This document shows, in pieces, positions 1 through 61,839 of a stretch of DNA of 61,839 nt. The stretch's first letter is position 1. Each line of letters opens with the position of its first letter. The stretch spans positions 1 to 61,839 of the IMG/VR virus record IMGVR_UViG_3300042898_003568; one strand, given 5' to 3'. The DNA comes from a virus. The notes under the pieces are model-generated. The model was given only the letters and a program-made list of their open reading frames with translations, did not search any database and was not told where the DNA came from. The position numbers were made by a program, and so were the translations under genes.

Positions 1-564
1 TTTGAAATATAAAAGCTCTATCGGTAATCCAACTGGAGATGATTCATATATAGTTAAATCATCTAAATATACCGATGTTGGACCACCGTATACTGTTTTA
101 GTCCATATTTGAAAATAACCAGTTCCAGTATACGTTGAAGTGATTGTTGTACTCCATTGATACCAAGTATTCCAATTTGAATTACAACTTGAATTTGAAA
201 AAGTTTCATTGGTTAATAGAGTAGTTTGATTTGCTAGTTCATTAGTATTAATTACAACTGAACACGCACGTTTAGTATAAAATGTAATAGTATATATACT
301 ATCTTTTTTAAAGTTAATTGGAATATAGATATAAATTGAATTACCGTTAGCAGCAGATGAAAATCTAGCTGAGTATTTAGTAGCATCAAATACACTTCTA
401 TAGTTACCCGTCGCGGATTCATTTCTAACAAAACTCCACACACTAGATGTTGAACTCCACCCAGTAGGTGCTACAGCACTAAAATGTTGGTCTACTAAAT
501 AAGTTTGTGTAAATGCAAAGATACTCGTCAAAACAAATATCGTTGCTAATAATAATTTCTTCAT
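1..564 (-). CDS. Secreted protein with type IX secretion cargo-like junction (partial)
   Basis: An open frame runs from ATG at 564 off the left edge, giving 188 codons without a stop. It starts MKKLLLATIFVLTSIFAFTQ, a clear Sec signal peptide. A Ser/Thr/Asn-rich beta-type region follows, with a jelly-roll-like stretch ending in YLDDLTIYES. The last visible residues, PVGLPIELLYFK, match the short junction that in many Bacteroidota secreted proteins sits just before the C-terminal sorting region, so the missing part may hold a T9SS signal. In a phage it could be a surface-modifying or exclusion protein. It could also be a host-derived lectin-like domain. The function is not recognised. Confidence 0.8.
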   Translation of the reverse strand, partial: MKKLLLATIFVLTSIFAFTQTYLVDQHFSAVAPTGWSSTSSVWSFVRNESATGNYRSVFDATKYSARFSSAANGNSIYIYIPINFKKDSIYTITFYTKRACSVVINTNELANQTTLLTNETFSNSSCNSNWNTWYQWSTTITSTYTGTGYFQIWTKTVYGGPTSVYLDDLTIYESSPVGLPIELLYFK

Positions 565-619
565 ATTCTATTTATTTAATTTTAATATTAAATAAATCCA
601 CTTTGAAGAATCAACGAAA

Positions 620-640
620 CCCCCATCTACCATGGGCCGG
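620..640 (-). other. GC-rich hairpin in the 5' leader of the secreted protein
   Basis: CCCAT (622-626) and ATGGG (632-636) form a 5-bp stem with a 5-base loop, followed by GC-rich sequence at 637-645. It is a GC island in AT-rich surroundings. It lies about 60 bases upstream of the ATG at 564 and downstream of a promoter-like box, so it would be in the mRNA leader. The role is unknown. Confidence 0.35.
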
Positions 641-663
641 TCGGACTATTATTTTACATATGT

Positions 664-680
664 GTTTATATATAAAAAGT
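664..680 (-). promoter_or_regulatory. Phage-type AT promoter-like box
   Basis: On the minus strand the sequence reads CTTTTTATATATAAAC, a variant of the T-run plus AATATATAA motif found before many genes here. It would drive the secreted protein starting at 564. Confidence 0.4.
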
Positions 681-683
681 TTA

Positions 684-1070
684 TTATCCCAACAAACTTT
701 TCAATTGTTGCTCTCTGTTCCAAGCAGTATACCAGTTTGCATCAGTTAGAATTATATCGTTAAAAGCAACCAGTACTTTTTCACCATCCACATCTACTTC
801 AAACTTCTTACCAATCTCTTCACTATCTGGAAAAAAAACAAACTTTTTCTTTATACCATACTTGTTACAGATACCCGCAATGAAACCTGGCTTTATGTTG
901 GCGTAATAGCAACTAACGGGAGTTCCATCAACATAAGTGCTATGTATTCTTTTGTAGACGAACCTGGTAGTAATGGTATCTAACAGAACCTCAACACCAC
1001 CGTTGAGGAAAAATATTTTCGTCTCACAAGCAATGTGTATCTTCTTGTCACTAAGCCGTCTTGCTTTCAT
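684..1070 (-). CDS. Hypothetical protein, 128 aa
   Basis: No family is recognised. It is a mixed alpha/beta soluble protein with no signal peptide or membrane segment. It overlaps the 3' end of the nucleotidyltransferase-like gene by 20 bases, so the two are probably translated together and may act together. Confidence 0.7.
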   Translation of the reverse strand: MKARRLSDKKIHIACETKIFFLNGGVEVLLDTITTRFVYKRIHSTYVDGTPVSCYYANIKPGFIAGICNKYGIKKKFVFFPDSEEIGKKFEVDVDGEKVLVAFNDIILTDANWYTAWNREQQLKSLLG

Positions 1071-1698
1071 TAGCTGCTATTGTAGTTACAATCATAAACA
1101 AATCATGGATGTGTTTTTTCGACTCACTCTCAGCATCTCTATTAGTTATATCCTTCATATACTTGTCAATCAGATGAAGCTTGTAGTTTATTATGTCCAT
1201 CAACTTAGCGACCTTTAAATCACCAACCGTTTCGTATTTGACTTCTTCGTCTGTTCCAATAACATCAAAGTCTGTATAGAAACGGTATCCTCTGTGACAA
1301 CCATAACTATCTTCTCCTCTATCTTTCCCAGTATAGAAATCCAGTGAGACTACCTGGTTGGTGTACTTCACATTAGTAAAGTTATTCATACCACAAAACT
1401 TCATGAAGTTGTCTCTCGACACCATAAAGTCTAAATCATTGGGATTTCTTTTGAATATCTGAACTCCGTTTATTCGATACATACTGAGTGCTGCCGATCC
1501 GGTAAGAACACCATCAAGCTCCTTCATCTGTTCAATATATTTGTTTCTCTTCTTTTGATGTGATTTACCAAAGAAGAAAGGAACTTTACCACTAAATTCT
1601 TCTAAATCATTCTTCAAAGAAATCTGTCCTTCACCGAATATGATAGAGAACTTTATATCTCTTAAATATCTTTTAATATCGTTAAGCTTCTTTTCCAT
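1051..1698 (-). CDS. Nucleotidyltransferase-fold protein
   Basis: The 215-aa protein carries LTGSAALSMY (G67-S68) followed about 20 residues later by RNPNDLDFMV (D88 and D90). This is the glycine-serine plus D-x-D arrangement of minimal or AbiEii-like nucleotidyltransferases, which transfer NMP to protein or RNA. The start overlaps the rhomboid gene end by 17 bases, and the 3' end overlaps the next gene. An antitoxin or toxin role is possible by analogy with AbiE but is not shown. The third acidic residue was not identified with certainty. Confidence 0.6.
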   Translation of the reverse strand: MEKKLNDIKRYLRDIKFSIIFGEGQISLKNDLEEFSGKVPFFFGKSHQKKRNKYIEQMKELDGVLTGSAALSMYRINGVQIFKRNPNDLDFMVSRDNFMKFCGMNNFTNVKYTNQVVSLDFYTGKDRGEDSYGCHRGYRFYTDFDVIGTDEEVKYETVGDLKVAKLMDIINYKLHLIDKYMKDITNRDAESESKKHIHDLFMIVTTIAANESKTA

Positions 1699-2479
1699 CT
1701 TTTCTCTGAGTTAAGTAAAAAATAAGTCCTGCTAATATCCCACCAAAGTGTGCCCAATGTCCAATCCCATCACCAGCATTCTTCAAACTAAATAATTCGA
1801 ATAGTATTATTATAATGGAAAAATATCTTACTTTAAGCCATTTGAATCTAAGATAATGAGAGTTGTCTATAATCGCAAATATTGTCAGCATCCCAAAGAC
1901 TGCACCAGACGCACCAGCCATATTTTCTCCACCGCCATTCATATACATCTGAATCAAACCACCTACTATACCAAATAGAAGATATCCTAAAAGAGTCTTT
2001 TCAGTTCCGTATCTTTTTTCAACCGAAGGTCCTGCCATCAAAAGCATTATCATATTTCCATATAAATGATTTACACTACCATGTATGAATTGATGTGTGA
2101 CAAGCTGCCACAAATGAAATTTACTTCCTAAGTAAAGAGTTAGTGGATCTATAATAGAGATAACACCCTTTGCATCTAATAGCACTTCAAAGCCAAACAT
2201 CATTACATTGACTGCAATGATTAAAGAAATGATTCTGGGAAATGATATTGTGAATAAGTCACCTCTTTTTATTTTGAGTATTTCTTTATAGACGATTTCA
2301 GAATCAATTTCATCTTCACTTAATTCTTTAGACAAAGATGTTATTACCCAGCCTAATACTGGAGTAAGCAAAAAACTGAATATAAAAGCCCAGGGTCTGC
2401 CAATCTTTCTTGTTTCACCTATGTTCGCAATTGCATCACATGAAATGACATAGAAGATTGATATAAGAAAGAATATCAT
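1682..2479 (-). CDS. Rhomboid-family intramembrane serine protease
   Basis: The 265-aa protein has about six hydrophobic segments and all the rhomboid hallmarks: H129-x3-H133-x4-H138-x3-N142 in the second core helix, the catalytic serine in GASG (S191), and GHWAHFGG with the catalytic histidine (H244) in the last helix. Rhomboids cleave transmembrane helices inside the membrane. Its ATG overlaps the stop of the upstream 50-aa Cys-rich gene (TAATG). A phage-encoded rhomboid is unusual. It could cut host membrane receptors, signalling proteins or a phage membrane protein. The family assignment is firm, the substrate unknown. Confidence 0.92.
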   Translation of the reverse strand: MIFFLISIFYVISCDAIANIGETRKIGRPWAFIFSFLLTPVLGWVITSLSKELSEDEIDSEIVYKEILKIKRGDLFTISFPRIISLIIAVNVMMFGFEVLLDAKGVISIIDPLTLYLGSKFHLWQLVTHQFIHGSVNHLYGNMIMLLMAGPSVEKRYGTEKTLLGYLLFGIVGGLIQMYMNGGGENMAGASGAVFGMLTIFAIIDNSHYLRFKWLKVRYFSIIIILFELFSLKNAGDGIGHWAHFGGILAGLIFYLTQRKDGKEA

Positions 2480-2631
2480 TACTTATTTCTGTTATCGATT
2501 ACTATTCTCATACATCCAGTACATAAAACTACTGGACCATCAGGAGTCATAGCAACTTCTCTTTTACAATTTGATTCACACTCTTTCTTTCCGACTGGTG
2601 CAAAGTCTCTCAATGATTTTTTCTTGTCCAT
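2479..2631 (-). CDS. Small zinc-ribbon-like protein, 50 aa
   Basis: A short frame starts at ATG 2631 and ends in TAA overlapping the rhomboid ATG. It has two cysteine pairs, CESNC and CTGC, spaced as in a zinc ribbon, with a basic N-terminus. A TAnnTTTG promoter element sits about 18 bases upstream. The tight coupling to the rhomboid suggests a shared transcript. It may be a nucleic-acid-binding or adaptor peptide. Confidence 0.65.
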   Translation of the reverse strand: MDKKKSLRDFAPVGKKECESNCKREVAMTPDGPVVLCTGCMRIVIDNRNK

Positions 2632-2649
2632 AGTTTTATGTATATGTAA

Positions 2650-2657
2650 CAAAGATA
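2650..2657 (-). promoter_or_regulatory. Bacteroidota-type -7 element (TATCTTTG)
   Basis: CAAAGATA on the plus strand reads TATCTTTG on the minus strand, upstream of the 50-aa gene. No clear TTTG is seen 19 bases further up, so the -33 half is weak. Confidence 0.5.
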
Positions 2658-2661
2658 CGGA

Positions 2662-3156
2662 TTATTTTCTCACTTTAATAATATCATTTGAAAAATAATC
2701 CTTAACTCTTTCTTCTTCACCGTATGGTCTAAAATAAAGATGTCCGTCTTTCTTTTTATAGATTATATGTTTACCTGCTTGTTGAACATCAACCGTATCA
2801 CCAAGAAAAAGTTCTTCTCCAAATTTGTCGTAACATTTAAGACTTACCGTTACGTTTTTAACAATTGATCTATGAAGAATAGCGTTCGCCAATATCTCAC
2901 ATGCATTTTTAGGTGCGTTTCTAACTACACAGTCATTGAAGTCTGCAACGGTATAAGATAAATCGATTCCTTTATTCCATTGCTCGGTTGTAAAGATATG
3001 CCAAGCATGAATAAGTATATCCCAAGATTTGTCGAATGGTGGATTTAGATAAGGAATATTGGTGTATTCGTCTACATACCAACCCATTTTGTCTATAGAC
3101 ATTTCTGATTTACTTACTAAGTAATCTGCTACTATTTTGTTGTTGTTTCTTTCCAT
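2662..3156 (-). CDS. Hypothetical protein, about 164 aa
   Basis: The frame is open from 3183, but a TTG/TATCTTTG promoter at 3181-3211 overlaps the first codons. The start is therefore placed at the internal ATG at 3156 (MERNNNKIVAD). The protein is Trp- and Tyr-rich in its first third, with a basic C-terminus. It has no recognised domain, signal or membrane segment. Confidence 0.65.
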   Translation of the reverse strand: MERNNNKIVADYLVSKSEMSIDKMGWYVDEYTNIPYLNPPFDKSWDILIHAWHIFTTEQWNKGIDLSYTVADFNDCVVRNAPKNACEILANAILHRSIVKNVTVSLKCYDKFGEELFLGDTVDVQQAGKHIIYKKKDGHLYFRPYGEEERVKDYFSNDIIKVRK

Positions 3157-3180
3157 AACACTATTGTTTATTTGTTTAAA

Positions 3181-3211
3181 CAAAGATAGTGTGTTGGTCT
3201 AGCTCTCACAA
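3181..3211 (-). promoter_or_regulatory. Bacteroidota-type promoter (TTG-N20-TATCTTTG)
   Basis: TATCTTTG (plus 3181-3188) is preceded 20 bases upstream on the minus strand by TTG (3209-3211). This is close to the flavobacterial -33/-7 consensus. It decides the start of the downstream gene at 3156. Confidence 0.6.
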
Positions 3212-3227
3212 CGGACAATTGTCCACA

Positions 3228-3632
3228 TTATAATATTTTACTGATTTTTATACTTCTTCGAATGGCTTGTAATACCGCCAGCTTTTCCTCTGCGGTCGTT
3301 ATGTCCTTTTCGGAACTTTTTTCATTGATTACATGTGAAATTGGACTTTTCATAAGTGACTGATGTTTTTTCGTTTGATGCTTGACATCCACCTCTGCTC
3401 TTTCGATATGATATTCGATAGTCTTTTCATCTATTACTTTTCTGTTTACCCATAGCCAATCTTCTACTATGTAAGAAGGCATGTTCATAACATCGTATAA
3501 TTTGTTTTGATCTACATACAAATACCAAAAGTCATCAGCGATTTCGAATATCACCGATGACATCTCGAAAAGTCCACCATAGTTATTTTGGTGTGAGATT
3601 ATTTTCCATCCACCAATCCTTCCTTCTCTCAT
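3228..3632 (-). CDS. Hypothetical protein, 134 aa
   Basis: No family is recognised. The first 80 residues are Trp/Tyr-rich and look like a compact beta domain. The C-terminal third is charged and probably helical. It lies just downstream of the topoisomerase gp52 gene (21 bases), so it is probably in the same transcript. Confidence 0.65.
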   Translation of the reverse strand: MREGRIGGWKIISHQNNYGGLFEMSSVIFEIADDFWYLYVDQNKLYDVMNMPSYIVEDWLWVNRKVIDEKTIEYHIERAEVDVKHQTKKHQSLMKSPISHVINEKSSEKDITTAEEKLAVLQAIRRSIKISKIL

Positions 3633-3653
3633 TTGTTAAATATACGAAGATTA

Positions 3654-4994
3654 TTATTTGAATTTCTTTTTCAAATCATTAAGATCATCTAAATACATAT
3701 CCTTAGGATCTGTTTCTTCAAGTTTTTTAATCTCACCTTTCTTAGTAGTGAAGTCTTCCTTCAGTTTTTCGAAAAGCTCTTTAGTCAAAGAGTAGATTGG
3801 CATTCTTAAAAGATAGTCGTAAGAGTCATCAATCTTATCAAGTTTCATCTCTACAATTCCTTCAATGATAAGTGCTTTAGAAACATTGTTTATTTTAAGT
3901 TTCTCATCTAAGATAGCTTTAATGAATCTACCTCTGTTGCTTAGAATCTTAAGATCGTGATTCATCTTAGCAAGCATGAATGCTTTTCTTTTGTGGTAAT
4001 AAGAAAGTCTGAACGCAACGAAATATTCTATTATCTCTGAAGTCTTTTCGAATATAAGAAGTTTCCCATTCTCATCTAATGTAGAGAATATCTCAGTAGA
4101 AGCTTCTTCTAACTTAAACATTTTGATAAGCTTTTCGTCAGTGTGTTTCTCTAAGTCTGCTCTTGTGAATTTTATGATATATTCGATACTATCTTTACAG
4201 TTGTCATCATAAGAAACAATCTCTTTTGAATCACAAAGTTTATCTAATAAATCCTCATACTTCTCGAAAGTCATCGAAGGTGGTAGTTCTGTAATCTTTA
4301 CAGTAGAAGTATTCAATCTTTCAATCTTACCTCTGATAATCCATCTCTTATGATTCTCTGTGTCTTGTACAAAATCACCAGTGAACTCTCTTAATGAAGG
4401 AGCAATCTCTTCTATCTTCTTTCCTGTAAGAATCTTTATACAAGAATCCGTCACACTCTTAACATCTCTGTTTAAGATGTTTGTTGCAAATCCTACTGCG
4501 ATACCTGAAGATCCGTTTATAAGAACTGTAGGTATGATAGGTAAGAAAAACTCTGGTTCTATACTTTCACCTTCTTCTTCTTTGTAGTTTAGTAAGTCAA
4601 AGTCTTTATAGATTAGTCTGAAGTTATCAGATAGTTTTGTACCGATATATCGAGGAGCACCTGCTTGTGGTGATCTTAAAGATCCAAACTGACCATCTTC
4701 TTCTAAGAGCGGTGCATTATTTTTAAACTTTTGTGCCATGTTTATGATTGCCGAGTTCAAACTGGCATCACCGTGATGATAGAATACGTCGCTGGCTACT
4801 TTACCAGATAACTGGAATATTTTAAGAACCTTTTCATTTCCTGTTTTCCATATCTGATTAGCAACGTGTATTACTTTTCTTTGAGAAGGTTTGAACCCAT
4901 CTATACACGACGGAATTGCACGTCCTTCAATGGAATACATAGCAAAATCTTTGTATTCTACTGATAAGAATTCTGTTATTGTTTTTTCTGTCAT
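3654..4994 (-). CDS. Type II DNA topoisomerase, medium subunit (gp52-like, GyrA/ParC family)
   Basis: The 446-aa protein matches T4 gp52 in length and order. It has the N-terminal breakage-reunion core with DGFKPSQRKV, the YHHGDASL segment, EDGQFGS, and AGAPRYIG, in which Y116 is the DNA-cleaving tyrosine. The C-terminal gate and coiled-coil follow, and the GyrA beta-pinwheel is absent, as in T4. It cuts and rejoins both strands and works with the ATPase subunit encoded divergently at 6414-8258. In T4 the enzyme supports replication initiation. Confidence 0.95.
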   Translation of the reverse strand: MTEKTITEFLSVEYKDFAMYSIEGRAIPSCIDGFKPSQRKVIHVANQIWKTGNEKVLKIFQLSGKVASDVFYHHGDASLNSAIINMAQKFKNNAPLLEEDGQFGSLRSPQAGAPRYIGTKLSDNFRLIYKDFDLLNYKEEEGESIEPEFFLPIIPTVLINGSSGIAVGFATNILNRDVKSVTDSCIKILTGKKIEEIAPSLREFTGDFVQDTENHKRWIIRGKIERLNTSTVKITELPPSMTFEKYEDLLDKLCDSKEIVSYDDNCKDSIEYIIKFTRADLEKHTDEKLIKMFKLEEASTEIFSTLDENGKLLIFEKTSEIIEYFVAFRLSYYHKRKAFMLAKMNHDLKILSNRGRFIKAILDEKLKINNVSKALIIEGIVEMKLDKIDDSYDYLLRMPIYSLTKELFEKLKEDFTTKKGEIKKLEETDPKDMYLDDLNDLKKKFK

Positions 4995-5039
4995 AGTTTC
5001 CTATATAGTAAAAAATATTTTTGTTTTTTAGAATATCAA

Positions 5040-5056
5040 TTTAATATATACTAAAA
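5040..5056 (+). promoter_or_regulatory. Phage-type AT promoter motif
   Basis: TTTAATATATACTAAAA lies 18 bases upstream of the ATG at 5074. It belongs to the recurring T-run plus AATATATA motif of this window. Confidence 0.5.
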
Positions 5057-5073
5057 CACGAATTTTGTTTATT

Positions 5074-6354
5074 ATGAGAATAAAGAGATACAATAGCTAC
5101 GTTAACGAAAACTTACTTTTAAAAGACGATCACTTAGAAGATGAACTTAAAAAGATGGGAGTTGAAGGAGAAGAATTAGAAAAACAAGTTGACTTAGCAA
5201 AAAAAGGAGAACTTGGTACTTACCTAATCGAAAACGGTAAAGAATTCACGTTTGGAATGCTGAACGCAATATTCAGAGACGCAAAAGAAGCAAAGATTGG
5301 TCAAGATACTAAAAAAGCACTTTGGGCTGCACTTCCTAGAGCAATACCTATGGCTTTAGCACCTTTCTTTCCTATAATGGCAATTGTTGGTTTAATATTT
5401 GGTAGTACAAGATTATTCAATAAAATAACTAAACCAATATTTAATAATTTAGATCCTGATTCTAAATACACAGACTTTCTTAAAAGCTTTATAAAAACTG
5501 TAGTTAAAATACCAGAAGGTGAAGTAGAAGTAGAAGATAGATTTACAAGAGCTTTCGTTGTAGAAGATAGATTAATCGAAGCTTTAAAACCTGAGGTTAT
5601 TGATGCGTTCACAAACTATTTGAGTAATAAGATGGAGACAGAGCCAGCAGATAAGCCGGTTCCAGACAATTATATTGAGAATGAACTAAAGAAATATCTA
5701 AACGACACCTTTGATGTTACTCCAGAAATACCTTTAAAAGAACAAAAATATATTAAATTATTTGAGAAATTCGGTTCAGTTAGATTTGTTAGGTTCAGCC
5801 ATACTGAGATACCAGAAGGAGAACTAACTCCAACTTTAAGACGTAAGTATCAAGAAATAGACGAAGATACTGAAGGTGTTTATGAGTGGACAAAAAAGCT
5901 TGTTGAGAATGGATTCCCAGACAATAAAGTAGCCATTCATTTCATGACAGACGATACTGCCACAAGAGAGGCATTCAGAGCTAAGTTATACGGCCAATAT
6001 AAATATGAGATTGAATTGAAAGATGCTAATCAAAAAATAGGCTGGACATTCATGTGGCCTATAAACGAATGGTTCTACAAGACAAATTACTATTTAGGAA
6101 ACGGTGGTAGAATGGAACCTAAATGTGTAGAAGGAAAAGAAGCTTTATCTATGCTCGATTCCAAGATTGGTCATTTAAAAAGTATCAGCTATGATGATTT
6201 GACCACAGAAGATTGTGGTGAAATGGCAAAGACACTTTTAGAATCTGGACTAATTGGATTTGGTACAATGAATGATTTAATGAGTTCTAAACTATACAAT
6301 AAAGAAAATCTCTTTGTTTGGACTTCAAATACCGTTGTTGTTAAGTCTTATTAA
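5074..6354 (+). CDS. Candidate capsid-targeted protein, 426 aa
   Basis: The start is placed at ATG 5074, giving MRIKRYNSYVNE. A TTG nine bases upstream would also be open, but the ATG matches the N-terminal peptide shared with several other plus-strand genes (21341, 22794, 51167, 53699). That peptide resembles the T4 capsid targeting sequence, which the prohead protease removes after (I/L)-x-E. Residues about 85-110 are hydrophobic (AIPMALAPFFPIMAIVGLIFG) and may insert in a membrane. The remainder is acidic and unrecognised. It lies between the divergent topoisomerase genes under its own phage-type promoter. Delivery into the host with the DNA is an inference. Confidence 0.75.
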   Translation: MRIKRYNSYVNENLLLKDDHLEDELKKMGVEGEELEKQVDLAKKGELGTYLIENGKEFTFGMLNAIFRDAKEAKIGQDTKKALWAALPRAIPMALAPFFPIMAIVGLIFGSTRLFNKITKPIFNNLDPDSKYTDFLKSFIKTVVKIPEGEVEVEDRFTRAFVVEDRLIEALKPEVIDAFTNYLSNKMETEPADKPVPDNYIENELKKYLNDTFDVTPEIPLKEQKYIKLFEKFGSVRFVRFSHTEIPEGELTPTLRRKYQEIDEDTEGVYEWTKKLVENGFPDNKVAIHFMTDDTATREAFRAKLYGQYKYEIELKDANQKIGWTFMWPINEWFYKTNYYLGNGGRMEPKCVEGKEALSMLDSKIGHLKSISYDDLTTEDCGEMAKTLLESGLIGFGTMNDLMSSKLYNKENLFVWTSNTVVVKSY

Positions 6355-6378
6355 ATCTCAGAAAGTAAACAAAAAAGA

Positions 6379-6397
6379 TTTTTTGATATATATAAAC
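6379..6397 (+). promoter_or_regulatory. Phage-type AT promoter-like box
   Basis: TTTTTTGATATATATAAAC lies 17 bases before the topoisomerase ATG at 6414 and is a variant of the recurring motif. Confidence 0.4.
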
Positions 6398-6413
6398 AAA
6401 AAATCGAAATTCA

Positions 6414-8258
6414 ATGTCAGTTGATAAAAAGTTCAAAAAGCTAGACGACATCTCGCACGTTATTCTTAGACCTGGTATGTATATCGGCTCTATCAAACCT
6501 CATACGGCCAACAAATGGATCGTGGAAGAAGGAAAGATGACACAACGAGAGATTACATATAACCCAGGATTCCTAAAGATATTCGATGAGATTGTTACGA
6601 ACTCTGTCGATGAAAGTAAAAGAGAAGGCTCTAAATTAAACACCATAAAAGTAGACTTAGATAGAAAGAAAAACAAAGTCACTATCTGGGACAACGGTGG
6701 TATTCCTGTCGTAAAGAACACAGAACACGATGAGTGGATTCCAGAGATGGTTTTCTCAAACCTAAAAGCAGGTTCTAACTTCGACGACACTGAAGAAAGG
6801 TCTTGGGCAGGAACGAATGGTGTTGGTTCTACACTTACAAACATTTACTCAAAAGAGTTTAAAATATCTACTTGTGATGGTAAGAATAGTTTTACACAAA
6901 CTTTCTCTAATAACATGAGAGACCGTACTCAACCAGTAGTAAAGAAAGCAAAAGCAAATCATACAGAAATATCCTACATAACAGACTTAGAGAAGTTTGG
7001 ACTTACTGATATAGACGATGACCACTACAAAATGATTGAGAAAAGAATCTATGATATTGCAGCTTGTAATACAGGATTGAAGATTTATTTCAATGGTGAT
7101 TTAATAAACATAAACACATTCGAAGACTATATCAAACTTTATACACAAGAATACTTCTACGAATTTAAGAAAGATAAAACCTGGTCATTAGGTATTGCTC
7201 TTTCACAAAACGGATTCCAGCAAGTAAGTTTCGCAAATACTACCGAGACTTATGATGGGGGAACACACGTAGACTATGTGATGAATCAAATCATAGTAAG
7301 TCTTAGAGAGTTCTTCTTAAAGAAACATAAAGTAGATATCAAACCATCTGAATTAAAACAACATATGTTCTTATTCTTAGATGCAACGGTAATCAATCCT
7401 TCATTCTCATCTCAGACTAAAGAAAAACTTATCACTGAGGTAAAAGAGTTTGGAACTACATTCGAAGTAAGTGCTAAACTTATACAGTCAATCTTAAAGT
7501 CAGAGATAGTAAACTCTATCTTAGATTGGATTCAACAAAAGAAGAATGCAGAGGATAGCAAACTTCAAAGAGATCTTAATAAGAAACTTACAAAGATTAA
7601 AGTTGAGAAACTTATCGATGCTAAAGGTAAAGACAGATGGAAGTATTCTATTGGATTGTTTGAGGGAGACTCTGCAATCTCTGCATTTAGAAAGTATAGA
7701 ACACCAGAAACAATGGGTGCCTTCGCACTTAAAGGAAAGTTTGTCAATGTATCTGAAATCACAAATCAAAAGCTGGTTCAGAATGATGAGGCAGTAAACT
7801 TAATGGCCTCTATTGGATTGAAACTTGGACAAGAGATAGATGTTAGAAATCTTAGATATGGTCGAGTTCTTATATTCACTGATGCTGATATGGATGGTAA
7901 TGCAATTTCTGCTCTTTTGATAAACTTCTTCTACAAATACTGGCCGGATATGTTTGAGCGTAAGATGATTTATAAAGTAGAGACTCCAATCGTTGTTGCA
8001 ATACCAAAAGCTAAGACAAAGAAGAAAGTTCTTTTCTATACACAGAACGAATACAATATTTGGGCTGAACAAAACGACCTAAAACAATTCGAGATAAAGT
8101 ATAAGAAAGGATTGGCAGCACTTGTCGATGATGAGTATGATGATATTATCAACAGACCTAGACTTACTCTAATAACAAAAGACGAAGCATCAAAAGGATC
8201 TTTAGAAACTTGGTTTGGTAAAAGTGCAGATTTAAGAAAGAACGAGTTGTTGAAATGA
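6414..8258 (+). CDS. Type II DNA topoisomerase, large ATPase/Toprim subunit (gp39-like, GyrB/ParE family)
   Basis: The 614-aa protein has the GHKL ATPase site (DEIVTNSVDE, DNGGIPV, and the GTNGVGST lid), a transducer domain, and a Toprim domain with LFEGDSA (E417) and DADMDG (D490, D492, D494) for metal binding. In T4 the same activities are split between gp39 and gp60; here they are one chain. It is the partner of the gp52-like subunit at 3654-4994. The stop overlaps the next gene (ATGA). Confidence 0.95.
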   Translation: MSVDKKFKKLDDISHVILRPGMYIGSIKPHTANKWIVEEGKMTQREITYNPGFLKIFDEIVTNSVDESKREGSKLNTIKVDLDRKKNKVTIWDNGGIPVVKNTEHDEWIPEMVFSNLKAGSNFDDTEERSWAGTNGVGSTLTNIYSKEFKISTCDGKNSFTQTFSNNMRDRTQPVVKKAKANHTEISYITDLEKFGLTDIDDDHYKMIEKRIYDIAACNTGLKIYFNGDLININTFEDYIKLYTQEYFYEFKKDKTWSLGIALSQNGFQQVSFANTTETYDGGTHVDYVMNQIIVSLREFFLKKHKVDIKPSELKQHMFLFLDATVINPSFSSQTKEKLITEVKEFGTTFEVSAKLIQSILKSEIVNSILDWIQQKKNAEDSKLQRDLNKKLTKIKVEKLIDAKGKDRWKYSIGLFEGDSAISAFRKYRTPETMGAFALKGKFVNVSEITNQKLVQNDEAVNLMASIGLKLGQEIDVRNLRYGRVLIFTDADMDGNAISALLINFFYKYWPDMFERKMIYKVETPIVVAIPKAKTKKKVLFYTQNEYNIWAEQNDLKQFEIKYKKGLAALVDDEYDDIINRPRLTLITKDEASKGSLETWFGKSADLRKNELLK

Positions 8259-8428
8259 TAGTAGTAACAGACAAGAAGGAAAGAGAAGACGACGTAAAGG
8301 TCGCCGATGGATATATTTCTTTGTCTGACTTCAACAAGATGATAAAATCACAGAATAGCAGATTCAATGCTACTATGAGAAGGATGAAGATTCAAAGAGT
8401 AATCGAAAAGATTTTTGATACCAAATAG
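8255..8428 (+). CDS. Small basic protein, 57 aa
   Basis: ATG at 8255 overlaps the topoisomerase stop in an ATGA junction, a strong sign of translational coupling. The protein starts MIVVTDKKERED and ends in a basic, Met-rich helix. It has no recognised domain. Its position suggests a minor topoisomerase accessory or an early regulator. Confidence 0.6.
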   Translation: MIVVTDKKEREDDVKVADGYISLSDFNKMIKSQNSRFNATMRRMKIQRVIEKIFDTK

Positions 8429-8444
8429 TTTTTCCGTATCTTTG
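8414..8444 (+). promoter_or_regulatory. Bacteroidota-type promoter (TTTG-N19-TATCTTTG)
   Basis: TTTG (8414-8417), 19 bases, then TATCTTTG (8437-8444) match the host consensus. The next gene's ATG begins five bases later at 8450, so its mRNA is probably leaderless. Confidence 0.75.
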
Positions 8445-8449
8445 CTTCT

Positions 8450-8764
8450 ATGAGAGATCGTGCGTATCGCAGATATATAGAAGAAAAAAAAGTCATAAGA
8501 CGACTTAGTAATATCCGTGGGTATTGGTATCGATTTACCGATGCCAACGGTTTATACACAGTTGCACCTACTCTCGCAGACTTTATTGGAACAGAAAACA
8601 GCTTTAGATATAAGACCCACACAACTACTAAATGGGATTCTAAATACAAAGAAAAGTATTCTTCTAACAAAACTACTGGCTGGAGGAACAAAGGACAGCT
8701 AAGAACAAGAGAAGAGAATAAACTTTTACTGTTTAATATTTTAAAAGAATATGGAATTAAGTAA
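8450..8764 (+). CDS. Hypothetical basic protein, 104 aa
   Basis: It starts MRDRAYRRYI immediately after a host-type promoter. The whole protein is rich in Arg, Lys and Tyr, suggesting nucleic-acid binding. No family is recognised. Its 3' end overlaps the next gene by 14 bases. Confidence 0.7.
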   Translation: MRDRAYRRYIEEKKVIRRLSNIRGYWYRFTDANGLYTVAPTLADFIGTENSFRYKTHTTTKWDSKYKEKYSSNKTTGWRNKGQLRTREENKLLLFNILKEYGIK

Positions 8765-9275
8765 TCTGATACCGGATGGCTCTGATGCTTGGAAAGTCGG
8801 TAAGAACCAACTAACATACAAAAAGTATGTCAATATTCCTATTTGTTATATCGAAGATGATGCAGTCTATGTTTTTTTAGACAAAAGAATAGTCAAACCC
8901 GTGTTGAAGATTACCAAAAGACTCGTAGAGCTTGACGTAGAGTTTTATTTTACTACACCTGAGTTTTCTAATCCAAAAGGTGTTGAAGACCATAAGAACG
9001 CAATAATACATCACTATTTTAGATCCTACATACAAAAAGAGTTCTTCAAAGGATTCGAAGCGATGCAATTTGATCTTATACACAACATGACTAAATGGTG
9101 TACTAAAGAAGAATGCATTCCTTTGATAAAAGAAAACTACGAAATAGTTAAAAAGATTGTCAATAGACAAGACTATGACTATTATACCAGTACAAAAAAA
9201 TACGAATATCCACAAGATATAAGAGACGATTTTGATAGAGTTTATAGAGAGATTCAGATAAACCAGATACTATAA
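8751..9275 (+). CDS. Hypothetical protein, 174 aa
   Basis: No domain is recognised. It is soluble, charged and Tyr-rich. The gene overlaps its upstream neighbour, implying co-translation. The stop codon lies inside a TATAAATA box that may serve the RNase H gene. Confidence 0.65.
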   Translation: MELSNLIPDGSDAWKVGKNQLTYKKYVNIPICYIEDDAVYVFLDKRIVKPVLKITKRLVELDVEFYFTTPEFSNPKGVEDHKNAIIHHYFRSYIQKEFFKGFEAMQFDLIHNMTKWCTKEECIPLIKENYEIVKKIVNRQDYDYYTSTKKYEYPQDIRDDFDRVYREIQINQIL

Positions 9276-9278
9276 ATA
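9271..9278 (+). promoter_or_regulatory. T4-late-type box TATAAATA
   Basis: An exact TATAAATA overlaps the stop of the preceding gene, 61 bases before the RNase H start. In T4 this octamer is the late promoter core. A single match in AT-rich DNA could be chance. Confidence 0.3.
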
Positions 9279-9304
9279 TATTATATTTCAAAACATAACA
9301 GCGA

Positions 9305-9332
9305 TTTTTTTCTATATAATAAAAAATAATAA
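9305..9332 (+). promoter_or_regulatory. Phage-type AT promoter motif
   Basis: A run of seven T, then CTATATAATAAAAAATAATAA, lies just before the ATG at 9340. The downstream part is nearly identical to the boxes before 22794 and 48970. Confidence 0.5.
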
Positions 9333-9339
9333 CTGCTAT

Positions 9340-10314
9340 ATGTTAGTTGACCTTATCATCGATGGGAATTATATTTTAAGCAAACTGGTTTTTACATTAC
9401 ATAAGAATAATCTACTTTTTGGTGCATTACACAAGTCCCTAGAAAATACTATAAGTAACTACCGCAAATGGTATCCATTTGCCAATATTTACTTAGTTTC
9501 CGACTCTAAAGAAAAATCTTGGAGAAAACAATACACAAGTGCATACAAAGCCACTCGAAAAAAAGACACCGACATTGACTGGAACTTCGTCTACGAAACC
9601 TATGGTGATTTCAAAAAAGGAATCGCAGCAGGTACTAAAGTATTAGAAGCACCTCACGTTGAAGGTGATGACTGGATTTCTTTCTTAGTTGAAAGAGCTA
9701 ATAAAGAATCTCGTTCTACAATCATAGTTTCTAATGACTATGATATCAAACAAATAGTAAACTATGGTTTAGACCCTCTTTACATAAACATCATGTCTAA
9801 CGAGATGTTCAACAAAGAGAAATTGTTTCTTCCTCAGAACTATCAAATATTCTTGAACAAAGTATCTAAGCTTCCAAACGACGATATCTTTGAACTGAAC
9901 GACAATACAGAGTTTTTAGCTCTTATGGATAGATTCATAACTAAATATGAACTAAACGAGATAAACCCTATCGAATCTCTTATGATAAAGATTATATCTG
10001 GAGATCAAAGTGATAACATCTCTTCTGTTTGGAATGTAACTAAAAACGGTAAGACCAGAGGTATTGGCTCTAAAGGTGCCAAAGGAATCTATGACTCTTA
10101 TATCGAAGAATTCGGTGAAGTAAACTTAGCTGATCCAGACTTACACGAAAACATCGCGGATTTAATCTGTGAGAAGAAAAAGTTGAGCAAGTCCAAGATT
10201 GAAGAAATCGTAGAGAACATAAAAGGAAACTTCAAGCTTATCGATTTGAGACTTCACAATCTTCCAGACGAGATTATCGAAAAGATGGAGACCGGGTATG
10301 AGAACGTTGGATAA
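9340..10314 (+). CDS. 5'-3' exonuclease of the FEN family (T4 RNase H-like)
   Basis: The 324-aa protein is close to T4 Rnh in length. It has the FEN metal-binding acids in LIIDGNYIL (D8), the DSKEKSWRKQYTSAYKA basic arch region, EGDDW, VSNDYDI, and the helix-hairpin region ISGDQSDNI. It removes RNA primers and flaps from lagging-strand fragments. It starts a run of overlapping replication and transcription genes (gp62-like protein, NusG). Confidence 0.92.
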   Translation: MLVDLIIDGNYILSKLVFTLHKNNLLFGALHKSLENTISNYRKWYPFANIYLVSDSKEKSWRKQYTSAYKATRKKDTDIDWNFVYETYGDFKKGIAAGTKVLEAPHVEGDDWISFLVERANKESRSTIIVSNDYDIKQIVNYGLDPLYINIMSNEMFNKEKLFLPQNYQIFLNKVSKLPNDDIFELNDNTEFLALMDRFITKYELNEINPIESLMIKIISGDQSDNISSVWNVTKNGKTRGIGSKGAKGIYDSYIEEFGEVNLADPDLHENIADLICEKKKLSKSKIEEIVENIKGNFKLIDLRLHNLPDEIIEKMETGYENVG

Positions 10315-10717
10315 CACAAAACTTAAAGAATATGAAAAGAAGTGGACTCCTGTAATAGAAAGAGTCTTCTCTTCATTGAAGAATCGTTCTATACTAAGAA
10401 TGATCTGCTACTATAGTGAGTGGGTTTCTTCAGATACTGAACAGGATAAAACAGGAGTACCTAAGATACTTTCTAATTTAAAAGAAAAATTAGAGAGCTT
10501 TGATAGAATAGAGGTAGAGTGTAAAGTCTACAATCCGGCGACTGGTATATTCGAGTTCAAACTGAAGAACGGTAAGTACGTTCCAATAGATACAGAGTTT
10601 GAATATAAACTTTCCGATGATGAGATGATAGAATTATTTGGAATAGACTTCTTGTCTAAGGTAGACAGAGTTTGGTCAAGAGAATACACACTTAATAACC
10701 TGCTTAACAATGGCTGA
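10298..10717 (+). CDS. Hypothetical protein, 139 aa
   Basis: It overlaps RNase H by 17 bases and the next gene by 8, so it is in the replication transcript. It is mixed alpha/beta and highly charged. In T4 the equivalent position holds small replication and transcription factors, but no identity is visible here. Confidence 0.7.
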   Translation: MRTLDNTKLKEYEKKWTPVIERVFSSLKNRSILRMICYYSEWVSSDTEQDKTGVPKILSNLKEKLESFDRIEVECKVYNPATGIFEFKLKNGKYVPIDTEFEYKLSDDEMIELFGIDFLSKVDRVWSREYTLNNLLNNG

Positions 10718-11120
10718 AATAATAGATGTCGCCAACGCGATATTCAAATTCAAAAACGACTGGATATATACAAACGATAAAAAGAAAGTAAACGATGAAG
10801 ATAAAGAGAAGTTCTTCTTTATCTTCAATCGATACTTTTCTAAAAAATATCCTCAAAAAGCACAACTTTTAAACTTAAAAACGATAGATAAAGCAACTGC
10901 TATGGATCTTTGGTTTCATTTTATGAAAACTCAACCATATCCAGATTGGTTCTGGTCGAAAAGTCCTAAACAGGAAAAAGATATGCCAGAAAAAGAATAC
11001 AAGCAACTTCTTAGACATTTCGCAATAAAAGAGTCAGACTTAGATTATCTGATTGATAAATATCCAGATTTTATAAAAGAAGAACAAACTTACTTAAAGA
11101 AGTTAGAAAAAGGAAACTAA
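10710..11120 (+). CDS. Possible clamp-loader small subunit (gp62-like)
   Basis: The 136-aa protein contains FFFIFNRYFSKKYPQKAQLL, a Trp-rich centre (DWFWSK), and a helical C-terminus (IKESDLDYLIDKYPDF). The pattern of a short N-terminal helix, an N-R-x-(L/F)-S motif and a terminal helical domain resembles gp62-type clamp-loader A subunits of large phages. The match is from memory of the pattern and is not certain. The partner gp44-like ATPase and gp45-like clamp are not in the window. Its place next to RNase H fits. Confidence 0.5.
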   Translation: MAEIIDVANAIFKFKNDWIYTNDKKKVNDEDKEKFFFIFNRYFSKKYPQKAQLLNLKTIDKATAMDLWFHFMKTQPYPDWFWSKSPKQEKDMPEKEYKQLLRHFAIKESDLDYLIDKYPDFIKEEQTYLKKLEKGN

Positions 11121-11136
11121 AAAACAACAAACGAAT

Positions 11137-11688
11137 ATGAAAATAGTTGAAAGAGAGTCCACATTAAAGTGGTACGTACTAAGAGCACAAAGCAACAGAG
11201 AAAAATCTGTTTCTGAAAAGCTAATCAAAGAAGGAGAAGTAGGAGACCTTATGGGTAAACTTGGAAGAGTCATCGTTCCTATTGAAAACTCATTCTATTT
11301 GAAAAACGGAAAGAAAGTAAAAAGAGAGAAGATTAAATTCCCTGGATATATCTTTATCGAGACCAACGCAATCGGAGAACTTAAATATTTCTTAAAAGGA
11401 CTTAACGGTGCTCAAGGATTCTTGACAAGTAGAGCAGGAGACATACTTCCACTTACACAGTTAGAAGTTGATAGAATGATTGGTGAACAACAAAGAGTAA
11501 AAGAAGAAGTCGAAGTTGAAGTAAGATTCATCGTTGGAGAAGAAGTTCAGATATTAGATGGACCTTTCAATACTTTCACTGGAAAGATTGAGCAAGTAAG
11601 CGGAGAAAAAGTAAAAGTTGCTGTTTCTGTATTTGGTAGAATCACTTTAATCGAGCTTGGAATAAACCAGATCGACAAAAAAGCATAA
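11137..11688 (+). CDS. NusG-family transcription factor
   Basis: The 183-aa protein has an N-terminal NGN domain (LKWYVLRAQSNREKSV, then KFPGYIFIE and LNGAQGFLT) and a C-terminal KOW domain (GEEVQILDGPFNTFTGKI, VSVFGRITLIEL). Length and order are those of bacterial NusG. NusG binds RNA polymerase, suppresses pausing and links to ribosomes or Rho. A phage copy would modify host RNA polymerase, perhaps for antitermination through the many terminators here. Its stop overlaps the next gene's start. Confidence 0.93.
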   Translation: MKIVERESTLKWYVLRAQSNREKSVSEKLIKEGEVGDLMGKLGRVIVPIENSFYLKNGKKVKREKIKFPGYIFIETNAIGELKYFLKGLNGAQGFLTSRAGDILPLTQLEVDRMIGEQQRVKEEVEVEVRFIVGEEVQILDGPFNTFTGKIEQVSGEKVKVAVSVFGRITLIELGINQIDKKA

Positions 11689-11888
11689 TGAATGATAGCC
11701 AACACCAAAAGAATCTTTATGAAAAGATACTTCAATCGTCTGCGTACATAAACAAAGTCGCAAAAAGTGGTGCTGGCAATTATATCATTACCTCAAAGCA
11801 AGTCTCTGATATGATTTCTGAGATAATGACGGAAAGAGTTGAGGCCAGAAAGAAAAAGATAATAAAGATACTATCATGGAACAAGTAG
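11688..11888 (+). CDS. Hypothetical protein, 66 aa
   Basis: ATG at 11688 shares its first base with the NusG stop (TAATG). The protein is helical and ends in a basic tail (EARKKKIIKIL). Neighbouring small proteins at 8255 and 12049 also end in Met- or Lys-rich helices, so they may be loosely related. No function is recognised. Confidence 0.65.
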   Translation: MNDSQHQKNLYEKILQSSAYINKVAKSGAGNYIITSKQVSDMISEIMTERVEARKKKIIKILSWNK

Positions 11889-12058
11889 GCGACAGAATCA
11901 TACTTGAAGGAGTTCTTCAGCAGTTTGATAGGCTCGGCTCAAATGGTCGAATCTATCCAGAAACATATCATGCAGAAGCATATGAAAGGCTTATCAAAAG
12001 ACTGATTCCTGATAAAAGGATGGAAAAGATAAATTCATTGAGAAACTCATGGAAGTAG
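11876..12058 (+). CDS. Short protein resembling the N-terminus of prohead protease/scaffold proteins, 60 aa
   Basis: The segment LEGVLQQFDRLGSNGRIYPE resembles the first strand and N-G-R-x-Y-P turn of T4-like prohead core proteases and scaffold-type proteins. The frame then ends after 60 residues without the catalytic region. It may be a genuine small family with that motif or a truncated remnant. It overlaps the preceding gene by 13 bases and the next by 10. Confidence 0.55.
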   Translation: MEQVGDRIILEGVLQQFDRLGSNGRIYPETYHAEAYERLIKRLIPDKRMEKINSLRNSWK

Positions 12059-12204
12059 AAAAGGTAAAGGAAATTATGAACAAGATGGGTTCTATGATAA
12101 ATAGTGGTCAGCCTATGTTTTCCAAAGAATATCTGATGAGAATGCTTGGCTTGAAAAAGAATGATTTAAGAATGAATAAGATAAACAAAATGTTCAATGA
12201 ATAA
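12049..12204 (+). CDS. Methionine-rich small protein, 51 aa
   Basis: The frame from ATG 12049 to TAA 12204 overlaps its neighbours at both ends (10 and 8 bases). About ten of 51 residues are Met, and the rest is Lys/Asn-rich and helical. Tight packing supports it as a real gene. The function is unknown. Confidence 0.6.
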   Translation: MEVEKVKEIMNKMGSMINSGQPMFSKEYLMRMLGLKKNDLRMNKINKMFNE

Positions 12205-12616
12205 GCAAGAAAGATACGACAGAACTTATTTGAATATGGCGAAGGAGTGGGCCAAGCTTTCTCATTGTACCAGAAAGCAGGTAGGTGCTCTTATAGTAAA
12301 GAATGGTATGATTATATCAGATGGATATAACGGAACCGCAGCAGGTCAAGAAAACGCTTGTGAGCTTGATAATGGTGAGACTAAATGGGATGTTATCCAC
12401 GGTGAAGCCAATGCCATTTTAAAGTGTGCTCGTCACGGACATTCTTGCGAAGGTGGAACTCTTTATCAAACACATTCTCCTTGTAGAGATTGTTCAAAAC
12501 TTATTCTTCAATCTGGTATCAAAAAACTTGTTTACGTAGAAGAATACAAAGACATAACTGGGTTAGACTTTCTAAGAGAAGCTGGTATTGAAATAGTAAA
12601 ATATGATTGGCTTTGA
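12197..12616 (+). CDS. dCMP deaminase (zinc deoxycytidylate deaminase)
   Basis: The 139-aa protein has the cytidine deaminase zinc site: VIHGEANA (H68, proton-donor E70) and SPCRDC (C96, C99). The N-terminus (WAKLSHCTRKQVGALIV) and overall length match ComEB/T4 Cd-type enzymes. It converts dCMP to dUMP for dTMP synthesis and works with the ribonucleotide reductase at 47903. A second Cys/His set at H80-H82-C84 fits the regulatory zinc site of this family. Confidence 0.93.
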   Translation: MNKQERYDRTYLNMAKEWAKLSHCTRKQVGALIVKNGMIISDGYNGTAAGQENACELDNGETKWDVIHGEANAILKCARHGHSCEGGTLYQTHSPCRDCSKLILQSGIKKLVYVEEYKDITGLDFLREAGIEIVKYDWL

Positions 12617-12861
12617 ATAATTTAGGAGATAATTTTCTAAACGAGTTAGAAAAGCTAAGTGAATACTTTTCATATGAAATGGAAATTGATGAGGCGATGG
12701 CACCGGTATTCAAATTCAAACATAAAAGTACTAAAAAAGAATATTCATATAGGTTAAGTATGATTGATATAAAAAATTATGGTGGTCCTAGTGTGGTAAA
12801 AATGCTTGATGAATTGAAAAGTGAAATAAGAGAAGATAAACTAAACGATTTAGGAATATGA
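12607..12861 (+). CDS. Small protein with C-terminal KLxxLGI motif, 84 aa
   Basis: It has no ATG near the front. TTG at 12607 or 12613, overlapping the deaminase stop, is the likely start. The C-terminus EIREDKLNDLGI is shared in pattern with the proteins at 14334 and 14750 and with the frame ending at 15064. The ATGA overlap with the thioesterase start at 12858 supports translation. The function is unknown. Confidence 0.65.
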   Translation: MALNNLGDNFLNELEKLSEYFSYEMEIDEAMAPVFKFKHKSTKKEYSYRLSMIDIKNYGGPSVVKMLDELKSEIREDKLNDLGI

Positions 12862-13307
12862 CACAAAGAGAATTTAACGTAGAGTTATTAAGAAAAGGTG
12901 AAATGATATGTAGAAATAGCCAATTCTGTAAAGTAAAAGATATTGGCGTACATAATCGTATGTTTGGTGCAGATCAAATGGCAGAGCTCGACTCTGTATG
13001 TGCGGTATTTGCGGCAGAGGTTTGTGACACTCCTTGGATTGTAACTAAGACAATGAACGTAGAGTTTGTTAAAGCAATCTCTGCAAATCAAATCTATAAG
13101 ACATATGTAGGTATTAAAAAGATTGGTAATACATCAATAACACTTACGGCAGAAATAAGAACACATTCTGTTGATACCGAAAAAGAAAGTATTGCATTAA
13201 AATGTGAGACAGTATTTGTAAGAATAAACGAATATGATGAAGCGATTAAGATAAGCGACAATGTAAGGAATAAATATCCTGAACTAAGTATAAAAAAAGA
13301 GAGCTAA
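12858..13307 (+). CDS. Hotdog-fold acyl-CoA thioesterase-like protein
   Basis: The 149-aa protein has the hotdog signature VHNRMFGADQMAELDSV, in which the helix packs over the sheet and an Asp or Glu acts in catalysis. Strands with TMNVEFVKAI and KIGNTSITLTAEI follow. Length fits 4HBT-type thioesterases, which hydrolyse acyl-CoA or acyl-ACP. This activity is rare in phages and may alter host lipids or acyl signals. Its stop codon lies in the loop of the terminator. Confidence 0.75.
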   Translation: MTQREFNVELLRKGEMICRNSQFCKVKDIGVHNRMFGADQMAELDSVCAVFAAEVCDTPWIVTKTMNVEFVKAISANQIYKTYVGIKKIGNTSITLTAEIRTHSVDTEKESIALKCETVFVRINEYDEAIKISDNVRNKYPELSIKKES

Positions 13308-13321
13308 TGCTCTCTTTTTTT
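13292..13321. terminator. Intrinsic terminator shared by convergent genes
   Basis: AGAGAGC (13298-13304) pairs with GCTCTCT (13309-13315), flanked by A7 and T7. The thioesterase stop TAA lies in the loop. It serves the plus-strand run and the minus-strand nuclease. Confidence 0.85.
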
Positions 13322-13961
13322 ATATTATGGTAAGTCCCATTTTATTCTTTTCAAATATGGCATTGAGTTCTACCAGTTTTATCGGTTTAACTTCCCCACT
13401 ATTCGTATTCGATCCTATCCAGCAATAAACCTTCTTTCCTATATACAAAACTTTGAAATAACTACTTGGTATTGTTATTCTAGAATTTGGAAGTGGCTTA
13501 CACGTCGCGTCGTAGATAACTCCTGTTATTATAGTAGCATTTGATTTGTACTTTAGAATAGAGTCTTCTACAGATGCTTCTAAACTTTTCCAGTTTCCTC
13601 TATTGAACTTAGCTAGTTGTGGTGCTTGATTGTATAGACTAAACGATCTGTGATTCAAAGTATCATCATAAGATGTTATATGAGAAGGAGTTAAGTGTCC
13701 TAAATCATATCCAGTTCCTTTATAAGCACCTTTATCCATCTTCTTGTATTTGTCTTGAAACCAGTTATCATCACGATCTTTATCAAGTTTGAATTTAGAA
13801 TAAGACACTGAATGTCTCGATACCATTGGAAGAGTATCGTTGCTTAAATAAAGAATCATATCTCCATGATTCAGAATAAGTTTGTTCTTGGTTGCTACAA
13901 TCTGAGACATAAGAGTCGTAGAAAGCAACGTCATTAGTAATAGTAGTATTGTTTTTTTCAT
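13320..13961 (-). CDS. Secreted DNA/RNA non-specific endonuclease (His-Me finger)
   Basis: The 213-aa protein starts with a signal peptide (MKKTILLLLMTLLSTTLMSQ). The nuclease motif is YDLGHLTP (D86-L87-G88-H89), where most relatives have D-R-G-H. It continues with SLYNQAPQ (metal-binding N111) and FNRGNW (N120). The Arg to Leu change next to the catalytic His is notable. Exported into the periplasm or outside, it could destroy DNA of a superinfecting phage or scavenge nucleotides. An AT-rich box (ATATTAAATATATATC) precedes it. Confidence 0.85.
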   Translation of the reverse strand: MKKTILLLLMTLLSTTLMSQIVATKNKLILNHGDMILYLSNDTLPMVSRHSVSYSKFKLDKDRDDNWFQDKYKKMDKGAYKGTGYDLGHLTPSHITSYDDTLNHRSFSLYNQAPQLAKFNRGNWKSLEASVEDSILKYKSNATIITGVIYDATCKPLPNSRITIPSSYFKVLYIGKKVYCWIGSNTNSGEVKPIKLVELNAIFEKNKMGLTII

Positions 13962-13989
13962 AGAGATATATATTTAATATCTCTATCTT

Positions 13990-14310
13990 CTATTGACCTT
14001 TTATCAACTTTATTATATCTAAATAACCATCAATTTTGTTGTAGATAACAAACTCTAATGGTGTGTAGACGTTATTTTCGTGATTTCTTGGACCATACAC
14101 TACCTCTACTGTTTCAGGATCTAAGCCATTGACAAAACCCATTGGACATTTCTGAACCAATGGGGTATATACTTTTGAGTATCCAATAGGAATCATTCTA
14201 TCATAGAAGTCGATGTCGTCAAACTTTTCTTCTAATCTAGAATCGACAAAGCCATAGTATCGCATCCATTCTGCTTCTATCTTCGCCAGTTTAAATATTT
14301 TTTCATTCAT
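13990..14310 (-). CDS. Hypothetical protein, 106 aa
   Basis: It is read from ATG 14310, four bases after a TATCTTTG element, so the mRNA may be leaderless. It is an acidic protein with several aromatic residues and no recognised domain. Confidence 0.65.
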   Translation of the reverse strand: MNEKIFKLAKIEAEWMRYYGFVDSRLEEKFDDIDFYDRMIPIGYSKVYTPLVQKCPMGFVNGLDPETVEVVYGPRNHENNVYTPLEFVIYNKIDGYLDIIKLIKGQ

Positions 14311-14314
14311 ACCA

Positions 14315-14322
14315 CAAAGATA
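14315..14322 (-). promoter_or_regulatory. Bacteroidota-type -7 element (TATCTTTG)
   Basis: CAAAGATA on the plus strand lies four bases upstream of the ATG of the minus gene starting at 14310. It is the third case of a host-type element placed almost on the start codon. Confidence 0.5.
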
Positions 14323-14333
14323 TGTAAATAAAT

Positions 14334-14753
14334 CTAAATACCCAAATCTTTAAGCTTGTTGTCTCTTAATGTAGAAATAGATATACCTTTACAGATATCT
14401 GTAAGAATGTCTTCAACTACTTCTATCTTTGGATCTAAATCTGAACAGAACTTCTCGATTATTAAATCTCTTAAAACAATTACGTCTTTGTTCTTATAGA
14501 CGCCAATGTTATATCTTCCATTAGGAAGAGTGGCGTTCGTAATCCATAAACTATTTTCCTCTAATCGCCATTTGTCGTCTGACAATGTGTACTCTATATT
14601 CATTTCGAATACAGTATCATCAGACCCCTTCGTCTCCATCTTTCTTTTGTATGTTCTGGTCTTTAAATTTGGATTATCCTCTGTCCAAACCAGACTTCCG
14701 TTTTTGGTGGCAGAGATTAGTGTTCTTACTATATCATTTAGTTGTTCTTTCAT
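14334..14753 (-). CDS. Hypothetical protein with KLxxLGI tail, 139 aa
   Basis: It is a mixed alpha/beta protein with a Trp-containing beta region (KWRLEENSLWI). The C-terminus TLRDNKLKDLGI repeats in the genes at 12607 and 14750. Its start overlaps the upstream gene (ATGA). The function is unknown. Confidence 0.65.
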   Translation of the reverse strand: MKEQLNDIVRTLISATKNGSLVWTEDNPNLKTRTYKRKMETKGSDDTVFEMNIEYTLSDDKWRLEENSLWITNATLPNGRYNIGVYKNKDVIVLRDLIIEKFCSDLDPKIEVVEDILTDICKGISISTLRDNKLKDLGI

Positions 14754-15067
14754 ATTCCAATTTTTTCCAGTTTTTGATTTCTTATCTCAGCGAAGAATAT
14801 CTTATCGAAATGCTCTTTTATAAATACTTTGTTTCGATTGGTGTAATCAGACAACTGAAATGGACTCTCAACATAGCTACCATCTTCATTTCTATGAATA
14901 TAAAGACGCCAATCGTTATCACTACCTTTTTTATATGTGAATAGAACCAGTGTATAGTGTTTATCTTCCATATAGTCTGGATAATACTTATACTCTCTTA
15001 CATAACCGACTTCAGTATCTTCTTGCTTAACAAGCTTGAAACCTATTTCTAAAAACATATTTATCAT
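14750..15067 (-). CDS. Hypothetical protein with KLxxIGI tail, 105 aa
   Basis: A Tyr-rich beta region (VREYKYYPDYM, DWRLYIHRNEDGSY) leads to the C-terminus AEIRNQKLEKIGI. Both ends overlap neighbours in ATGA junctions. It looks distantly paralogous to the 14334 gene. The function is unknown. Confidence 0.65.
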   Translation of the reverse strand: MINMFLEIGFKLVKQEDTEVGYVREYKYYPDYMEDKHYTLVLFTYKKGSDNDWRLYIHRNEDGSYVESPFQLSDYTNRNKVFIKEHFDKIFFAEIRNQKLEKIGI

Positions 15068-15112
15068 ATACCTAACTCTTTAAGTCTATCGTCGTCTCCT
15101 ACTTTAAACTTA
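15064..15112 (-). other. Out-of-frame KxxRLKELGI tail after the UV endonuclease stop
   Basis: The UV endonuclease frame stops at 15110. In the +1 frame the sequence continues AKFKVGDDDRLKELGI and stops at 15064, overlapping the next ATG as ATGA. The tail matches the KLxxLGI endings of neighbouring genes. It may be reached by +1 frameshifting, be the end of an overlapping small gene that is open in this frame from about 15258, or be a relic. Confidence 0.5.
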
Positions 15113-16033
15113 GCCTTTGAGTACTTTAAATTGGCTTCTATACTTAATGACGGCAAGGTCTTTAGCTTTTGCTTCAATCTCTGTATCAAATTCGAGACCA
15201 TACGTTTGAATCTCTTCATAAATGTAGTCTGCGTGTGCTGTTGCTCTTCCTGTTGCATCTTCTAATGTCTTTGGTGAACTAATATGTGTCAATGGCTTTA
15301 CGTTCCAAGTAGAGTGTGCCAATCTAAGTGCTTCTTCCATAGTTTGGTCTTGTGGACCATAGTTGAAGTGATGTTGGTCGAATACGATTGGAATACCAAT
15401 CTTAGTATGAACCAAGTCGTGAAGTATCTTCACAGAATATTGATTTGGACTATCATCGTTCTCTAATGTCAATCTAGCTTTACAAGAGTCTGATAAAAGT
15501 GCAAAACCATCTACAAATCGCTGTGCTGCCTCTTCTCGTGTTGGCTTAGTTGTGTTGATGTGAATATTGATTGGATAGTAGTGAGTCTTATCGAGACCTA
15601 TCAAATCCATAAGCTCTGCGTGTTTGTTAAGTTCATCGATTGTCTTAACGACAACAGAAGGGTTCTCACTCGCCAAAACGTTGAAAGGGCCAGGATGATA
15701 TGATACTCTGATGTCGTTGTCTTTGATAAAGTCACCAATCTTCTTCATCAGACTATGAATGTATGTGAAGTTTGGTAAGTCTTCAAATTTGTACTCTGTC
15801 ATCCACGGAAAAGAATCAGAAGACAATCTATAGACATAGATGTCGTTCTTTATGTTGTATTCGAGTACCTTTAAAGTATCTTTTAGATTCTCTACAATAA
15901 GTTCTGAAGCATAGGTAATACCTTTGGCTAAGAAAGTTTTCTTGACCATTCCTCTGTTGACTTGTATCTGTTCTTTCTTTTTCTTACCGACATTACATCC
16001 CATAGGTATGCAACAATATCCTATTCTATTCAT
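15110..16033 (-). CDS. UV-damage endonuclease (UVDE/UvsE family)
   Basis: The protein of about 307 aa starts MNRIGYCCIP, typical of UVDE, so ATG 16033 is preferred over ATG 16039. It has the TIM-barrel metal-site segments VSYHPGPF, INIHINTT, LTLENDD, VFDQHHFN and HISSP, with the His and Glu ligands of the family. It nicks DNA 5' of UV photoproducts and some other lesions, starting excision repair. Its stop is followed by an out-of-frame tail (15064-15112). Confidence 0.93.
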   Translation of the reverse strand: MNRIGYCCIPMGCNVGKKKKEQIQVNRGMVKKTFLAKGITYASELIVENLKDTLKVLEYNIKNDIYVYRLSSDSFPWMTEYKFEDLPNFTYIHSLMKKIGDFIKDNDIRVSYHPGPFNVLASENPSVVVKTIDELNKHAELMDLIGLDKTHYYPINIHINTTKPTREEAAQRFVDGFALLSDSCKARLTLENDDSPNQYSVKILHDLVHTKIGIPIVFDQHHFNYGPQDQTMEEALRLAHSTWNVKPLTHISSPKTLEDATGRATAHADYIYEEIQTYGLEFDTEIEAKAKDLAVIKYRSQFKVLKG

Positions 16034-16374
16034 AAGCATTCGTATCCTTTTGATTGTTTTAGTTTATCTATTATGTCTTCGACACTTCCTATAAAGGTAT
16101 ATATTGATGCGTCTTCGTCAAAGAAAAGCGGTTTTATTTTTTCAAAGAACCTGAAGTATCTTTCTCTTGAAAGGAACGTCGTTATTTTATAAGCAGCGTC
16201 GTTCGCTTCATCTTCAGTCATATCGTACGCCATAGTAGAACCCACGAAGTCACTATCATGCTTCGCACCAACTTCTTTACATAGAATGCCGATGAACTGC
16301 TCTGTACTTATGTTGGTTATGAATTCCGATCCGGAGTTCGTCTTTATAGTCCTGCTCATAACTTTATTTTTCAC
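16030..16374 (-). CDS. Hypothetical protein, 114 aa
   Basis: It lies directly upstream of the UV endonuclease, and the genes touch or overlap at 16030-16033. It is mostly helical and acidic. No family is recognised. A second Met five residues in is an alternative start. Confidence 0.65.
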   Translation of the reverse strand: MKNKVMSRTIKTNSGSEFITNISTEQFIGILCKEVGAKHDSDFVGSTMAYDMTEDEANDAAYKITTFLSRERYFRFFEKIKPLFFDEDASIYTFIGSVEDIIDKLKQSKGYECL

Positions 16375-16382
16375 AAATATAC

Positions 16383-16405
16383 AAAAAAAAACGCTATCAA
16401 AGCGC
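16383..16405. terminator. Intrinsic terminator at the end of the spoVR-like gene
   Basis: On the minus strand CGCT, loop TTGAT and AGCG are followed by a long T run (plus 16382-16391 is nearly all A). The spoVR-like stop TGA lies in the loop (16397-16399). Confidence 0.7.
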
Positions 16406-17893
16406 TTTTTTTGTTGTTCCTATTTCTTTTCCTTCTTCCATCATCCTGACCGGAAATCCCCAAAGATATTCTACGTGAGGCAGTACCTTAGATATTGACC
16501 CTGAATCCAGTGATCGCTTGTTGACCTGAGTGTGTTCTAATGTAAGCGTTCTGTCTCCGTATACGTCTATGTCATAGACCTGTATGTCAGGAACGTATCT
16601 ACTTCGGTTGTAAGATTCAGAAAGTGTTTGTCTAACTTTTTTATATCCGTATTCGTCATGTATTGCAGAAACTTCGTAGTGTGTCGCCTCTTCTTCGTCC
16701 GTAAGGCAGAAAAGCTTCATGTCTCTTATCACCTTTGGAGATAGGTACTGAAGAACGAAAGTCTCGTCTTTGAAGTTCTCTACAATATATCTAAAAGTTT
16801 CTGACCAATTTCCTTTTCCTGCTATTTCTGGAAACCAATTTTTGTCTTCTTGTGTAGGATTCAAAGACATCCTCTTCAAATCTGTGAATATGTTGAATCC
16901 CAGTGTGTATGGATTTAGTCCTGAATAGTAGTTAGAATCAAAACCTGGTTGAAATATTACATTTGAGTGATGATGAAAGAACTCTAACATAAAGTCATCA
17001 CCTAAATATCCTTCTTCATACATCTTATTGATTATCTCATAATGTGTGAATGTGGCACAGCCTTCATTAGTGACTTTAGATTGTCCTTGTGGGTAGAAAT
17101 ATTGAGAAGTCTTTCTTACGATTCTAACAAGCTCTCTTTGCCAACCTTTTAACTTAGGAGAGTTCTTTTCTATGAAATAAAGAATATTTTCTTCCGGTTG
17201 CTCAGGAAATCTTCTTTCTTTTGCAATTTCTTGCTTTTCCTTAGGAAGAGTTCTCCAGATATCGTCTAAAAAGACCTGATCATCTTCTAATTTCTTTTTA
17301 AGTCTTTCTTTTTCTTCGCCTGGTGATATCTTTCTTGGCTTTTGATATTTATCTACACCATAGTTCATAAGAGCATGACAAGAATCCAATACCGCCTCTA
17401 CTTCATCAAAACCATATTTCTCTTCACATTTAGTCACAAAGTTCTTTGCAAAGACCATATAGTCTATTATTGCATCTGCCTGAGTCCATTGTTTGAATAG
17501 ATAGTTGTTTTTGAAAAAATGGTTGTGGCCGTATGCGGCATGTGCCAAAACAAGTACCATTAAACAAGTAGTATTGTCTTCCATGTTATATGATATACAA
17601 GGATTTGAATTTATAACAAGTTCATAAGCCAATCCCATTCTACCTTTTTTGTAGTTGTTCTGGTTCATAACAAAGTCTTTTCCAAACTTCCAGTGATTAT
17701 ATGAAATAGGAAGTCCAATAAGAGAATAAGCATCTAACATCTGTTCGGATGATATTATCTCAAATTGATTTGGATAGGTTTCCAAACCAAGATACTCTTC
17801 TGCTATTCTAGAAACTACCTTATCTGCCTCTATTATTGTTTCTTCATCCCAATCTGATCGGGAAAAAAGTTTTTTTAAATCTGCTTTATCCAT
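16397..17893 (-). CDS. SpoVR/YcgB family protein
   Basis: The 498-aa protein spans the whole SpoVR family: YNHWKFGKDF near the start, then LVINSNPCISYNMEDN, VLAHAAYGHNHFF, NEGCATFTHYEI, NPYTLGFNIFTDLKR, and a C-terminal domain with VYDIDVYGDRTL. These are conserved family blocks. SpoVR was found in Bacillus spore cortex formation, and its E. coli homologue YcgB is linked with YeaG/YeaH. The biochemical activity is unknown. Its start shares a base with the YeaH-like stop. Confidence 0.93.
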   Translation of the reverse strand: MDKADLKKLFSRSDWDEETIIEADKVVSRIAEEYLGLETYPNQFEIISSEQMLDAYSLIGLPISYNHWKFGKDFVMNQNNYKKGRMGLAYELVINSNPCISYNMEDNTTCLMVLVLAHAAYGHNHFFKNNYLFKQWTQADAIIDYMVFAKNFVTKCEEKYGFDEVEAVLDSCHALMNYGVDKYQKPRKISPGEEKERLKKKLEDDQVFLDDIWRTLPKEKQEIAKERRFPEQPEENILYFIEKNSPKLKGWQRELVRIVRKTSQYFYPQGQSKVTNEGCATFTHYEIINKMYEEGYLGDDFMLEFFHHHSNVIFQPGFDSNYYSGLNPYTLGFNIFTDLKRMSLNPTQEDKNWFPEIAGKGNWSETFRYIVENFKDETFVLQYLSPKVIRDMKLFCLTDEEEATHYEVSAIHDEYGYKKVRQTLSESYNRSRYVPDIQVYDIDVYGDRTLTLEHTQVNKRSLDSGSISKVLPHVEYLWGFPVRMMEEGKEIGTTKKAL

Positions 17894-19155
17894 TATGCTG
17901 TCTTCTTTTTAAAGAAATCTTGAAAGACTTTCCAGATTCCACCTACTTCATCAATTTTACCTATTTCAAAGTTATTTCTTTTATCAGCAATTGTTTTATA
18001 ACTTTGCCATAAGTCACCTTCACTTCTTCTACATATCTCTATATAAATCATATATTGTACAGAGTTTAATATATCAGCATCCAATATTCTGGCACAATCT
18101 ACCGCGTCCGATCTATCCCAAACATCACCATCAGATGCTTGAGCAGCATATATGTTCCAATCTTTAGAATATCTTTCTTTTATGATTTTACTCATCAATT
18201 CCAATGCAGAAATAACAACCGTACCACCACTTTCTCTAGAGTTGAAGAACTCTTCTTCATTTACCTCTTTTGCGACCGTAGTATGTCTTATGAAAACCAT
18301 TTCAATCCTTTCATATTGTTTAGTCAAAAACATATAAAGTAACATGAAAAATCTTTTTGCTATGTCCTTTTCTTTTTCTCCCATCGATCCAGATACGTCC
18401 ATAACACAGAACATCACAGCAGACGTTACAGGAACTGCTACTTTTTCGAAGTTGTTGTATTGAAGGTCGACCTCTTCCATGAAAGATACTGAAAGCTTCA
18501 TCTTCTTTAGCTTATCCAACTCTTTCTCTAACTCAGCAATCAAAACCAAATCAGTCTCGGTCTTCAACTTATCCTCTATCTCCTTTATCTTCTTGTCGAA
18601 AAACATACCTACAGCCATTCTTCTAGCCATAGAGTTTTTGTAGGATCTTGTTATATTTAACTTGCTTGGATTTCCGTAGTTGGAATATCCTGCTCTCTTT
18701 TGTTTAAAGTCTACTATTGAGTTTAGATGTTTCTTAACCATGTCTGGTAGTTCTAAATCAGCGAAGAAGTAGTCTAAAAACTCTTCTCTACTTATCGTAA
18801 CTGAAAATTCATCTTCTGTTGGGTCGCCATCTTTCGAACCTTTCTGACCTTTTCCCTTTCCTTGTCCACCTTTTGGCTTTTCAATAGTATCTCCTTGAGT
18901 GTATTCTTTATTTCCTGGATGAACATGCTTTTTATCACCACTATCTTTATCATAGTGAAATTGTGGTTCACCTATTCCTTTAACAGGAACTTTTATATTG
19001 CCGTTGGAAGAAGTAAGATCTTTTACATTAGTATTTTTGACGATGTCTGGCAATGCTTTCTTAATCTGATCCTCTACTCTTTTAAGCAATCTCTGTCTGT
19101 TTTCTGAAGATTTCCCTTTAGAGTTCTTTCTTCGATCTACTATATTTATTGACAT
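17893..19155 (-). CDS. YeaH-like protein (DUF444, von Willebrand A-type)
   Basis: The 420-aa protein has the DUF444 pattern: a basic N-terminus (IVDRRKNSKGKSSENRQR), a glycine/lysine-rich linker, and a vWA-like domain with the MIDAS motif VMDVSGSMGE around residue 250. RHTTVAKEV and SGGTVVISAL follow. In bacteria the gene is paired with prkA/yeaG and spoVR/ycgB. All three are adjacent and in that order here, so the phage carries the intact module. Confidence 0.92.
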   Translation of the reverse strand: MSINIVDRRKNSKGKSSENRQRLLKRVEDQIKKALPDIVKNTNVKDLTSSNGNIKVPVKGIGEPQFHYDKDSGDKKHVHPGNKEYTQGDTIEKPKGGQGKGKGQKGSKDGDPTEDEFSVTISREEFLDYFFADLELPDMVKKHLNSIVDFKQKRAGYSNYGNPSKLNITRSYKNSMARRMAVGMFFDKKIKEIEDKLKTETDLVLIAELEKELDKLKKMKLSVSFMEEVDLQYNNFEKVAVPVTSAVMFCVMDVSGSMGEKEKDIAKRFFMLLYMFLTKQYERIEMVFIRHTTVAKEVNEEEFFNSRESGGTVVISALELMSKIIKERYSKDWNIYAAQASDGDVWDRSDAVDCARILDADILNSVQYMIYIEICRRSEGDLWQSYKTIADKRNNFEIGKIDEVGGIWKVFQDFFKKKTA

Positions 19156-19252
19156 CTATCAGGTTTTTAATTTTTATCATACGAAGAAGGTGCTTGATGG
19201 AATCTAATTCGATTCCACCATAGCCCGGTCTTCTATATTTTTTTAACATCAT
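19118..19252 (-). CDS. Possible coupled small protein, 44 aa
   Basis: An ATG overlapping the prkA-like stop (TAATGATG) opens a 44-codon frame (LKKYRRPGYGGI, then a basic helix). It fills the 96-base gap and ends 38 bases inside the YeaH-like gene. Overlap junctions of this kind mark real genes elsewhere in the window. It may alternatively be a leader that couples translation. Confidence 0.4.
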   Translation of the reverse strand: MMLKKYRRPGYGGIELDSIKHLLRMIKIKNLIDVNKYSRSKKEL

Positions 19253-21174
19253 TATGAGCTTTTTCTAACTCTTAAATACCAGTCAGTTAATAGCTTAATT
19301 TGTTTGTTAGTGTATCCTCTTTCAACCATTCTATCGATAAACTCAGAATGTTTTTTATCTTCTTCTTTAGATACTTTTCCAGTAAATGAGATTACAGGAA
19401 TCAAATCTTCTGTTTTAGAGAATATTCTTTTTTCGATAACATTCTTGATTTTCTCATAAGAATCCCAAGATGGTGCTGATCCATTTTTAGCTTTGTGTCT
19501 TAAATAGAACTGAACTAAATCGTTTCTGAAATCTTTAGGATTCGCAATACCTGCAGGTTTTTCAATCTTTTCAAGTTCTTCATTCAAAGCTACTCTATCG
19601 AATTGTTGTCCTGTCTCTGGATCTCTATAGTCGTTATCTTGACACCAATGGTCTGCATAAGTAATATATCTTTCGAATAAGTTTTGTCCATACTCTTGAT
19701 AAGAATCAACATAAGCTTTTTGAATCTCATCTCCGATAAACTCTGCATATTTTCCGCTTAGTTTAGATTTCAATATGTTAAGATAGAAATCTTCAGTTTC
19801 TTTTGGCATTTGTGCTTTAACAATCTCATTTTCAAGAACGTAGAATAAATGAACTGGATTAGCAGCAAGTTCTTCAGAATCGTGGTTGAATACTTTAGAA
19901 AGAACTTTAAATGCAAAACGAGTTGATATTCCATTCATTCCTTCAGTAACACCGGCATTATCTTTATATTCTTGTAATGATTTAGCTTTAGGATCAGACT
20001 CTTTTAAGTTCTCACCATCATAGATTCTCATCTTTGAATATAGATTAGAGTTTTCAGGAACTTTCAATCTTGTCATTACAGAGAATTGTGCCAATAAGTC
20101 TAAAGTCTTTGGTGCACAAGGTGCTTCAGATAAAGAAGAACCTTTAAGAAGTTTTTTATAGATTTCTACTTCTTCATTTACTCTCAAGCAATAAGGTACT
20201 CTTACGATGTAAACCCTGTCTAAGAAAGCTTCGTTCTTTTTATCATTTGAGAAAACATCCCATTCAGACTCATTAGAGTGTGCTAAGATAATACCTTGAA
20301 AAGGAATAGCTGGTAAGTTTTCTGTACCATTGAAGTTTCCTTCTTGAGTTGCAGTTAATAAAGGGTGTAGGACTTTGATAGGTGCTTTAAACATCTCTAC
20401 GAACTCCATCATACCTTGGTTTGCACGACAAAGAGATCCTGAATAGTTATAAGCATCTGCATCATTCTGTGGAAACTCTGCCAACTTTCTTATATCTACT
20501 TTTCCTACTAATGCTGAAATGTCTTGATTGTTTTCATCACCTGGTTCTGTCTTAGCAATACCGATTTGAGACGCGATAGACATCTTCATTTTTCTCACTT
20601 TGAACTTAGAGATATCACCTTCAAATTCGGCTAATCTTTTTGTTGCCCAAGGAGAAGCACATGAAGGAACGTATCTTTTTGCGATTCCATATTCATCCTC
20701 TAACTCTTTTCTGTAGTTTGCGAAAAGACCAAGTGGACTTTCCCACACAGGAGATACTTCACCATCAGCAACAAGCACATACATAGTGCTTCTTTCCATA
20801 AGTTGCTTCAACCTTTCAGCCAAAGATGACTTACCTCCACCTACTGGTCCTAAAAGGTATAGTATTTGTTTTTTTTCTTCTAATCCTTGTGCGGCATGTT
20901 TGAAGAAAGAAACAATTTGTTCGATAGTTTCTTCCATTCCAAAGAATTCGTTGAATGCAGGGTATCTTTTGATTACTTTGTTAGAGTAGATTCTGCTCAG
21001 CCTTTCGTCTAATTTAGTATCGACTATTGCCGGTTCGCCGATGGCATCTAACATTCTTTCTGCTGGAGATGCGTATATTTTGTTATCCTCTTTGCAAAGA
21101 TTGAGATACTCTTGTATCGTGATGTCCTTATCGGAATGTGCAAAGTCTTTCTTGATGATGTTCAACAAACTCAT
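19252..21174 (-). CDS. PrkA/YeaG-type serine protein kinase with AAA+ domain
   Basis: The 640-aa protein is full length for PrkA. It has the N-terminal AAA+ module with Walker A LLGPVGGGKSS (G109-S117), the block CASPWATKRL, the region GILAHSNESEW, and the C-terminal PrkA kinase-like domain. PrkA phosphorylates proteins in starvation and sporulation (YeaG in E. coli, PrkA in Bacillus). It heads the prkA-yeaH-spoVR run. In a phage it may alter host stress state or resource use. Confidence 0.94.
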   Translation of the reverse strand: MSLLNIIKKDFAHSDKDITIQEYLNLCKEDNKIYASPAERMLDAIGEPAIVDTKLDERLSRIYSNKVIKRYPAFNEFFGMEETIEQIVSFFKHAAQGLEEKKQILYLLGPVGGGKSSLAERLKQLMERSTMYVLVADGEVSPVWESPLGLFANYRKELEDEYGIAKRYVPSCASPWATKRLAEFEGDISKFKVRKMKMSIASQIGIAKTEPGDENNQDISALVGKVDIRKLAEFPQNDADAYNYSGSLCRANQGMMEFVEMFKAPIKVLHPLLTATQEGNFNGTENLPAIPFQGIILAHSNESEWDVFSNDKKNEAFLDRVYIVRVPYCLRVNEEVEIYKKLLKGSSLSEAPCAPKTLDLLAQFSVMTRLKVPENSNLYSKMRIYDGENLKESDPKAKSLQEYKDNAGVTEGMNGISTRFAFKVLSKVFNHDSEELAANPVHLFYVLENEIVKAQMPKETEDFYLNILKSKLSGKYAEFIGDEIQKAYVDSYQEYGQNLFERYITYADHWCQDNDYRDPETGQQFDRVALNEELEKIEKPAGIANPKDFRNDLVQFYLRHKAKNGSAPSWDSYEKIKNVIEKRIFSKTEDLIPVISFTGKVSKEEDKKHSEFIDRMVERGYTNKQIKLLTDWYLRVRKSS

Positions 21175-21340
21175 ATTGTAGTTTTATTTTTTTTCTTGAA
21201 TTGAATCATTTTTATTTATACAGCAAGTCTTTGACTAAGTTTGCCATATACTTTCATTATATATATTGATATTTGATGTCTTAATATTGAATTTCTACTC
21301 GATTTTTAAAAATATGAAATAGATTTTTAATATATATGTT
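21175..21340. promoter_or_regulatory. Divergent promoter region
   Basis: This gap separates prkA-like (minus) from the 21341 gene (plus). On the minus strand it holds TATAAATA (plus 21213-21220), the T4 late core, about 37 bases before the prkA-like ATG. On the plus strand TTTTTAATATATATG (21323-21338) directly precedes ATG 21341. No gene is seen in it. Confidence 0.45.
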
Positions 21341-21895
21341 ATGAAGATTAGAAAATTTGTAGATTTTATAAACGAAGAGTTTAACGATACACCAGAAGCT
21401 TATATTGAGACTGCTTTAAAGCAACTTCAAAAAAAGATTGGTAAGATGTTTGAAGATCAAGTTGATATTAAAGATCAAGAAAAAGAGGGAAATATCTCTA
21501 TAATGAAAGCCAAAGGAAAAGGTAAGTCTAAAAAACTTAGTTTTAAAGAGTTAGGTGTTCAGTTGGAAAGTTCTGAGATATCAAAGTATTCAAAACTATA
21601 TGACTCACTTACTATTAAGTTTAGTGATGCTGATGCAACATACAATATGTTGTTATTGATTGATTTAAAAGATGGTATGCCTAAAGATCCTACAAAAGAT
21701 TTTTCTTTTGAAGATATTGAAAGTTGTTTCATTAAATTCAAAAAGTATGATTTGGAAACATTCGAAGTTCTTGGACAGATGACCAAGAATGTAAAGATAA
21801 AAGACATAGATGAAAACTTTTTGGTTGATTTAAAGATAGAGCTAGACGATACCTTCAGTGATGATGATGAAAAACTAGAAATAGAAACTGAATAA
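21341..21895 (+). CDS. Candidate capsid-targeted protein, 184 aa
   Basis: It begins MKIRKFVDFINE, among the best copies of the shared N-terminal peptide, ending in I-N-E as expected of a prohead protease site. The rest is acidic, with a Lys-rich patch (KAKGKGKSKK) and a C-terminus full of Asp and Glu. No domain is recognised. A phage-type promoter precedes it and a terminator follows, so it is a single-gene unit. Confidence 0.75.
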   Translation: MKIRKFVDFINEEFNDTPEAYIETALKQLQKKIGKMFEDQVDIKDQEKEGNISIMKAKGKGKSKKLSFKELGVQLESSEISKYSKLYDSLTIKFSDADATYNMLLLIDLKDGMPKDPTKDFSFEDIESCFIKFKKYDLETFEVLGQMTKNVKIKDIDENFLVDLKIELDDTFSDDDEKLEIETE

Positions 21896-21922
21896 AAAAT
21901 GCCGACAAATGTCGGCATTTTT
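21895..21922. terminator. Intrinsic terminator
   Basis: AAATGCCGAC (21897-21906) pairs with GTCGGCATTT (21911-21920), with flanking A and T runs. A frame open from 21899 would read through this stem, which argues for the later start at 21956. Confidence 0.9.
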
Positions 21923-21955
21923 CAATTGGAGAAAGAAATATTTAATAAATATCTC

Positions 21956-22462
21956 ATGAACGTAAACATAGTAACCAATTTTCAACTTATAGGTCATATA
22001 AAGACATCAAGGTACTTTAGAGTAAGTCTTGGACTTATACCAACCGTAGAAAAGAACGGTGCGAGAAAATATAATGATAAAGATAAATTCTCATTCTTTT
22101 ATAATAACTCTTATAATACAACCATTTATGGACAAGGTAATGCAGGTAATATAAGATTCTATACAGACCATTACATAACAGAACCTATATTGGCGGTTTA
22201 CTATGGTGATAACTTTGAAGAGTTTTTGTTCGACTTTGATTTTAAAATGTTTAGAGATAAAGGTATGGACTTCTATCTAGGACACATTCTAAAAGAAATG
22301 GATATTAAGTATGAAGAGAAAAAAAAGAACGACGAGTTAAAGAAACTCGAAGAAAAAGAGGCCGGAAATCCAGATCTAATAACAAAGAATCCAGGATCAG
22401 TATCATATGCAGATATCGAAGCTTATCTCGAAAAGAAAAGACAGGAAAGATATAAAGGTTAG
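21956..22462 (+). CDS. Hypothetical protein, 168 aa
   Basis: It starts at ATG 21956 (MNVNIVTNFQLIGHI) after the terminator. An N-terminal beta-rich domain is followed by an Asp/Phe-rich section and a charged helical tail (EEKKKNDELKKLEEKEAG). It may be a virion assembly factor, but no family is recognised. Confidence 0.65.
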   Translation: MNVNIVTNFQLIGHIKTSRYFRVSLGLIPTVEKNGARKYNDKDKFSFFYNNSYNTTIYGQGNAGNIRFYTDHYITEPILAVYYGDNFEEFLFDFDFKMFRDKGMDFYLGHILKEMDIKYEEKKKNDELKKLEEKEAGNPDLITKNPGSVSYADIEAYLEKKRQERYKG

Positions 22463-22701
22463 TTATAAAGTATCGATGCCAATGAGATGTAGACTAAATG
22501 TTTGTCTTCTTTATCTAAGTCATCAAAATCATAACTTATTTCCAAGTCATCGTCTTCATGCATGATATAAAGATATATTTTGTTTTCTCCTTTAACATAT
22601 TCGATAGAATTAAAAGTAGCAAAACTAAGGTCTAGATCCATAACCAGTTCGGTCAGACCTATACCCATTATCAGTATCATTTTAGCCACTTTCTTTTTCA
22701 T
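22459..22701 (-). CDS. Hypothetical protein, 80 aa
   Basis: A hydrophobic N-terminus (MKKKVAKMILIMGIG) may be a membrane anchor. An acidic C-terminal half follows. TTTAATATATACTATATG on the minus strand puts the recurring AT motif directly at its start. The function is unknown. Confidence 0.55.
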   Translation of the reverse strand: MKKKVAKMILIMGIGLTELVMDLDLSFATFNSIEYVKGENKIYLYIMHEDDDLEISYDFDDLDKEDKHLVYISLASILYN

Positions 22702-22757
22702 ATAGTATATATTAAATAGGTGTAATAAAATCGGGAGGATACCGTTTTTTGAAATGG

Positions 22758-22785
22758 TTTTTTAATATATAATAAAAAATAATAA
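22758..22785 (+). promoter_or_regulatory. Phage-type AT promoter motif (best copy)
   Basis: TTTTTTAATATATAATAAAA and the following AATAATAA lie just before ATG 22794. This is the most complete form of the motif, nearly matched at 9305 and 48937. Confidence 0.55.
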
Positions 22786-22793
22786 TTTTATTC

Positions 22794-24095
22794 ATGAATA
22801 TTCTTAAATACGGAGACTATATCACAGAAAAAGCTGCATACGAAATGCTTTTAGAGTCAAAGGCAGTGTTCTCACAGAAACTTGTAAACCTTCTTAATAG
22901 AATGAAAAGTAATAAGATAGCAGCGGCTATTCTAAGCTTCCAATCAAAAGATGTAGACGGACTTGCACAAAACTATGTAGATATGACAGATTCTAAAGAA
23001 GAGTTATCTTTTACACCTGATAGAAAAGTACAAGAACTTACAGCAGGAAGACCTGAACACTACAGAGTTACGAATAGTGGAAGATACCTTACACACAGCG
23101 ATAGAAACGACAAGATATTCAAAAGACTGGGATATGTAAAAGAAGGAAGAACAAACTGGGCACCAGAAACAGGAACTCTATTGGCTATATTAGCAGAGAC
23201 ACAAAGTGTTACTGGTAAAACTTATTGTATGGTTGAAGAAGTTGAACCTAATGGATCAGAACCAAGAATAGGTGTTGTCAACAAAGAAGCTATGGAACTT
23301 GATAGTGATGATTTAAAAGCTATCTGGAAGACTGCAAGAAATCCTGTTAAGATAGGAAGATTTGCTAGAGCATTCTTGACTGCAGCAAAAGTTACTTTCA
23401 CAGATCAAGATATTGAAGTATTCGTAAACGAGTATAAAGCAACATATGATTTTGCCGCAGATATACTAAAACAATTTGAAATCGTAAAAGCAGATCAAAT
23501 CACACACTGGTATTCGGAAGACCAATATCAAAGTGGTGGTGGATCATTAAACAACTCTTGTATGGCACATGCTGATTCAGAATGGTTAGAGGTATACTCT
23601 AAAAATCCAGAAGTAAGTCTTGTTATACTATATGATGATAACGGAACTATAGAAGATGGTAAATATGTATCCAGAAAGATAAAAGGAAGAGCTATTTTAT
23701 GGGATTGTAATGTCAACGGAAACGACACACAGTTTATGGACAGAATCTACACATCTCAAGATTCAGACGTAGGTATCTTCAAACAATTTGCAGAGAAAAA
23801 CGGGTGGTGGTATAAAAAAGAACAATCTATGTCTCCAGACGAAAAACTTACAGATGGAAGCCAAGACTTGAGTAGAGCAAACATTATTTGTAAAGTAAAG
23901 TCCGCAAATCCAAGTGGATGCTATCCTTATATGGATACTATGTGTTTCATAAACATAAACGAAAATATCATCGGAAACTCTATGGATGCGGTTGATCCAG
24001 ATGGACAATACTCAGACGACTACGATGAATACGACGGACCAATCAGAGTAGCTAGATCTACTGAGGGAGATTGGTTTTCGCCAGACAACTACTAA
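22794..24095 (+). CDS. Candidate capsid-targeted protein, 433 aa
   Basis: It begins MNILKYGDYITE, fitting the shared N-terminal peptide with I-T-E. The central part has GSLNNSCMAHAD and the block VSLVILYDDNG...GRAILWDC...FMDRIYTSQDSDV, which resembles a family of unknown function seen in large phages. The C-terminus is acidic. A phage-type promoter and a perfect 14-bp terminator bracket it. It is inferred to be packaged, possibly enzymatic. Confidence 0.75.
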   Translation: MNILKYGDYITEKAAYEMLLESKAVFSQKLVNLLNRMKSNKIAAAILSFQSKDVDGLAQNYVDMTDSKEELSFTPDRKVQELTAGRPEHYRVTNSGRYLTHSDRNDKIFKRLGYVKEGRTNWAPETGTLLAILAETQSVTGKTYCMVEEVEPNGSEPRIGVVNKEAMELDSDDLKAIWKTARNPVKIGRFARAFLTAAKVTFTDQDIEVFVNEYKATYDFAADILKQFEIVKADQITHWYSEDQYQSGGGSLNNSCMAHADSEWLEVYSKNPEVSLVILYDDNGTIEDGKYVSRKIKGRAILWDCNVNGNDTQFMDRIYTSQDSDVGIFKQFAEKNGWWYKKEQSMSPDEKLTDGSQDLSRANIICKVKSANPSGCYPYMDTMCFININENIIGNSMDAVDPDGQYSDDYDEYDGPIRVARSTEGDWFSPDNY

Positions 24096-24106
24096 AAAGA
24101 TATAAC

Positions 24107-24138
24107 AAAAAAAGAGACTCGTTTGAGTCTCTTTTTTT
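24107..24138. terminator. Intrinsic terminator, 14-bp perfect stem
   Basis: Positions 24107-24120 pair with 24125-24138 (GAGACTC / GAGTCTC plus A7/T7), loop GTTT. It serves the convergent genes on both sides. The same core stem recurs at 53430. Confidence 0.93.
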
Positions 24139-24619
24139 ATTTCATTAAATATTCTACTACTGATTTCCAGTCTGGAAACTTTTCTTGTCCGAAGTGCAGC
24201 CATTCTCCTTCAAACTCTTCTTGTCCGAATCCTCCCTGGTCGTCTATAAGATAGTCTCCTTTAACCAAAGATTTGTTTGGTATCAATATAGTCTTCTTAA
24301 CTACATCTGGTCCCAGATGATCTAAAACCCATTGAACTTTCTCTGTATAGCAGTTTACGTTCTGAAAAGAAGGACGTGTTAAGATCCATACGTCATACTT
24401 TGTTTCAAGTAATCTATATGATTCGACCGCGTCTTTTATCTCTGCTAGTTTAAGGAAGAATCCCCATTGTGATTGCGGATAAGGCTGTAAAGGGTTTACC
24501 TCTTTAGCTTTTAGTGATGCCCCATAGAAGTCACAGAGTACTCCATCCATATCTACATATACTTTCTTTTTTGCGTTGTTTCTCATGCTTATACGCATAC
24601 GCATCATATTCTTTTTCAT
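24137..24619 (-). CDS. 5'(3')-deoxyribonucleotidase (HAD superfamily)
   Basis: The protein carries KVYVDMDGVLCDF (nucleophile D23, D25), WILTRPSF (motif II) and LIDDQGGFG (motif IV), as in NT5C-type nucleotidases. It dephosphorylates nucleoside monophosphates. The first ATG (24619) is only four bases after a TATCTTTG element. Later Met codons (residues 5, 6, 8 and 12) are alternatives. It forms a nucleotide-related run with LOG and Nudix genes. Confidence 0.85.
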   Translation of the reverse strand: MKKNMMRMRISMRNNAKKKVYVDMDGVLCDFYGASLKAKEVNPLQPYPQSQWGFFLKLAEIKDAVESYRLLETKYDVWILTRPSFQNVNCYTEKVQWVLDHLGPDVVKKTILIPNKSLVKGDYLIDDQGGFGQEEFEGEWLHFGQEKFPDWKSVVEYLMK

Positions 24620-24623
24620 AGAA

Positions 24624-24631
24624 CAAAGATA
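24624..24631 (-). promoter_or_regulatory. Bacteroidota-type -7 element (TATCTTTG)
   Basis: The element lies four bases before the nucleotidase ATG, suggesting a leaderless message. No good -33 box is seen 19 bases up, so the strength is uncertain. Confidence 0.45.
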
Positions 24632-25294
24632 CTAAAAATTTGGTTTATTCTCTTCTAATTTTGATAAAATATATTCCATTGCTTCTTCTGCAGTATCTAC
24701 TACTGCAAATAGGTTTAGATCCTCTTTAGAAACTTTACCGTCTACTAACATAGTTTTTTTGATCCATTCAACCAATCCTTCCCAATAATCTTTACCAACT
24801 AAAACAATAGGTAATGGTCTTAAATGTTTCGTTTGTATAAGTGTTATAGTTTCAAATAGTTCATCTAAAGTTCCAAATCCACCTGGAAAAGCAACAAAGG
24901 CTTGTGAGTATTTTAAAAAGAAAACTTTTCTTGTAAAGAAGTATCTACACGTAACTAATTCATCAATAAAATTATTAGCACTTGTTTCAAATGGTAGTTC
25001 AATCTGTAATCCAATTGATTTACCATTACCATAAGCACCTGCATTAGCGGCTTCCATTATACCTGGTCCTGCACCAGTTATTACACCGTATCCACTTTTA
25101 ACAATCAATTTTGATAGTTTAATGGCTTCGTTATAATATTTATCATCTTGTTTTGTTCTTGCGGAACCAAAGACTGATATACATGGTGATAAGTTTGATA
25201 GTTCGTCAAATCCTTTTATAAATTCTCCTTGAATTCGTAAAACTTGCCAAGCATCTTCTGCTTTTTGATTATATTTCCACTCTTGATCTTTCAT
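24632..25294 (-). CDS. LOG-family nucleotide 5'-monophosphate nucleosidase
   Basis: The 220-aa protein has VFGSART, GVITGAGPGIMEA and the signature PGGFGTLDE (137-145). The catalytic Arg and Glu of LOG proteins (TRKVFF, GTLDE) are present. Relatives cleave the N-glycosidic bond of AMP or similar nucleotides, releasing the base and ribose 5-phosphate. In a phage it may recycle nucleotides or remove modified signalling nucleotides. The neighbours are Nudix and a nucleotidase. Confidence 0.88.
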   Translation of the reverse strand: MKDQEWKYNQKAEDAWQVLRIQGEFIKGFDELSNLSPCISVFGSARTKQDDKYYNEAIKLSKLIVKSGYGVITGAGPGIMEAANAGAYGNGKSIGLQIELPFETSANNFIDELVTCRYFFTRKVFFLKYSQAFVAFPGGFGTLDELFETITLIQTKHLRPLPIVLVGKDYWEGLVEWIKKTMLVDGKVSKEDLNLFAVVDTAEEAMEYILSKLEENKPNF

Positions 25295-25297
25295 TTA

Positions 25298-25690
25298 TTA
25301 TATAATATTTAAGAACTTCAAATGTTGTTCTAACTTAGTGTTATATTCAGAAAAAGCACCTTGTTTTAAATCTTCGAATGTTATCCAAGCAACTATACCA
25401 GATTCTTTGGTAGAAACTTCACCATTGTAATCGGTTACTAAATAAACTGCTGCTACAAATTCTCCATCTTCTCTTAAAAAGATTGGTGCTACAGATTTAA
25501 CATCTAATCCGGTTTCTTCTTTTACTTCTCGAATTACTCCTTCTGTCATACTTTCTCCTTCGTCTACCTTACCACCGGGTAAGCCAAATAGTTTAGAGTT
25601 GTCTTTTCGAGATACTCCTAGAAGTTTTGTCTTGTCTTCGTTGAAGATAAGTGCCACTGCTGCCAGCTTTGCTTTTTTTGTTTCTATCAT
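25298..25690 (-). CDS. Nudix hydrolase
   Basis: The Nudix box GGKVDEGESMTEGVIREVKEETGL (named here by its pattern Gx5Ex7REUxEExGU) is complete. The start is placed at ATG 25690 (MIETKKAKL), since a TATCTTTG element at 25709-25716 overlaps the longer frame. Nudix enzymes hydrolyse nucleoside diphosphates linked to another group. With the LOG protein and nucleotidase it forms a three-gene nucleotide-processing run. Confidence 0.9.
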   Translation of the reverse strand: MIETKKAKLAAVALIFNEDKTKLLGVSRKDNSKLFGLPGGKVDEGESMTEGVIREVKEETGLDVKSVAPIFLREDGEFVAAVYLVTDYNGEVSTKESGIVAWITFEDLKQGAFSEYNTKLEQHLKFLNII

Positions 25691-25708
25691 AGAGTATATA
25701 TTTACATA

Positions 25709-25716
25709 CAAAGATA
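25709..25716 (-). promoter_or_regulatory. Bacteroidota-type -7 element (TATCTTTG)
   Basis: It lies 18 bases before the Nudix ATG and directly downstream of the dnaK terminator, giving this run its own start. Confidence 0.5.
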
Positions 25717-25720
25717 CAAA

Positions 25721-25747
25721 AAAAAACCCACTCAATGAGTGGGTTTT
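25721..25747. terminator. Intrinsic terminator after dnaK
   Basis: AAAACCCACTC (25723-25733) pairs with GAGTGGGTTTT (25737-25747), loop AAT. On the minus strand a T run of about ten follows. Confidence 0.9.
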
Positions 25748-25753
25748 GATTAT

Positions 25754-27646
25754 TTATTTAACTTCTTCAAAATCTGTATCTTCTACTTCGCCATTACCAC
25801 TAGGTTCTGTATTAGTACTTTCGTTTTGAGGTTCTTGAGAGCTTTCTTGATACAATCTAGTACTGATTGCATTCCAGCTTTCGTTTAACTTTTCAGAAGT
25901 TGCATCAATCCTAGCAACATCTTGCTCAGTATATGCAGCTCTTAAAGCATCTAAGTCTGTTTTTAATGTAGACTTATCTTCTTCTGTAAGTTTTTCGTCA
26001 AATTCTTTCATTTGTTTTTCAGTTTGGAAGATTTGAGTATCTGCTTGATTAAGTTTTTCAACTTTCTCTTTTTCAATCTTATCTGCTTCTGCGTTTAATT
26101 CAGCATCAGCTTTCATTTTCTCAATCTCTTCTTTTGTAAGTTGAGATCCACCTTCGATTCTAATCTTGTTTTCTTTACCAGTTGCTTTGTCTTTAGCAGA
26201 CACAGACAAGATGCCATTTGCATCTATATCCAAAGTTACCTCAATCTGAGGAACTCCTCTTGGTGCTGACATGATTCCGTCAAGATTAAATCTACCTAAA
26301 GATCTATTATCTTTTGCCATTGCTCTCTCACCTTGAAGAACGTGAAGCTCTACAGATGGTTGGTTGTCAGAAGCAGTAGAGAAAGTCTCACTTTTTCTTG
26401 TTGGGATTGTACAGTTCGCCTCAATAAGTTTAGTGAATACACCACCCATTGTTTCGATTCCTAATGATAAAGGAGTTACATCTAATAAAAGAACGTCAGT
26501 GATTCCTCCTGTCAATACAGCACCTTGAATAGCCGCTCCTAAAGCAACAACTTCATCAGGGTTTACTGATTTGTTAGATTTCTTACCGATGAACTTCTCG
26601 ATAGCTTCTTGTACTGCTGGGATTCTTGTAGAACCACCAACTAAGATTACTTCATCAATATCAGATGGTTTTAAGTCTGCATTTTTTAATGCACTCTTGG
26701 CACAAGCAATTGCTCTATCTACTAAAGAAGAAGTCATTTGGTCAAACTTAGACTTAGTCAATTTCTTAACAAAGTGTAAAGGCATACCATCTTTCGCAGT
26801 GATGTAAGGTAAGTTGATTTCAGATTCACTAGTAGATGATAACTCAATCTTAGCTTTCTCAGCAGCATCTTTCAATCTTTGTAAAGCCATAGCATCTTTC
26901 GCTAAATCCATAGCGTGCTCAGATTTGAACTCGTCAAGCATCCAAGTGATGATTGCGTTGTCAAAGTCGTCTCCTCCTAAGTGAGTGTCACCGTCAGTAG
27001 ATTTAACTTCGAATACACCATCACCAATCTCTAATACAGATACGTCATGAGTTCCCCCGCCGCAGTCAAATACTAAGATTTTAGAGTCTGTGTTCTTTTT
27101 GTCTAAGCCATAAGCCAATGCCGCTGCAGTTGGTTCGTTGATGATTCTTTCTACTTTTAAACCAGCGATTTCTCCTGCTTCAATAGTAGCTGTTCTTTCT
27201 GCATCACCAAAGTATGCAGGAACTGTGATAACCGCTCTTTTAACTTCATGACCTAAATAGTCTTCAGCAGTTTTCTTCATTTTTTGAAGAATCATTGCAG
27301 AAAGTTCTTGTGGAGTATAGTCTCTACCATCGATATTCACTACAGGAACATTTCCAGTTTTTGATTTTTTCACTTCATAAGGAACTCTTTTAGTTTCATC
27401 AGAACAAGCTGAATAATCTTTTCCAATGAATCTTTTGATAGAGTAGATTGTGTTTTTTGGATTCGTTACAGATTGTCTTTTCGCAGGATCTCCAATTTTT
27501 CTGTCGTTTTCTGTGAATGATACGATAGAAGGTGTTGTTCTTCTTCCTTCTGAGTTACTGATTACGACTGGTTCGCCGCCTTCAACGACTGCCACACATG
27601 AGTTAGTGGTTCCTAAGTCGATTCCAATAATTACGTCTTTTGCCAT
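25754..27646 (-). CDS. dnaK: DnaK (Hsp70 chaperone)
   Basis: The 630-aa protein is full length. It has [17 protein letters not shown] at the N-terminus, the actin-fold phosphate motifs ([22 protein letters not shown]), the substrate domain ([14 protein letters not shown]), a helical lid, and a C-terminus ending EDTDFEEVK. With GrpE (34988) and DnaJ (36917) the phage encodes the full Hsp70 cycle. A likely role is folding of large virion proteins or replication complexes. One oddity is CGGGTHDVS where most DnaK have CGGGTxDVS. It is clearly bacterial in type. Confidence 0.97.
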
Positions 27647-27891
27647 ATTGTTTTTTTTATTTTTTTACTTTATACTTTCAAATTACGTGCCAAAATATTT
27701 TTTATGACATTTTGTCAGGCAATTGTCAGTTTGCTTACAGATTGTTATATAAACAAAGGAAAAAAAGTTTAAAAAATATTCTGTCTACATGTCTTGCCAT
27801 TGTTGACATGTTTTTCACAAACCCTTGCCATGGTTGATAAATATCATTTTTTTTGATTTTTTTTTAATATATAATCAAAACTATTAAAAAG
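27647..27891. promoter_or_regulatory. Divergent control region with TGACA/TGTCA half-sites
   Basis: This 245-base gap lies between dnaK (minus) and the histidine kinase (plus). It has TGACA-TTT-TGTCA (27705-27717), TGTCA at 27724, an inverted pair ACATGTC/GACATGT (27787-27793, 27805-27811), and a direct repeat CTTGCCATnGTTGA (27793-27806, 27824-27837). A phage-type promoter (T run, AATATATAATC) sits at 27857-27878. No gene is evident. The half-site cluster looks like an operator. Confidence 0.5.
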
Positions 27892-30078
27892 ATGGATAAA
27901 TATAAAAACAAATCATCTATAAAAGCAAAAATTGCACTTGGACTGGCAATTTTTGTCATGTCTATATTCTTCATCGTGAAGACTATGGTATTCATGGAAG
28001 AAATTCCATCAACTCCGATGACGAGAGGAATAGAATATGGATGCTTTCTACTATTCATACCAATCTTTGGAGTATTCGCAAAGGAATTTCTAAAAAGAGG
28101 TAAAGAAGATGCCAAGCAAGGAATCTATCTAAAAAAACTAAACAATGTTCTTATAGAACAATCACATAATCATTTATTTTATGAAGGTGATGTAACTAAT
28201 GGTGCAAAAGCTTTAGTAAAAGAAGTAACCAATTCAATCGATGCAGATAGATGTTCTATTTGGCTATACAACGAAGACAAGACTTCTATATTATGTGAAC
28301 AGCTTTATGTAAAAGCAGAAGATAAGTTCTACCAAAATATAGAACTTTTTGAAAAAGACTTTGGTGGATACTTTGAACATCTTACAATAGATCCTATAAT
28401 AGTCGCAAATGATGCAGAGACACATCCTGCAACAAAATGCTTTACAGAATCTTACTTAAAGCCACTTGGTATAAAGTCTATGCTAGACGTTCCAATCGTA
28501 TATAAAGGAAAAGTTATAGGAGTTATCTGTATAGAAAACCTTATACTTAGAGAATGGCAAAAGGTAGAAGTTGACTTTGCACAAATGTTATCATCTTTAT
28601 ATTCGTTTGCTTATTCAGTAAGAGAATCAAATATTGTTTCAAATGAACTTATTGAAATGGAGAGATTCATAGATGAGGCAAACATTATATCAAAGGCTGA
28701 TAAAAATGGGAAGATAACATATGTGAATAAAAAATTTACAGAAGTTTCTGGATGGACATTAGAAGAAGCTCTTGGTAAAGACCATAATAAAGTAAACTCC
28801 GATACATATACTAAAGATTCGGAAGAAGTACCATTTATCGCAATACCGCCAGAATTCTGGAATAACATGTATAATACCGTAATAAAAGATAAGAAAATCT
28901 GGAATGAAGTGGTTACCAACAAGAAAAAAGACGGAAGCCTTTACTATTTAGACACTTATATTAAGGCATCATTTGATAAGAATGATGTTCTAAAAGGGTT
29001 TACATCTATTAGACAAGATTTAACAGAACTTAAAAATAAAGAAGTTGATATCAGCAACAGGATGAATGCGATAAACAGATCTAACGCAGTAATCGAATTT
29101 GATATGGAAGGAAACATAATATATGCAAATCATCAGTTCTTAGATACACTTGGATATTCTTTCGATGATATAAAGGGTAAAAAACATAAAATATTCTTAG
29201 AAGAAGAGTACAAAGACAGTAAAGAGTATAAAGACTTTTGGCAAGTACTTAAAAATGGAGAATATTTTATGGGAGAAATAAGAAGAGTCAAAAAAGATGG
29301 TTCTATAGTATTTCTTCAAGCAACCTACAATCCAATCATTGGAACGGATGGAAAGCCTTACCGAATAATGAAGATTGCAAACGATATAACACTTTCTGTA
29401 AAACAACAGATTGAGATTGAAAGAAAGAATACTTATTTAGAACACTCAGCTAAGATACTTAGACACGATATGCATAGTGGAATAAACACTTATATGCCAA
29501 GAGGTTTAAACTCATTAGAACGTAGATTGACAGAAGACCAAATAAAAGAGTTAAAGATAGAAGCACCTATCAAAATGATTAAAGAAGGTCTTAGACATAC
29601 ACAAAAAGTTTATAAAGGTGTTTATGAGTTCACAAACCTTGTTAAGAAAGACGTTGTTTTAAATAAAGCAGAGTGTGATCTTAAAGCTATTTTAGAAGAT
29701 TACTTATCAGCAACCGCTTATAAGAACCAAGTAGTGATAGAGGATATTGGAACAGAGAATGTCAATGAAGCTCTTTTTTGTACGGCACTCGACAATCTTA
29801 TCAGAAACGGATTGAAGTATAATGATAGTTCAAGTAAGGTTGTAAAGATATACAGAGTTGAAGATGTTCTTTTCGTAGAAGATAATGGTAGAGGAATGAC
29901 TCAAGAAGATTTTAAAGCATTATCAGAACCTTATACACGAAAAGAAGGACAGAAAGAAAGCGGGACCGGTTTAGGTTTAAATATATGTGTAGCAATTTTA
30001 GAAGAACATAAGTTCTCTATAACATGTGATAAACTACCTGAAGGTGGAACGCAACTAAAAATAAATATGAAAAAATGA
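27892..30078 (+). CDS. Membrane sensor histidine kinase (2 TM, GAF, two PAS, HisKA-like, HATPase)
   Basis: The 728-aa protein has two N-terminal hydrophobic segments (about 13-30 and 48-62), a GAF domain (85-240), two PAS domains (about 258-375 and 385-500), a dimerisation helix with LRHDMHSGIN where H525 is the likely phosphorylation site, and an HATPase with DNLIRNGLKYN, DNGRGM and GTGLGL. It would sense a signal in the infected cell and phosphorylate the receiver encoded next (ATGA-type overlap). A complete histidine kinase is very unusual in a phage. Confidence 0.93.
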   Translation: MDKYKNKSSIKAKIALGLAIFVMSIFFIVKTMVFMEEIPSTPMTRGIEYGCFLLFIPIFGVFAKEFLKRGKEDAKQGIYLKKLNNVLIEQSHNHLFYEGDVTNGAKALVKEVTNSIDADRCSIWLYNEDKTSILCEQLYVKAEDKFYQNIELFEKDFGGYFEHLTIDPIIVANDAETHPATKCFTESYLKPLGIKSMLDVPIVYKGKVIGVICIENLILREWQKVEVDFAQMLSSLYSFAYSVRESNIVSNELIEMERFIDEANIISKADKNGKITYVNKKFTEVSGWTLEEALGKDHNKVNSDTYTKDSEEVPFIAIPPEFWNNMYNTVIKDKKIWNEVVTNKKKDGSLYYLDTYIKASFDKNDVLKGFTSIRQDLTELKNKEVDISNRMNAINRSNAVIEFDMEGNIIYANHQFLDTLGYSFDDIKGKKHKIFLEEEYKDSKEYKDFWQVLKNGEYFMGEIRRVKKDGSIVFLQATYNPIIGTDGKPYRIMKIANDITLSVKQQIEIERKNTYLEHSAKILRHDMHSGINTYMPRGLNSLERRLTEDQIKELKIEAPIKMIKEGLRHTQKVYKGVYEFTNLVKKDVVLNKAECDLKAILEDYLSATAYKNQVVIEDIGTENVNEALFCTALDNLIRNGLKYNDSSSKVVKIYRVEDVLFVEDNGRGMTQEDFKALSEPYTRKEGQKESGTGLGLNICVAILEEHKFSITCDKLPEGGTQLKINMKK

Positions 30079-30512
30079 TAGATTCAATTTTATTAGTGGA
30101 TGACGAAGATTTATTCCACTTAGTATTCGAAGACGCTTGTAGTCTTTTAGATATAACCCTTTCTTTACAAGGACTAAATAGTTCTGATGAAGCAGAAGGC
30201 CTTTTCAAAAAATGGTTTAATGAAGGACCAATCGATGAAAAACCAGAGTGTGTATTCGTTGACTTAAACATTATTGGTTCATCTTTCGATGGGATTGAAC
30301 TTATTCGTAAGATAAACTTTGAATATGGTAATCACGTAGTAATCGGAATTATATCTTCTTCTGACGAACCAACAGAACAAGCTAAAGCTATTTCAGCAGG
30401 TGCTCAATTCTGGATAATCAAATCTGACGATATCGAACCAAGACTTGAAGAGTTCAGAAAAGACTATGATGGATATAAAAACAGAACGAACCCATTCAAG
30501 ATTTATAAATAA
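30075..30512 (+). CDS. Stand-alone response regulator receiver (CheY-like)
   Basis: The 145-aa protein is a single receiver domain with the acidic pair D9-D10, the phospho-acceptor D63 (VFVDLN), the switch serine (GIISSSDE) and the conserved lysine (WIIKSD). No output domain is attached. It overlaps the kinase gene by four bases and is followed three bases later by the coiled-coil membrane protein. It therefore probably acts by protein-protein contact. Confidence 0.9.
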   Translation: MIDSILLVDDEDLFHLVFEDACSLLDITLSLQGLNSSDEAEGLFKKWFNEGPIDEKPECVFVDLNIIGSSFDGIELIRKINFEYGNHVVIGIISSSDEPTEQAKAISAGAQFWIIKSDDIEPRLEEFRKDYDGYKNRTNPFKIYK

Positions 30513-30515
30513 GTC

Positions 30516-31196
30516 ATGATAAAAATTGACAAAGCAACGAAAGAGGCATTATTGGATCTATATAAATCCAAAAAGATTGCATTAGAAGGAAATATCCTAA
30601 AGGTTATAGATTCTGATGGTGATTTAGAATTTGATACTTATGTAAAGGATTCGATTGAGAAAGACAAAGAGAATAGAAGAAAACGTCTTGATATAACCAA
30701 ACAGATACAAAATAAAAACAAAGAGCTTTTAGAAGGTGAGGTTGAAAAAGAAAGAGTAAACTTAGAATTGGTTGCAGCTCTTGAAGAGGCGGAAGAATCT
30801 AAAAAAGAAGCAATAAGTGCTAAAGAACAGGCAGAACTTGCCAAAGAAGAAGCTGAAACGGCTAGAGAAGAAGCTGAAGTTGCAAGAACAGAGGCAGAGA
30901 AGTCTAAGATTGAAGCAATAAACGCAAAGAATCTTGCAGAAGGTGATTTAGAACTTATGCAGAAAAGAACTCAGTTTGAGTTGATTGGAACTATTGTAAA
31001 GGTTGCACTTTGGGTTATCTTAGGAGTTGGTGTAATAACTACATTAGTTTTTATGATAGCACTCTTCGCCGGTAAGGATACCGCAGTTATTGGATCGACC
31101 TGGAGTAATATAATAGGAATACTTCTTACGAACTCATTCAGTATTATAGGAACAATAATGGGTGTCAAATACGCATCCAGTGATAAAAAAGAATAA
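30516..31196 (+). CDS. Coiled-coil membrane protein, 226 aa (likely output of the two-component set)
   Basis: Residues about 40-150 are a long Glu/Lys/Ala heptad region (repeats of AKEEAETAREEAE type), followed by two hydrophobic helices (about 160-185 and 195-218) and a short Lys-rich tail. It follows the receiver gene within the same transcript. An effector role in membrane organisation, lysis timing or exclusion is inferred from position. No family is recognised. Confidence 0.7.
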   Translation: MIKIDKATKEALLDLYKSKKIALEGNILKVIDSDGDLEFDTYVKDSIEKDKENRRKRLDITKQIQNKNKELLEGEVEKERVNLELVAALEEAEESKKEAISAKEQAELAKEEAETAREEAEVARTEAEKSKIEAINAKNLAEGDLELMQKRTQFELIGTIVKVALWVILGVGVITTLVFMIALFAGKDTAVIGSTWSNIIGILLTNSFSIIGTIMGVKYASSDKKE

Positions 31197-31227
31197 AAAA
31201 AAGTGTCAGATTTCTGACACTTTTTTT
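31195..31227. terminator. Intrinsic terminator shared by convergent genes
   Basis: AAAAGTGTCAG (31199-31209) pairs with CTGACACTTTT (31214-31224), loop ATTT, with long A and T flanks. Confidence 0.92.
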
Positions 31228-31361
31228 ATTTTAACATCATATCCAGGTGCTGGACTATTCTTATTTGATATAGGAGTCCAAGCAGTTTCACCATCGGTGA
31301 ATCTTTTAATACGTACTTTTCCTCGCTTACGATTTATTACACTGAACTTTCTTAACTTCAT
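31206..31361 (-). CDS. Small basic protein, 51 aa
   Basis: The start is placed at ATG 31361 (MKLRKFSVINRKRG). The frame is open further upstream but would overlap most of the zinc-site gene. It is very basic and ends in VSEI inside the terminator. Nucleic-acid binding is possible. Confidence 0.5.
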   Translation of the reverse strand: MKLRKFSVINRKRGKVRIKRFTDGETAWTPISNKNSPAPGYDVKIKKVSEI

Positions 31362-31563
31362 CTTCCCACTCTTTTTTTGATACAGACACCGTTGACTTAT
31401 GAAAGTGTTCGTGTCCGATTCTTTGTGCTTCAGAACCTCTATCGAAGTCCCAAAACCTTGCTTCCGCCGAAGAACATTGTAGTGTGACCGTTTGTCCACC
31501 ACCATCTGTCTTGTAAAGGTACTCTCCGCAAAGAGAGCACTTATACTTTTCGATCTTAGTCAT
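31327..31563 (-). CDS. Small Cys-containing protein, 78 aa
   Basis: It begins with CSLCGEYLYKTDGGG, a zinc-knuckle-like C-x2-C. Further ligands could be C30, H51, H53 and H55 (GHEHFH). The AT-rich box TTAATATATAGTATATG lies at its start. The function is unknown. Confidence 0.6.
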   Translation of the reverse strand: MTKIEKYKCSLCGEYLYKTDGGGQTVTLQCSSAEARFWDFDRGSEAQRIGHEHFHKSTVSVSKKEWEDEVKKVQCNKS

Positions 31564-31573
31564 ATACTATATA

Positions 31574-32785
31574 TTAATCTGCGTTTTCGTCTTCTGCAAC
31601 ATCTATGAAGAAAAGAGACGCATCTCTTTCTTTCAAGAATTCTCTGGCGACTTTTAACTTTCTTGTTTGGTCTGAAACCCAGTCTTTAGCTAAGTCATAG
31701 ACATCAGCATTTCCTTTTGATAAAGACATAACATATCCAAAGTTTCTTTCTTTCTTATATTTCAAAGCGAAAGTCTTTCTCATTAGTTGTAATCTTAAAT
31801 CTCCAGTCCAGTCTTTACCTACACCACCTTCTAAAAACAATTCGTAAGAGTTGTTTATATCTTTAACTTTTTCAGACACAGTGTGTTTTACAACAGCTAT
31901 TATCTTTTCGATTCTAGCGTGTGCTTCAACTTCTTCTTCTGGTACTTGACCAAGAACGTCGTCTATTTTTTCATCCAAGACATATCTAACCAATACGTGT
32001 TCTCTGTATAAGTCGTTAGTCAATAAACCATGTCTTTCACAATACCAAGCAGTCTTAACTTTTATGAAAAGTCCGTTGGAGAATTCTATGATCCATCCTT
32101 CTTTGTCCTCTACTGATTGAGACAAATCAACAAGCTCGTCTAATGAAGCAACATCAGATGGTGCCACTTTCAAAGAACCTATTTCTTTAGAGAATTTAGA
32201 CAAGTCTAAGTATTCTCCAGTTTTGTTATCTCTTAATCTCAATAATATCAATTCTTCGTCTAAGTATCTTAAAACGATTCTGTTGTTTGGTGCAACATAT
32301 TCGAATACAGCCACATAGTCTTTTTCTAAAGACCAGTCTACAAATCTTTTCAAATCTGCGTTTGATTTATACAATCTGTTCATACCGGCTGCTTGGTCAG
32401 ATTCAAAAGACATTTTAGATTTACCCAACACAGATCCGTTTGGTAATCTTATAAAGGACGCAACAGAACCATCTTCTTTGTTGTAGATAGATCTTATACC
32501 TAAATCAGCAACCAAAGAGTATTGAGACTCTGGAACTTGGTTTAAGTTAAAGAATTTGTGTAGTAATAAATATCTGTTGAACAAAGAACCATCTTCGTTG
32601 AAGACAAAAGTCAAGCCTCTCATTTCGAATGCAGAGTTGTCTATGAAGTCAGAGTACATTGCTAAACGGTAGTTGAAGATAGATACATTATATCCTTCAA
32701 CCACGAATTTTGATTCGTAGAATGGAGCATCTACACCTAAAGTAAGTGCAACCGCTTCGTCGTATGATAATAAGTATCTTTTCAT
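31574..32785 (-). CDS. rnlA: T4 RNA ligase 1 family (Rnl1)
   Basis: The 403-aa protein follows T4 Rnl1 closely: EMRGLTFVF, LHKFFNLNQVPE, the nucleotidyl motif NKEDGSV with K103 as the AMP-lysine, FEYVAPNNRIVL, GWIIEF (motif IV) and IKVKTAWY (motif V). A C-terminal helical domain follows. Rnl1 seals broken RNA, in T4 repairing tRNA cut by the host anticodon nuclease PrrC. In this window it accompanies a 2H phosphoesterase and a cREC protein. It is preceded by a TTG-N19-TATCTTTG promoter. Confidence 0.95.
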   Translation of the reverse strand: MKRYLLSYDEAVALTLGVDAPFYESKFVVEGYNVSIFNYRLAMYSDFIDNSAFEMRGLTFVFNEDGSLFNRYLLLHKFFNLNQVPESQYSLVADLGIRSIYNKEDGSVASFIRLPNGSVLGKSKMSFESDQAAGMNRLYKSNADLKRFVDWSLEKDYVAVFEYVAPNNRIVLRYLDEELILLRLRDNKTGEYLDLSKFSKEIGSLKVAPSDVASLDELVDLSQSVEDKEGWIIEFSNGLFIKVKTAWYCERHGLLTNDLYREHVLVRYVLDEKIDDVLGQVPEEEVEAHARIEKIIAVVKHTVSEKVKDINNSYELFLEGGVGKDWTGDLRLQLMRKTFALKYKKERNFGYVMSLSKGNADVYDLAKDWVSDQTRKLKVAREFLKERDASLFFIDVAEDENAD

Positions 32786-32806
32786 TTTCTATATATTTTT
32801 AATACA

Positions 32807-32836
32807 CAAAGATACGGATAATTTCGATATATACAA
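32807..32836 (-). promoter_or_regulatory. Bacteroidota-type promoter (TTG-N19-TATCTTTG)
   Basis: CAAAGATA (32807-32814) and CAA (32834-32836) on the plus strand give TTG, 19 bases, TATCTTTG on the minus strand, driving the RNA ligase. Confidence 0.65.
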
Positions 32837-32837
32837 T

Positions 32838-33347
32838 ATGAGTAGAAAATCATCAGTAAACAAAATAAAAAGAGATAACTCTAAGTCAAAAAACATCGAG
32901 TCTGCTATGTGTATGTATCTATATGAGAAATCACATTCACCAATCACTACAAGATTCACAGGAATGGGTCTTCAAGAGTGTGATGTAATATCTATATCAA
33001 AGTCTGACTACATATATGAATATGAGATTAAAACCAGTAGAGCAGATTTCAAAAAGGATTTCATTAAAGAAAAACACACACATATAATAAACGAAAAGTA
33101 CACACGAACTATAAAAGGACAGTTGACATATCTTCTTCCTAACTACTTTAGCTTCGTTACACCAAAGGATTTGATATCTGTCGATGAAGTTCCTGAGTAT
33201 GCTGGTTTAATCTATATGAATGAAGATTCTTCTTTTGAAGTTGTAAAGAAACCAAAGTTATTACATAAGACTAAGGCGAATGAAGAGTTCATAAGAAAAT
33301 TAGCACATAATCTAAGTTGTAAACTAATATTCAATAAGATTGCTTAG
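32838..33347 (+). CDS. Probable PD-(D/E)xK nuclease-fold protein
   Basis: The 169-aa protein has the arrangement QECDVISIS...YEYEIKTSRADF, in which D (about residue 50) and E-I-K would be the metal-binding D and E-x-K of the restriction-like fold. Lys-rich ends suggest DNA binding. It could process damaged DNA or cut host DNA. The fold assignment comes from the motif only. Confidence 0.55.
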   Translation: MSRKSSVNKIKRDNSKSKNIESAMCMYLYEKSHSPITTRFTGMGLQECDVISISKSDYIYEYEIKTSRADFKKDFIKEKHTHIINEKYTRTIKGQLTYLLPNYFSFVTPKDLISVDEVPEYAGLIYMNEDSSFEVVKKPKLLHKTKANEEFIRKLAHNLSCKLIFNKIA

Positions 33348-33763
33348 GACTTCTTTTCTTTTTCGTATCTATCGATAACTCTTTTTCTAAGTTCTGTTGT
33401 AGAGAATGAATGTCTTCTGGTGTTATAGTACATTTCGATATGTTCTAAATTCTTACCAGTAAAATCTTTGTCTTTATATTCATCACCAACAACTCTTATA
33501 TTTATAGGATAAGTGTATAAAATATCCAATAAATCTTTTTCTGTTGCATAAACAACCACTTCATCTACATACTTACACGAATCCAATTGTATAAATCTTT
33601 CGACAACACTTTGTATTGGTTTATTTTTTTCGGGTCTGTCAATAGTTGGGTCTGTTTGAAGTCCTACTATAAGATAATCGCATTTTGACTTTGCTTCTTT
33701 AAGCATCATTATGTGTCCTGCATGGAATAAATCAAAGCAAGAGCAAGTGAATCCTGTCTTCAT
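33344..33763 (-). CDS. Cytidylyltransferase-like nucleotidyltransferase (TagD/RfaE-C type)
   Basis: The 139-aa protein has FDLFHAGH (H14-A-G-H17), the ATP/CTP-binding motif, and a C-terminal RHSFSTTELRKR, equivalent to the RTEGISTT motif. Such enzymes activate glycerol or sugar phosphates with CMP or AMP. It may feed surface-polymer or virion glycan synthesis, with the cassette at the right edge. The exact substrate is unknown. Confidence 0.82.
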   Translation of the reverse strand: MKTGFTCSCFDLFHAGHIMMLKEAKSKCDYLIVGLQTDPTIDRPEKNKPIQSVVERFIQLDSCKYVDEVVVYATEKDLLDILYTYPINIRVVGDEYKDKDFTGKNLEHIEMYYNTRRHSFSTTELRKRVIDRYEKEKKS

Positions 33764-33999
33764 ATATTTAATAGGAATAGATTTATCATTCGATCAGTTT
33801 TATCGAATTGGTTTCCATCAGCATCTGTGATTTCTATAGTTCCAGTAGAGAAGTTCTCTATCAGAAAATAGTCGTTCAGTATGTCGTCGCTCTCACACTT
33901 CTCGAAAACAACATGTTCTTTGGTCTCCCAGACGTAGGAGATTCCAAGCTGTTCTTTTTGTCGGAACAGATTAGTGTTTGTTACCCTTTGTGAAATCAT
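33760..33999 (-). CDS. Hypothetical protein, 79 aa
   Basis: It overlaps both neighbours by four bases (ATGA). It is acidic and beta-rich. No family is recognised. Confidence 0.6.
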   Translation of the reverse strand: MISQRVTNTNLFRQKEQLGISYVWETKEHVVFEKCESDDILNDYFLIENFSTGTIEITDADGNQFDKTDRMINLFLLNI

Positions 34000-34205
34000 A
34001 ATATATTGATGTCTTTAGGTATCTGTTTTTCTGTTATTTCGTATTCCTTAACACCTGTTTTTGTGTTGTTTACAACAACAAATCTAAAAGTGGTTTTGTT
34101 CTCATATTTTCTTCGAACATGGTAATACTCTTCTATAGAACTCGGTGTATGTACCGTGCCCAAATGCTTTCTATCTTCTGTATAATTCAATGTTTTCATA
34201 GTCAT
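33996..34205 (-). CDS. Hypothetical protein, 69 aa
   Basis: A compact beta-rich protein whose end overlaps the next start. An ATG two codons in (MKTLNYTED) is an alternative start. No family is recognised. Confidence 0.6.
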   Translation of the reverse strand: MTMKTLNYTEDRKHLGTVHTPSSIEEYYHVRRKYENKTTFRFVVVNNTKTGVKEYEITEKQIPKDINIL

Positions 34206-34229
34206 TATATGATAAAATCCAAAAAGGTT

Positions 34230-34418
34230 TTATTCTATTGAAGACTTAGCCGCCTCATATTGCTTATCAGAAAGAACTTTTACGACTCTACCATTATGTT
34301 CTTCTTTTGTAAGATACTTGCTTGTTTTCAAAGTCTTTTGTAAAGAAAGCACGAAACTATTGTTTCCTTCATACTTTCTTATGAGCTTATTCATCTCAAT
34401 TTTTTCTTCTATAGTCAT
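34230..34418 (-). CDS. Hypothetical protein, 62 aa
   Basis: The start is placed at ATG 34418 (MTIEEKIEMNK), because a full host-type promoter at 34435-34465 overlaps the longer frame from 34460. It is helical and Lys/Glu-rich. The function is unknown. Confidence 0.6.
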   Translation of the reverse strand: MTIEEKIEMNKLIRKYEGNNSFVLSLQKTLKTSKYLTKEEHNGRVVKVLSDKQYEAAKSSIE

Positions 34419-34434
34419 GTTATAGTATTTTCCA

Positions 34435-34465
34435 CAAAAGTATGAATAAACTTTGTACAATCAAA
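34435..34465 (-). promoter_or_regulatory. Bacteroidota-type promoter (TTTG-N19-TACTTTTG)
   Basis: TTTG (34462-34465), 19 bases, and TACTTTTG (34435-34442) on the minus strand match the consensus exactly. It fixes the start at 34418. Confidence 0.7.
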
Positions 34466-34495
34466 CCTATATAAGAAGAAAAAATAGATTTATTT

Positions 34496-34984
34496 ATGAT
34501 AATAAAAATACATCCAGAGGATATTATTAAAAGATGCTTATGGGACCATTATGTTTACTACATATTGGGTGGGTCTGACAAAGAAGCAGAAAAGATTCTG
34601 AAGGAAAACGTTGAAGTTGAGGTTTCTGAAAAGGACGCGTTAGTTATCGGACTTTTAAAAGTAATCGAAACAGACAACCTTATACACAAGTTCAACGGAT
34701 ACGTAATGGAACTACTTACTAACAAATCTTTAAAAGAAAAGGAACTTCTATTGGTAAGAAAGAAAGCTTTAGATGCTGCATTAGACAAGTTTGTAGATAA
34801 GTTTCCAGACTATTGGGAGCCGAGCACAGGATACAGAAATGGATTGATAGACTTAGTAGAGTATGTAGAGAAGATTAAAAAGGACGTCGAAAAGTTAGAA
34901 GTTCATAAAATCGTAGATAAAAACGTTACTTATGAGTTTTACAACTCAAACAACGTAAGAAAATTATTAAAATTCAATTATTAA
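34496..34984 (+). CDS. Hypothetical protein upstream of grpE, 162 aa
   Basis: The protein is nearly all helical and strongly charged, ending in SNNVRKLLKFNY. It lies three bases upstream of grpE, so it heads the chaperone-containing run. No domain is recognised. Confidence 0.7.
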   Translation: MIIKIHPEDIIKRCLWDHYVYYILGGSDKEAEKILKENVEVEVSEKDALVIGLLKVIETDNLIHKFNGYVMELLTNKSLKEKELLLVRKKALDAALDKFVDKFPDYWEPSTGYRNGLIDLVEYVEKIKKDVEKLEVHKIVDKNVTYEFYNSNNVRKLLKFNY

Positions 34985-34987
34985 GAA

Positions 34988-35527
34988 ATGAAAAAGGATA
35001 AAGTACAAGAACTAAATACCAAAGAGATGAAAATAGATAGTAATACTATTGGACTTGATTTAACTGGTGAGAATGCTGTTGAGTTTGTATTAGAAGACAA
35101 TCCAAGAGCACACGTTTCTGTTTTAGAAGAACAGTTGAAAGAAGAAAAGAATAAATATCTTCTTCTTTATGCAGACTTTGAAAACTACAAAAGAAGAGTT
35201 CATAAAGAGAAAGAAGAGTTGAAAAACAATACCAAAGTTTCTATGATTACTTCTATCTTGGATATGGACAACGATATCGAACTTGCAATCAAAAACATCA
35301 AAGATGATTCTGCGAGAGATGGTGTTATGCTTATATCGTCAAAAGTTCAGAACTTTTTGAAGACTCATGGTATTGAACCAATACAAACTGAAACTTATGA
35401 CGAAGATCTTCACGAAGTAATCTCTGTTTTAGAGATTGGTGAGAATAAGATTGTCGATGTTGTTAGTAAAGGTTATACTTTAAACGAAAAACCTTTCAGA
35501 TTCCCTAAAATCGTATTAGGAAAGTAA
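34988..35527 (+). CDS. grpE: GrpE (nucleotide exchange factor for DnaK)
   Basis: The 179-aa protein has a charged N-terminal coiled coil with LLLYADFENYKRRVHKEKEEL, the family signature, a helical dimer region, and a C-terminal beta-wing with GIEPIQTETYDEDLHEVI and VVSKGYTLNEKPFR. It releases ADP from DnaK. It is in the same transcript as DnaJ and completes the set with DnaK (25754). Confidence 0.95.
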   Translation: MKKDKVQELNTKEMKIDSNTIGLDLTGENAVEFVLEDNPRAHVSVLEEQLKEEKNKYLLLYADFENYKRRVHKEKEELKNNTKVSMITSILDMDNDIELAIKNIKDDSARDGVMLISSKVQNFLKTHGIEPIQTETYDEDLHEVISVLEIGENKIVDVVSKGYTLNEKPFRFPKIVLGK

Positions 35528-36052
35528 ATGGTTCCAAGAAGTCAGGATAGGAAAAGCATACTTGATCTGAAGAAGGATCCCGACTTCAGAAGCATGCTTG
35601 TCGACACGCTTTGTCAAGGAATAAGACTTACTTCTGATTTCAGAGATATAGTAGACTATGTAATCGATAATAAGCTACACCTTTTTGAAACTGATGACTT
35701 CTCAGGCTCTTTCTACCCTGAAGATGACGATACACTTGATTTAGTATTTCCTGCAATCAGGAGAGTCTGGGGAAAGGTGTTCGTTGATCCTCCAAAAATA
35801 CTTAAAGACAAGAAGCTGGAATTGTTCCAGCTTCTTTTCGATATTGATGACTTTGTTGATTATTTGATTGAAATAATGCCTAAGGTCAAAACTTCTTTGA
35901 TAGAATTTGATAAGTTAGATAGAACCGCAGAAACTTTGGTTCTAATCGTCGATAACTATATTGCAGGAATCTTAGAGTCAACTCGTAATAGAGACGATAT
36001 ACAAATGGAAATAAGGGATTTAAGAATAAGTAAAACTTTGAAGAAATGGTAA
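35528..36052 (+). CDS. Hypothetical protein, 174 aa
   Basis: It follows grpE without a gap. It is mostly helical and acidic. The run between grpE and dnaJ holds four such unknowns, which may assist the chaperones or be clients. No family is recognised. Confidence 0.65.
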   Translation: MVPRSQDRKSILDLKKDPDFRSMLVDTLCQGIRLTSDFRDIVDYVIDNKLHLFETDDFSGSFYPEDDDTLDLVFPAIRRVWGKVFVDPPKILKDKKLELFQLLFDIDDFVDYLIEIMPKVKTSLIEFDKLDRTAETLVLIVDNYIAGILESTRNRDDIQMEIRDLRISKTLKKW

Positions 36053-36390
36053 GTTGGTATATAAAATGTAAAGGGTTTAAGAGTCAACAATATTTGAAGA
36101 AAGTAGAAGAGACTGTCGAACCATTTATGGAATACTTTATAGGTAGAATCTCAGATATTGAAGAATATGACATCGACAAGATAGAAGAACTTTACAAAGA
36201 GATATTCGACGAACTACCAGTTATGAGACTTCGTACAAATAAGGACTATAACTATTCTCCACAATCAAAGGAAATAGAAATATGGTTAGAATACAACAAA
36301 GAAACTGATATCATCTTTGTCGACCCTAAGAAGTCGATAAGAAGAGAGATACAACTAAACAACTTATTTAAGAATGATGAAAAAATATGA
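36046..36390 (+). CDS. Hypothetical protein, 114 aa
   Basis: It overlaps the previous gene by seven bases and the next by 17. It is mixed alpha/beta, with acidic helices and a basic end (KKSIRREIQLNN). No family is recognised. Confidence 0.6.
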   Translation: MVSWYIKCKGFKSQQYLKKVEETVEPFMEYFIGRISDIEEYDIDKIEELYKEIFDELPVMRLRTNKDYNYSPQSKEIEIWLEYNKETDIIFVDPKKSIRREIQLNNLFKNDEKI

Positions 36391-36664
36391 TGACTTCAAA
36401 AAGGATAAAGAAGCTCTTTATCTTACGAAAGAAGAGATGACTACGGTCAAATGGACCAAATACGTTATCGTGGTACCCACAGAGGAAGACCGTAATGAAC
36501 TTATGGAAGCATTTGAACACATTCACTACTCTGACATAGATACAGACAACATAGCGGTCAACCAGCTTGCTCACGAGTATCTGGATGATGATAGAGAACC
36601 AGGAACCTACAACAATATAGTGGTAGATCCGGCGGCCTATGAAAAACTAAGAGTAAAGAGATGA
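36374..36664 (+). CDS. Hypothetical protein, 96 aa
   Basis: A short charged protein with a beta strand (TKYVIVVPTEED) and an acidic middle. It overlaps the next gene by four bases. No family is recognised. Confidence 0.6.
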   Translation: MMKKYDDFKKDKEALYLTKEEMTTVKWTKYVIVVPTEEDRNELMEAFEHIHYSDIDTDNIAVNQLAHEYLDDDREPGTYNNIVVDPAAYEKLRVKR

Positions 36665-36900
36665 TTAGTAGAACTTATACTATAGATGTTGGTAAAATGA
36701 AACCATCTAAAAAGAAATGGTGGCAAATCTGGAGAAAGAATGGAGATTCTGCTGAAGAAATCTTGAAAGATTTAGTTTCAATCTATTCCGAAAATATCAA
36801 TTTCAAATCTTTTGAGAGAAAGAACTCTATACACAGAATATATAATATTGAACCAATACCATTAGATTTTAAAAAAGATTATTGGTTCCCTAACAGATAA
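36661..36900 (+). CDS. Hypothetical protein, 79 aa
   Basis: It contains a Trp/Lys-rich stretch ([11 protein letters not shown]) like a membrane-surface or nucleic-acid patch. It ends 16 bases before dnaJ. No family is recognised. Confidence 0.6.
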
Positions 36901-36916
36901 AAAAACAATACAATAT

Positions 36917-37987
36917 ATGAGCAAAGACTACTACAGCGTTTTAGGAGTAGATAGAAACGCAACAGAAGAACAGATCAAAAAAGCTTATCGAAAGAAAGCG
37001 ATGGAGTTCCATCCTGATAAAAATCCAGGAAACCCAGCGGCTGAAACAAAATTCAAAGAAGCTGCAGAAGCTTATGATGTACTTTCAGATGCTGGTAAAA
37101 AGTCTAACTACGACAACTTTGGTTCTGCAACAGGAAATCCTTTTGGTGGAGGTGGTGGAAACCCATTCGGTGGTGGAGGTCATGGATTCAATATGGATGA
37201 CATCTTTTCACAATTTGGTGACATATTTGGAAACAGAGGTGGTGGAAAACAACAAAGAAGAAAAGCAAGAGGTTCTGATTTAAGAATCAAAGTTGTTTTG
37301 AATATTGATGAGATATTGAAAGGATGTACTAAGAAACTTAGGTATAAAAGACATACTAAATGTGATCCTTGTGCTGGAAAAGGTGGTACTGACGTAAGAG
37401 AATGTTTGGCTTGTAAAGGAAGTGGACATAGAACGGTTGTTCAGAATACACCATTTGGACAAATGAGAACAGAAACAACTTGTCCTGATTGTAGAGGTAC
37501 AGGAAGTATAATAAGAAATCAATGTAATCATTGTCATGGAGAAGGAACTCAACTTAAAGAACAGGTTATTGATGTTGAAGTACCTGTAGGAGTATCAAAC
37601 GGAATGCAACTTAATATGCAAGGGTATGGTAATGATGTAAGAGATGGTGTTGCTGGCGACCTACATATATTAGTGGAAGAAGCACAAGACTTTTCATATA
37701 AGAGAGAAGGAAACAATTTGATAGTAGAAAAGACTATATCTGTTATAGATGCAATCTGTGGTGCACACGTCAAAGTATCTACTCCGCACGGAGAGCAATC
37801 TCTGTATATCGAACCAGGAACTGAACATGGTAGAACTGCTAGAATAGGTGGTAAAGGTATTCCAGATATACATTATGGATTGGGAGATTTGTTTATAAAA
37901 ATATCAATAAAGATTCCTAGAAACATAGATATGGACGAGCAACACATACTCGAAAAACTAAAAGATTCCAAAAACTTTCAAGTATAA
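36917..37987 (+). CDS. dnaJ: DnaJ (Hsp40 co-chaperone)
   Basis: The 356-aa protein is a complete type I DnaJ: J domain with H32-P33-D34, a Gly/Phe-rich linker, four CxxCxGxG zinc repeats ([32 protein letters not shown]), and the C-terminal substrate domain. It delivers clients to DnaK and stimulates its ATPase. It ends the grpE run and is followed by a terminator. Confidence 0.97.
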
Positions 37988-38018
37988 GAAAAGCCACTCA
38001 TTTGAGTGGCTTTCTTTT
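37988..38018. terminator. Intrinsic terminator after dnaJ
   Basis: AAAGCCACTC (37990-37999) pairs with GAGTGGCTTT (38004-38013), loop ATTT, then a T run. Confidence 0.9.
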
Positions 38019-38195
38019 TTAGTAAGCTAATGCTTTATGTTTAGGATTTCTGTTATAATCCTTTGCAGATTTATGCACTTTATGTTTGGCAACCCAACCA
38101 GTAGAGTTTTCAAGTTCCATCTCTCTAGATGCTTTCTTGTACACAGTTAAGATTTGATCTTGTGTGATTTTTCCGATTTTGATTACTCCTTTCAT
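38019..38195 (-). CDS. Small basic protein, 58 aa
   Basis: The frame from ATG 38195 to TAA 38019 starts MKGVIKIGKITQDQ and ends RNPKHKALAY. It is strongly basic, with HKVHKS and KHKA repeats. A full host-type promoter lies 30 bases upstream. It is likely an early host-takeover or DNA-binding peptide. Confidence 0.65.
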   Translation of the reverse strand: MKGVIKIGKITQDQILTVYKKASREMELENSTGWVAKHKVHKSAKDYNRNPKHKALAY

Positions 38196-38224
38196 AGTTT
38201 CTCTGTTGTTTGTTGTTTGTCTTA

Positions 38225-38255
38225 CAAAGATACGGACAATATTCTAATATCCAAA
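38225..38255 (-). promoter_or_regulatory. Bacteroidota-type promoter (TTTG-N19-TATCTTTG)
   Basis: TTTG (38252-38255), 19 bases, then TATCTTTG (38225-38232) on the minus strand. This is a perfect match to the consensus and drives the 58-aa gene. Confidence 0.75.
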
Positions 38256-38272
38256 AATATTTTATACATTTT

Positions 38273-41200
38273 CTATTCATACAAGCTACTTGTACGATAA
38301 ATATTTCGATGAAAGACAAGACATCCTGTTGGATACGTCGCATATGTTGTCGGGCTCGTCGAGTATGTAGTTCCTACAGTTAGTAGAGTTGTACTATAGA
38401 GAGTATTATTAAAACCGTTGATGAAATTTGAACAACGAATAGCACCACTATTTGAGCTGTAGTATGTTCCGGTTGCTGTAGTCAAGAATGCCCTTAGATA
38501 AACAAAGTGAATTGGGTATGGTGCACCGACAACACCATCCCAAGGAGTTCCTGGTAAAATACCCATAATATTTGGCGTTGTCGTCTTACCTGAGATGGCA
38601 TATGCAACCGAATCGGATAAGGTAGGTGTAGTCGATGTAGTCGACCAACAAACTCCAGAGCTCAATACGGTTTCTCCACCATATATCGAATTAGAAAACG
38701 TCATAGAAACATATCCCTGTGGTGCAACATAAGCAGAATTTACTGCCTGTTCTGCCATTTGATATACCAACGGTAAAGCGTCAATAGATATCGAAGTACG
38801 TCTCCAGTCTCTATTATAATCGAAGTCCCACGGACTATATGTTGCCGGCTCCCATTCTCGTTCCCACCAACCACGTCTCCACCAAGGAGTATATTCTTCA
38901 TCCCATGTCGTATCCCAGACCCCTACATCTACTGCGTTAGTTGCCAACCTGAAGGCCCTTACTTTTTTGATGCCTGACTTACCATCCGACTTTTGATATC
39001 CTACAGATGGAACTGATGCCTCTGAGCACGAGTAATAGTATGCAGTGGCTGCGTTTATTTCTGTTGATGTCCAATATGAACCTGCCAATGAATCAGATCC
39101 GAGTACAGTATTTACTATACTCCCAGCGTTGAATGCTTGATTCATTTCAAATACAGATGGTAAATACCAATCTGTGAATCCACCACCAGTATAGTTGTCA
39201 CATAACTTAGCTGCAGAAGTTGTGTGTCCACTTTGTCCGATTATACTTGTCTGATTATTTTCTCCTTTGAAGTCCGAAGTTGCATTAGAAACCACTGACG
39301 TTATGTTTGACCATTGAGAATTTGCACTTACATCTTCTAAAGACATTATAAGATAGTTGAATATAGTTTTAGGATAATACCACATTGCGACTATTATTCC
39401 ACCACCATATAGCTCCCCGATATATCTATAGTTGTTAGGTCTTGAAAAAATTGAGTTTTTGTCTACCCATTTTGAATATCCAACGGAGTTTAGTTTTAAT
39501 ATCTTTTCGTTACTAATCTCACCTATTTCAAGTGATAAGTTTTGTGATATTGAGAATGTGGGATTTCCATTTATCTCATGAGAGAAGAATTTGTTTGCAT
39601 CATTAAAGTTGTCAAATCTGAATTTATCAGTATCGTAATTATTTCTTACTTCACCATAACTAATAGATTTGTTATATATCTGAATACTTGCCAATGATCC
39701 TTTTAGAGGATTTACTGCAGTTGAATATCTACCGACAATAACATCACCGGCAATACCTGTTGCCATTGTGAATGTGGATGGAGCAGAAGAGTTTATATCA
39801 AGTACGGAATCTATATATGTCTTTAGATTTTTAGTTGTATTGTCAAAAGTAGCACAGACATGAGTCCATTTGTTCAAATCTATACCTTTTGTACCAACCT
39901 TATCAACAATAACAGTTAAGTTTTTTAGTCTTACTCCTATTGTACTCAAAGTAGTTCCTAAAACTTGATAAACTTCCCATGGACCACTGGTTGCACCGGT
40001 TGTATTCCATCTTACTATTATCGTGGAATTTCTTCTTTCTGTTAATTTTACCCAAAAAGAAACCGAAAGGTTCTGAATAGCTTGAAAGTCGACAGAGTTT
40101 GCCCATGCTAAATATGGATTTGTAGCAATAGTTCCTGGAAAGATTAGTTCTTTTCCATTGTATAAAGTGTTTGTTCTTTGAACTGCAGGTATTGTTGTAG
40201 TACCTGAGATAGTAAGAGTTGCGCTTCTCACATTACCACTTAGGTCGGTAACCGTTCCACTTATTGTTCCATCACCAGAATAAGAGTTCGTATTGTCGAA
40301 GTCTATACTTGTAAAGATATTGTTGTCTAATAACTTAGGTAGAATCTCATATCTTTTCTTCTCTACGCTGTAGTTCTTCATTATTTCGTCTTTTGTAAGT
40401 GCTCTATTATAAATTCTAAACACAGACATATCCATTGGCATTATATAATTAAGGGCTGCTCTGAAACCACCAATTCTTCCTTGACCAGAATTGAAGTTTG
40501 CAGTGGTGGCACTTGGTGTTGATGTAGGAAACTGTTGAGAAAGTATCTGCTCGTTTCCATTTATATAAATCTTATTGTTTGATAAAATATTTGGAGCAGT
40601 TCCAAGGGCTGCCCCTGTCTTCATCTCAAAAACATAATGATTCCAGTTATCAACCAGATTAAGTTTAGCTACTTGAGTAGTCGATATTCCATATAAATCT
40701 GAACTATTTGTATTGAATCCTAAATGTCCGCTCGCGCAATATACATCATATTGATCCCAACCAAATATCATTTTTCCACTATATGCAGGTTTTAGTCTTA
40801 CCCAAGCTTCTACAGTTACGGTAGTCGTGTTTCCAACGGTTGTCTGAAAATCTACATAGGAATTCCCATTAAATCTAATGAATCCGCTCTCACTTGGTAA
40901 GTATACCGGCCCTGTAGGTGGAGTTCCACCAACATTTGTTCTTACATAGATGTTATCTACGCTAGGTCCGGATTTGGTTACCGAATCGACATAACTTGCA
41001 TTTGGTGCTGTTATCTTTATGGATATGTTCTTTCCACTGAATTGACTCAATTGTATGTGCACTGATGCACCAGTACCACTATTGTTGTTTCCAACGGTAT
41101 TTGTTATTTGGGTTAGTAGAAAGTATGCTCCAGGTGTTCCTCCCGAATTGATAGAGACATATACGTTTACAGTAGCACTTACAGTGCTTTTGACGGTACT

Positions 41201-43351
41201 TTGGTCGAGAGTATCGAATTGTAGGTAAGCATATGATGACCCTACTGCGAAATAGTTTGAAACCAAAGATGATTCTCCGGTATTGTTGTATAAAGTTGGA
41301 GTAGTCGTTCCGGTTATTTTTGTAAAACCCCAAGCACCGACTAACCTATAAGCCAAGCTATCTAAGTTACCTCCAGTGTTTAGATCTGCAAGTATATTTG
41401 TAATAGTTCCTCCTGATACCGAATTAGGGAAAGCGGATAGATTGAACAAATATGATGAATTCAATCCACCATTAACCAAATCTTTCCATTTGGTATATAC
41501 TCCTAGGTTTAGATAGTCTACATCAGAGAAAGACTTTTTGATTGTAGAATCTAGATTCATTATCAATCCGTCACCTGTATAGACAGACTCTTTTCTTACT
41601 GCTCTTACTCTTCCAAAGCTTGATTTGTTTTTAAAATAGTAATCAGCACCATTAGGAGTACCGGCAAAAGAATTAAAAGACATTGCAGCATTTGTGGAAT
41701 TTGCTCCTCCAGATCCTGGTGGTCGAAAATATTCCGTTGATGTCCAATAATCTTTGATTAGGAAATTAAGACTATCATCCTTTAAAACTTTATTTATTAT
41801 AGCTGCATTATTGAAGACTTGGTTTAGTTCGTAGTATGATGGTAGATACCAGTCATCATAACCAGAACCTCTATAATCAGCACAAACTTTTGCAGCACTA
41901 TAGATTGTATTTAACGAGTTAGATTGTGCGATTATCACATCACTATTCAAATCTCCGTTATAAAGACTTTGTGCCAAAGCACCTACGGTTGTACCCTGTG
42001 CTGCACCTGCAGCCCATCTGATATCTTGTATATAGGTCAGAGGTTCATAGTTCAATCCTGTTCCTGTAGAGTCGAACGAAATATTTACCACCTCTTGTGC
42101 AGCAGGTACGTTCTGACCAACACCTGATGTTATTGGAGTCGTTTCAGAACCGACATAGTCTACATATATTCTGAATACACCCATCGTTCCTTGTCCCTGA
42201 TTGTATAGTATTCGGTAGTTTGCTGCAAGGTATTGAGCATTGGAAGACATCGCAGGATAATAAAAATCTACAGCAACCACACGAAAGACATTGACGACAG
42301 AAGTCGTAGTAGACTTTATTCTAAGCAATCCTTTTTGTACAACATTTGAATAGGTATACCCACCAGGAATGGTAGTAAATGAACCAGCACCTGCCGCTTC
42401 ATTTGGAACTAATCCAGATCCACCACCAGTTCCGTTTAAAGATAGGAAAAAGCCAGCCTGATCTACCAGATTTATATCTAAGTTGTGTATACATATAATA
42501 GCAACATTTTGAAGATTTCCACCACCATATGGACCAGATCCATTTAAATCGTGATAGGTTAAGAATTTATTCGTTGAGGTGGATGTTCCAGGATTATCTA
42601 AAGTAGCATTAGTACCCATTTTGTATGGAATGGTTGTGATAGTTCCAATCGAGCCCGCACCATCTTCTGTAGTGATGTCCTCGTTCGATACGATAAGAAC
42701 TTTTTCATCTTCTGCTTCTTTCCAAACTGCCGCGACTATTCCTCCTCCATATTTCTCTCCTATGTAGTGACCAAATGAGAAAAGAGACTTTACTGGTTTC
42801 CAAGTAGCCAACCCTGAAGAATCGGATGTCAATACTCTTTCAACACCCTCACTTGCATCTCTTATTTGTAAAGGATCGTAGAATCCTACCGTAGTATCTG
42901 ATATATAGTATCCATGTGCATCGGATGCACCGTATGTAGATATAGAAAATTGTGCACCATACTTATTTACATTAGCGGCAAATATGTCGTAGTATCCAGA
43001 ACAATATGCCCTAACATAGTAAGTAGTGTTTGGTAACAGAGTATCTATCTTCACACTATAGTCCCAATTTATTGAAGAAGCAGCGGCGCTATAAATTTCG
43101 GGTTTCATCAAAGAATCAATAACCTGTCCGGATATTGGTACTAAAGTATCAGTAGTGGTTGTATTTGAAATGGATTGTGCAGTTGTTATTGATATTGGTT
43201 GTGTACTATAAATAAAACCTAATCTTATATTAGTAATTCCTGGTCCAAAAGAACTCGGAATAAAAAATCCTGTTCCTTTTGCGATTATCGAGCTATCTAA
43301 TCTATTGGTTAATTCTATAGTTACTGAACCTAATTGTGCTGATGTTGCCAT
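38273..43351 (-). CDS. Giant tail-fibre/adhesin with two DUF1566-like modules and two LamG domains, 1692 aa
   Basis: From the N-terminus: a Fn3-like region, the fibre phrase VLTSDSSGLATWKPVKS (about residue 170), a DUF1566/Lcl-type module (about 190-590; IGEKYGGGI, DWYLPSYYELNQ, YWTSTEYF, RVRAVR), two LamG concanavalin-like domains (about 830-990 and 1080-1240), a second DUF1566-like module (about 1305-1475; IGELYGGGI, DWYLPSVFEMNQ, YWTSTEIN), a Trp/Arg patch (about 1490), and a Fn3-like C-terminus. These are sugar- or surface-binding folds. It lies in tandem with the 505-aa protein and is likely the host-range determinant. Confidence 0.85.
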   Translation of the reverse strand: MATSAQLGSVTIELTNRLDSSIIAKGTGFFIPSSFGPGITNIRLGFIYSTQPISITTAQSISNTTTTDTLVPISGQVIDSLMKPEIYSAAASSINWDYSVKIDTLLPNTTYYVRAYCSGYYDIFAANVNKYGAQFSISTYGASDAHGYYISDTTVGFYDPLQIRDASEGVERVLTSDSSGLATWKPVKSLFSFGHYIGEKYGGGIVAAVWKEAEDEKVLIVSNEDITTEDGAGSIGTITTIPYKMGTNATLDNPGTSTSTNKFLTYHDLNGSGPYGGGNLQNVAIICIHNLDINLVDQAGFFLSLNGTGGGSGLVPNEAAGAGSFTTIPGGYTYSNVVQKGLLRIKSTTTSVVNVFRVVAVDFYYPAMSSNAQYLAANYRILYNQGQGTMGVFRIYVDYVGSETTPITSGVGQNVPAAQEVVNISFDSTGTGLNYEPLTYIQDIRWAAGAAQGTTVGALAQSLYNGDLNSDVIIAQSNSLNTIYSAAKVCADYRGSGYDDWYLPSYYELNQVFNNAAIINKVLKDDSLNFLIKDYWTSTEYFRPPGSGGANSTNAAMSFNSFAGTPNGADYYFKNKSSFGRVRAVRKESVYTGDGLIMNLDSTIKKSFSDVDYLNLGVYTKWKDLVNGGLNSSYLFNLSAFPNSVSGGTITNILADLNTGGNLDSLAYRLVGAWGFTKITGTTTPTLYNNTGESSLVSNYFAVGSSYAYLQFDTLDQSTVKSTVSATVNVYVSINSGGTPGAYFLLTQITNTVGNNNSGTGASVHIQLSQFSGKNISIKITAPNASYVDSVTKSGPSVDNIYVRTNVGGTPPTGPVYLPSESGFIRFNGNSYVDFQTTVGNTTTVTVEAWVRLKPAYSGKMIFGWDQYDVYCASGHLGFNTNSSDLYGISTTQVAKLNLVDNWNHYVFEMKTGAALGTAPNILSNNKIYINGNEQILSQQFPTSTPSATTANFNSGQGRIGGFRAALNYIMPMDMSVFRIYNRALTKDEIMKNYSVEKKRYEILPKLLDNNIFTSIDFDNTNSYSGDGTISGTVTDLSGNVRSATLTISGTTTIPAVQRTNTLYNGKELIFPGTIATNPYLAWANSVDFQAIQNLSVSFWVKLTERRNSTIIVRWNTTGATSGPWEVYQVLGTTLSTIGVRLKNLTVIVDKVGTKGIDLNKWTHVCATFDNTTKNLKTYIDSVLDINSSAPSTFTMATGIAGDVIVGRYSTAVNPLKGSLASIQIYNKSISYGEVRNNYDTDKFRFDNFNDANKFFSHEINGNPTFSISQNLSLEIGEISNEKILKLNSVGYSKWVDKNSIFSRPNNYRYIGELYGGGIIVAMWYYPKTIFNYLIMSLEDVSANSQWSNITSVVSNATSDFKGENNQTSIIGQSGHTTSAAKLCDNYTGGGFTDWYLPSVFEMNQAFNAGSIVNTVLGSDSLAGSYWTSTEINAATAYYYSCSEASVPSVGYQKSDGKSGIKKVRAFRLATNAVDVGVWDTTWDEEYTPWWRRGWWEREWEPATYSPWDFDYNRDWRRTSISIDALPLVYQMAEQAVNSAYVAPQGYVSMTFSNSIYGGETVLSSGVCWSTTSTTPTLSDSVAYAISGKTTTPNIMGILPGTPWDGVVGAPYPIHFVYLRAFLTTATGTYYSSNSGAIRCSNFINGFNNTLYSTTLLTVGTTYSTSPTTYATYPTGCLVFHRNIYRTSSLYE

Positions 43352-43358
43352 AATTTAT

Positions 43359-44876
43359 TTAAGATTTATTTAGTATTTGACTTACGTTTGCCACAAATTC
43401 CTGTGAATAAAACGGTGCTCCTGATCCATAATTGCTCGAAAGAAAGTTGAAATCAAGAACAACAACGATTGCACCTTTTGGTGCCAAAGACAAAGATCCG
43501 GTTTTCCAAACGACTGCGTGCCCTGTTAATGAATCTATTGGATTTTTTGTAATAGGAGTTCCTGTTCCTATCGAAGAAAATCTACCGATGGCTGCAAAAG
43601 TAACGGTATTTCTGTTGTTTGCGATAAGAAATTCACTTTCTATATTCAATGAATTGTTAATACTTTGATTGGAGGACTGTATGTTTCCACCACCGAGATT
43701 TGTTATGAAACTTGCCAAATCATTATTTCGTGGTGTATAGTTTTGTGCATTCTCACCTAATATGAAAAGACCACCACCCTGTTGAAGATATGTTGTGTAT
43801 TTTGTGGCAGCCCCAGTAGGAACCAGTAATGTTTGCACAGCGGCACCACCCTCTTGGACGTTTATATCCCATATATGGTCGTATTGTGAAAGATTTGCAG
43901 GAATACTAGAATAACTAGTTATAACCGTAACTGTGTTACCAAGCGAAACCTCTGTTGCGGTTATATTAGCAACCATTGAAGTGGCAAAATATGGCGCTGG
44001 TTGATCATAAACTATCAATACCTTGCCGGTTTTGTTTCTATCCTGAACCCAAGTTATTCCGTTCCATCTCTTAACATCTTGTCGAAATGGTCTTGTAAAC
44101 TTATAGGAGTTTTTAGAAGCTGTGGCGAACCTAACTCCACCAACAACACCCATATTTAGAAAGTGTGCACTTCCTGCATTATATTCCGTCGAAGTCCAAT
44201 AGCCTGTTGTTAAAATTCCGGCAGATTCATTTGCATTTACGAATAGGTCCATATTCGAAAATGCTCCAGTTGAAATATTTTCAATAAGCGATAGTCCTTT
44301 ATCAGTCGCATATTGAGAAATAACCCTATCGACTATGGCCGCATTGTTTGCCAAACAGTTGAGCTCAAAGGTTGAAGGTAAATACCAATCACCATAAACA
44401 CCCAGACCATAAAGATCCGCATTGATATAGTTTGCACACTTTGAAGCAGCCTTGTCTGCAGGATTAGTTGTACCAAGAGGTAAACCTTGATTTATTATAG
44501 CTACACTATTGCTGGCACCAAAAGTATTTGATCTTGCAGTAGCTCCAATCGCCAGATTTGCTATGTTAGACCATTGAAAATAAAAATACTCACCTTCACT
44601 ATAAGGTTCACTATAGTTCTTTACAGAAGCGATTAGACATATTTCGTAAAGTGTCTCTCTCTGCTCTCTCCAAACCGCGACTACTATCCCACCACCATAC
44701 AACTCTCCGATGAAATGATCCAATGGTTCTTCGTTACTACTATACTGATTAGGATTCTGCCAACTGGTATTACCATAGATGTCAGAAACGAGTATGTGTC
44801 CAGGATTGAAAGTCTTGTCGTCTATAACCAAGTTTTGATTTATCCTAAAACTGGTTCTATTAAGTGAATGTCCCAT
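43359..44876 (-). CDS. Tail-fibre protein with DUF1566-like module and a Rossmann-like C-terminal domain, 505 aa
   Basis: An N-terminal fibre-type segment (residues 1-55) precedes a DUF1566-like module (about 59-262; IGELYGGGIVVAVW, DWYLPSTFELN, YWTSTEYN). Then a different domain (about 280-505) starts GKVLIVYDQPAPYF and contains YDHIWDINV, GGGLFILGEN and GAIVVVLDFNFLS, an alpha/beta fold like glutamine-amidotransferase or ThuA-type domains. Catalytic residues are not clear. It is followed seven bases later by the giant fibre gene. Confidence 0.8.
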   Translation of the reverse strand: MGHSLNRTSFRINQNLVIDDKTFNPGHILVSDIYGNTSWQNPNQYSSNEEPLDHFIGELYGGGIVVAVWREQRETLYEICLIASVKNYSEPYSEGEYFYFQWSNIANLAIGATARSNTFGASNSVAIINQGLPLGTTNPADKAASKCANYINADLYGLGVYGDWYLPSTFELNCLANNAAIVDRVISQYATDKGLSLIENISTGAFSNMDLFVNANESAGILTTGYWTSTEYNAGSAHFLNMGVVGGVRFATASKNSYKFTRPFRQDVKRWNGITWVQDRNKTGKVLIVYDQPAPYFATSMVANITATEVSLGNTVTVITSYSSIPANLSQYDHIWDINVQEGGAAVQTLLVPTGAATKYTTYLQQGGGLFILGENAQNYTPRNNDLASFITNLGGGNIQSSNQSINNSLNIESEFLIANNRNTVTFAAIGRFSSIGTGTPITKNPIDSLTGHAVVWKTGSLSLAPKGAIVVVLDFNFLSSNYGSGAPFYSQEFVANVSQILNKS

Positions 44877-44908
44877 AGTCTATATATTCAAAAACTAAAT
44901 CCCGAATT

Positions 44909-44930
44909 GGTTTTTTAATATATAAAAGAA
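44909..44930 (+). promoter_or_regulatory. Phage-type AT promoter motif
   Basis: GGTTTTTTAATATATAAAAG lies 15 bases before ATG 44945, a close copy of the 22758 box. Confidence 0.5.
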
Positions 44931-44944
44931 ACTAATATTTCAAT

Positions 44945-45727
44945 ATGGCAGATGAATACGTACCATACCAAGGAGGACTTACGATAGACGAGTTTATCGA
45001 TAGTATAAACACTGAGCTTACAATAGGATGTTCACTTCCAAGAACATTACCAGATGCTATGATCAGACAGATAGTAGAGAAAAGAGCTTTACCTTGGTTC
45101 TATAGATCCTACCAATACGCCGTTCAGAAGATGTACTTTCTTGTTAAAAAAGAAGCTTTCTTCTCTGAAGAGTTTACAAAATACAACTACGTACAGGTTC
45201 CATGTGAGATTCAATCTGTAATCTACTTATACGAAGTAAGAGGTGATAGTCTTTTTCAGTTAGGTATAAATACTCCTAACCTTTCTGTGAACTTAGGGGT
45301 TACTAACCAACCATACTTGTCTTCTTATGTTACAACAATCGGGGAGTTAGGTATGTACAAAACTTTATTAGACAATATGTCTGACTTATTGAACCAATTG
45401 AACAAATATACTTTGAAGTATCAGTTCAACCAGTTGAACCATAGACTTCACATTTTAACAAATGTTAAATATGATGTGATTATGGAAGCTTATGCTAATA
45501 TACCACAGGAAAATCTTTTCAATGACGATTTGTTCTTCAAATATTGTGTTGGGTATGCAAAAACTGCATTAGGAAATATGGTTGGAAGATATGATTTTAC
45601 TTTGCCCGGTGGTGTGAAGATAGCATCAGCAGACTTAATCTCACAAGGAAAAGAAGAAGTAAAAGAAGTTGAAGAAGAAGTAAAAGGACAATCAAACTCA
45701 GCATGGTTCTTTATGGTGAAGAAATGA
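44945..45727 (+). CDS. Probable virion structural (neck/tail) protein, 260 aa
   Basis: The protein has an N-terminal helical region (SLPRTLPDAMIRQIVEKRAL), an aromatic segment (WFYRSYQYAVQKMYF), the long motif VNLGVTNQPYLSSYVTTIGE, and ends QSNSAWFFMVKK. The pattern resembles a conserved structural protein of large phages, but the exact T4 equivalent is unclear. The same frame continues open for 23 codons after its TGA. A phage-type promoter precedes it. Confidence 0.6.
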   Translation: MADEYVPYQGGLTIDEFIDSINTELTIGCSLPRTLPDAMIRQIVEKRALPWFYRSYQYAVQKMYFLVKKEAFFSEEFTKYNYVQVPCEIQSVIYLYEVRGDSLFQLGINTPNLSVNLGVTNQPYLSSYVTTIGELGMYKTLLDNMSDLLNQLNKYTLKYQFNQLNHRLHILTNVKYDVIMEAYANIPQENLFNDDLFFKYCVGYAKTALGNMVGRYDFTLPGGVKIASADLISQGKEEVKEVEEEVKGQSNSAWFFMVKK

Positions 45728-45820
45728 CTTAACCTATTAATAATCAATAAGTTAGTACGTCGTGCTTGGAATAGACAAGAGGTCCAGACTAAGTAGAGAA
45801 GAAATAAAAAACTTAATATC

Positions 45821-46483
45821 ATGAAATACTTAAAGAGATATAACGAAAATTTTAAAGGTTTTGCTAATGTTGATACTAGTCAAGAAGCTTTCAATAGATG
45901 TCAAAACTTATCAGAGGACGAATTATTAAAAATATTAAGAGAAAATTGTAAAAACTTTTCACTTAGTAATGACCTTTTATATAGAAATAAAGAATATTCT
46001 GGTGATTTTCAATTATTTAAACCATATAAAAGAAGAGCAAACCCAGTAACTTTTCCAAAATTCTTTAATAGAATAGAAGACGATTCAAACTATCCCGTTA
46101 AAAGAAAGTTGTCTTTGATAGGTGGTACGAATCCATCATTCATATCGGATTTGTTCCGGGATAAAATGGCAAGCAATATCAATAGCGATTCAGATTTTAC
46201 AGTTTATATAGTTATACCATTTGATAATTCTAAGATTGTTTTTTGTCCAGTTCCGGATTTATTATTTTTAGACGATAGAACAAAAGAAGAATATGTGAGT
46301 GGTGAGCCAGTTAGTGATAAAAACTTTGTGATGGTTGAATATACAAAAGACTTTAAAATTCCTGAGGAAGAGTTAAGTAAACTACCCGGTCATAAATCAT
46401 CTCATTCGGGTTATGAGTTTTTTACATCCAGTAATTGTTTACTAATTCATGAATCATATATAGATATTTTAAACCAAATTTAA
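45821..46483 (+). CDS. Candidate capsid-targeted protein, possibly ADP-ribosyltransferase-like, 220 aa
   Basis: It begins MKYLKRYNENFK, a weaker version of the shared N-terminal peptide. The segment LLYRNKEYSGDF followed by PVKRKLSLIGGTN and, later, VIPFDNSKIVFCPVPDL resembles a family of phage proteins with L-Y-R-(G/N), R-S-x-S and acidic motifs that I suspect are ADP-ribosyltransferase-like. T4 Alt, which is also packaged and injected, sets a precedent. The catalytic glutamate is not identified, so the assignment is tentative. Confidence 0.5.
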   Translation: MKYLKRYNENFKGFANVDTSQEAFNRCQNLSEDELLKILRENCKNFSLSNDLLYRNKEYSGDFQLFKPYKRRANPVTFPKFFNRIEDDSNYPVKRKLSLIGGTNPSFISDLFRDKMASNINSDSDFTVYIVIPFDNSKIVFCPVPDLLFLDDRTKEEYVSGEPVSDKNFVMVEYTKDFKIPEEELSKLPGHKSSHSGYEFFTSSNCLLIHESYIDILNQI

Positions 46484-46486
46484 ATT

Positions 46487-46516
46487 AATAAAACCAGTCA
46501 ATTGACTGGTTTTATT
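46487..46516. terminator. Perfect palindromic bidirectional terminator
   Basis: AATAAAACCAGTCAA and its exact complement meet at 46501/46502, giving a 15-bp palindrome between convergent genes. Confidence 0.88.
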
Positions 46517-46749
46517 ATTTCATCTATTCTCATTTCTCTCCATTCGTCTAATGTAACGAAGTAGTTCGAAGCAGGCATGTATCTTTGTCCTTGATCGTTC
46601 ATCACATCGACTATACTCATTCTATCAGGACCAAACTGATCCATAAGAACCGTATACTGCTTTCCGTAAGTAAATGTTTCCCAATTCTTTGTGATACAGA
46701 CAATGATGTCGTCTCTTTTTAAGAGTTTAGTAGAAGATGTATTTTTCAT
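46498..46749 (-). CDS. Hypothetical protein, 83 aa
   Basis: A small beta-rich domain (DDIIVCITKNWETFTYGKQY) that looks SH3-like, ending within the terminator. It overlaps the upstream gene by 23 bases. No specific family is recognised. Confidence 0.6.
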   Translation of the reverse strand: MKNTSSTKLLKRDDIIVCITKNWETFTYGKQYTVLMDQFGPDRMSIVDVMNDQGQRYMPASNYFVTLDEWREMRIDEIIKPVN

Positions 46750-47041
46750 CCTCTTTGATACAATAGATTGAGATAGGATAGATTCTCAAATCGTCGTTGC
46801 TTTCGTCAATCATAAATCTCATAGTACCATCTATAATCTCAGGGTTGATTATCTTAACCGTTGCGTTGTGTAGTCCTTTAAGAACGGTATAAGAAACTTC
46901 ATCCATTTCTTCAGTAAGAACCATATAGTTTTCTTTTCCCTGGATCTTTCCAGCCAATCCTTCGATGAAGTAAGACTTCTCGATTATTCCTCTGAGTGCA
47001 TCTGTTGCAGAACACTCTACTTTAATTTCATGCTTTACCAT
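46727..47041 (-). CDS. Hypothetical protein, 104 aa
   Basis: A beta-rich acidic protein (EVSYTVLKGLHNATVKIINPE) ending DEKYIFY. It overlaps the following gene. No family is recognised. Confidence 0.6.
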   Translation of the reverse strand: MVKHEIKVECSATDALRGIIEKSYFIEGLAGKIQGKENYMVLTEEMDEVSYTVLKGLHNATVKIINPEIIDGTMRFMIDESNDDLRIYPISIYCIKEDEKYIFY

Positions 47042-47089
47042 TTCAAATCTTTTTGTTTATAGTCTTTGTATTGGTAAAATAGGAAAAGT

Positions 47090-47299
47090 TTACCCGTGAT
47101 AAATGATGTTTATCGATGTTATCTCAGTATCATCACTTGGATAGATTTCTTTGAAGAGCTCATATCCTTCGTGTAAAGAATAGTTGTCAAATCCTTTGTT
47201 TATCTTTTTGATGATTGGGATAAGAGAATTTATCTGCGTGTGTGTCACCTCAATCTTTTCACGACTCTCTTCTGTGTCTATTACTAAAAAACCTCTCAT
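47090..47299 (-). CDS. Hypothetical protein, 69 aa
   Basis: A short helical protein, Ile/Glu-rich. On the minus strand TTATATATAAGTAAAAATAAG lies just upstream, a variant of the phage AT motif. No family is recognised. Confidence 0.55.
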   Translation of the reverse strand: MRGFLVIDTEESREKIEVTHTQINSLIPIIKKINKGFDNYSLHEGYELFKEIYPSDDTEITSINIIYHG

Positions 47300-47335
47300 A
47301 TAAGTTCTTATTTTTACTTATATATAAGTTTTTTC

Positions 47336-47713
47336 TTACACCAATAGATTTTTTATTTCTTCAGAACCATCAGGATTCGCTGAATGTATTACGTATTCTG
47401 GGAATTTAATTTTTCTTTCATTACAATAACTTAGCAAAAACTTAGCACAGTCTAATCCAGTATAAACACGATTCTCGTCAAGATTAAACCATTCTTCAAA
47501 TGGTAGACTTTCTTTAAGTTCTACAACATCTGCTAAGTCATAATCAAATGTTACCAAATCTGGAACACCATTATCTTCTATCCATTTTATGAATTGACCA
47601 TATGAACGAACTATTTCCCATTCTTCATGGAATATACGACAATCTGCCCTATGATACATATAAGTAGCACAATCTCTGGGAATACGCCAATCGTCTAAAA
47701 ATAATCGTTTCAT
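47336..47713 (-). CDS. Cyclic-phosphate processing receiver-type protein (cREC)
   Basis: The 125-aa protein keeps the receiver-like core: LFLDDWRIPRD (D7, D8), VTFDYDLAD (D57, D59), TGLDCAKFLL, and EYVIHSANPDG, the histidine-containing C-terminal motif of the cREC group. That group is predicted to act in RNA cyclic-phosphate or 2'-5' end processing. Here it accompanies RNA ligase 1 and a 2H phosphoesterase. The family assignment is from the motif pattern. Confidence 0.65.
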   Translation of the reverse strand: MKRLFLDDWRIPRDCATYMYHRADCRIFHEEWEIVRSYGQFIKWIEDNGVPDLVTFDYDLADVVELKESLPFEEWFNLDENRVYTGLDCAKFLLSYCNERKIKFPEYVIHSANPDGSEEIKNLLV

Positions 47714-47733
47714 AGTGCAAACATAAGGATAAA

Positions 47734-47750
47734 TTTTAATATATATATTA
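47734..47750 (+). promoter_or_regulatory. Phage-type AT promoter for the small RNA
   Basis: TTTTAATATATATATTA stands immediately before the structured RNA that starts near 47752. Confidence 0.45.
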
Positions 47751-47751
47751 T

Positions 47752-47842
47752 GATCCGACTTAGGACCGGAATAGTTAGAAGCCCCAACGGGTAAACTATT
47801 GAAACCACTGAATTCGCTCCTCAGTGGTTTCGTTTTTTAATA
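47752..47842 (+). ncRNA. Candidate structured small RNA with intrinsic terminator
   Basis: The gap between 47713 (minus) and 47903 (plus) holds, in order, a phage-type promoter, TCCG/CGGA (47754-47757, 47767-47770), AATAGTT/AACTATT (47770-47776, 47794-47800) enclosing CCC-CAAC-GGG, and a perfect 11-bp terminator stem GAAACCACTGA/TCAGTGGTTTC (47801-47811, 47821-47831) with a T6 tail. The RNA would be about 85 bases with no open frame of note. It is not a tRNA, having no T-loop. A leader of nrdB ending in a terminator (riboswitch or attenuator) is the main alternative. Confidence 0.6.
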
Positions 47843-47902
47843 AACTTTTTTTATTTAAACTTTAATAAAAATAATATATAAAACAAATAATAAAAAACAA
47901 TT

Positions 47903-48868
47903 ATGGAAAATACAGAACATATTTTAAAAGAAAACCCGGGAAGATTTGTACTTTTCCCGCTTAAGTACCACGATATCTGGGAGATGTATAAGACTGCTGA
48001 GCATTCATTTTGGACGGCCGAAGAGATTGACCTAGCACAAGACTTAACTGACTGGGATGAAAAGTTGAATGACGATGAAAGACACTACATCAAAAATGTC
48101 CTTGCTTTCTTCGCAGCATCTGATGGTATCGTAAACGAAAACTTAGCAGAGAACTTTGTGAAAGAAGTTCAATATCCAGAAGCGAAAAGCTTTTATGGTT
48201 TTCAAATCGCAATGGAGAACGTACACTCTGAGACTTACTCTCTTTTGATTGATACTTATATCAAAGACGAAAAAGAAAAGGATCATTTGTTTAACGCAAT
48301 CGATACGGTTCCTTCTGTAAAGAAGAAAGCTGATTGGGCTTTAAAATGGATCGATTCAGAATCATTTGCAGAACGTTTAGTAGCTTTTGCTGCAGTAGAA
48401 GGTATCTTCTTCTCAGGATCATTCTGTTCTATCTTCTGGTTAAAGAAAAGAGGTTTAATGCCTGGTTTAGCTTTCTCTAATGAGTTGATTTCAAGAGATG
48501 AAGGTTTGCATTGCGAGTTTGCTTGTTTGTTACACAACAAACACATCACAAACAAAGTAAGTCAAGAAAGAATCACAGAGATTATTACTGAAGCTGTTGA
48601 GATTGAAAAAGAGTTTGTAACAGATTCTTTACCTGTATCTCTTATTGGAATGAATGCAAAGTTGATGCAACAATATATTGAGTTCGTTGCTGACTATTGG
48701 TTAAGTGAACTTGGTTGTAAAAAATTCTATAACGCTGAAAATCCTTTCGACTTTATGGATATGCTTTCTTTACAAAACAAATCAAACTTCTTTGAGAAAA
48801 GAGTGTCTGAATATCAAAAAGCATCTGACAAGAATATCGACTTCGATAACATGGACGATGACTTCTAA
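47903..48868 (+). CDS. nrdB: Ribonucleotide reductase class I, small (beta) subunit
   Basis: The 321-aa protein is full length, with the diiron and radical site blocks: [35 protein letters not shown] (Y98 as the likely radical tyrosine), [13 protein letters not shown] and [14 protein letters not shown]. It ends MDDDF, the tail that binds the large subunit. The sequence is notably like the eukaryote-type class Ia beta subunits. It supplies the radical for dNTP synthesis. The large subunit is not in the window. Confidence 0.95.
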
Positions 48869-48883
48869 ATATAAAGAAAATAT

Positions 48884-48917
48884 AAAATGCCTGCTTATAT
48901 AAAGAGCAGGTATTTTT
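48884..48917. terminator. Intrinsic terminator after nrdB
   Basis: CCTGCT (48890-48895) pairs with AGCAGG (48905-48910), with A-rich and T-rich flanks. The loop is nine bases. Confidence 0.7.
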
Positions 48918-48936
48918 GTTTAAACATATTATGTTG

Positions 48937-48963
48937 TTTTTAATATAATATAAAAAATAATAA
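48937..48963 (+). promoter_or_regulatory. Phage-type AT promoter motif
   Basis: TTTTTAATATAATATAAAAA and then AATAATAAATG lie just before ATG 48970, matching the boxes at 9305 and 22758. Confidence 0.5.
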
Positions 48964-48969
48964 ATGTAA

Positions 48970-50280
48970 ATGACAGAAAAAGTAAACGAACGTGTGAGCT
49001 ACAAAGTTAAAGACATCTCTCTTGCAGAATTTGGAAGAAAAGAGATTAGACTTGCAGAGGCGGAGATGCCAGGATTGATGGCAATACGTAAAGAATACGA
49101 AGAAAAACTTCCTTTAAAAGGAGCTAGAATCGCAGGATGTCTACATATGACTATCCAAACTGCAGTTCTGATTGAAACTCTTGTAGAATTAGGTGCAGAA
49201 GTATCTTGGAGTTCTTGTAATATTTTCTCTACACAAGATCACGCTGCGGCAGCAATCGCAGAAGCTGGAGTTCCAGTATATGCTTGGAAAGGAATGAATG
49301 AAGAAGAGTTTGATTGGTGTATCGAACAAACAATCAACGCATTCGAAGGTGGTAAATACCTTAATATGATTTTAGATGACGGTGGTGATTTAACAAACTT
49401 AGTTTTTGACAAATATCCACATTTAGCAGAAGATATTAAAGGTTTATCTGAAGAAACTACAACAGGAGTTCACAGACTTTATGAAAGAATGAAAAACGGA
49501 ACTCTTTTATTACCAGCAATCAATGTAAACGATTCTGTTACTAAATCTAAGTTTGACAACAAATACGGATGTAAAGAATCTTTAGTAGACTCTATTCGTA
49601 GAGCAACTGACGTTATGATGGCAGGTAAAGTTTCTGTTGTATGTGGATATGGTGATGTAGGAAAAGGTTCGGCGGCTTCTTTACAAGGTGCAGGTGCAAG
49701 AGTTATTGTTACTGAGATTGATCCTATTTGTGCTTTACAAGCAGCAATGGATGGATTTGAAGTAAAAAAACTTGACAATGTAATCCATTTAGCAGACATC
49801 GTAGTTACTGCAACAGGAAACAAAGACATTATTAAAGGTAGACACTTTCTTGCGATGAAAGATAAGACTATCGTTTGTAATATTGGACACTTTGACAATG
49901 AGATTGATATGACTTGGTTAAATAAAAGCTATTCTAAGATTGAAGTTAAACCACAAGTTGATATCTATGATGTAGAAGGAAAAGACGTTATCGTATTGGC
50001 AGAAGGAAGACTTGTGAACTTAGGTTGTGCTACAGGACATCCATCATTCGTAATGTCAAACTCTTTCACAAACCAAGTTCTTGCACAGTTAGAACTTTGG
50101 AATAACTCTGATAAATATGAGAATAAAGTTTATACTTTACCTAAACATTTAGATGAGAAAGTAGCCAGACTTCACTTAGAGAAGATTGGTGTAGAATTAG
50201 ATGAACTTTCTAAAGAACAGGCTGATTATATTGGTGTTGCAGTAGAAGGACCATACAAAAACGACGAATACAGATACTAA
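48970..50280 (+). CDS. ahcY: S-adenosylhomocysteine hydrolase (adenosylhomocysteinase)
   Basis: The 436-aa protein is full length. It has [31 protein letters not shown], the NAD-binding [23 protein letters not shown], and the conserved C-terminus ending DEYRY. It splits SAH into adenosine and homocysteine and so relieves product inhibition of methyltransferases. The C5 DNA methyltransferase starts two bases after it, so the pair is functionally coupled. The enzyme is rare in phages. Confidence 0.96.
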
Positions 50281-50281
50281 G

Positions 50282-51127
50282 ATGAACGTTCTTTCTTTAT
50301 TTGATGGTATGTCTTGTGGACACATTGCTTTAGAAAAGCTTGGTATTGAAGTTGATCAATACTTTGCATCTGAGATAGAAGAAGCTTCTATTAAAGTAAC
50401 TATGACAAACTATCCAAATACTATTCAAATAGGAGACGTTACTAAAGTGAATGGAAAAGATCTTCCAAAAATCGACTTGTTGATTGGAGGAAGTCCTTGT
50501 CAATCACTATCCAATGCTGGAAATGGCTCTGGTTTTGACGGTAAGAGTGGGTTGTTCTATGAATGGGTAAGACTTTTGAAAGAATGCCAACCAAAATACT
50601 TTATGCTTGAGAATGTAAAGATGAAGAAAGAATGGCAGGCGGTTATTACTGATATCTTAGGTGTAGAACCAATTCTTATCAATAGTAATCTTTTTTCCGC
50701 TCAGAATCGTCAGAGACTTTATTGGACTAATATTCCAATGAATACTTTACCTGATGATAAAGAGATTTACATCGAAGACATATTAGAAAGTGGATTTGAT
50801 AAAAAGTATTGGTTACCTGAAAAGAACGCTGGATTGCTGAGCAAGAAAGTTGATATAACTGGTGCACCCGATATCTGTTGTATAGATGTTTACAACAAAC
50901 GATATAAGAAGGATAGAAAAAGTCCTACTTTAACACATCCTTGTCATAACTCTTTAAGACTTTTACAAGATGGTAAGTTCAGAAAGCTAACGCCCATTGA
51001 ATGTGAGCGACTTCAAACTGTTCCGGATGGATACACTAAAGGAGTTTCAGACACACATCGATATGCGATGCTTGGAAACGGCTGGACTGTAGATGTTATA
51101 GCACACATATTTAAAAACCTCGTTTAA
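50282..51127 (+). CDS. DNA (cytosine-5) methyltransferase
   Basis: The 281-aa protein has FDGMSCG (motif I), GGSPCQSLS (motif IV, nucleophile C73), LENV (E110), NRQRLYW (motif VIII), and the C-terminal RYAMLGNGWTVDV (motif X). It is short, so the target recognition domain is compact. It may protect phage DNA from host restriction or mark it. It is co-transcribed with the SAH hydrolase. No restriction partner is near. Confidence 0.93.
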   Translation: MNVLSLFDGMSCGHIALEKLGIEVDQYFASEIEEASIKVTMTNYPNTIQIGDVTKVNGKDLPKIDLLIGGSPCQSLSNAGNGSGFDGKSGLFYEWVRLLKECQPKYFMLENVKMKKEWQAVITDILGVEPILINSNLFSAQNRQRLYWTNIPMNTLPDDKEIYIEDILESGFDKKYWLPEKNAGLLSKKVDITGAPDICCIDVYNKRYKKDRKSPTLTHPCHNSLRLLQDGKFRKLTPIECERLQTVPDGYTKGVSDTHRYAMLGNGWTVDVIAHIFKNLV

Positions 51128-51140
51128 GACGAGGTTTTTT
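51113..51140. terminator. Intrinsic terminator with the stop codon in its loop
   Basis: AAAAACCTCGT (51113-51123) pairs with ACGAGGTTTTT (51129-51139). The methyltransferase stop TAA (51125-51127) lies in the five-base loop. Confidence 0.9.
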
Positions 51141-51166
51141 TGTTTTTATAAAATAATATATAACGT

Positions 51167-51457
51167 ATGAAGATATTAAGATTTGAAGAGTTTGAAATAA
51201 ACGAATCTCTACCTAATAAGAAAACGGTAAATCAGTTGAAAAAGGTTATGAAGCAGTCTGCTAAAACAGATATTGGAAATCGTATTTCGGACATGAACAA
51301 ACAGGGAGCAAACCTACACTATATGCAAAATCCTATCGAGACTGGCATTGAATCGAAAGAAGACTATGACGAACACAACAAGAAATTCGTTTCTTCTTGG
51401 AACCTAAAAGGTATGTTAGGACCATTCAAAGGAGAAGACAATAAACAAAACAAATAA
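51167..51457 (+). CDS. Candidate capsid-targeted protein, 96 aa
   Basis: It begins MKILRFEEFEINE, with I-N-E as the predicted cleavage site. The rest is short, basic and Asn/Lys-rich. A phage-type box (AATAATATATAACG) precedes the ATG. It heads a cluster of proteins with the same N-terminal peptide. No domain is recognised. Confidence 0.75.
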   Translation: MKILRFEEFEINESLPNKKTVNQLKKVMKQSAKTDIGNRISDMNKQGANLHYMQNPIETGIESKEDYDEHNKKFVSSWNLKGMLGPFKGEDNKQNK

Positions 51458-51467
51458 ATATTTAAAA

Positions 51468-52229
51468 GTGATTTATTTAGAAAAATATTTGGATTTTATG
51501 AGTAAAGGAATATTAATACCTATTGGTGGGGCCGAAAGTAAAGGATCTAAAGTAGATATAGATAATAGTATTCTATCAGAAGTTATAAAAGTTTCTAAAT
51601 TTGGAACGGATTCAAATATTATAATAATTCCAACCGCATCATCTTATCAAAATGAAATAGATTCTGAATATAGAACTACTTTTGAAAGATTTGGATGTAA
51701 AAATATAAAAACATTATTCATATCATCAAAAGATGAAGTAGATTCTGCTGATAATTTGGATCTATTAAACAATTCAAATATTTTAATGTTTTCAGGTGGT
51801 AATCAATCAAAAATAAGTGAATGTTTTTTAGGTACTAAATTTTTAGAATGTTTAAAAAATAAATTTAACTCAGAACACTTTGTTTTGGTGGGTACATCAG
51901 CAGGAGCAATGTGTATGTCAGAAAACATGATAACTGGCGGTGATAAAAATGTTAAATGTGGAATAGGTCTTTCTTTAATACCCGAATTTATAATTGATAG
52001 TCACTTTATCGAAAGAGATAGACTCGGTAGACTAGTTGAGGCAATTTCTATTTATCCAAATAGAATTGGTGTTGGTTTGGCAGAAGATACAGCAATCATA
52101 ATAAAGAATGGTAAATTTAGGGTTATAGGATCTGGCAATGTTACCGTTTTCGATTCCAATGATTTGAAAAATGATTTAGAGTTTAGCGTTTTATCGTCAG
52201 GTGATACATTTAATATTAAAAATATATAA
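51468..52229 (+). CDS. Peptidase S51/cyanophycinase-like protein, possibly capsid-targeted, 253 aa
   Basis: It has the S51 nucleophile motif VGTSAGAMCM (S144) and the following IDSHFIERDRLGRL, plus a GILIPIGGAE start. S51 enzymes cut aspartyl bonds in dipeptides or cyanophycin. The first codons are GTG then IYLEKYLDFMSK, similar to the shared N-terminal peptide, so GTG 51468 is preferred. ATG 51498 would give a conventional S51 start without the peptide. The substrate in the host is unknown. Confidence 0.82.
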   Translation: MIYLEKYLDFMSKGILIPIGGAESKGSKVDIDNSILSEVIKVSKFGTDSNIIIIPTASSYQNEIDSEYRTTFERFGCKNIKTLFISSKDEVDSADNLDLLNNSNILMFSGGNQSKISECFLGTKFLECLKNKFNSEHFVLVGTSAGAMCMSENMITGGDKNVKCGIGLSLIPEFIIDSHFIERDRLGRLVEAISIYPNRIGVGLAEDTAIIIKNGKFRVIGSGNVTVFDSNDLKNDLEFSVLSSGDTFNIKNI

Positions 52230-52234
52230 ATAAT

Positions 52235-53119
52235 ATGAAATATCTAAGCAAATACGAAAGTTTTTTAAATATCATAAAAGAGGCGGTATCCAATAGAAAG
52301 TTGATTCTTCTATCAGGACCTAGTGCTTCCGGAAAGTCATATCTGGCGGAAAAAACTTTAGGTGCAAAAAATTGGTACGAAGGAGATACTTCTGTAGCTT
52401 TGATTGGAACCGACAACTTTGGTGGTGAATCGAAGAAGACATTTCCAATGTTCTCAAAGTTGTTGAAGGAATTTGGTTGTCCGGAACTGGCTAAGTTTAA
52501 AGGAGACTGGTATTGGCTTATAGAGCTTTACAAAGATGACTACAAGAAATGGCAAGAAGTTGCATCAGATGAAGAGAAGAAGAAATACGAAGAACTAAAA
52601 AGAAAGCTTCCTTTTGAGAAGTCACAAGACGAAAGTAAAAACTTTCCACACTACGGAAAGGATGGTAGGATTTGTGGAATGGCTTGGACAGCACACCTGT
52701 TACCAGAATCAGTAACCACCATTATATTCGACGACATATCAACAGGAATAGAAAACTATTTCAAAGTGCAAGACATTCTTGCTTTCACTCCATTGGATTG
52801 GATGATGAAGAACATCAAGTCTAGGGAAATCAATGTGAACGAAGAAGGAACTACCTTATATCAATATTGTGATTGGTTTATGGCAACAGACAAACCAGAC
52901 TTAGATAATAAGATGTATACCGCAGAAATACTGACTGAGCTTTTAACAGAAGCAGGTCATGACAATCCAAAAGAAATACTAATCAGATTAGGAGTAAAAG
53001 GAGAGTTAGAGAATGAATTTTATATAACAACAAAACCAGGAGTTAAACCTGAAATTATTGTAAACACAAGAGACAAATCTACAGGAAGAGCAATCGGAAT
53101 AGATGACTTATCGATATAA
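52235..53119 (+). CDS. P-loop NTPase/kinase-like protein, candidate capsid-targeted, 294 aa
   Basis: It begins MKYLSKYESFLN and has Walker A LLSGPSASGKSYL (G28-S35), with later acidic motifs (IIFDDISTG) that could be Walker B. The C-terminal half is charged. Small kinases such as zeta-type or polynucleotide kinases have this arrangement. A phage-type box (AAAATATATAAATAAT) overlaps its start region. The function is unknown. Confidence 0.75.
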   Translation: MKYLSKYESFLNIIKEAVSNRKLILLSGPSASGKSYLAEKTLGAKNWYEGDTSVALIGTDNFGGESKKTFPMFSKLLKEFGCPELAKFKGDWYWLIELYKDDYKKWQEVASDEEKKKYEELKRKLPFEKSQDESKNFPHYGKDGRICGMAWTAHLLPESVTTIIFDDISTGIENYFKVQDILAFTPLDWMMKNIKSREINVNEEGTTLYQYCDWFMATDKPDLDNKMYTAEILTELLTEAGHDNPKEILIRLGVKGELENEFYITTKPGVKPEIIVNTRDKSTGRAIGIDDLSI

Positions 53120-53137
53120 AAAATTAATATATAAACT

Positions 53138-53425
53138 ATGAAATATTTAAAAACATTTGAAGGCTACAACGATAAGAGTTTAGCAAGAGAGATTGCAGAA
53201 GACTTACTTCCACAACTACAAAAGATTAGAGACGAAAAAGGAATCTTTACCGTAAGTATGTTCGACAACTTCATGGAAGAAAGAAAAGGAGATATGAAAT
53301 TGACTGACGAAGTTATTTCAGAACTTGTTGATTTAGGATTCCAATTCGACTATGATGATTCAGAAGACGAATATGACAGAGATCCTTTTGAAGGATACCC
53401 AGGAATGGAATACAGCTTAAACTAA
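53138..53425 (+). CDS. Candidate capsid-targeted protein, 95 aa
   Basis: It begins MKYLKTFEGYND and is preceded by AATTAATATATAAAC. It is acidic, with a helical middle and a C-terminus rich in Asp and Glu. No domain is recognised. Confidence 0.7.
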   Translation: MKYLKTFEGYNDKSLAREIAEDLLPQLQKIRDEKGIFTVSMFDNFMEERKGDMKLTDEVISELVDLGFQFDYDDSEDEYDRDPFEGYPGMEYSLN

Positions 53426-53429
53426 ATAA

Positions 53430-53455
53430 AAAAGAGACTCAACTGAGTCTCTTTT
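53430..53455. terminator. Intrinsic terminator
   Basis: AAAAGAGACTC (53430-53440) pairs with GAGTCTCTTTT (53445-53455), loop AACT. It is the same core as at 24107 and is shared by convergent genes. Confidence 0.92.
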
Positions 53456-53456
53456 G

Positions 53457-53627
53457 TTATTTTAAAACCATATATTTTACACCATCAACAATCTTAACGA
53501 CATATTTACCAGTGTCTTTTTTCTCGACTTTTTTAGTAGCACGCTTAGACGCAGTTGCACCTTTAACACTTTTTTCAGCCTCACCAAATTTGTTTTTTAA
53601 AACTTCCCTCATTGAATATCTTTCCAT
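53457..53627 (-). CDS. Small basic protein, 56 aa
   Basis: The frame from ATG 53627 to TAA 53457 starts MERYSMREVLKN. It is Lys/Ala-rich with a beta end (GKYVVKIVDGVKYMVL). A TATCTTTG element lies about 24 bases upstream. It is probably an early peptide. Confidence 0.6.
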   Translation of the reverse strand: MERYSMREVLKNKFGEAEKSVKGATASKRATKKVEKKDTGKYVVKIVDGVKYMVLK

Positions 53628-53651
53628 AGCTTTTCGTTTTTAGATTGTCTT

Positions 53652-53659
53652 ACAAAGAT
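53652..53659 (-). promoter_or_regulatory. Bacteroidota-type -7 element (TATCTTTG)
   Basis: CAAAGATA on the plus strand, upstream of the 56-aa minus gene. The element is extended by a TAAGAC stretch also seen after the element at 38225. Confidence 0.5.
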
Positions 53660-53698
53660 AAGAATCTTTTTGAATGTGGTCACTATAATATATAGAAT

Positions 53699-54229
53699 AT
53701 GAAAATAAAGAAATATACACAGTTTTTAAACGAATCAAGTGGGTTTAGTCTTGGTTGTGTTATGATAGAAGTTCCGGTATCAAACTGGGAAGAAATAACA
53801 TCATCTATTACAGAAGAAGATCTTTATACAGATGAAGGAAAGCCAGGTATTCAAGATAATCCTCATGTTACTATTCTTTATGGATTACACGAAGAAGTTT
53901 CTTTGAATCAAATAAAATCTGTATTTGAAGGACTAAATGAGCGTATAGATATAAAGATAGAAGGAATAGGAGTATTTGAAAATGAAAACTTTGATGTAGT
54001 AAAATTCAATGTTGTTCCAATCGGTACTTTACAAAGTCTACACGACAAACTTTCCGAATTTCCAAACTCTAATGAGTATCCAGAATACGAACCACATATA
54101 ACTATAGCTTATGTTAAAAAAGGAAGTGGTAAGAAATACGAAGACTTAGAATACAGACATAGTGTTGATAATGTTAATGAAGTATGTTATTCAATACCAG
54201 GTGGTTCCAAAGAATATTTCAAAATCTAA
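53699..54229 (+). CDS. 2H phosphoesterase, candidate capsid-targeted, 176 aa
   Basis: It begins MKIKKYTQFLNE, one of the clearest copies of the shared peptide (L-N-E). The body has the two H-x-T motifs of the 2H family: PHVTILYG (H56, T58) and PHITIAYV (H133, T135). 2H enzymes cut or open cyclic phosphates and 2'-5' links. T4 gp57B (Acb1) uses this fold to destroy cyclic nucleotides of CBASS defence. Packaged delivery of such an enzyme is inferred. RNA repair is the other likely role. Confidence 0.85.
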   Translation: MKIKKYTQFLNESSGFSLGCVMIEVPVSNWEEITSSITEEDLYTDEGKPGIQDNPHVTILYGLHEEVSLNQIKSVFEGLNERIDIKIEGIGVFENENFDVVKFNVVPIGTLQSLHDKLSEFPNSNEYPEYEPHITIAYVKKGSGKKYEDLEYRHSVDNVNEVCYSIPGGSKEYFKI

Positions 54230-54348
54230 TAAACTTATACATCAAATATTTATAGAAAATAAAAAATGATTGAAAGTATTTTGTATCGTGTTATTTTTGG
54301 CCGAAAATATATGAAAAAAAATCGAAATAACCTAAACTTTTAATCACA

Positions 54349-54411
54349 TTTTTAATATAAATAATAACTAAACAGAGAGTTTAGTATTAAAAACAAATAA
54401 AAAGCAATATT
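54349..54411 (+). promoter_or_regulatory. Late-type promoter and leader hairpin of the gp32 gene
   Basis: TTTTTAATATAAATAATAA includes the exact T4 late box TATAAATA (54356-54363). It is followed by ACTAAAC (54367-54373) and GTTTAGT (54379-54385), a 7-bp stem with an AGAGA loop, and a purine-rich leader to ATG 54412. T4 gene 32 is autoregulated through a leader structure, so a similar control is possible here. Confidence 0.5.
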
Positions 54412-55377
54412 ATGGCAAATGAAATGGATGACCTATTTAATGGAGGTTTAGACAGCAAAATGGACTTCTTAAATGAAGTAAAATCAGGTAACAACAACGA
54501 CGGAATCTACAGAGTGGATCTTAAATTGGCAAAAGACGAAAAACGTGGATGGAGATCTGTAGTAAGATTTTTACCTAACTTAACACAAGAAGGAAAGATT
54601 GGACAATCTGCGATTGAAAAAATCTCTCACTATGTAGACATCAAATCTGCGAAAGAATTAAGTGGATGGTTTGACTCAGCGAAAAACTTCAATGAGAAAT
54701 GTGCATTGACAGATTTGTATTACCAAATGCAAAACTCTAAAAATGCAGTATTGATTGAGAAATCAAAACAGTTAAAGTTTTCTAAAAAATACTACTCTTA
54801 CGTTTTAGTATTAGAAGATGAGCAACAACCAGAATTAGTTGGTAAGATCATGGTTTTCCAATACGGTAAAACTATTAAAGACAAAATCATGGCTGAGAAA
54901 AACGGAGAAATCTCTGGAGTACCTTGTAATGTTTTTGACTTATCAGCTGGTAAAGAATTCGTTCTTGTTGTTAAGAAAATCCAAACTGGTGATGAAACAT
55001 ACCCAGATTACAAAGCAAGTATGTTTAGAGGTGAAACAACTTCATTACCAATCTTCAAAGGTGGTGTTTTCAAAAACGCTCCATTAGAAAATGGTAAGAT
55101 TGCACCAAACGTACAAGGTGTTGTTAAAAACTTCTTGTTAGAAAGAACTGTTGAGTTAGAAGATTTCGCTCCAAAGAAATTATCTGAAGAACAACAAGTT
55201 AAAATCACAGAGATTAGTAACTTCTTAACTGGAAAAGCTAGTTCTTCTTTTTCAAGTGCGAAAGCTGAATCTAAGCCATCATCTGATGACTTCTCTTTTG
55301 AAGAAAACTTCTCAGAAAAAACACCAGCTACATCTACAGCATCTGCAGATGAAGATGATTTTTTCGCAGACATTTAA
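54412..55377 (+). CDS. gp32-type single-stranded DNA-binding protein
   Basis: The 321-aa protein has a basic N-terminal cooperativity region, an OB-fold core with aromatic residues (RGWRSVVRFLPNL, KKYYSYVLVLE, VGKIMVFQYGKTI), a Ser/Lys linker, and an acidic C-terminal tail (ADEDDFFADI). The order matches T4 gp32 (301 aa). The zinc Cys/His cluster of T4 gp32 is not evident; only C97 is nearby. It coats single-stranded DNA in replication and repair. Confidence 0.92.
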   Translation: MANEMDDLFNGGLDSKMDFLNEVKSGNNNDGIYRVDLKLAKDEKRGWRSVVRFLPNLTQEGKIGQSAIEKISHYVDIKSAKELSGWFDSAKNFNEKCALTDLYYQMQNSKNAVLIEKSKQLKFSKKYYSYVLVLEDEQQPELVGKIMVFQYGKTIKDKIMAEKNGEISGVPCNVFDLSAGKEFVLVVKKIQTGDETYPDYKASMFRGETTSLPIFKGGVFKNAPLENGKIAPNVQGVVKNFLLERTVELEDFAPKKLSEEQQVKITEISNFLTGKASSSFSSAKAESKPSSDDFSFEENFSEKTPATSTASADEDDFFADI

Positions 55378-55395
55378 TATTTTAAATATTGATAT

Positions 55396-55430
55396 AAAAA
55401 TCCTTGGCAAAAAGTCAAGGATTTTTTTTT
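55396..55430. terminator. Intrinsic terminator after the gp32 gene
   Basis: AAAATCCTTG (55397-55406) pairs with CAAGGATTTT (55416-55425), loop of nine, then T9. Confidence 0.88.
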
Positions 55431-55492
55431 ATACCTAAACAAAAGGAATATCAAACTATATAATAGATAGTAAAAAATATAATCATATTATT

Positions 55493-56491
55493 ATGAGCTT
55501 TAACAACAGGACATTTAAAGACAACAGAACAGGAGAAGTGGTAAAAGTAATCGATTCGTTCGAAAACATCGCTATTCTTGAAAACAAAACTAAAATTGAT
55601 ACAAGACGACTTATGGACCCAAATCATTTTACGGAGCAAGTTGATCCATCTGCATTTTTTAACACACAAAACGCATACAATGATTTATTTGAAAAAATAA
55701 AAACTATTCCGTCAGAAAACATTCCAGATGAGAATGGTGAGGTTAGACCAAACGTAAATATCGACAACAACTATAGACCTCCTGTGGAAGATGATAGTGC
55801 TGTGATATATGGTAGTATCGATGATGAGAAAGAAGAGTTGGCTAGAAAATATGGAATAAATCCAGACAACACACAATCAGTTGCTAGACAGAATGAAGCA
55901 TTTGCAAAGATATTAGAAGATAGTGAAGAACTTGATGAACTACCAACTATACCTGAACCAAGAAAGATTGTCAATGATGAACCACCGGTTCAAAGAGTTG
56001 AAATTGATAGAGATAATGGAACAGTTGTAGTAAATGGACAAAATTCAGAACCAGTCTATACAAAACCTAAAGAAGATCCTATCTATACAATGTTTAGAGG
56101 TGTAAAAAGATCTGTTGAGTTTAGCTTAGACCTAAAACTAGAAAACAAAATACCTAGATTAGACTTTATAGAAATGATGGAAGACTCTTATGAGAAAAGC
56201 ATCATTGACTTTTTAGCAGACGAATTTATGTCAGAGCTTTTTAAAGATCCTAAGTCTTTAAAAGAAAGTATCAAGGTAAAAATAAAAGATATGGTTTATG
56301 GAAAACCAGTAGCTAAGAGATCTACTACCAAAAAACCTGTTGCTAAAAAACCTGTCGCTAAACCTGTCGCTAAACGAACAACACCTAAAACGGATATATC
56401 AGAAACGCCAACAGACAACATGCCTGGACATAGAAATCCACCGGCAGCACCTAAAAAAACTAGGGTAAAAAAAGAAACAGAACAGCAATGA
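55493..56491 (+). CDS. Hypothetical virion-associated protein, 332 aa
   Basis: It has an acidic, low-complexity first half (residues about 60-200), a folded helical region (about 200-270), and a C-terminal tail of KPVAK repeats that is strongly basic. Such tails bind DNA. It overlaps the next gene by four bases. A structural or packaging role is possible but unproven. Confidence 0.6.
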   Translation: MSFNNRTFKDNRTGEVVKVIDSFENIAILENKTKIDTRRLMDPNHFTEQVDPSAFFNTQNAYNDLFEKIKTIPSENIPDENGEVRPNVNIDNNYRPPVEDDSAVIYGSIDDEKEELARKYGINPDNTQSVARQNEAFAKILEDSEELDELPTIPEPRKIVNDEPPVQRVEIDRDNGTVVVNGQNSEPVYTKPKEDPIYTMFRGVKRSVEFSLDLKLENKIPRLDFIEMMEDSYEKSIIDFLADEFMSELFKDPKSLKESIKVKIKDMVYGKPVAKRSTTKKPVAKKPVAKPVAKRTTPKTDISETPTDNMPGHRNPPAAPKKTRVKKETEQQ

Positions 56492-56898
56492 TAGAAGAAA
56501 AATTCCTTGTGGCTGCGGTCAATATTAAAAGAAGTTATTTAAAGCTGACCTCAAACTTAGATTTCTATAAAAGAAGAGCAGAACAAACTTTAGAAAAACT
56601 ACAAGACGCATATAATCAGGTAGAAGATCTAGAAGGTGAAATAGCCGAATTGAAAAAGAAAAAAGATACAAACGTAGATCCAAACCTGACATCAAAGGTT
56701 TTGGATATATTGGCAGAGATAGAACGAGAAGGAAATAAGATTGAAAAGTTTGTCGAACCTCTAAACAAAGAGATAGAAAAACTTGCGATGGAAGAACAAG
56801 AGCTTTATCGAGTAATAGTCGAATCACATCCGAATCTATCAGAAGAACAGATTGTGGAATCTGTAGGACTTAGATTGAAAAAAGAAGGCCTCTCATAA
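56488..56898 (+). CDS. Coiled-coil protein, 136 aa
   Basis: Nearly the whole length is heptad-like (KLQDAYNQVEDLEGEIAELKKK). It overlaps the upstream gene in ATGA. Its stop lies at the edge of the terminator loop. It is likely a small structural or chaperone-like tail protein. Confidence 0.65.
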   Translation: MIEEKFLVAAVNIKRSYLKLTSNLDFYKRRAEQTLEKLQDAYNQVEDLEGEIAELKKKKDTNVDPNLTSKVLDILAEIEREGNKIEKFVEPLNKEIEKLAMEEQELYRVIVESHPNLSEEQIVESVGLRLKKEGLS

Positions 56899-56920
56899 TA
56901 ATGAGAGGTTTTCTTTTTTT
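56886..56920. terminator. Intrinsic terminator
   Basis: CCTCTCAT (56889-56896) pairs with ATGAGAGG (56901-56908), loop AATA, then a T run. The upstream stop TAA (56896-56898) spans the stem and loop. Confidence 0.88.
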
Positions 56921-56949
56921 ATATATAACAAAAAGATTTCAATTCTCAA

Positions 56950-58938
56950 ATGGCTAAAATTTCAAAGTATGTAAAGTTAGATAAAGACATCTTATTGGAG
57001 TACATATACAACGATGGAAACATGATCGGTGATCAGTATAAAATACTCGTGGATTCTAGAGACAACAGAAGGTCTTATATTGCAGGAGATTTAAGTTCTA
57101 CAGGAAATACAAACATCAAAGGTCAGGAAAACCAGTTATTTAGATTGGATCAAGTATCAGGAAGATACGGTATTGTAAACCCAGAATATTACTCTTATCT
57201 ACAATACAAAGAATTTTCAGCGAGTATTCCGGTAAGACACGATACAATAAAGGTTCATATACCGATAAACTGGACGTTTGGTGAACATTTAGGATTCTAT
57301 ATAAGAGTATATGGACTTGATGAGACGAACACAAACCCATTTGAGATATCCAACTTTTACTTTGACATGACTAACGTGTCTCAGCAGTATCTTTTAAACT
57401 ATTCTGCACCACCACTTCTTTTTCAGGAAAAACTTTGGGGTAAAAATATACAGATAGAAGTTCCTGCGATAAACGAACTCGCGGCACAAAAGACAGATGG
57501 TCTACCTAAAGAAAATAGTATAAACTCAAATCTTTCTAATGGTATAGGATTAAGTATAACTGCACCTATATTCATAGACTTCTATTTTATCGATGGTATC
57601 CAGAAAGTAAACGGAATAACCAGTTATATACTTGCAGGAAAAGTAACGACTACTATTCCACAAGCACCAGAGTTTGAAAGATTGGCACTTATGGTACAAC
57701 ATTCAACTCAAGGAGACTTCTTTGAGATATACGGAACATACAACGACAACATAGCAGAGTTCAAAAAGTTCATAGATGATTCTGTGAAGATGGGACATAG
57801 ATACTACGTTCAATACAACATAACAACATACGAACAAAACATTAGGGGTAAGACTACTACAGTTACAGTTCATGATGGATTCAACGAATCTATCGAGTAT
57901 AGACCTATTATAAAGTTCTCTACAACGACAGCCATAATAGATGTCGAGATGAGACTTGTAGACTCTGTGGACGACTCTTACATACTTAGAAGAGCATCTT
58001 ATGGTATGTTACAAGATGAAGTTTCTAAATATAGTACTAACATGCTTAAAATAAATCTTGTGAATGCATCTAAACCTAAAGTTTATAATGTTAAGAATGC
58101 AATCGATGCTTCTTTATTAGGTGTTACAAATGCAATGGGTAGAACTACAAAACCAAGAGGAAGAATAAACCAAACAACATCAAGTGGTGCAGGTTTCAAT
58201 GTAGGAATTGCAGTGAATAAAGGTGATTTTGGTAGTGGAAATGGATTTGGTGCTGGAGTAGGTGCTAATGGTGGTGCTGGATTTGGTGGTAATGGAAGTG
58301 GAAATGGTAACGGAAATGGTAACGGAAATGGTTTAGGTGGACAAGTTAAGATAGAGACTATAAAAGTTCCATATCCAGTTCTTATAGACAGAGCAAATAT
58401 AATCGGTAAGTCTGATAACTCTATATTTAATAACAATGTTTTCTACGGAAACGCAAAGATGCAAATAAAGATTTATCCATATGACAACATAATCAAATTC
58501 ATAATAGCATCTGGTGATCCACTAAAACCTGACTATTTAGATATGACAGGATTGGGAGAAATAAAGATGACATTTAGAAACGATAATACTACAGAAGAGT
58601 TTACTCTTTTGGCAGAATCTACTGATATAAACTTAAAATTAGGTCAGGTTGTATTTAAAGTACCACAATCTAAAGTGATATCTATAAAGAAAATATACGA
58701 ATCAGGAGTAAATCTATTCTATATCATAGCGAGTAGTCAAGAAAACGTTTCTGTAGTATATACAGGACTATTCCAGATATTCGACAATCTTGCAAATGTT
58801 TCTACTCTTAATAAAGATTCTGTTACAGAAGGAAACAAACCATCTATTAACCAAGATCCTAATTTACCGAAAGAAACTGCGGTTGTTACTAGAAAACTTA
58901 TTACTGGAGAAACAGTACCAACTAAAAAGGGAGGATAA
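56950..58938 (+). CDS. Large virion structural protein with Gly/Asn-rich insert, 662 aa
   Basis: A beta-rich N-terminal region (IPVRHDTIKVHIPINWTFGEH) and a central domain lead to a Gly/Asn-rich linker (about residues 420-465; GNGNGNGNG type), then another beta domain. It precedes the tail-tube-like protein by 15 bases, so it is probably a baseplate or tail protein. No T4 equivalent is recognised. The flexible insert may vary between relatives. Confidence 0.6.
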   Translation: MAKISKYVKLDKDILLEYIYNDGNMIGDQYKILVDSRDNRRSYIAGDLSSTGNTNIKGQENQLFRLDQVSGRYGIVNPEYYSYLQYKEFSASIPVRHDTIKVHIPINWTFGEHLGFYIRVYGLDETNTNPFEISNFYFDMTNVSQQYLLNYSAPPLLFQEKLWGKNIQIEVPAINELAAQKTDGLPKENSINSNLSNGIGLSITAPIFIDFYFIDGIQKVNGITSYILAGKVTTTIPQAPEFERLALMVQHSTQGDFFEIYGTYNDNIAEFKKFIDDSVKMGHRYYVQYNITTYEQNIRGKTTTVTVHDGFNESIEYRPIIKFSTTTAIIDVEMRLVDSVDDSYILRRASYGMLQDEVSKYSTNMLKINLVNASKPKVYNVKNAIDASLLGVTNAMGRTTKPRGRINQTTSSGAGFNVGIAVNKGDFGSGNGFGAGVGANGGAGFGGNGSGNGNGNGNGNGLGGQVKIETIKVPYPVLIDRANIIGKSDNSIFNNNVFYGNAKMQIKIYPYDNIIKFIIASGDPLKPDYLDMTGLGEIKMTFRNDNTTEEFTLLAESTDINLKLGQVVFKVPQSKVISIKKIYESGVNLFYIIASSQENVSVVYTGLFQIFDNLANVSTLNKDSVTEGNKPSINQDPNLPKETAVVTRKLITGETVPTKKGG

Positions 58939-58953
58939 AAATAATAAAAAACG

Positions 58954-59553
58954 ATGAGATTAAGTAGTCAGAATAGTCAGTTCATATTCAACCTTCCTGG
59001 TGATTTTATAAAACCAGAAACGATAAACACGTATCAACCAATTTTGGAGAAGAACTGGGTTCAGTACGAAAATGTCATCGATTATCTAAATTCGACAATC
59101 AAATCTGTTAACTTTCCAGGTATGTCATTTGAGATGCCGAAGCAGATTTTGATGAGAGGTAAGGAACGTCAGTTTAAGCCAGCAAAGAATGTTCAAGATA
59201 TTACGACAACACACGATTTAACGATTACTTTTAGATCTGTGGATTCCGATTTGAACTATTGGCTTATGTTTGATTTACTTTCTAAGCATTATATGGACGT
59301 AGAAAACTCGTTCTTGAACCCATTCACAATAACGTGTGTGGATATACACAGAGATGCTTTGTATGTGATAAGATTCTATGAGATAATATTGAAGTCTTTG
59401 TCAGAAAACACATTTAACTATTCTTCACAAAAAGTAACAAGTAAAGACTTCACTCTTGCCTTCCATTTTAACTTCTATGATATAGAGTTTATGTTAGACA
59501 AAAGTAAAGTTCTGGAACTTGGTGCGTTGCCACAGATTATTCAACGTCTTTAA
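58954..59553 (+). CDS. Tail-tube or related virion protein, 199 aa
   Basis: It is beta-rich, with a long helix, and contains SVNFPGMSFEMPKQ, DITTTHDLTITFRSVDSDLNYW and FYDIEFMLD. Size and strand-rich pattern fit gp19-type tube or tail-terminator-like proteins of myoviruses. It overlaps the convergent gene by 17 bases. The assignment is tentative. Confidence 0.5.
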   Translation: MRLSSQNSQFIFNLPGDFIKPETINTYQPILEKNWVQYENVIDYLNSTIKSVNFPGMSFEMPKQILMRGKERQFKPAKNVQDITTTHDLTITFRSVDSDLNYWLMFDLLSKHYMDVENSFLNPFTITCVDIHRDALYVIRFYEIILKSLSENTFNYSSQKVTSKDFTLAFHFNFYDIEFMLDKSKVLELGALPQIIQRL

Positions 59554-59716
59554 TCTTTGGATAAAGCTTGTCGATAGAGTTCTTTCTTTTCCAAGATTTT
59601 GACAAGACGTAGTTTTTAAGGTTATTACCTATTTCTAAATCTATGCTTTTAGAAATCTCTTGTGAAAGTATCTTCATAAGCTCGTCTTCTGCGTTTATAC
59701 TATTTTTATTTTTCAT
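59537..59716 (-). CDS. Hypothetical protein, 59 aa
   Basis: ATG 59716 (MKNKNSINAED) shares a base with the stop of the upstream methyltransferase-like gene (TAATG), so this start is preferred over 59743. It is helical and basic at the end. No family is recognised. Confidence 0.6.
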   Translation of the reverse strand: MKNKNSINAEDELMKILSQEISKSIDLEIGNNLKNYVLSKSWKRKNSIDKLYPKIKDVE

Positions 59717-60282
59717 TAGAGCCACCAAATTGCAGTCTTCCAATATTCACGTTCTGGGTGTTCATATACTTCTCCTTTATATTTAGAATTGAAATAGTCT
59801 TTGTTTGGTAAATCTGGATATCCTGATGTATCTTGACAATAATTGTCAAAAATAATTATTCCACCTTTTTTTACAAACTCTTCGGATATCTGTAGAGCAT
59901 CTGCTCTATATGATCCATCGACTATTATACAATCCCACTTTTTATTCAGAGTTCTAATATAATTCAAATAGTTTTCTTTATTAGGATGTGCTTGTGTGGC
60001 GGAAAGTGGACATTGTACAACCTGCATTGTATAGTTTTTCTTCTGATTTTCATTCAGATATTCTATTATTTCATCTGCCCAAACAGAGTCATTTTCTAAT
60101 GTATCAACACTCTTACAATTATAAGAATACCAAACCGTTGAGCAACCGCCTCCCCATTCGAATACATCCCAGTTTTTATAGTTCATTTTTAATAATACAT
60201 CAAGACAAGGCTTGGTATACCAAGGTAAAATTAGACCACAACTCTGGTCTACAAACTGAATTTCATTAGGATTTTTAAACAT
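59716..60282 (-). CDS. Class I SAM-dependent methyltransferase-like protein, 188 aa
   Basis: It has the Rossmann motif VFEWGGGCSTVWYS, a VDTLEND acidic loop for SAM ribose, and the strand KWDCIIVDGSYR plus GGIIIFDNY. The fold is that of FkbM or glycan-type methyltransferases. It lies in a minus-strand run with another methyltransferase, an acetyltransferase and an aminotransferase, which points to glycan modification. Confidence 0.72.
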   Translation of the reverse strand: MFKNPNEIQFVDQSCGLILPWYTKPCLDVLLKMNYKNWDVFEWGGGCSTVWYSYNCKSVDTLENDSVWADEIIEYLNENQKKNYTMQVVQCPLSATQAHPNKENYLNYIRTLNKKWDCIIVDGSYRADALQISEEFVKKGGIIIFDNYCQDTSGYPDLPNKDYFNSKYKGEVYEHPEREYWKTAIWWL

Positions 60283-60291
60283 TTTTAAATA

Positions 60292-60933
60292 TTATTTTTT
60301 TTGAAATAACGAGAAGCCATTCCTTAAATTTAGATTATCATAAAGTGTATTGTAACAACCACTTTCAATTATCTCTTTTCTTATTTTGGAACATTTGAGA
60401 ATAGAGCTATCATCCAACGCCACAATTCTTGTTCTGTCTTTAAGTTTTATCCATTCCGGGTAAGTAGTATATTCACCACCATCTAAAATTAAAAAATCGA
60501 TTTGTTCTGGCAATTCGGATAATACTTTTTTTGAAATCTTTAGTAGTGAAAGGTCTTTATCATACCATAATCGTGCATGCTCATCTATGTTAAAATCTAT
60601 TTCACTATGATTGAACCAAAAAACATCCTCAAAGTCTATTATAGAACCATTTAGTAATGTTACATAGTCGGATAATTGTTTATTCTGTCCTGATTTGTTT
60701 AAAACATTTACCGAGTTCAAATTTGCCAATGCGGTATTATACATATCTTCATACATCTCTATAGAGATAAAGTTTTTATTCTCATTACTTTCTATGATTG
60801 CTCTTATAACACAATTTGTAGAACCTAATCCATTCCATGTACCAATCTCTACAATGTTTTTAACATCATCTCTTTTTGAAACTTCGAAAATTAAGTCTCC
60901 TGCAATATCACCTAAATTTATTTGACCACTCAT
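60292..60933 (-). CDS. Class I SAM-dependent methyltransferase-like protein, 213 aa
   Basis: It carries NIVEIGTWNGLGST (SAM motif I), FISIEMYED (acidic loop), and IDFLILDGGEYTTY. The pattern is of CmcI/FkbM-type enzymes. It is part of the glycan cassette at the right edge. Substrate unknown. Confidence 0.75.
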   Translation of the reverse strand: MSGQINLGDIAGDLIFEVSKRDDVKNIVEIGTWNGLGSTNCVIRAIIESNENKNFISIEMYEDMYNTALANLNSVNVLNKSGQNKQLSDYVTLLNGSIIDFEDVFWFNHSEIDFNIDEHARLWYDKDLSLLKISKKVLSELPEQIDFLILDGGEYTTYPEWIKLKDRTRIVALDDSSILKCSKIRKEIIESGCYNTLYDNLNLRNGFSLFQKK

Positions 60934-60955
60934 TATTTATTTTTTATTTTTTTGT

Positions 60956-61531
60956 CTATTTGATTCTTTTTGCAGGAACTCCTACATAAGTACCGCTTTC
61001 TGTTATGTTTTTAACAACACCACTGTTTAGTCCTACGATTATATCGTCTGTTATTTTAGTTTTTTCTCTTACTGAACTATTTGATCCTAAATACACAGAG
61101 TCTCCTATTTTGCAATTTCCGGATATAATCGAACCAGGCATGGCACTGAAGAAGTCGCCTATAACAGAATCATGTCCAATTTGTACTCCTCTGTTAAGAA
61201 TACAATGACTTCCCAATTTTATGTTTGTTGTTAAAATAGAATATGGTCCAATATAGGTTCCTTCTCCTATTACTATATCGTCGGATATAATTGCGGTCGG
61301 ATGCACAAACGAAAAGTATTTTGTATTCTTAGGAAGACTTTCTTTGACCTTTCTTCTTAAATTTGACTCTCCCAAACAAATCATCATTTCATATTTATCT
61401 GGATTAAAATCGCTTATAGGCTTTAAAAAATCGTTGCTGAAATCATCATCAACAAATATATCGACTTCCTCTTTCAAGAACAGAATCACTTCGCGCGCAT
61501 GACCACCATATCCAAATATTGCTTTTTTCAT
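60956..61531 (-). CDS. NeuD/PglD-type sugar O- or N-acyltransferase, 191 aa
   Basis: It starts with a Rossmann-like GYGGHAREVI, then an isoleucine-patch hexapeptide region (IVIGEGTYIGPYSIL, CILNRGVQIGHDSVIGD, CKIGDSVYLGSN) forming a left-handed beta helix, ending YVGVPAKRIK. It acetylates an amino sugar on a nucleotide carrier. The aminotransferase next to it (TAATG overlap) would make the amine. Confidence 0.88.
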   Translation of the reverse strand: MKKAIFGYGGHAREVILFLKEEVDIFVDDDFSNDFLKPISDFNPDKYEMMICLGESNLRRKVKESLPKNTKYFSFVHPTAIISDDIVIGEGTYIGPYSILTTNIKLGSHCILNRGVQIGHDSVIGDFFSAMPGSIISGNCKIGDSVYLGSNSSVREKTKITDDIIVGLNSGVVKNITESGTYVGVPAKRIK

Positions 61532-61839
61532 TATCTTTCTTTTGTGTATATTTCAAATTTTGATAAATCAGGGTATGGTAATTCCAAATCTTCATTCTTT
61601 TTAGGAGTTCCATCAGTATTGTAAAATTGACCCATCAATAACATACCTCTCGCCGCAAGCTCTGGCATCATATAGAAGTTCCAACCTAGCATATCAAGAT
61701 TGTCATCATGATAAGAACATTCTCTCCTACCACTATAGCGCGCTCTTTTGAACCAGTGATATGCCTCTAGGCTATCGGTTAGTATTGCACCACCCTTACT
61801 CAGTTTAAAGTGCTTGTAAGGACCTGTAAATGATATACA
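61531..61839 (-). CDS. DegT/DnrJ/EryC1-type sugar aminotransferase (partial, C-terminal part)
   Basis: The 102 codons visible begin at the right edge with CISFTGPYKHFKLSKGGAIL, the PLP-lysine region of the DegT family, and continue with RYSGRRECSYHDDNLDMLGWN and the C-terminal helix to the stop overlapping the acetyltransferase start. It transfers an amino group to a keto-sugar nucleotide. Together with the acyltransferase it would make an acylamino sugar. Confidence 0.82.
   Translation of the reverse strand, partial: CISFTGPYKHFKLSKGGAILTDSLEAYHWFKRARYSGRRECSYHDDNLDMLGWNFYMMPELAARGMLLMGQFYNTDGTPKKNEDLELPYPDLSKFEIYTKER

Follow-up and report, generated by a model that had tools for sequence, protein, structure and literature searches.

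A mobile phage gene cassette predicted to encode a His-Asp relay with a coiled-coil membrane protein

The window, that is, the whole stretch of 61,839 nucleotides analysed here (IMG/VR virus record IMGVR_UViG_3300042898_003568, positions 1 to 61,839), is colinear, over a large part of its length, with LR745206 and LR756502, two phage records of 635-642 kb that we take to be members of the Mahaphage clade of >600 kb genomes. The window and the two records share gene order, with identities of 79-81% for topoisomerase, 79-82% for DnaK and 84% for a YeaG-like kinase encoded in the same region as the genes described below; the virus record and this colinearity back the phage origin proposed from the sequence alone. 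At the centre of the locus are three open reading frames, all on the + strand, that encode a sensor histidine kinase, a stand-alone receiver and a coiled-coil membrane protein. The kinase and receiver genes overlap by four bases (ATGA), and three bases separate the receiver gene from the coiled-coil gene. The features of the locus are:

25754..27646, - strand: DnaK gene, one border of a variable site (Pfam, comparison with relatives)
27710..31196, no strand: cassette-holding stretch without counterpart in the sibling phage L187 (comparison with L187)
27892..30078, + strand: sensor histidine kinase, 728 aa (ORF, Pfam, AlphaFold2, Foldseek)
27937..28092, + strand: hydrophobic membrane segments of the kinase, aa 16-34 and 49-67 (Kyte-Doolittle)
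28207..28605, + strand: GAF domain of the kinase, aa 106-238 (Pfam)
28684..29391, + strand: two PAS domains of the kinase (model, about aa 265-377; Pfam, 399-500)
29464..29466, + strand: H525, predicted phosphorylated histidine (invariant in 45 non-redundant kinases)
29776..30066, + strand: HATPase_c catalytic domain of the kinase, aa 629-725 (Pfam)
30075..30512, + strand: stand-alone receiver, 145 aa (ORF, Pfam, invariant active-site residues)
30261..30263, + strand: D63, predicted phospho-acceptor (invariant in 38 non-redundant receivers)
30516..31196, + strand: coiled-coil membrane protein, 226 aa (ORF, model, hydrophobicity, 64 non-redundant homologues)
31110..31166, + strand: membrane helix 2 of the coiled-coil protein, aa 199-217, inside its most conserved stretch
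31196..31227, no strand assigned (the scan lists the - strand): terminator-like inverted repeat with a T run, also kept in L187
31327..31563, - strand: small Cys-rich gene, the other border of the variable site (ORF, comparison with relatives)

Promoter scans lent no support to either the T4-type late motif TATAAATA (11 matches, 9.4 expected) or sigma-70 promoters (13 found, 17.2 expected).

In the kinase, Pfam matches GAF, PAS at two places and, with 54.5 bits against a cut-off of 26.4, HATPase_c; H525 together with N639, D664, N665, G666, G668, G693 and G695 is invariant among the 45 kinases. HisKA, on the other hand, is unmatched in the window's kinase among Pfam families at E 0.1 and is absent from the 25 families listed for the 45 kinases; in its place, residues ~500-582 form a two-helix region in the AlphaFold2 model (pLDDT 88.8), whose best Foldseek matches are NifL and LOV histidine kinases. 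The receiver scores 29.8 bits against Response_reg, just below the cut-off of 30.2, which is exceeded in 24 of 30 relatives' records, and D9, D10, D63, S94 and K116 are invariant in all 38 receivers; judging by this pattern, conservation of the active-site residues of both proteins is not chance. The receiver carries no DNA-binding or output domain. A PF00072 search detected no second receiver in 30 long records, a search that overlooked 6 of the 30 known receivers, so that a divergent second one could escape it.

The model of the third protein comprises a small N-terminal domain, a helix (37-185) that ends in membrane helix 1, and membrane helix 2, in agreement with two hydrophobic segments at residues 167-185 and 199-217 (Kyte-Doolittle). 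Among its 64 homologues, 16 of the 28 invariant columns fall at residues 196-218, around membrane helix 2. It matches no Pfam family above cut-off and no receiver, and fold and sequence searches of the PDB returned nothing convincing; in BFVD it hits a single protein, uncharacterised and from an uncultured phage (52% identity, E 4.8e-14), so that neither database yielded a relative with an assigned function. Its PHROG matches are to tail and coiled-coil families only. The sequence-only reading, which had described a two-component unit, complete and accompanied by a membrane coiled-coil partner (a kinase with GAF, two PAS domains, H525 and a full HATPase, a receiver with all active-site residues, and a coiled-coil protein with two membrane helices, in co-directional genes with four- and three-base junctions), is thus borne out in its anatomy by the open reading frames, domains, invariant residues, hydrophobic segments and model.

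Taken together, we propose that these genes form a phage-borne, horizontally mobile His-Asp relay, in which the GAF and PAS domains of the kinase would detect a cue, and the kinase would autophosphorylate on H525 and hand the phosphate to D63 of the receiver, the single one detected by Pfam in these phages. As it lacks an output domain, the receiver would most likely dock onto the stalk that the co-encoded coiled-coil protein has in the cytoplasm, and would thereby shift the conserved membrane hairpin of that protein into another state. We regard such a relay with a membrane-protein output as probable.

The unit is common among uncultivated phages. One scan found the receiver on at least 592 IMG/VR stretches, and in 125 of 145 parsed loci the three genes are direct neighbours. 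By contrast, neither the receiver nor the coiled-coil protein has a match among 50,697 named phage records, where the kinase has seven, none over more than 80% of its length and the best at 33% identity; we also found no published description of the three-gene cassette in the literature searched. The expectation that such a unit is rarely seen in phages thus stands for the named records searched and, given how widespread the unit is, fails for uncultivated phages; the suggested search for it in other large phages proved strongly positive. Homologues are almost confined to phage contigs: among 84,980 cellular species there was one match, on a contig with phage-like genes, and a profile of the coiled-coil protein run against 245 genomes of the phylum of the L085 bin retrieved, besides that bin, a single weak match (E 4e-4). 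We therefore reject the idea that the cassette is a recent, non-functional host fragment, a very remote prospect in view of the viral and cellular counts, the intact active sites and the finding that dN is lower than dS in all 23 comparisons with an estimable dS. The one point in its favour, that the nearest relatives lack the cassette at this site, had been anticipated by the sequence-only reading and holds, unlike the host origin it was to indicate; to judge from its spread and these substitution rates, the three genes are a set common among phages and kept under constraint.

Within the cassette, receiver and coiled-coil protein are closely tied. Their genes adjoin in nearly every locus whose contig reaches that far, the junction measures -4 or -1 base in 125 of 141 loci, and the two proteins co-diverge (Mantel r 0.46, p 0.002, 58 clusters), with lower correlations for receiver and kinase (0.22) and for kinase and coiled-coil protein (0.11). 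A second kinase is present in 32 of the 145 loci, and sensor halves differ between the kinases of relatives; to all appearances, the cassette has its core in the receiver and the coiled-coil protein and its variable part in the kinases. In two-kinase loci the second kinase begins, as judged by eye, with a signal-peptide-like segment, and these versions would probably sense a periplasmic cue as well; a secreted-looking protein of ~200 aa between the paired kinases was considered as a spanin and dropped, finding no support in Pfam or PHROGs. Variable sensor halves, one receiver that can be fed by two kinases and the missing DNA-binding domain would also suit a rewiring of the host, in which phosphate would pass between host relays and the kinase or the receiver, the coiled-coil protein doing no more than anchoring or positioning the receiver. 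This we consider improbable, since the coiled-coil gene nearly always accompanies the receiver gene and one of its membrane helices is among the most conserved parts of the protein, beyond the needs of a plain anchor.

The cassette is patchy among close relatives, and at exactly this site L187 carries another gene, homing endonuclease-like. Cassette and terminase trees reject each other in AU tests in both directions, ruling out purely vertical inheritance; because of this conflict and of the L187 site, we conclude from the phylogenies that the cassette moves between unrelated phages. High receiver identity was dropped as proof of recent transfer, given that dS is saturated, and thus inestimable, even at 92% receiver identity. 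Such mobility and patchiness, the homing endonuclease-like gene at this site in the sibling and the signal-peptide-like start of second kinases would also fit a conflict module for superinfection exclusion or abortive defence, which would respond to a rival phage or to a damaged envelope and use the membrane protein to block entry or kill the cell. We hold this to be unlikely, if the strongest of the alternatives: PADLOC finds nothing for the kinase or the receiver, its matches for the coiled-coil protein stay at noise level, and a defence role does not predict the endolysin genes found near the cassette in many relatives.

Indeed, where the phrog_181 endolysin is present (27 of 38 records; not found in 11), 17 records, against 4.4 expected (p 5e-5), have it no more than 5 kb from the receiver, and in the other 10 it is 18-57 kb off, in a distance test that is less biased than family enrichment and also counts related records. 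Of the 342 genes lying at most three genes from the cassette, 32 belong to three endolysin-like families, as do 4 of the 744 farther out, a comparison whose p value is too small, as its clusters are non-independent lineages and the families were chosen after being sighted near the cassette; in 35 of 62 clusters none of the three occurs within that distance. In the window itself, no endolysin, holin or spanin family of those near its relatives' cassettes was found, and the L193 phage has no recognisable lysis gene beside its cassette. DnaK, too, is commoner within three genes of the cassette (7 of 342) than farther out (2 of 744; uncorrected p 0.006), which, with the GAF and PAS sensors and the YeaG-like kinase gene nearby, could speak for persistence or stress control, the relay sensing host energy or redox state and pausing the infected cell, possibly with DnaK; the DnaK link is weak and missing from most clusters, and we rate this slightly below host rewiring.

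Returning to the relay with a membrane output, a change in the hairpin could advance or delay membrane permeabilisation and so tune lysis timing. For this role, raised from the window's sequence alone, the neighbourhood in other phages argues indirectly and the window's own lack of a lysis family argues against; we advance it tentatively, at somewhat less than even chances. A little more doubtful is the full picture, in which unrelated lineages of uncultivated huge phages exchange a virus-specific relay cassette with interchangeable kinases that decides when to lyse. For huge phages known from environmental DNA, a cassette often near lysis genes suggests that they monitor the condition of the cell they infect, which they may use to choose the time of bursting.

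Phage lysis timing and superinfection sensing are known mainly through small dedicated proteins; a widespread, mobile and complete cassette would, if the proposal is true, imply that regulated decisions in large phages run on bacterial-style signal transduction, through a conserved signalling family whose receiver and membrane protein are missing from the named records searched. Host-state sensing by huge phages thereby becomes directly testable with three genes. Among known systems, class II holins have two membrane helices and both ends in the cytoplasm, and kill by membrane lesions through which endolysin is released or activated; the coiled-coil protein has two hydrophobic helices, and no PHROG holin family matches it. 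Detocs likewise encodes a kinase, a stand-alone receiver and an effector together, and by definition its effector gene combines a receiver domain and an effector domain in one protein; the third protein here differs in having no receiver domain and no PADLOC match beyond noise, and we reject identity with Detocs on both grounds. The cREC proteins of jumbo phages likewise place a receiver fold in large phages and, according to PMC7824862, never occur together with histidine kinases and are linked to NAD+ systems, whereas the present receiver has canonical residues and a kinase next door. Weak matches of kinase and receiver to phrog_857, phrog_10912 ('kinase') and phrog_731 show that named phages or prophages, too, have kinase-like and receiver-like proteins. 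CheY/Spo0F-type systems likewise set a PAS/GAF histidine kinase beside a single-domain receiver, and several kinases per receiver recall Spo0F in particular; the cassette differs in a kinase without a Pfam HisKA match in the window, in a candidate output partner that is an uncharacterised coiled-coil membrane protein, and in homologues almost only on phage contigs. Finally, T4 lysis inhibition relies on the RI antiholin and the T holin, in place of which the cassette has a predicted phosphorelay, a cytoplasmic coiled coil and no antiholin; the two possibly share a logic only, in which a sensor sets the time of lysis by way of a membrane protein.

The cassette consists of three genes on the same strand, and the ORF positions proposed for them in the sequence-only reading match exactly in every case:

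27892-30078 (+), histidine kinase
30075-30512 (+), receiver
30516-31196 (+), coiled-coil protein

The 728-aa kinase carries hydrophobic segments at aa 16-34 and 49-67, a GAF domain, two PAS stretches and an HATPase_c domain, with no match to Pfam HisKA. Its AlphaFold2 model (pLDDT 88.8, pTM 0.53) predicts, in this order, GAF, two PAS domains, a pair of helices spanning roughly 500-582 and, at roughly 590-726, the catalytic domain, and Foldseek places NifL, a WalK model, LOV histidine kinases and phytochromes first among solved structures. Against Response_reg, which has a cut-off of 30.2 bits, the 145-aa receiver reaches 29.8. In the model of the coiled-coil protein (pLDDT 87.0, pTM 0.36), a small N-terminal domain is followed by a single predicted helix (37-185) with membrane helix 1 at its end, and a further helix would span aa 190-222.

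Invariant among 45 non-redundant kinases are H525, N639, D664, N665, G666, G668, G693 and G695, and among 38 non-redundant receivers D9, D10, E11, D63, S94 and K116. Across 64 non-redundant homologues of the coiled-coil protein, whose coiled-coil stretches differ in length, 28 columns are invariant; 16 of these fall within aa 196-218, around membrane helix 2, and several invariant residues are polar (N198, T205, N206, S209, T213 and K218). Ten pairs were compared in dN and dS gene by gene (30 comparisons): dS was saturated in 7, and in each of the 23 where it could be estimated dN was the lower value, by a clear gap in all but one, that of the near-identical coiled-coil genes of loci L044 and L067 (0.006 vs 0.01).

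Receiver relatives are encoded in at least 592 of at least 596 IMG/VR stretches matched by a receiver scan. The best 80 of these relatives were retained, and a second IMG/VR scan, which used an alignment of 14 receivers, raised the set to 146 cassette loci (L005-L150), including copies of one contig or species. Gene order was parsed by script in 145 loci (L066 was left out): the three genes follow one another without interruption in 125, an extra gene separates kinase from receiver in nine, the kinase side is classed as close to a contig end in five, the contig ends after the receiver in three, no kinase adjoins the receiver in two (L138 and L140), and a gene lies between the receiver and coiled-coil genes in one. 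A receiver scan of a cellular collection of 84,980 species, which detects close relatives only, confirmed one relative among 56 pattern matches; this locus, L085, has the same three genes, and because they are accompanied by ORFs for PhoH and a terminase piece (read by eye), we regard it as binned phage DNA. In the named phage records (50,697), the receiver and the coiled-coil protein had no match at E 1e-3 and the kinase had partial matches in seven (identity ≤33%); in plasmids (72,556 records), three weak matches to the receiver were found (≤32% identity) and none to the coiled-coil protein. In PHROGs, kinase and receiver match phage families weakly, and BFVD holds one uncharacterised uncultured-phage protein with 52% identity to the coiled-coil protein.

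The window, a 61.8-kb virus record, shares gene order with LR745206 (634,780 bases) and LR756502 (642,428 bases), which we take to be Mahaphages, with identities of 79-84% for the topoisomerase, the DnaK and the YeaG-like kinase. Other genes of the window are:

16397-21174 (-), three neighbouring genes matching phrog_35217, phrog_19072 and phrog_22605, the second with a weaker 'sporulation protein' match as well and the last similar to YeaG/serine kinases of named phages
24632-25294 (-), lysine-decarboxylase-like (SLOG/LOG) gene
25754-27646 (-), phage DnaK gene
33344-33763 (-), heptose-phosphate adenylyltransferase-like gene
38273-43351 (-), 1692-aa protein with weak adhesin matches
48970-51127 (+), adenosylhomocysteinase (TIGR00936, 653.6 bits) immediately upstream of a DNA methyltransferase

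The trio is perhaps a phage-borne YeaG-YeaH-SpoVR stress operon, and the adenosylhomocysteinase-methyltransferase pair may serve phage recycling of the methylation by-product.

The receiver is absent from LR745206 and LR756502, both searched whole, and in LR756502 a small Cys-rich gene lies 263 bases from DnaK, without the cassette. In L187, a closer sibling phage that lacks the cassette at this site, the flanks are 86-88% identical to the window in DNA (DnaK 97%), and homology ends at window base 27709 to restart at 31197, the first base past the stop codon of the coiled-coil gene; the site is occupied by a gene of ~259 aa, by eye a GIY-YIG homing endonuclease. Besides this gene at the cassette site (L187:1873-2677), GIY-YIG-like genes, likewise read by eye, separate the kinase from the receiver in other phages (L046:3518-4240), and homing endonucleases may be helpers in cassette movement. 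DnaK is visible in 10 of the 33 loci found through the YeaG-like protein, and two of these ten carry the cassette: L186, from the window's own species, and L188 (the same contig as L007). The records behind 16 other YeaG loci and the two named genomes yielded the receiver in one, that behind L193, where it lies ~50 kb from DnaK. Seventeen records that carry the cassette also include a complete terminase gene, and identities among them are 13-93% (mean 28%) for the terminase and 66-93% (mean 79%) for the receiver; L090 and L092 share 93% in terminase and 80% in receiver, L072 and L145 21% and 92%. AU tests on the 16 records that have every gene found the two trees in conflict: the concatenated cassette genes are incompatible with the terminase tree (p 1.5e-40), as is the terminase with the cassette tree (p 6.4e-38). 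Receiver identity alone gives no transfer date.

Receiver and coiled-coil protein identities correlate (Mantel r 0.46, p 0.002, n=58 cluster representatives), those of receiver and kinase less so (r 0.22, p 0.018, n=57), and the kinase/coiled-coil correlation falls short of significance (r 0.11, p 0.11, n=53), the last 230 residues of the kinase being used throughout. Pfam finds PAS in 31 and GAF in 18 of the 45 kinases. Two kinases precede a single receiver in 32 of 145 loci; the second has, by eye, a signal-peptide-like start in most of them, and a secreted-looking protein of ~200 aa lies between the pair in 25. Every occurrence of this protein (for example L050:5938-6540, without clear family match) is accompanied by a second kinase, and it is a possible periplasmic sensor partner. 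A PF00072 search of 30 long records, picked from those behind the cassette loci, gave 24 matches, one apiece in 24 records and each the cassette's own receiver; no second receiver was detected, and since the six other records have a receiver that gave no match, a divergent second one could escape PF00072. HATPase gave three matches outside the cassette, at 24-30 bits.

Among the cassette's neighbours are a GH19-type endolysin (phrog_181, E 2.7e-66), an M15-type endolysin (phrog_894), a family matching endolysin phrog_33083 (5e-12), and one small adjoining protein with a weak holin match (phrog_199, 4.9e-5) and a Phage_holin_4_1 score just below the cut-off. Over 144 loci grouped into 62 clusters, the three endolysin-like families account for 32 of the 342 genes lying no more than three genes from the cassette vs 4 of the 744 beyond (odds 19, p 5e-13, a value biased because the families were chosen after being noticed beside cassettes), and at least one of them occurs in some member of 27 clusters; DnaK genes take 7 of the 342 near positions vs 2 of the 744 beyond. 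A less biased test took phrog_181 alone in 38 whole records: 27 have it, 17 of them no more than 5 kb from the receiver, vs 4.4 expected by random placement (p 5e-5), or 15 of 24 once near-duplicates (one from each of three pairs) are removed; in the remaining ten of the 27 the distance is 18-57 kb. This neighbourhood in other phages points to a role in lysis timing. The cassette may otherwise act in superinfection exclusion, stress control or host rewiring. Some results weigh against the lysis link: the window itself yielded no member of the lysis families looked for, and in the L193 phage no recognisable lysis gene adjoins the cassette. In addition, an endolysin that is sited near DnaK in LR745206, LR756502 and three IMG/VR relatives was not found in records from the species of the window, nor in those of L187 and L188, which are short fragments.

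We infer phosphotransfer from kinase to receiver, binding of the receiver to the coiled-coil protein and an output of the relay through it, so that phosphate would be routed from the kinase via the receiver to the membrane coiled-coil protein. This route is economical because the receiver has no output domain and no second receiver was detected, and because linkage and co-divergence make the coiled-coil protein the receiver's closest partner. A predicted stalk in the cytoplasm that connects to a membrane hairpin bearing invariant polar residues suggests that the coiled-coil protein works as a gate or oligomer switch.

Among the papers listed by our search of a literature mostly outside subscription journals, bioRxiv excluded, none deals with a comparable kinase-receiver system in phages, and a word search for 'two-component' had no hit in the available portions of PMC7162821, PMC12607003, PMC12619734, PMC13282480 and PMC13037316. 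A divergent receiver-like domain is described in PMC7824862, which reports that it never occurs with histidine kinases.
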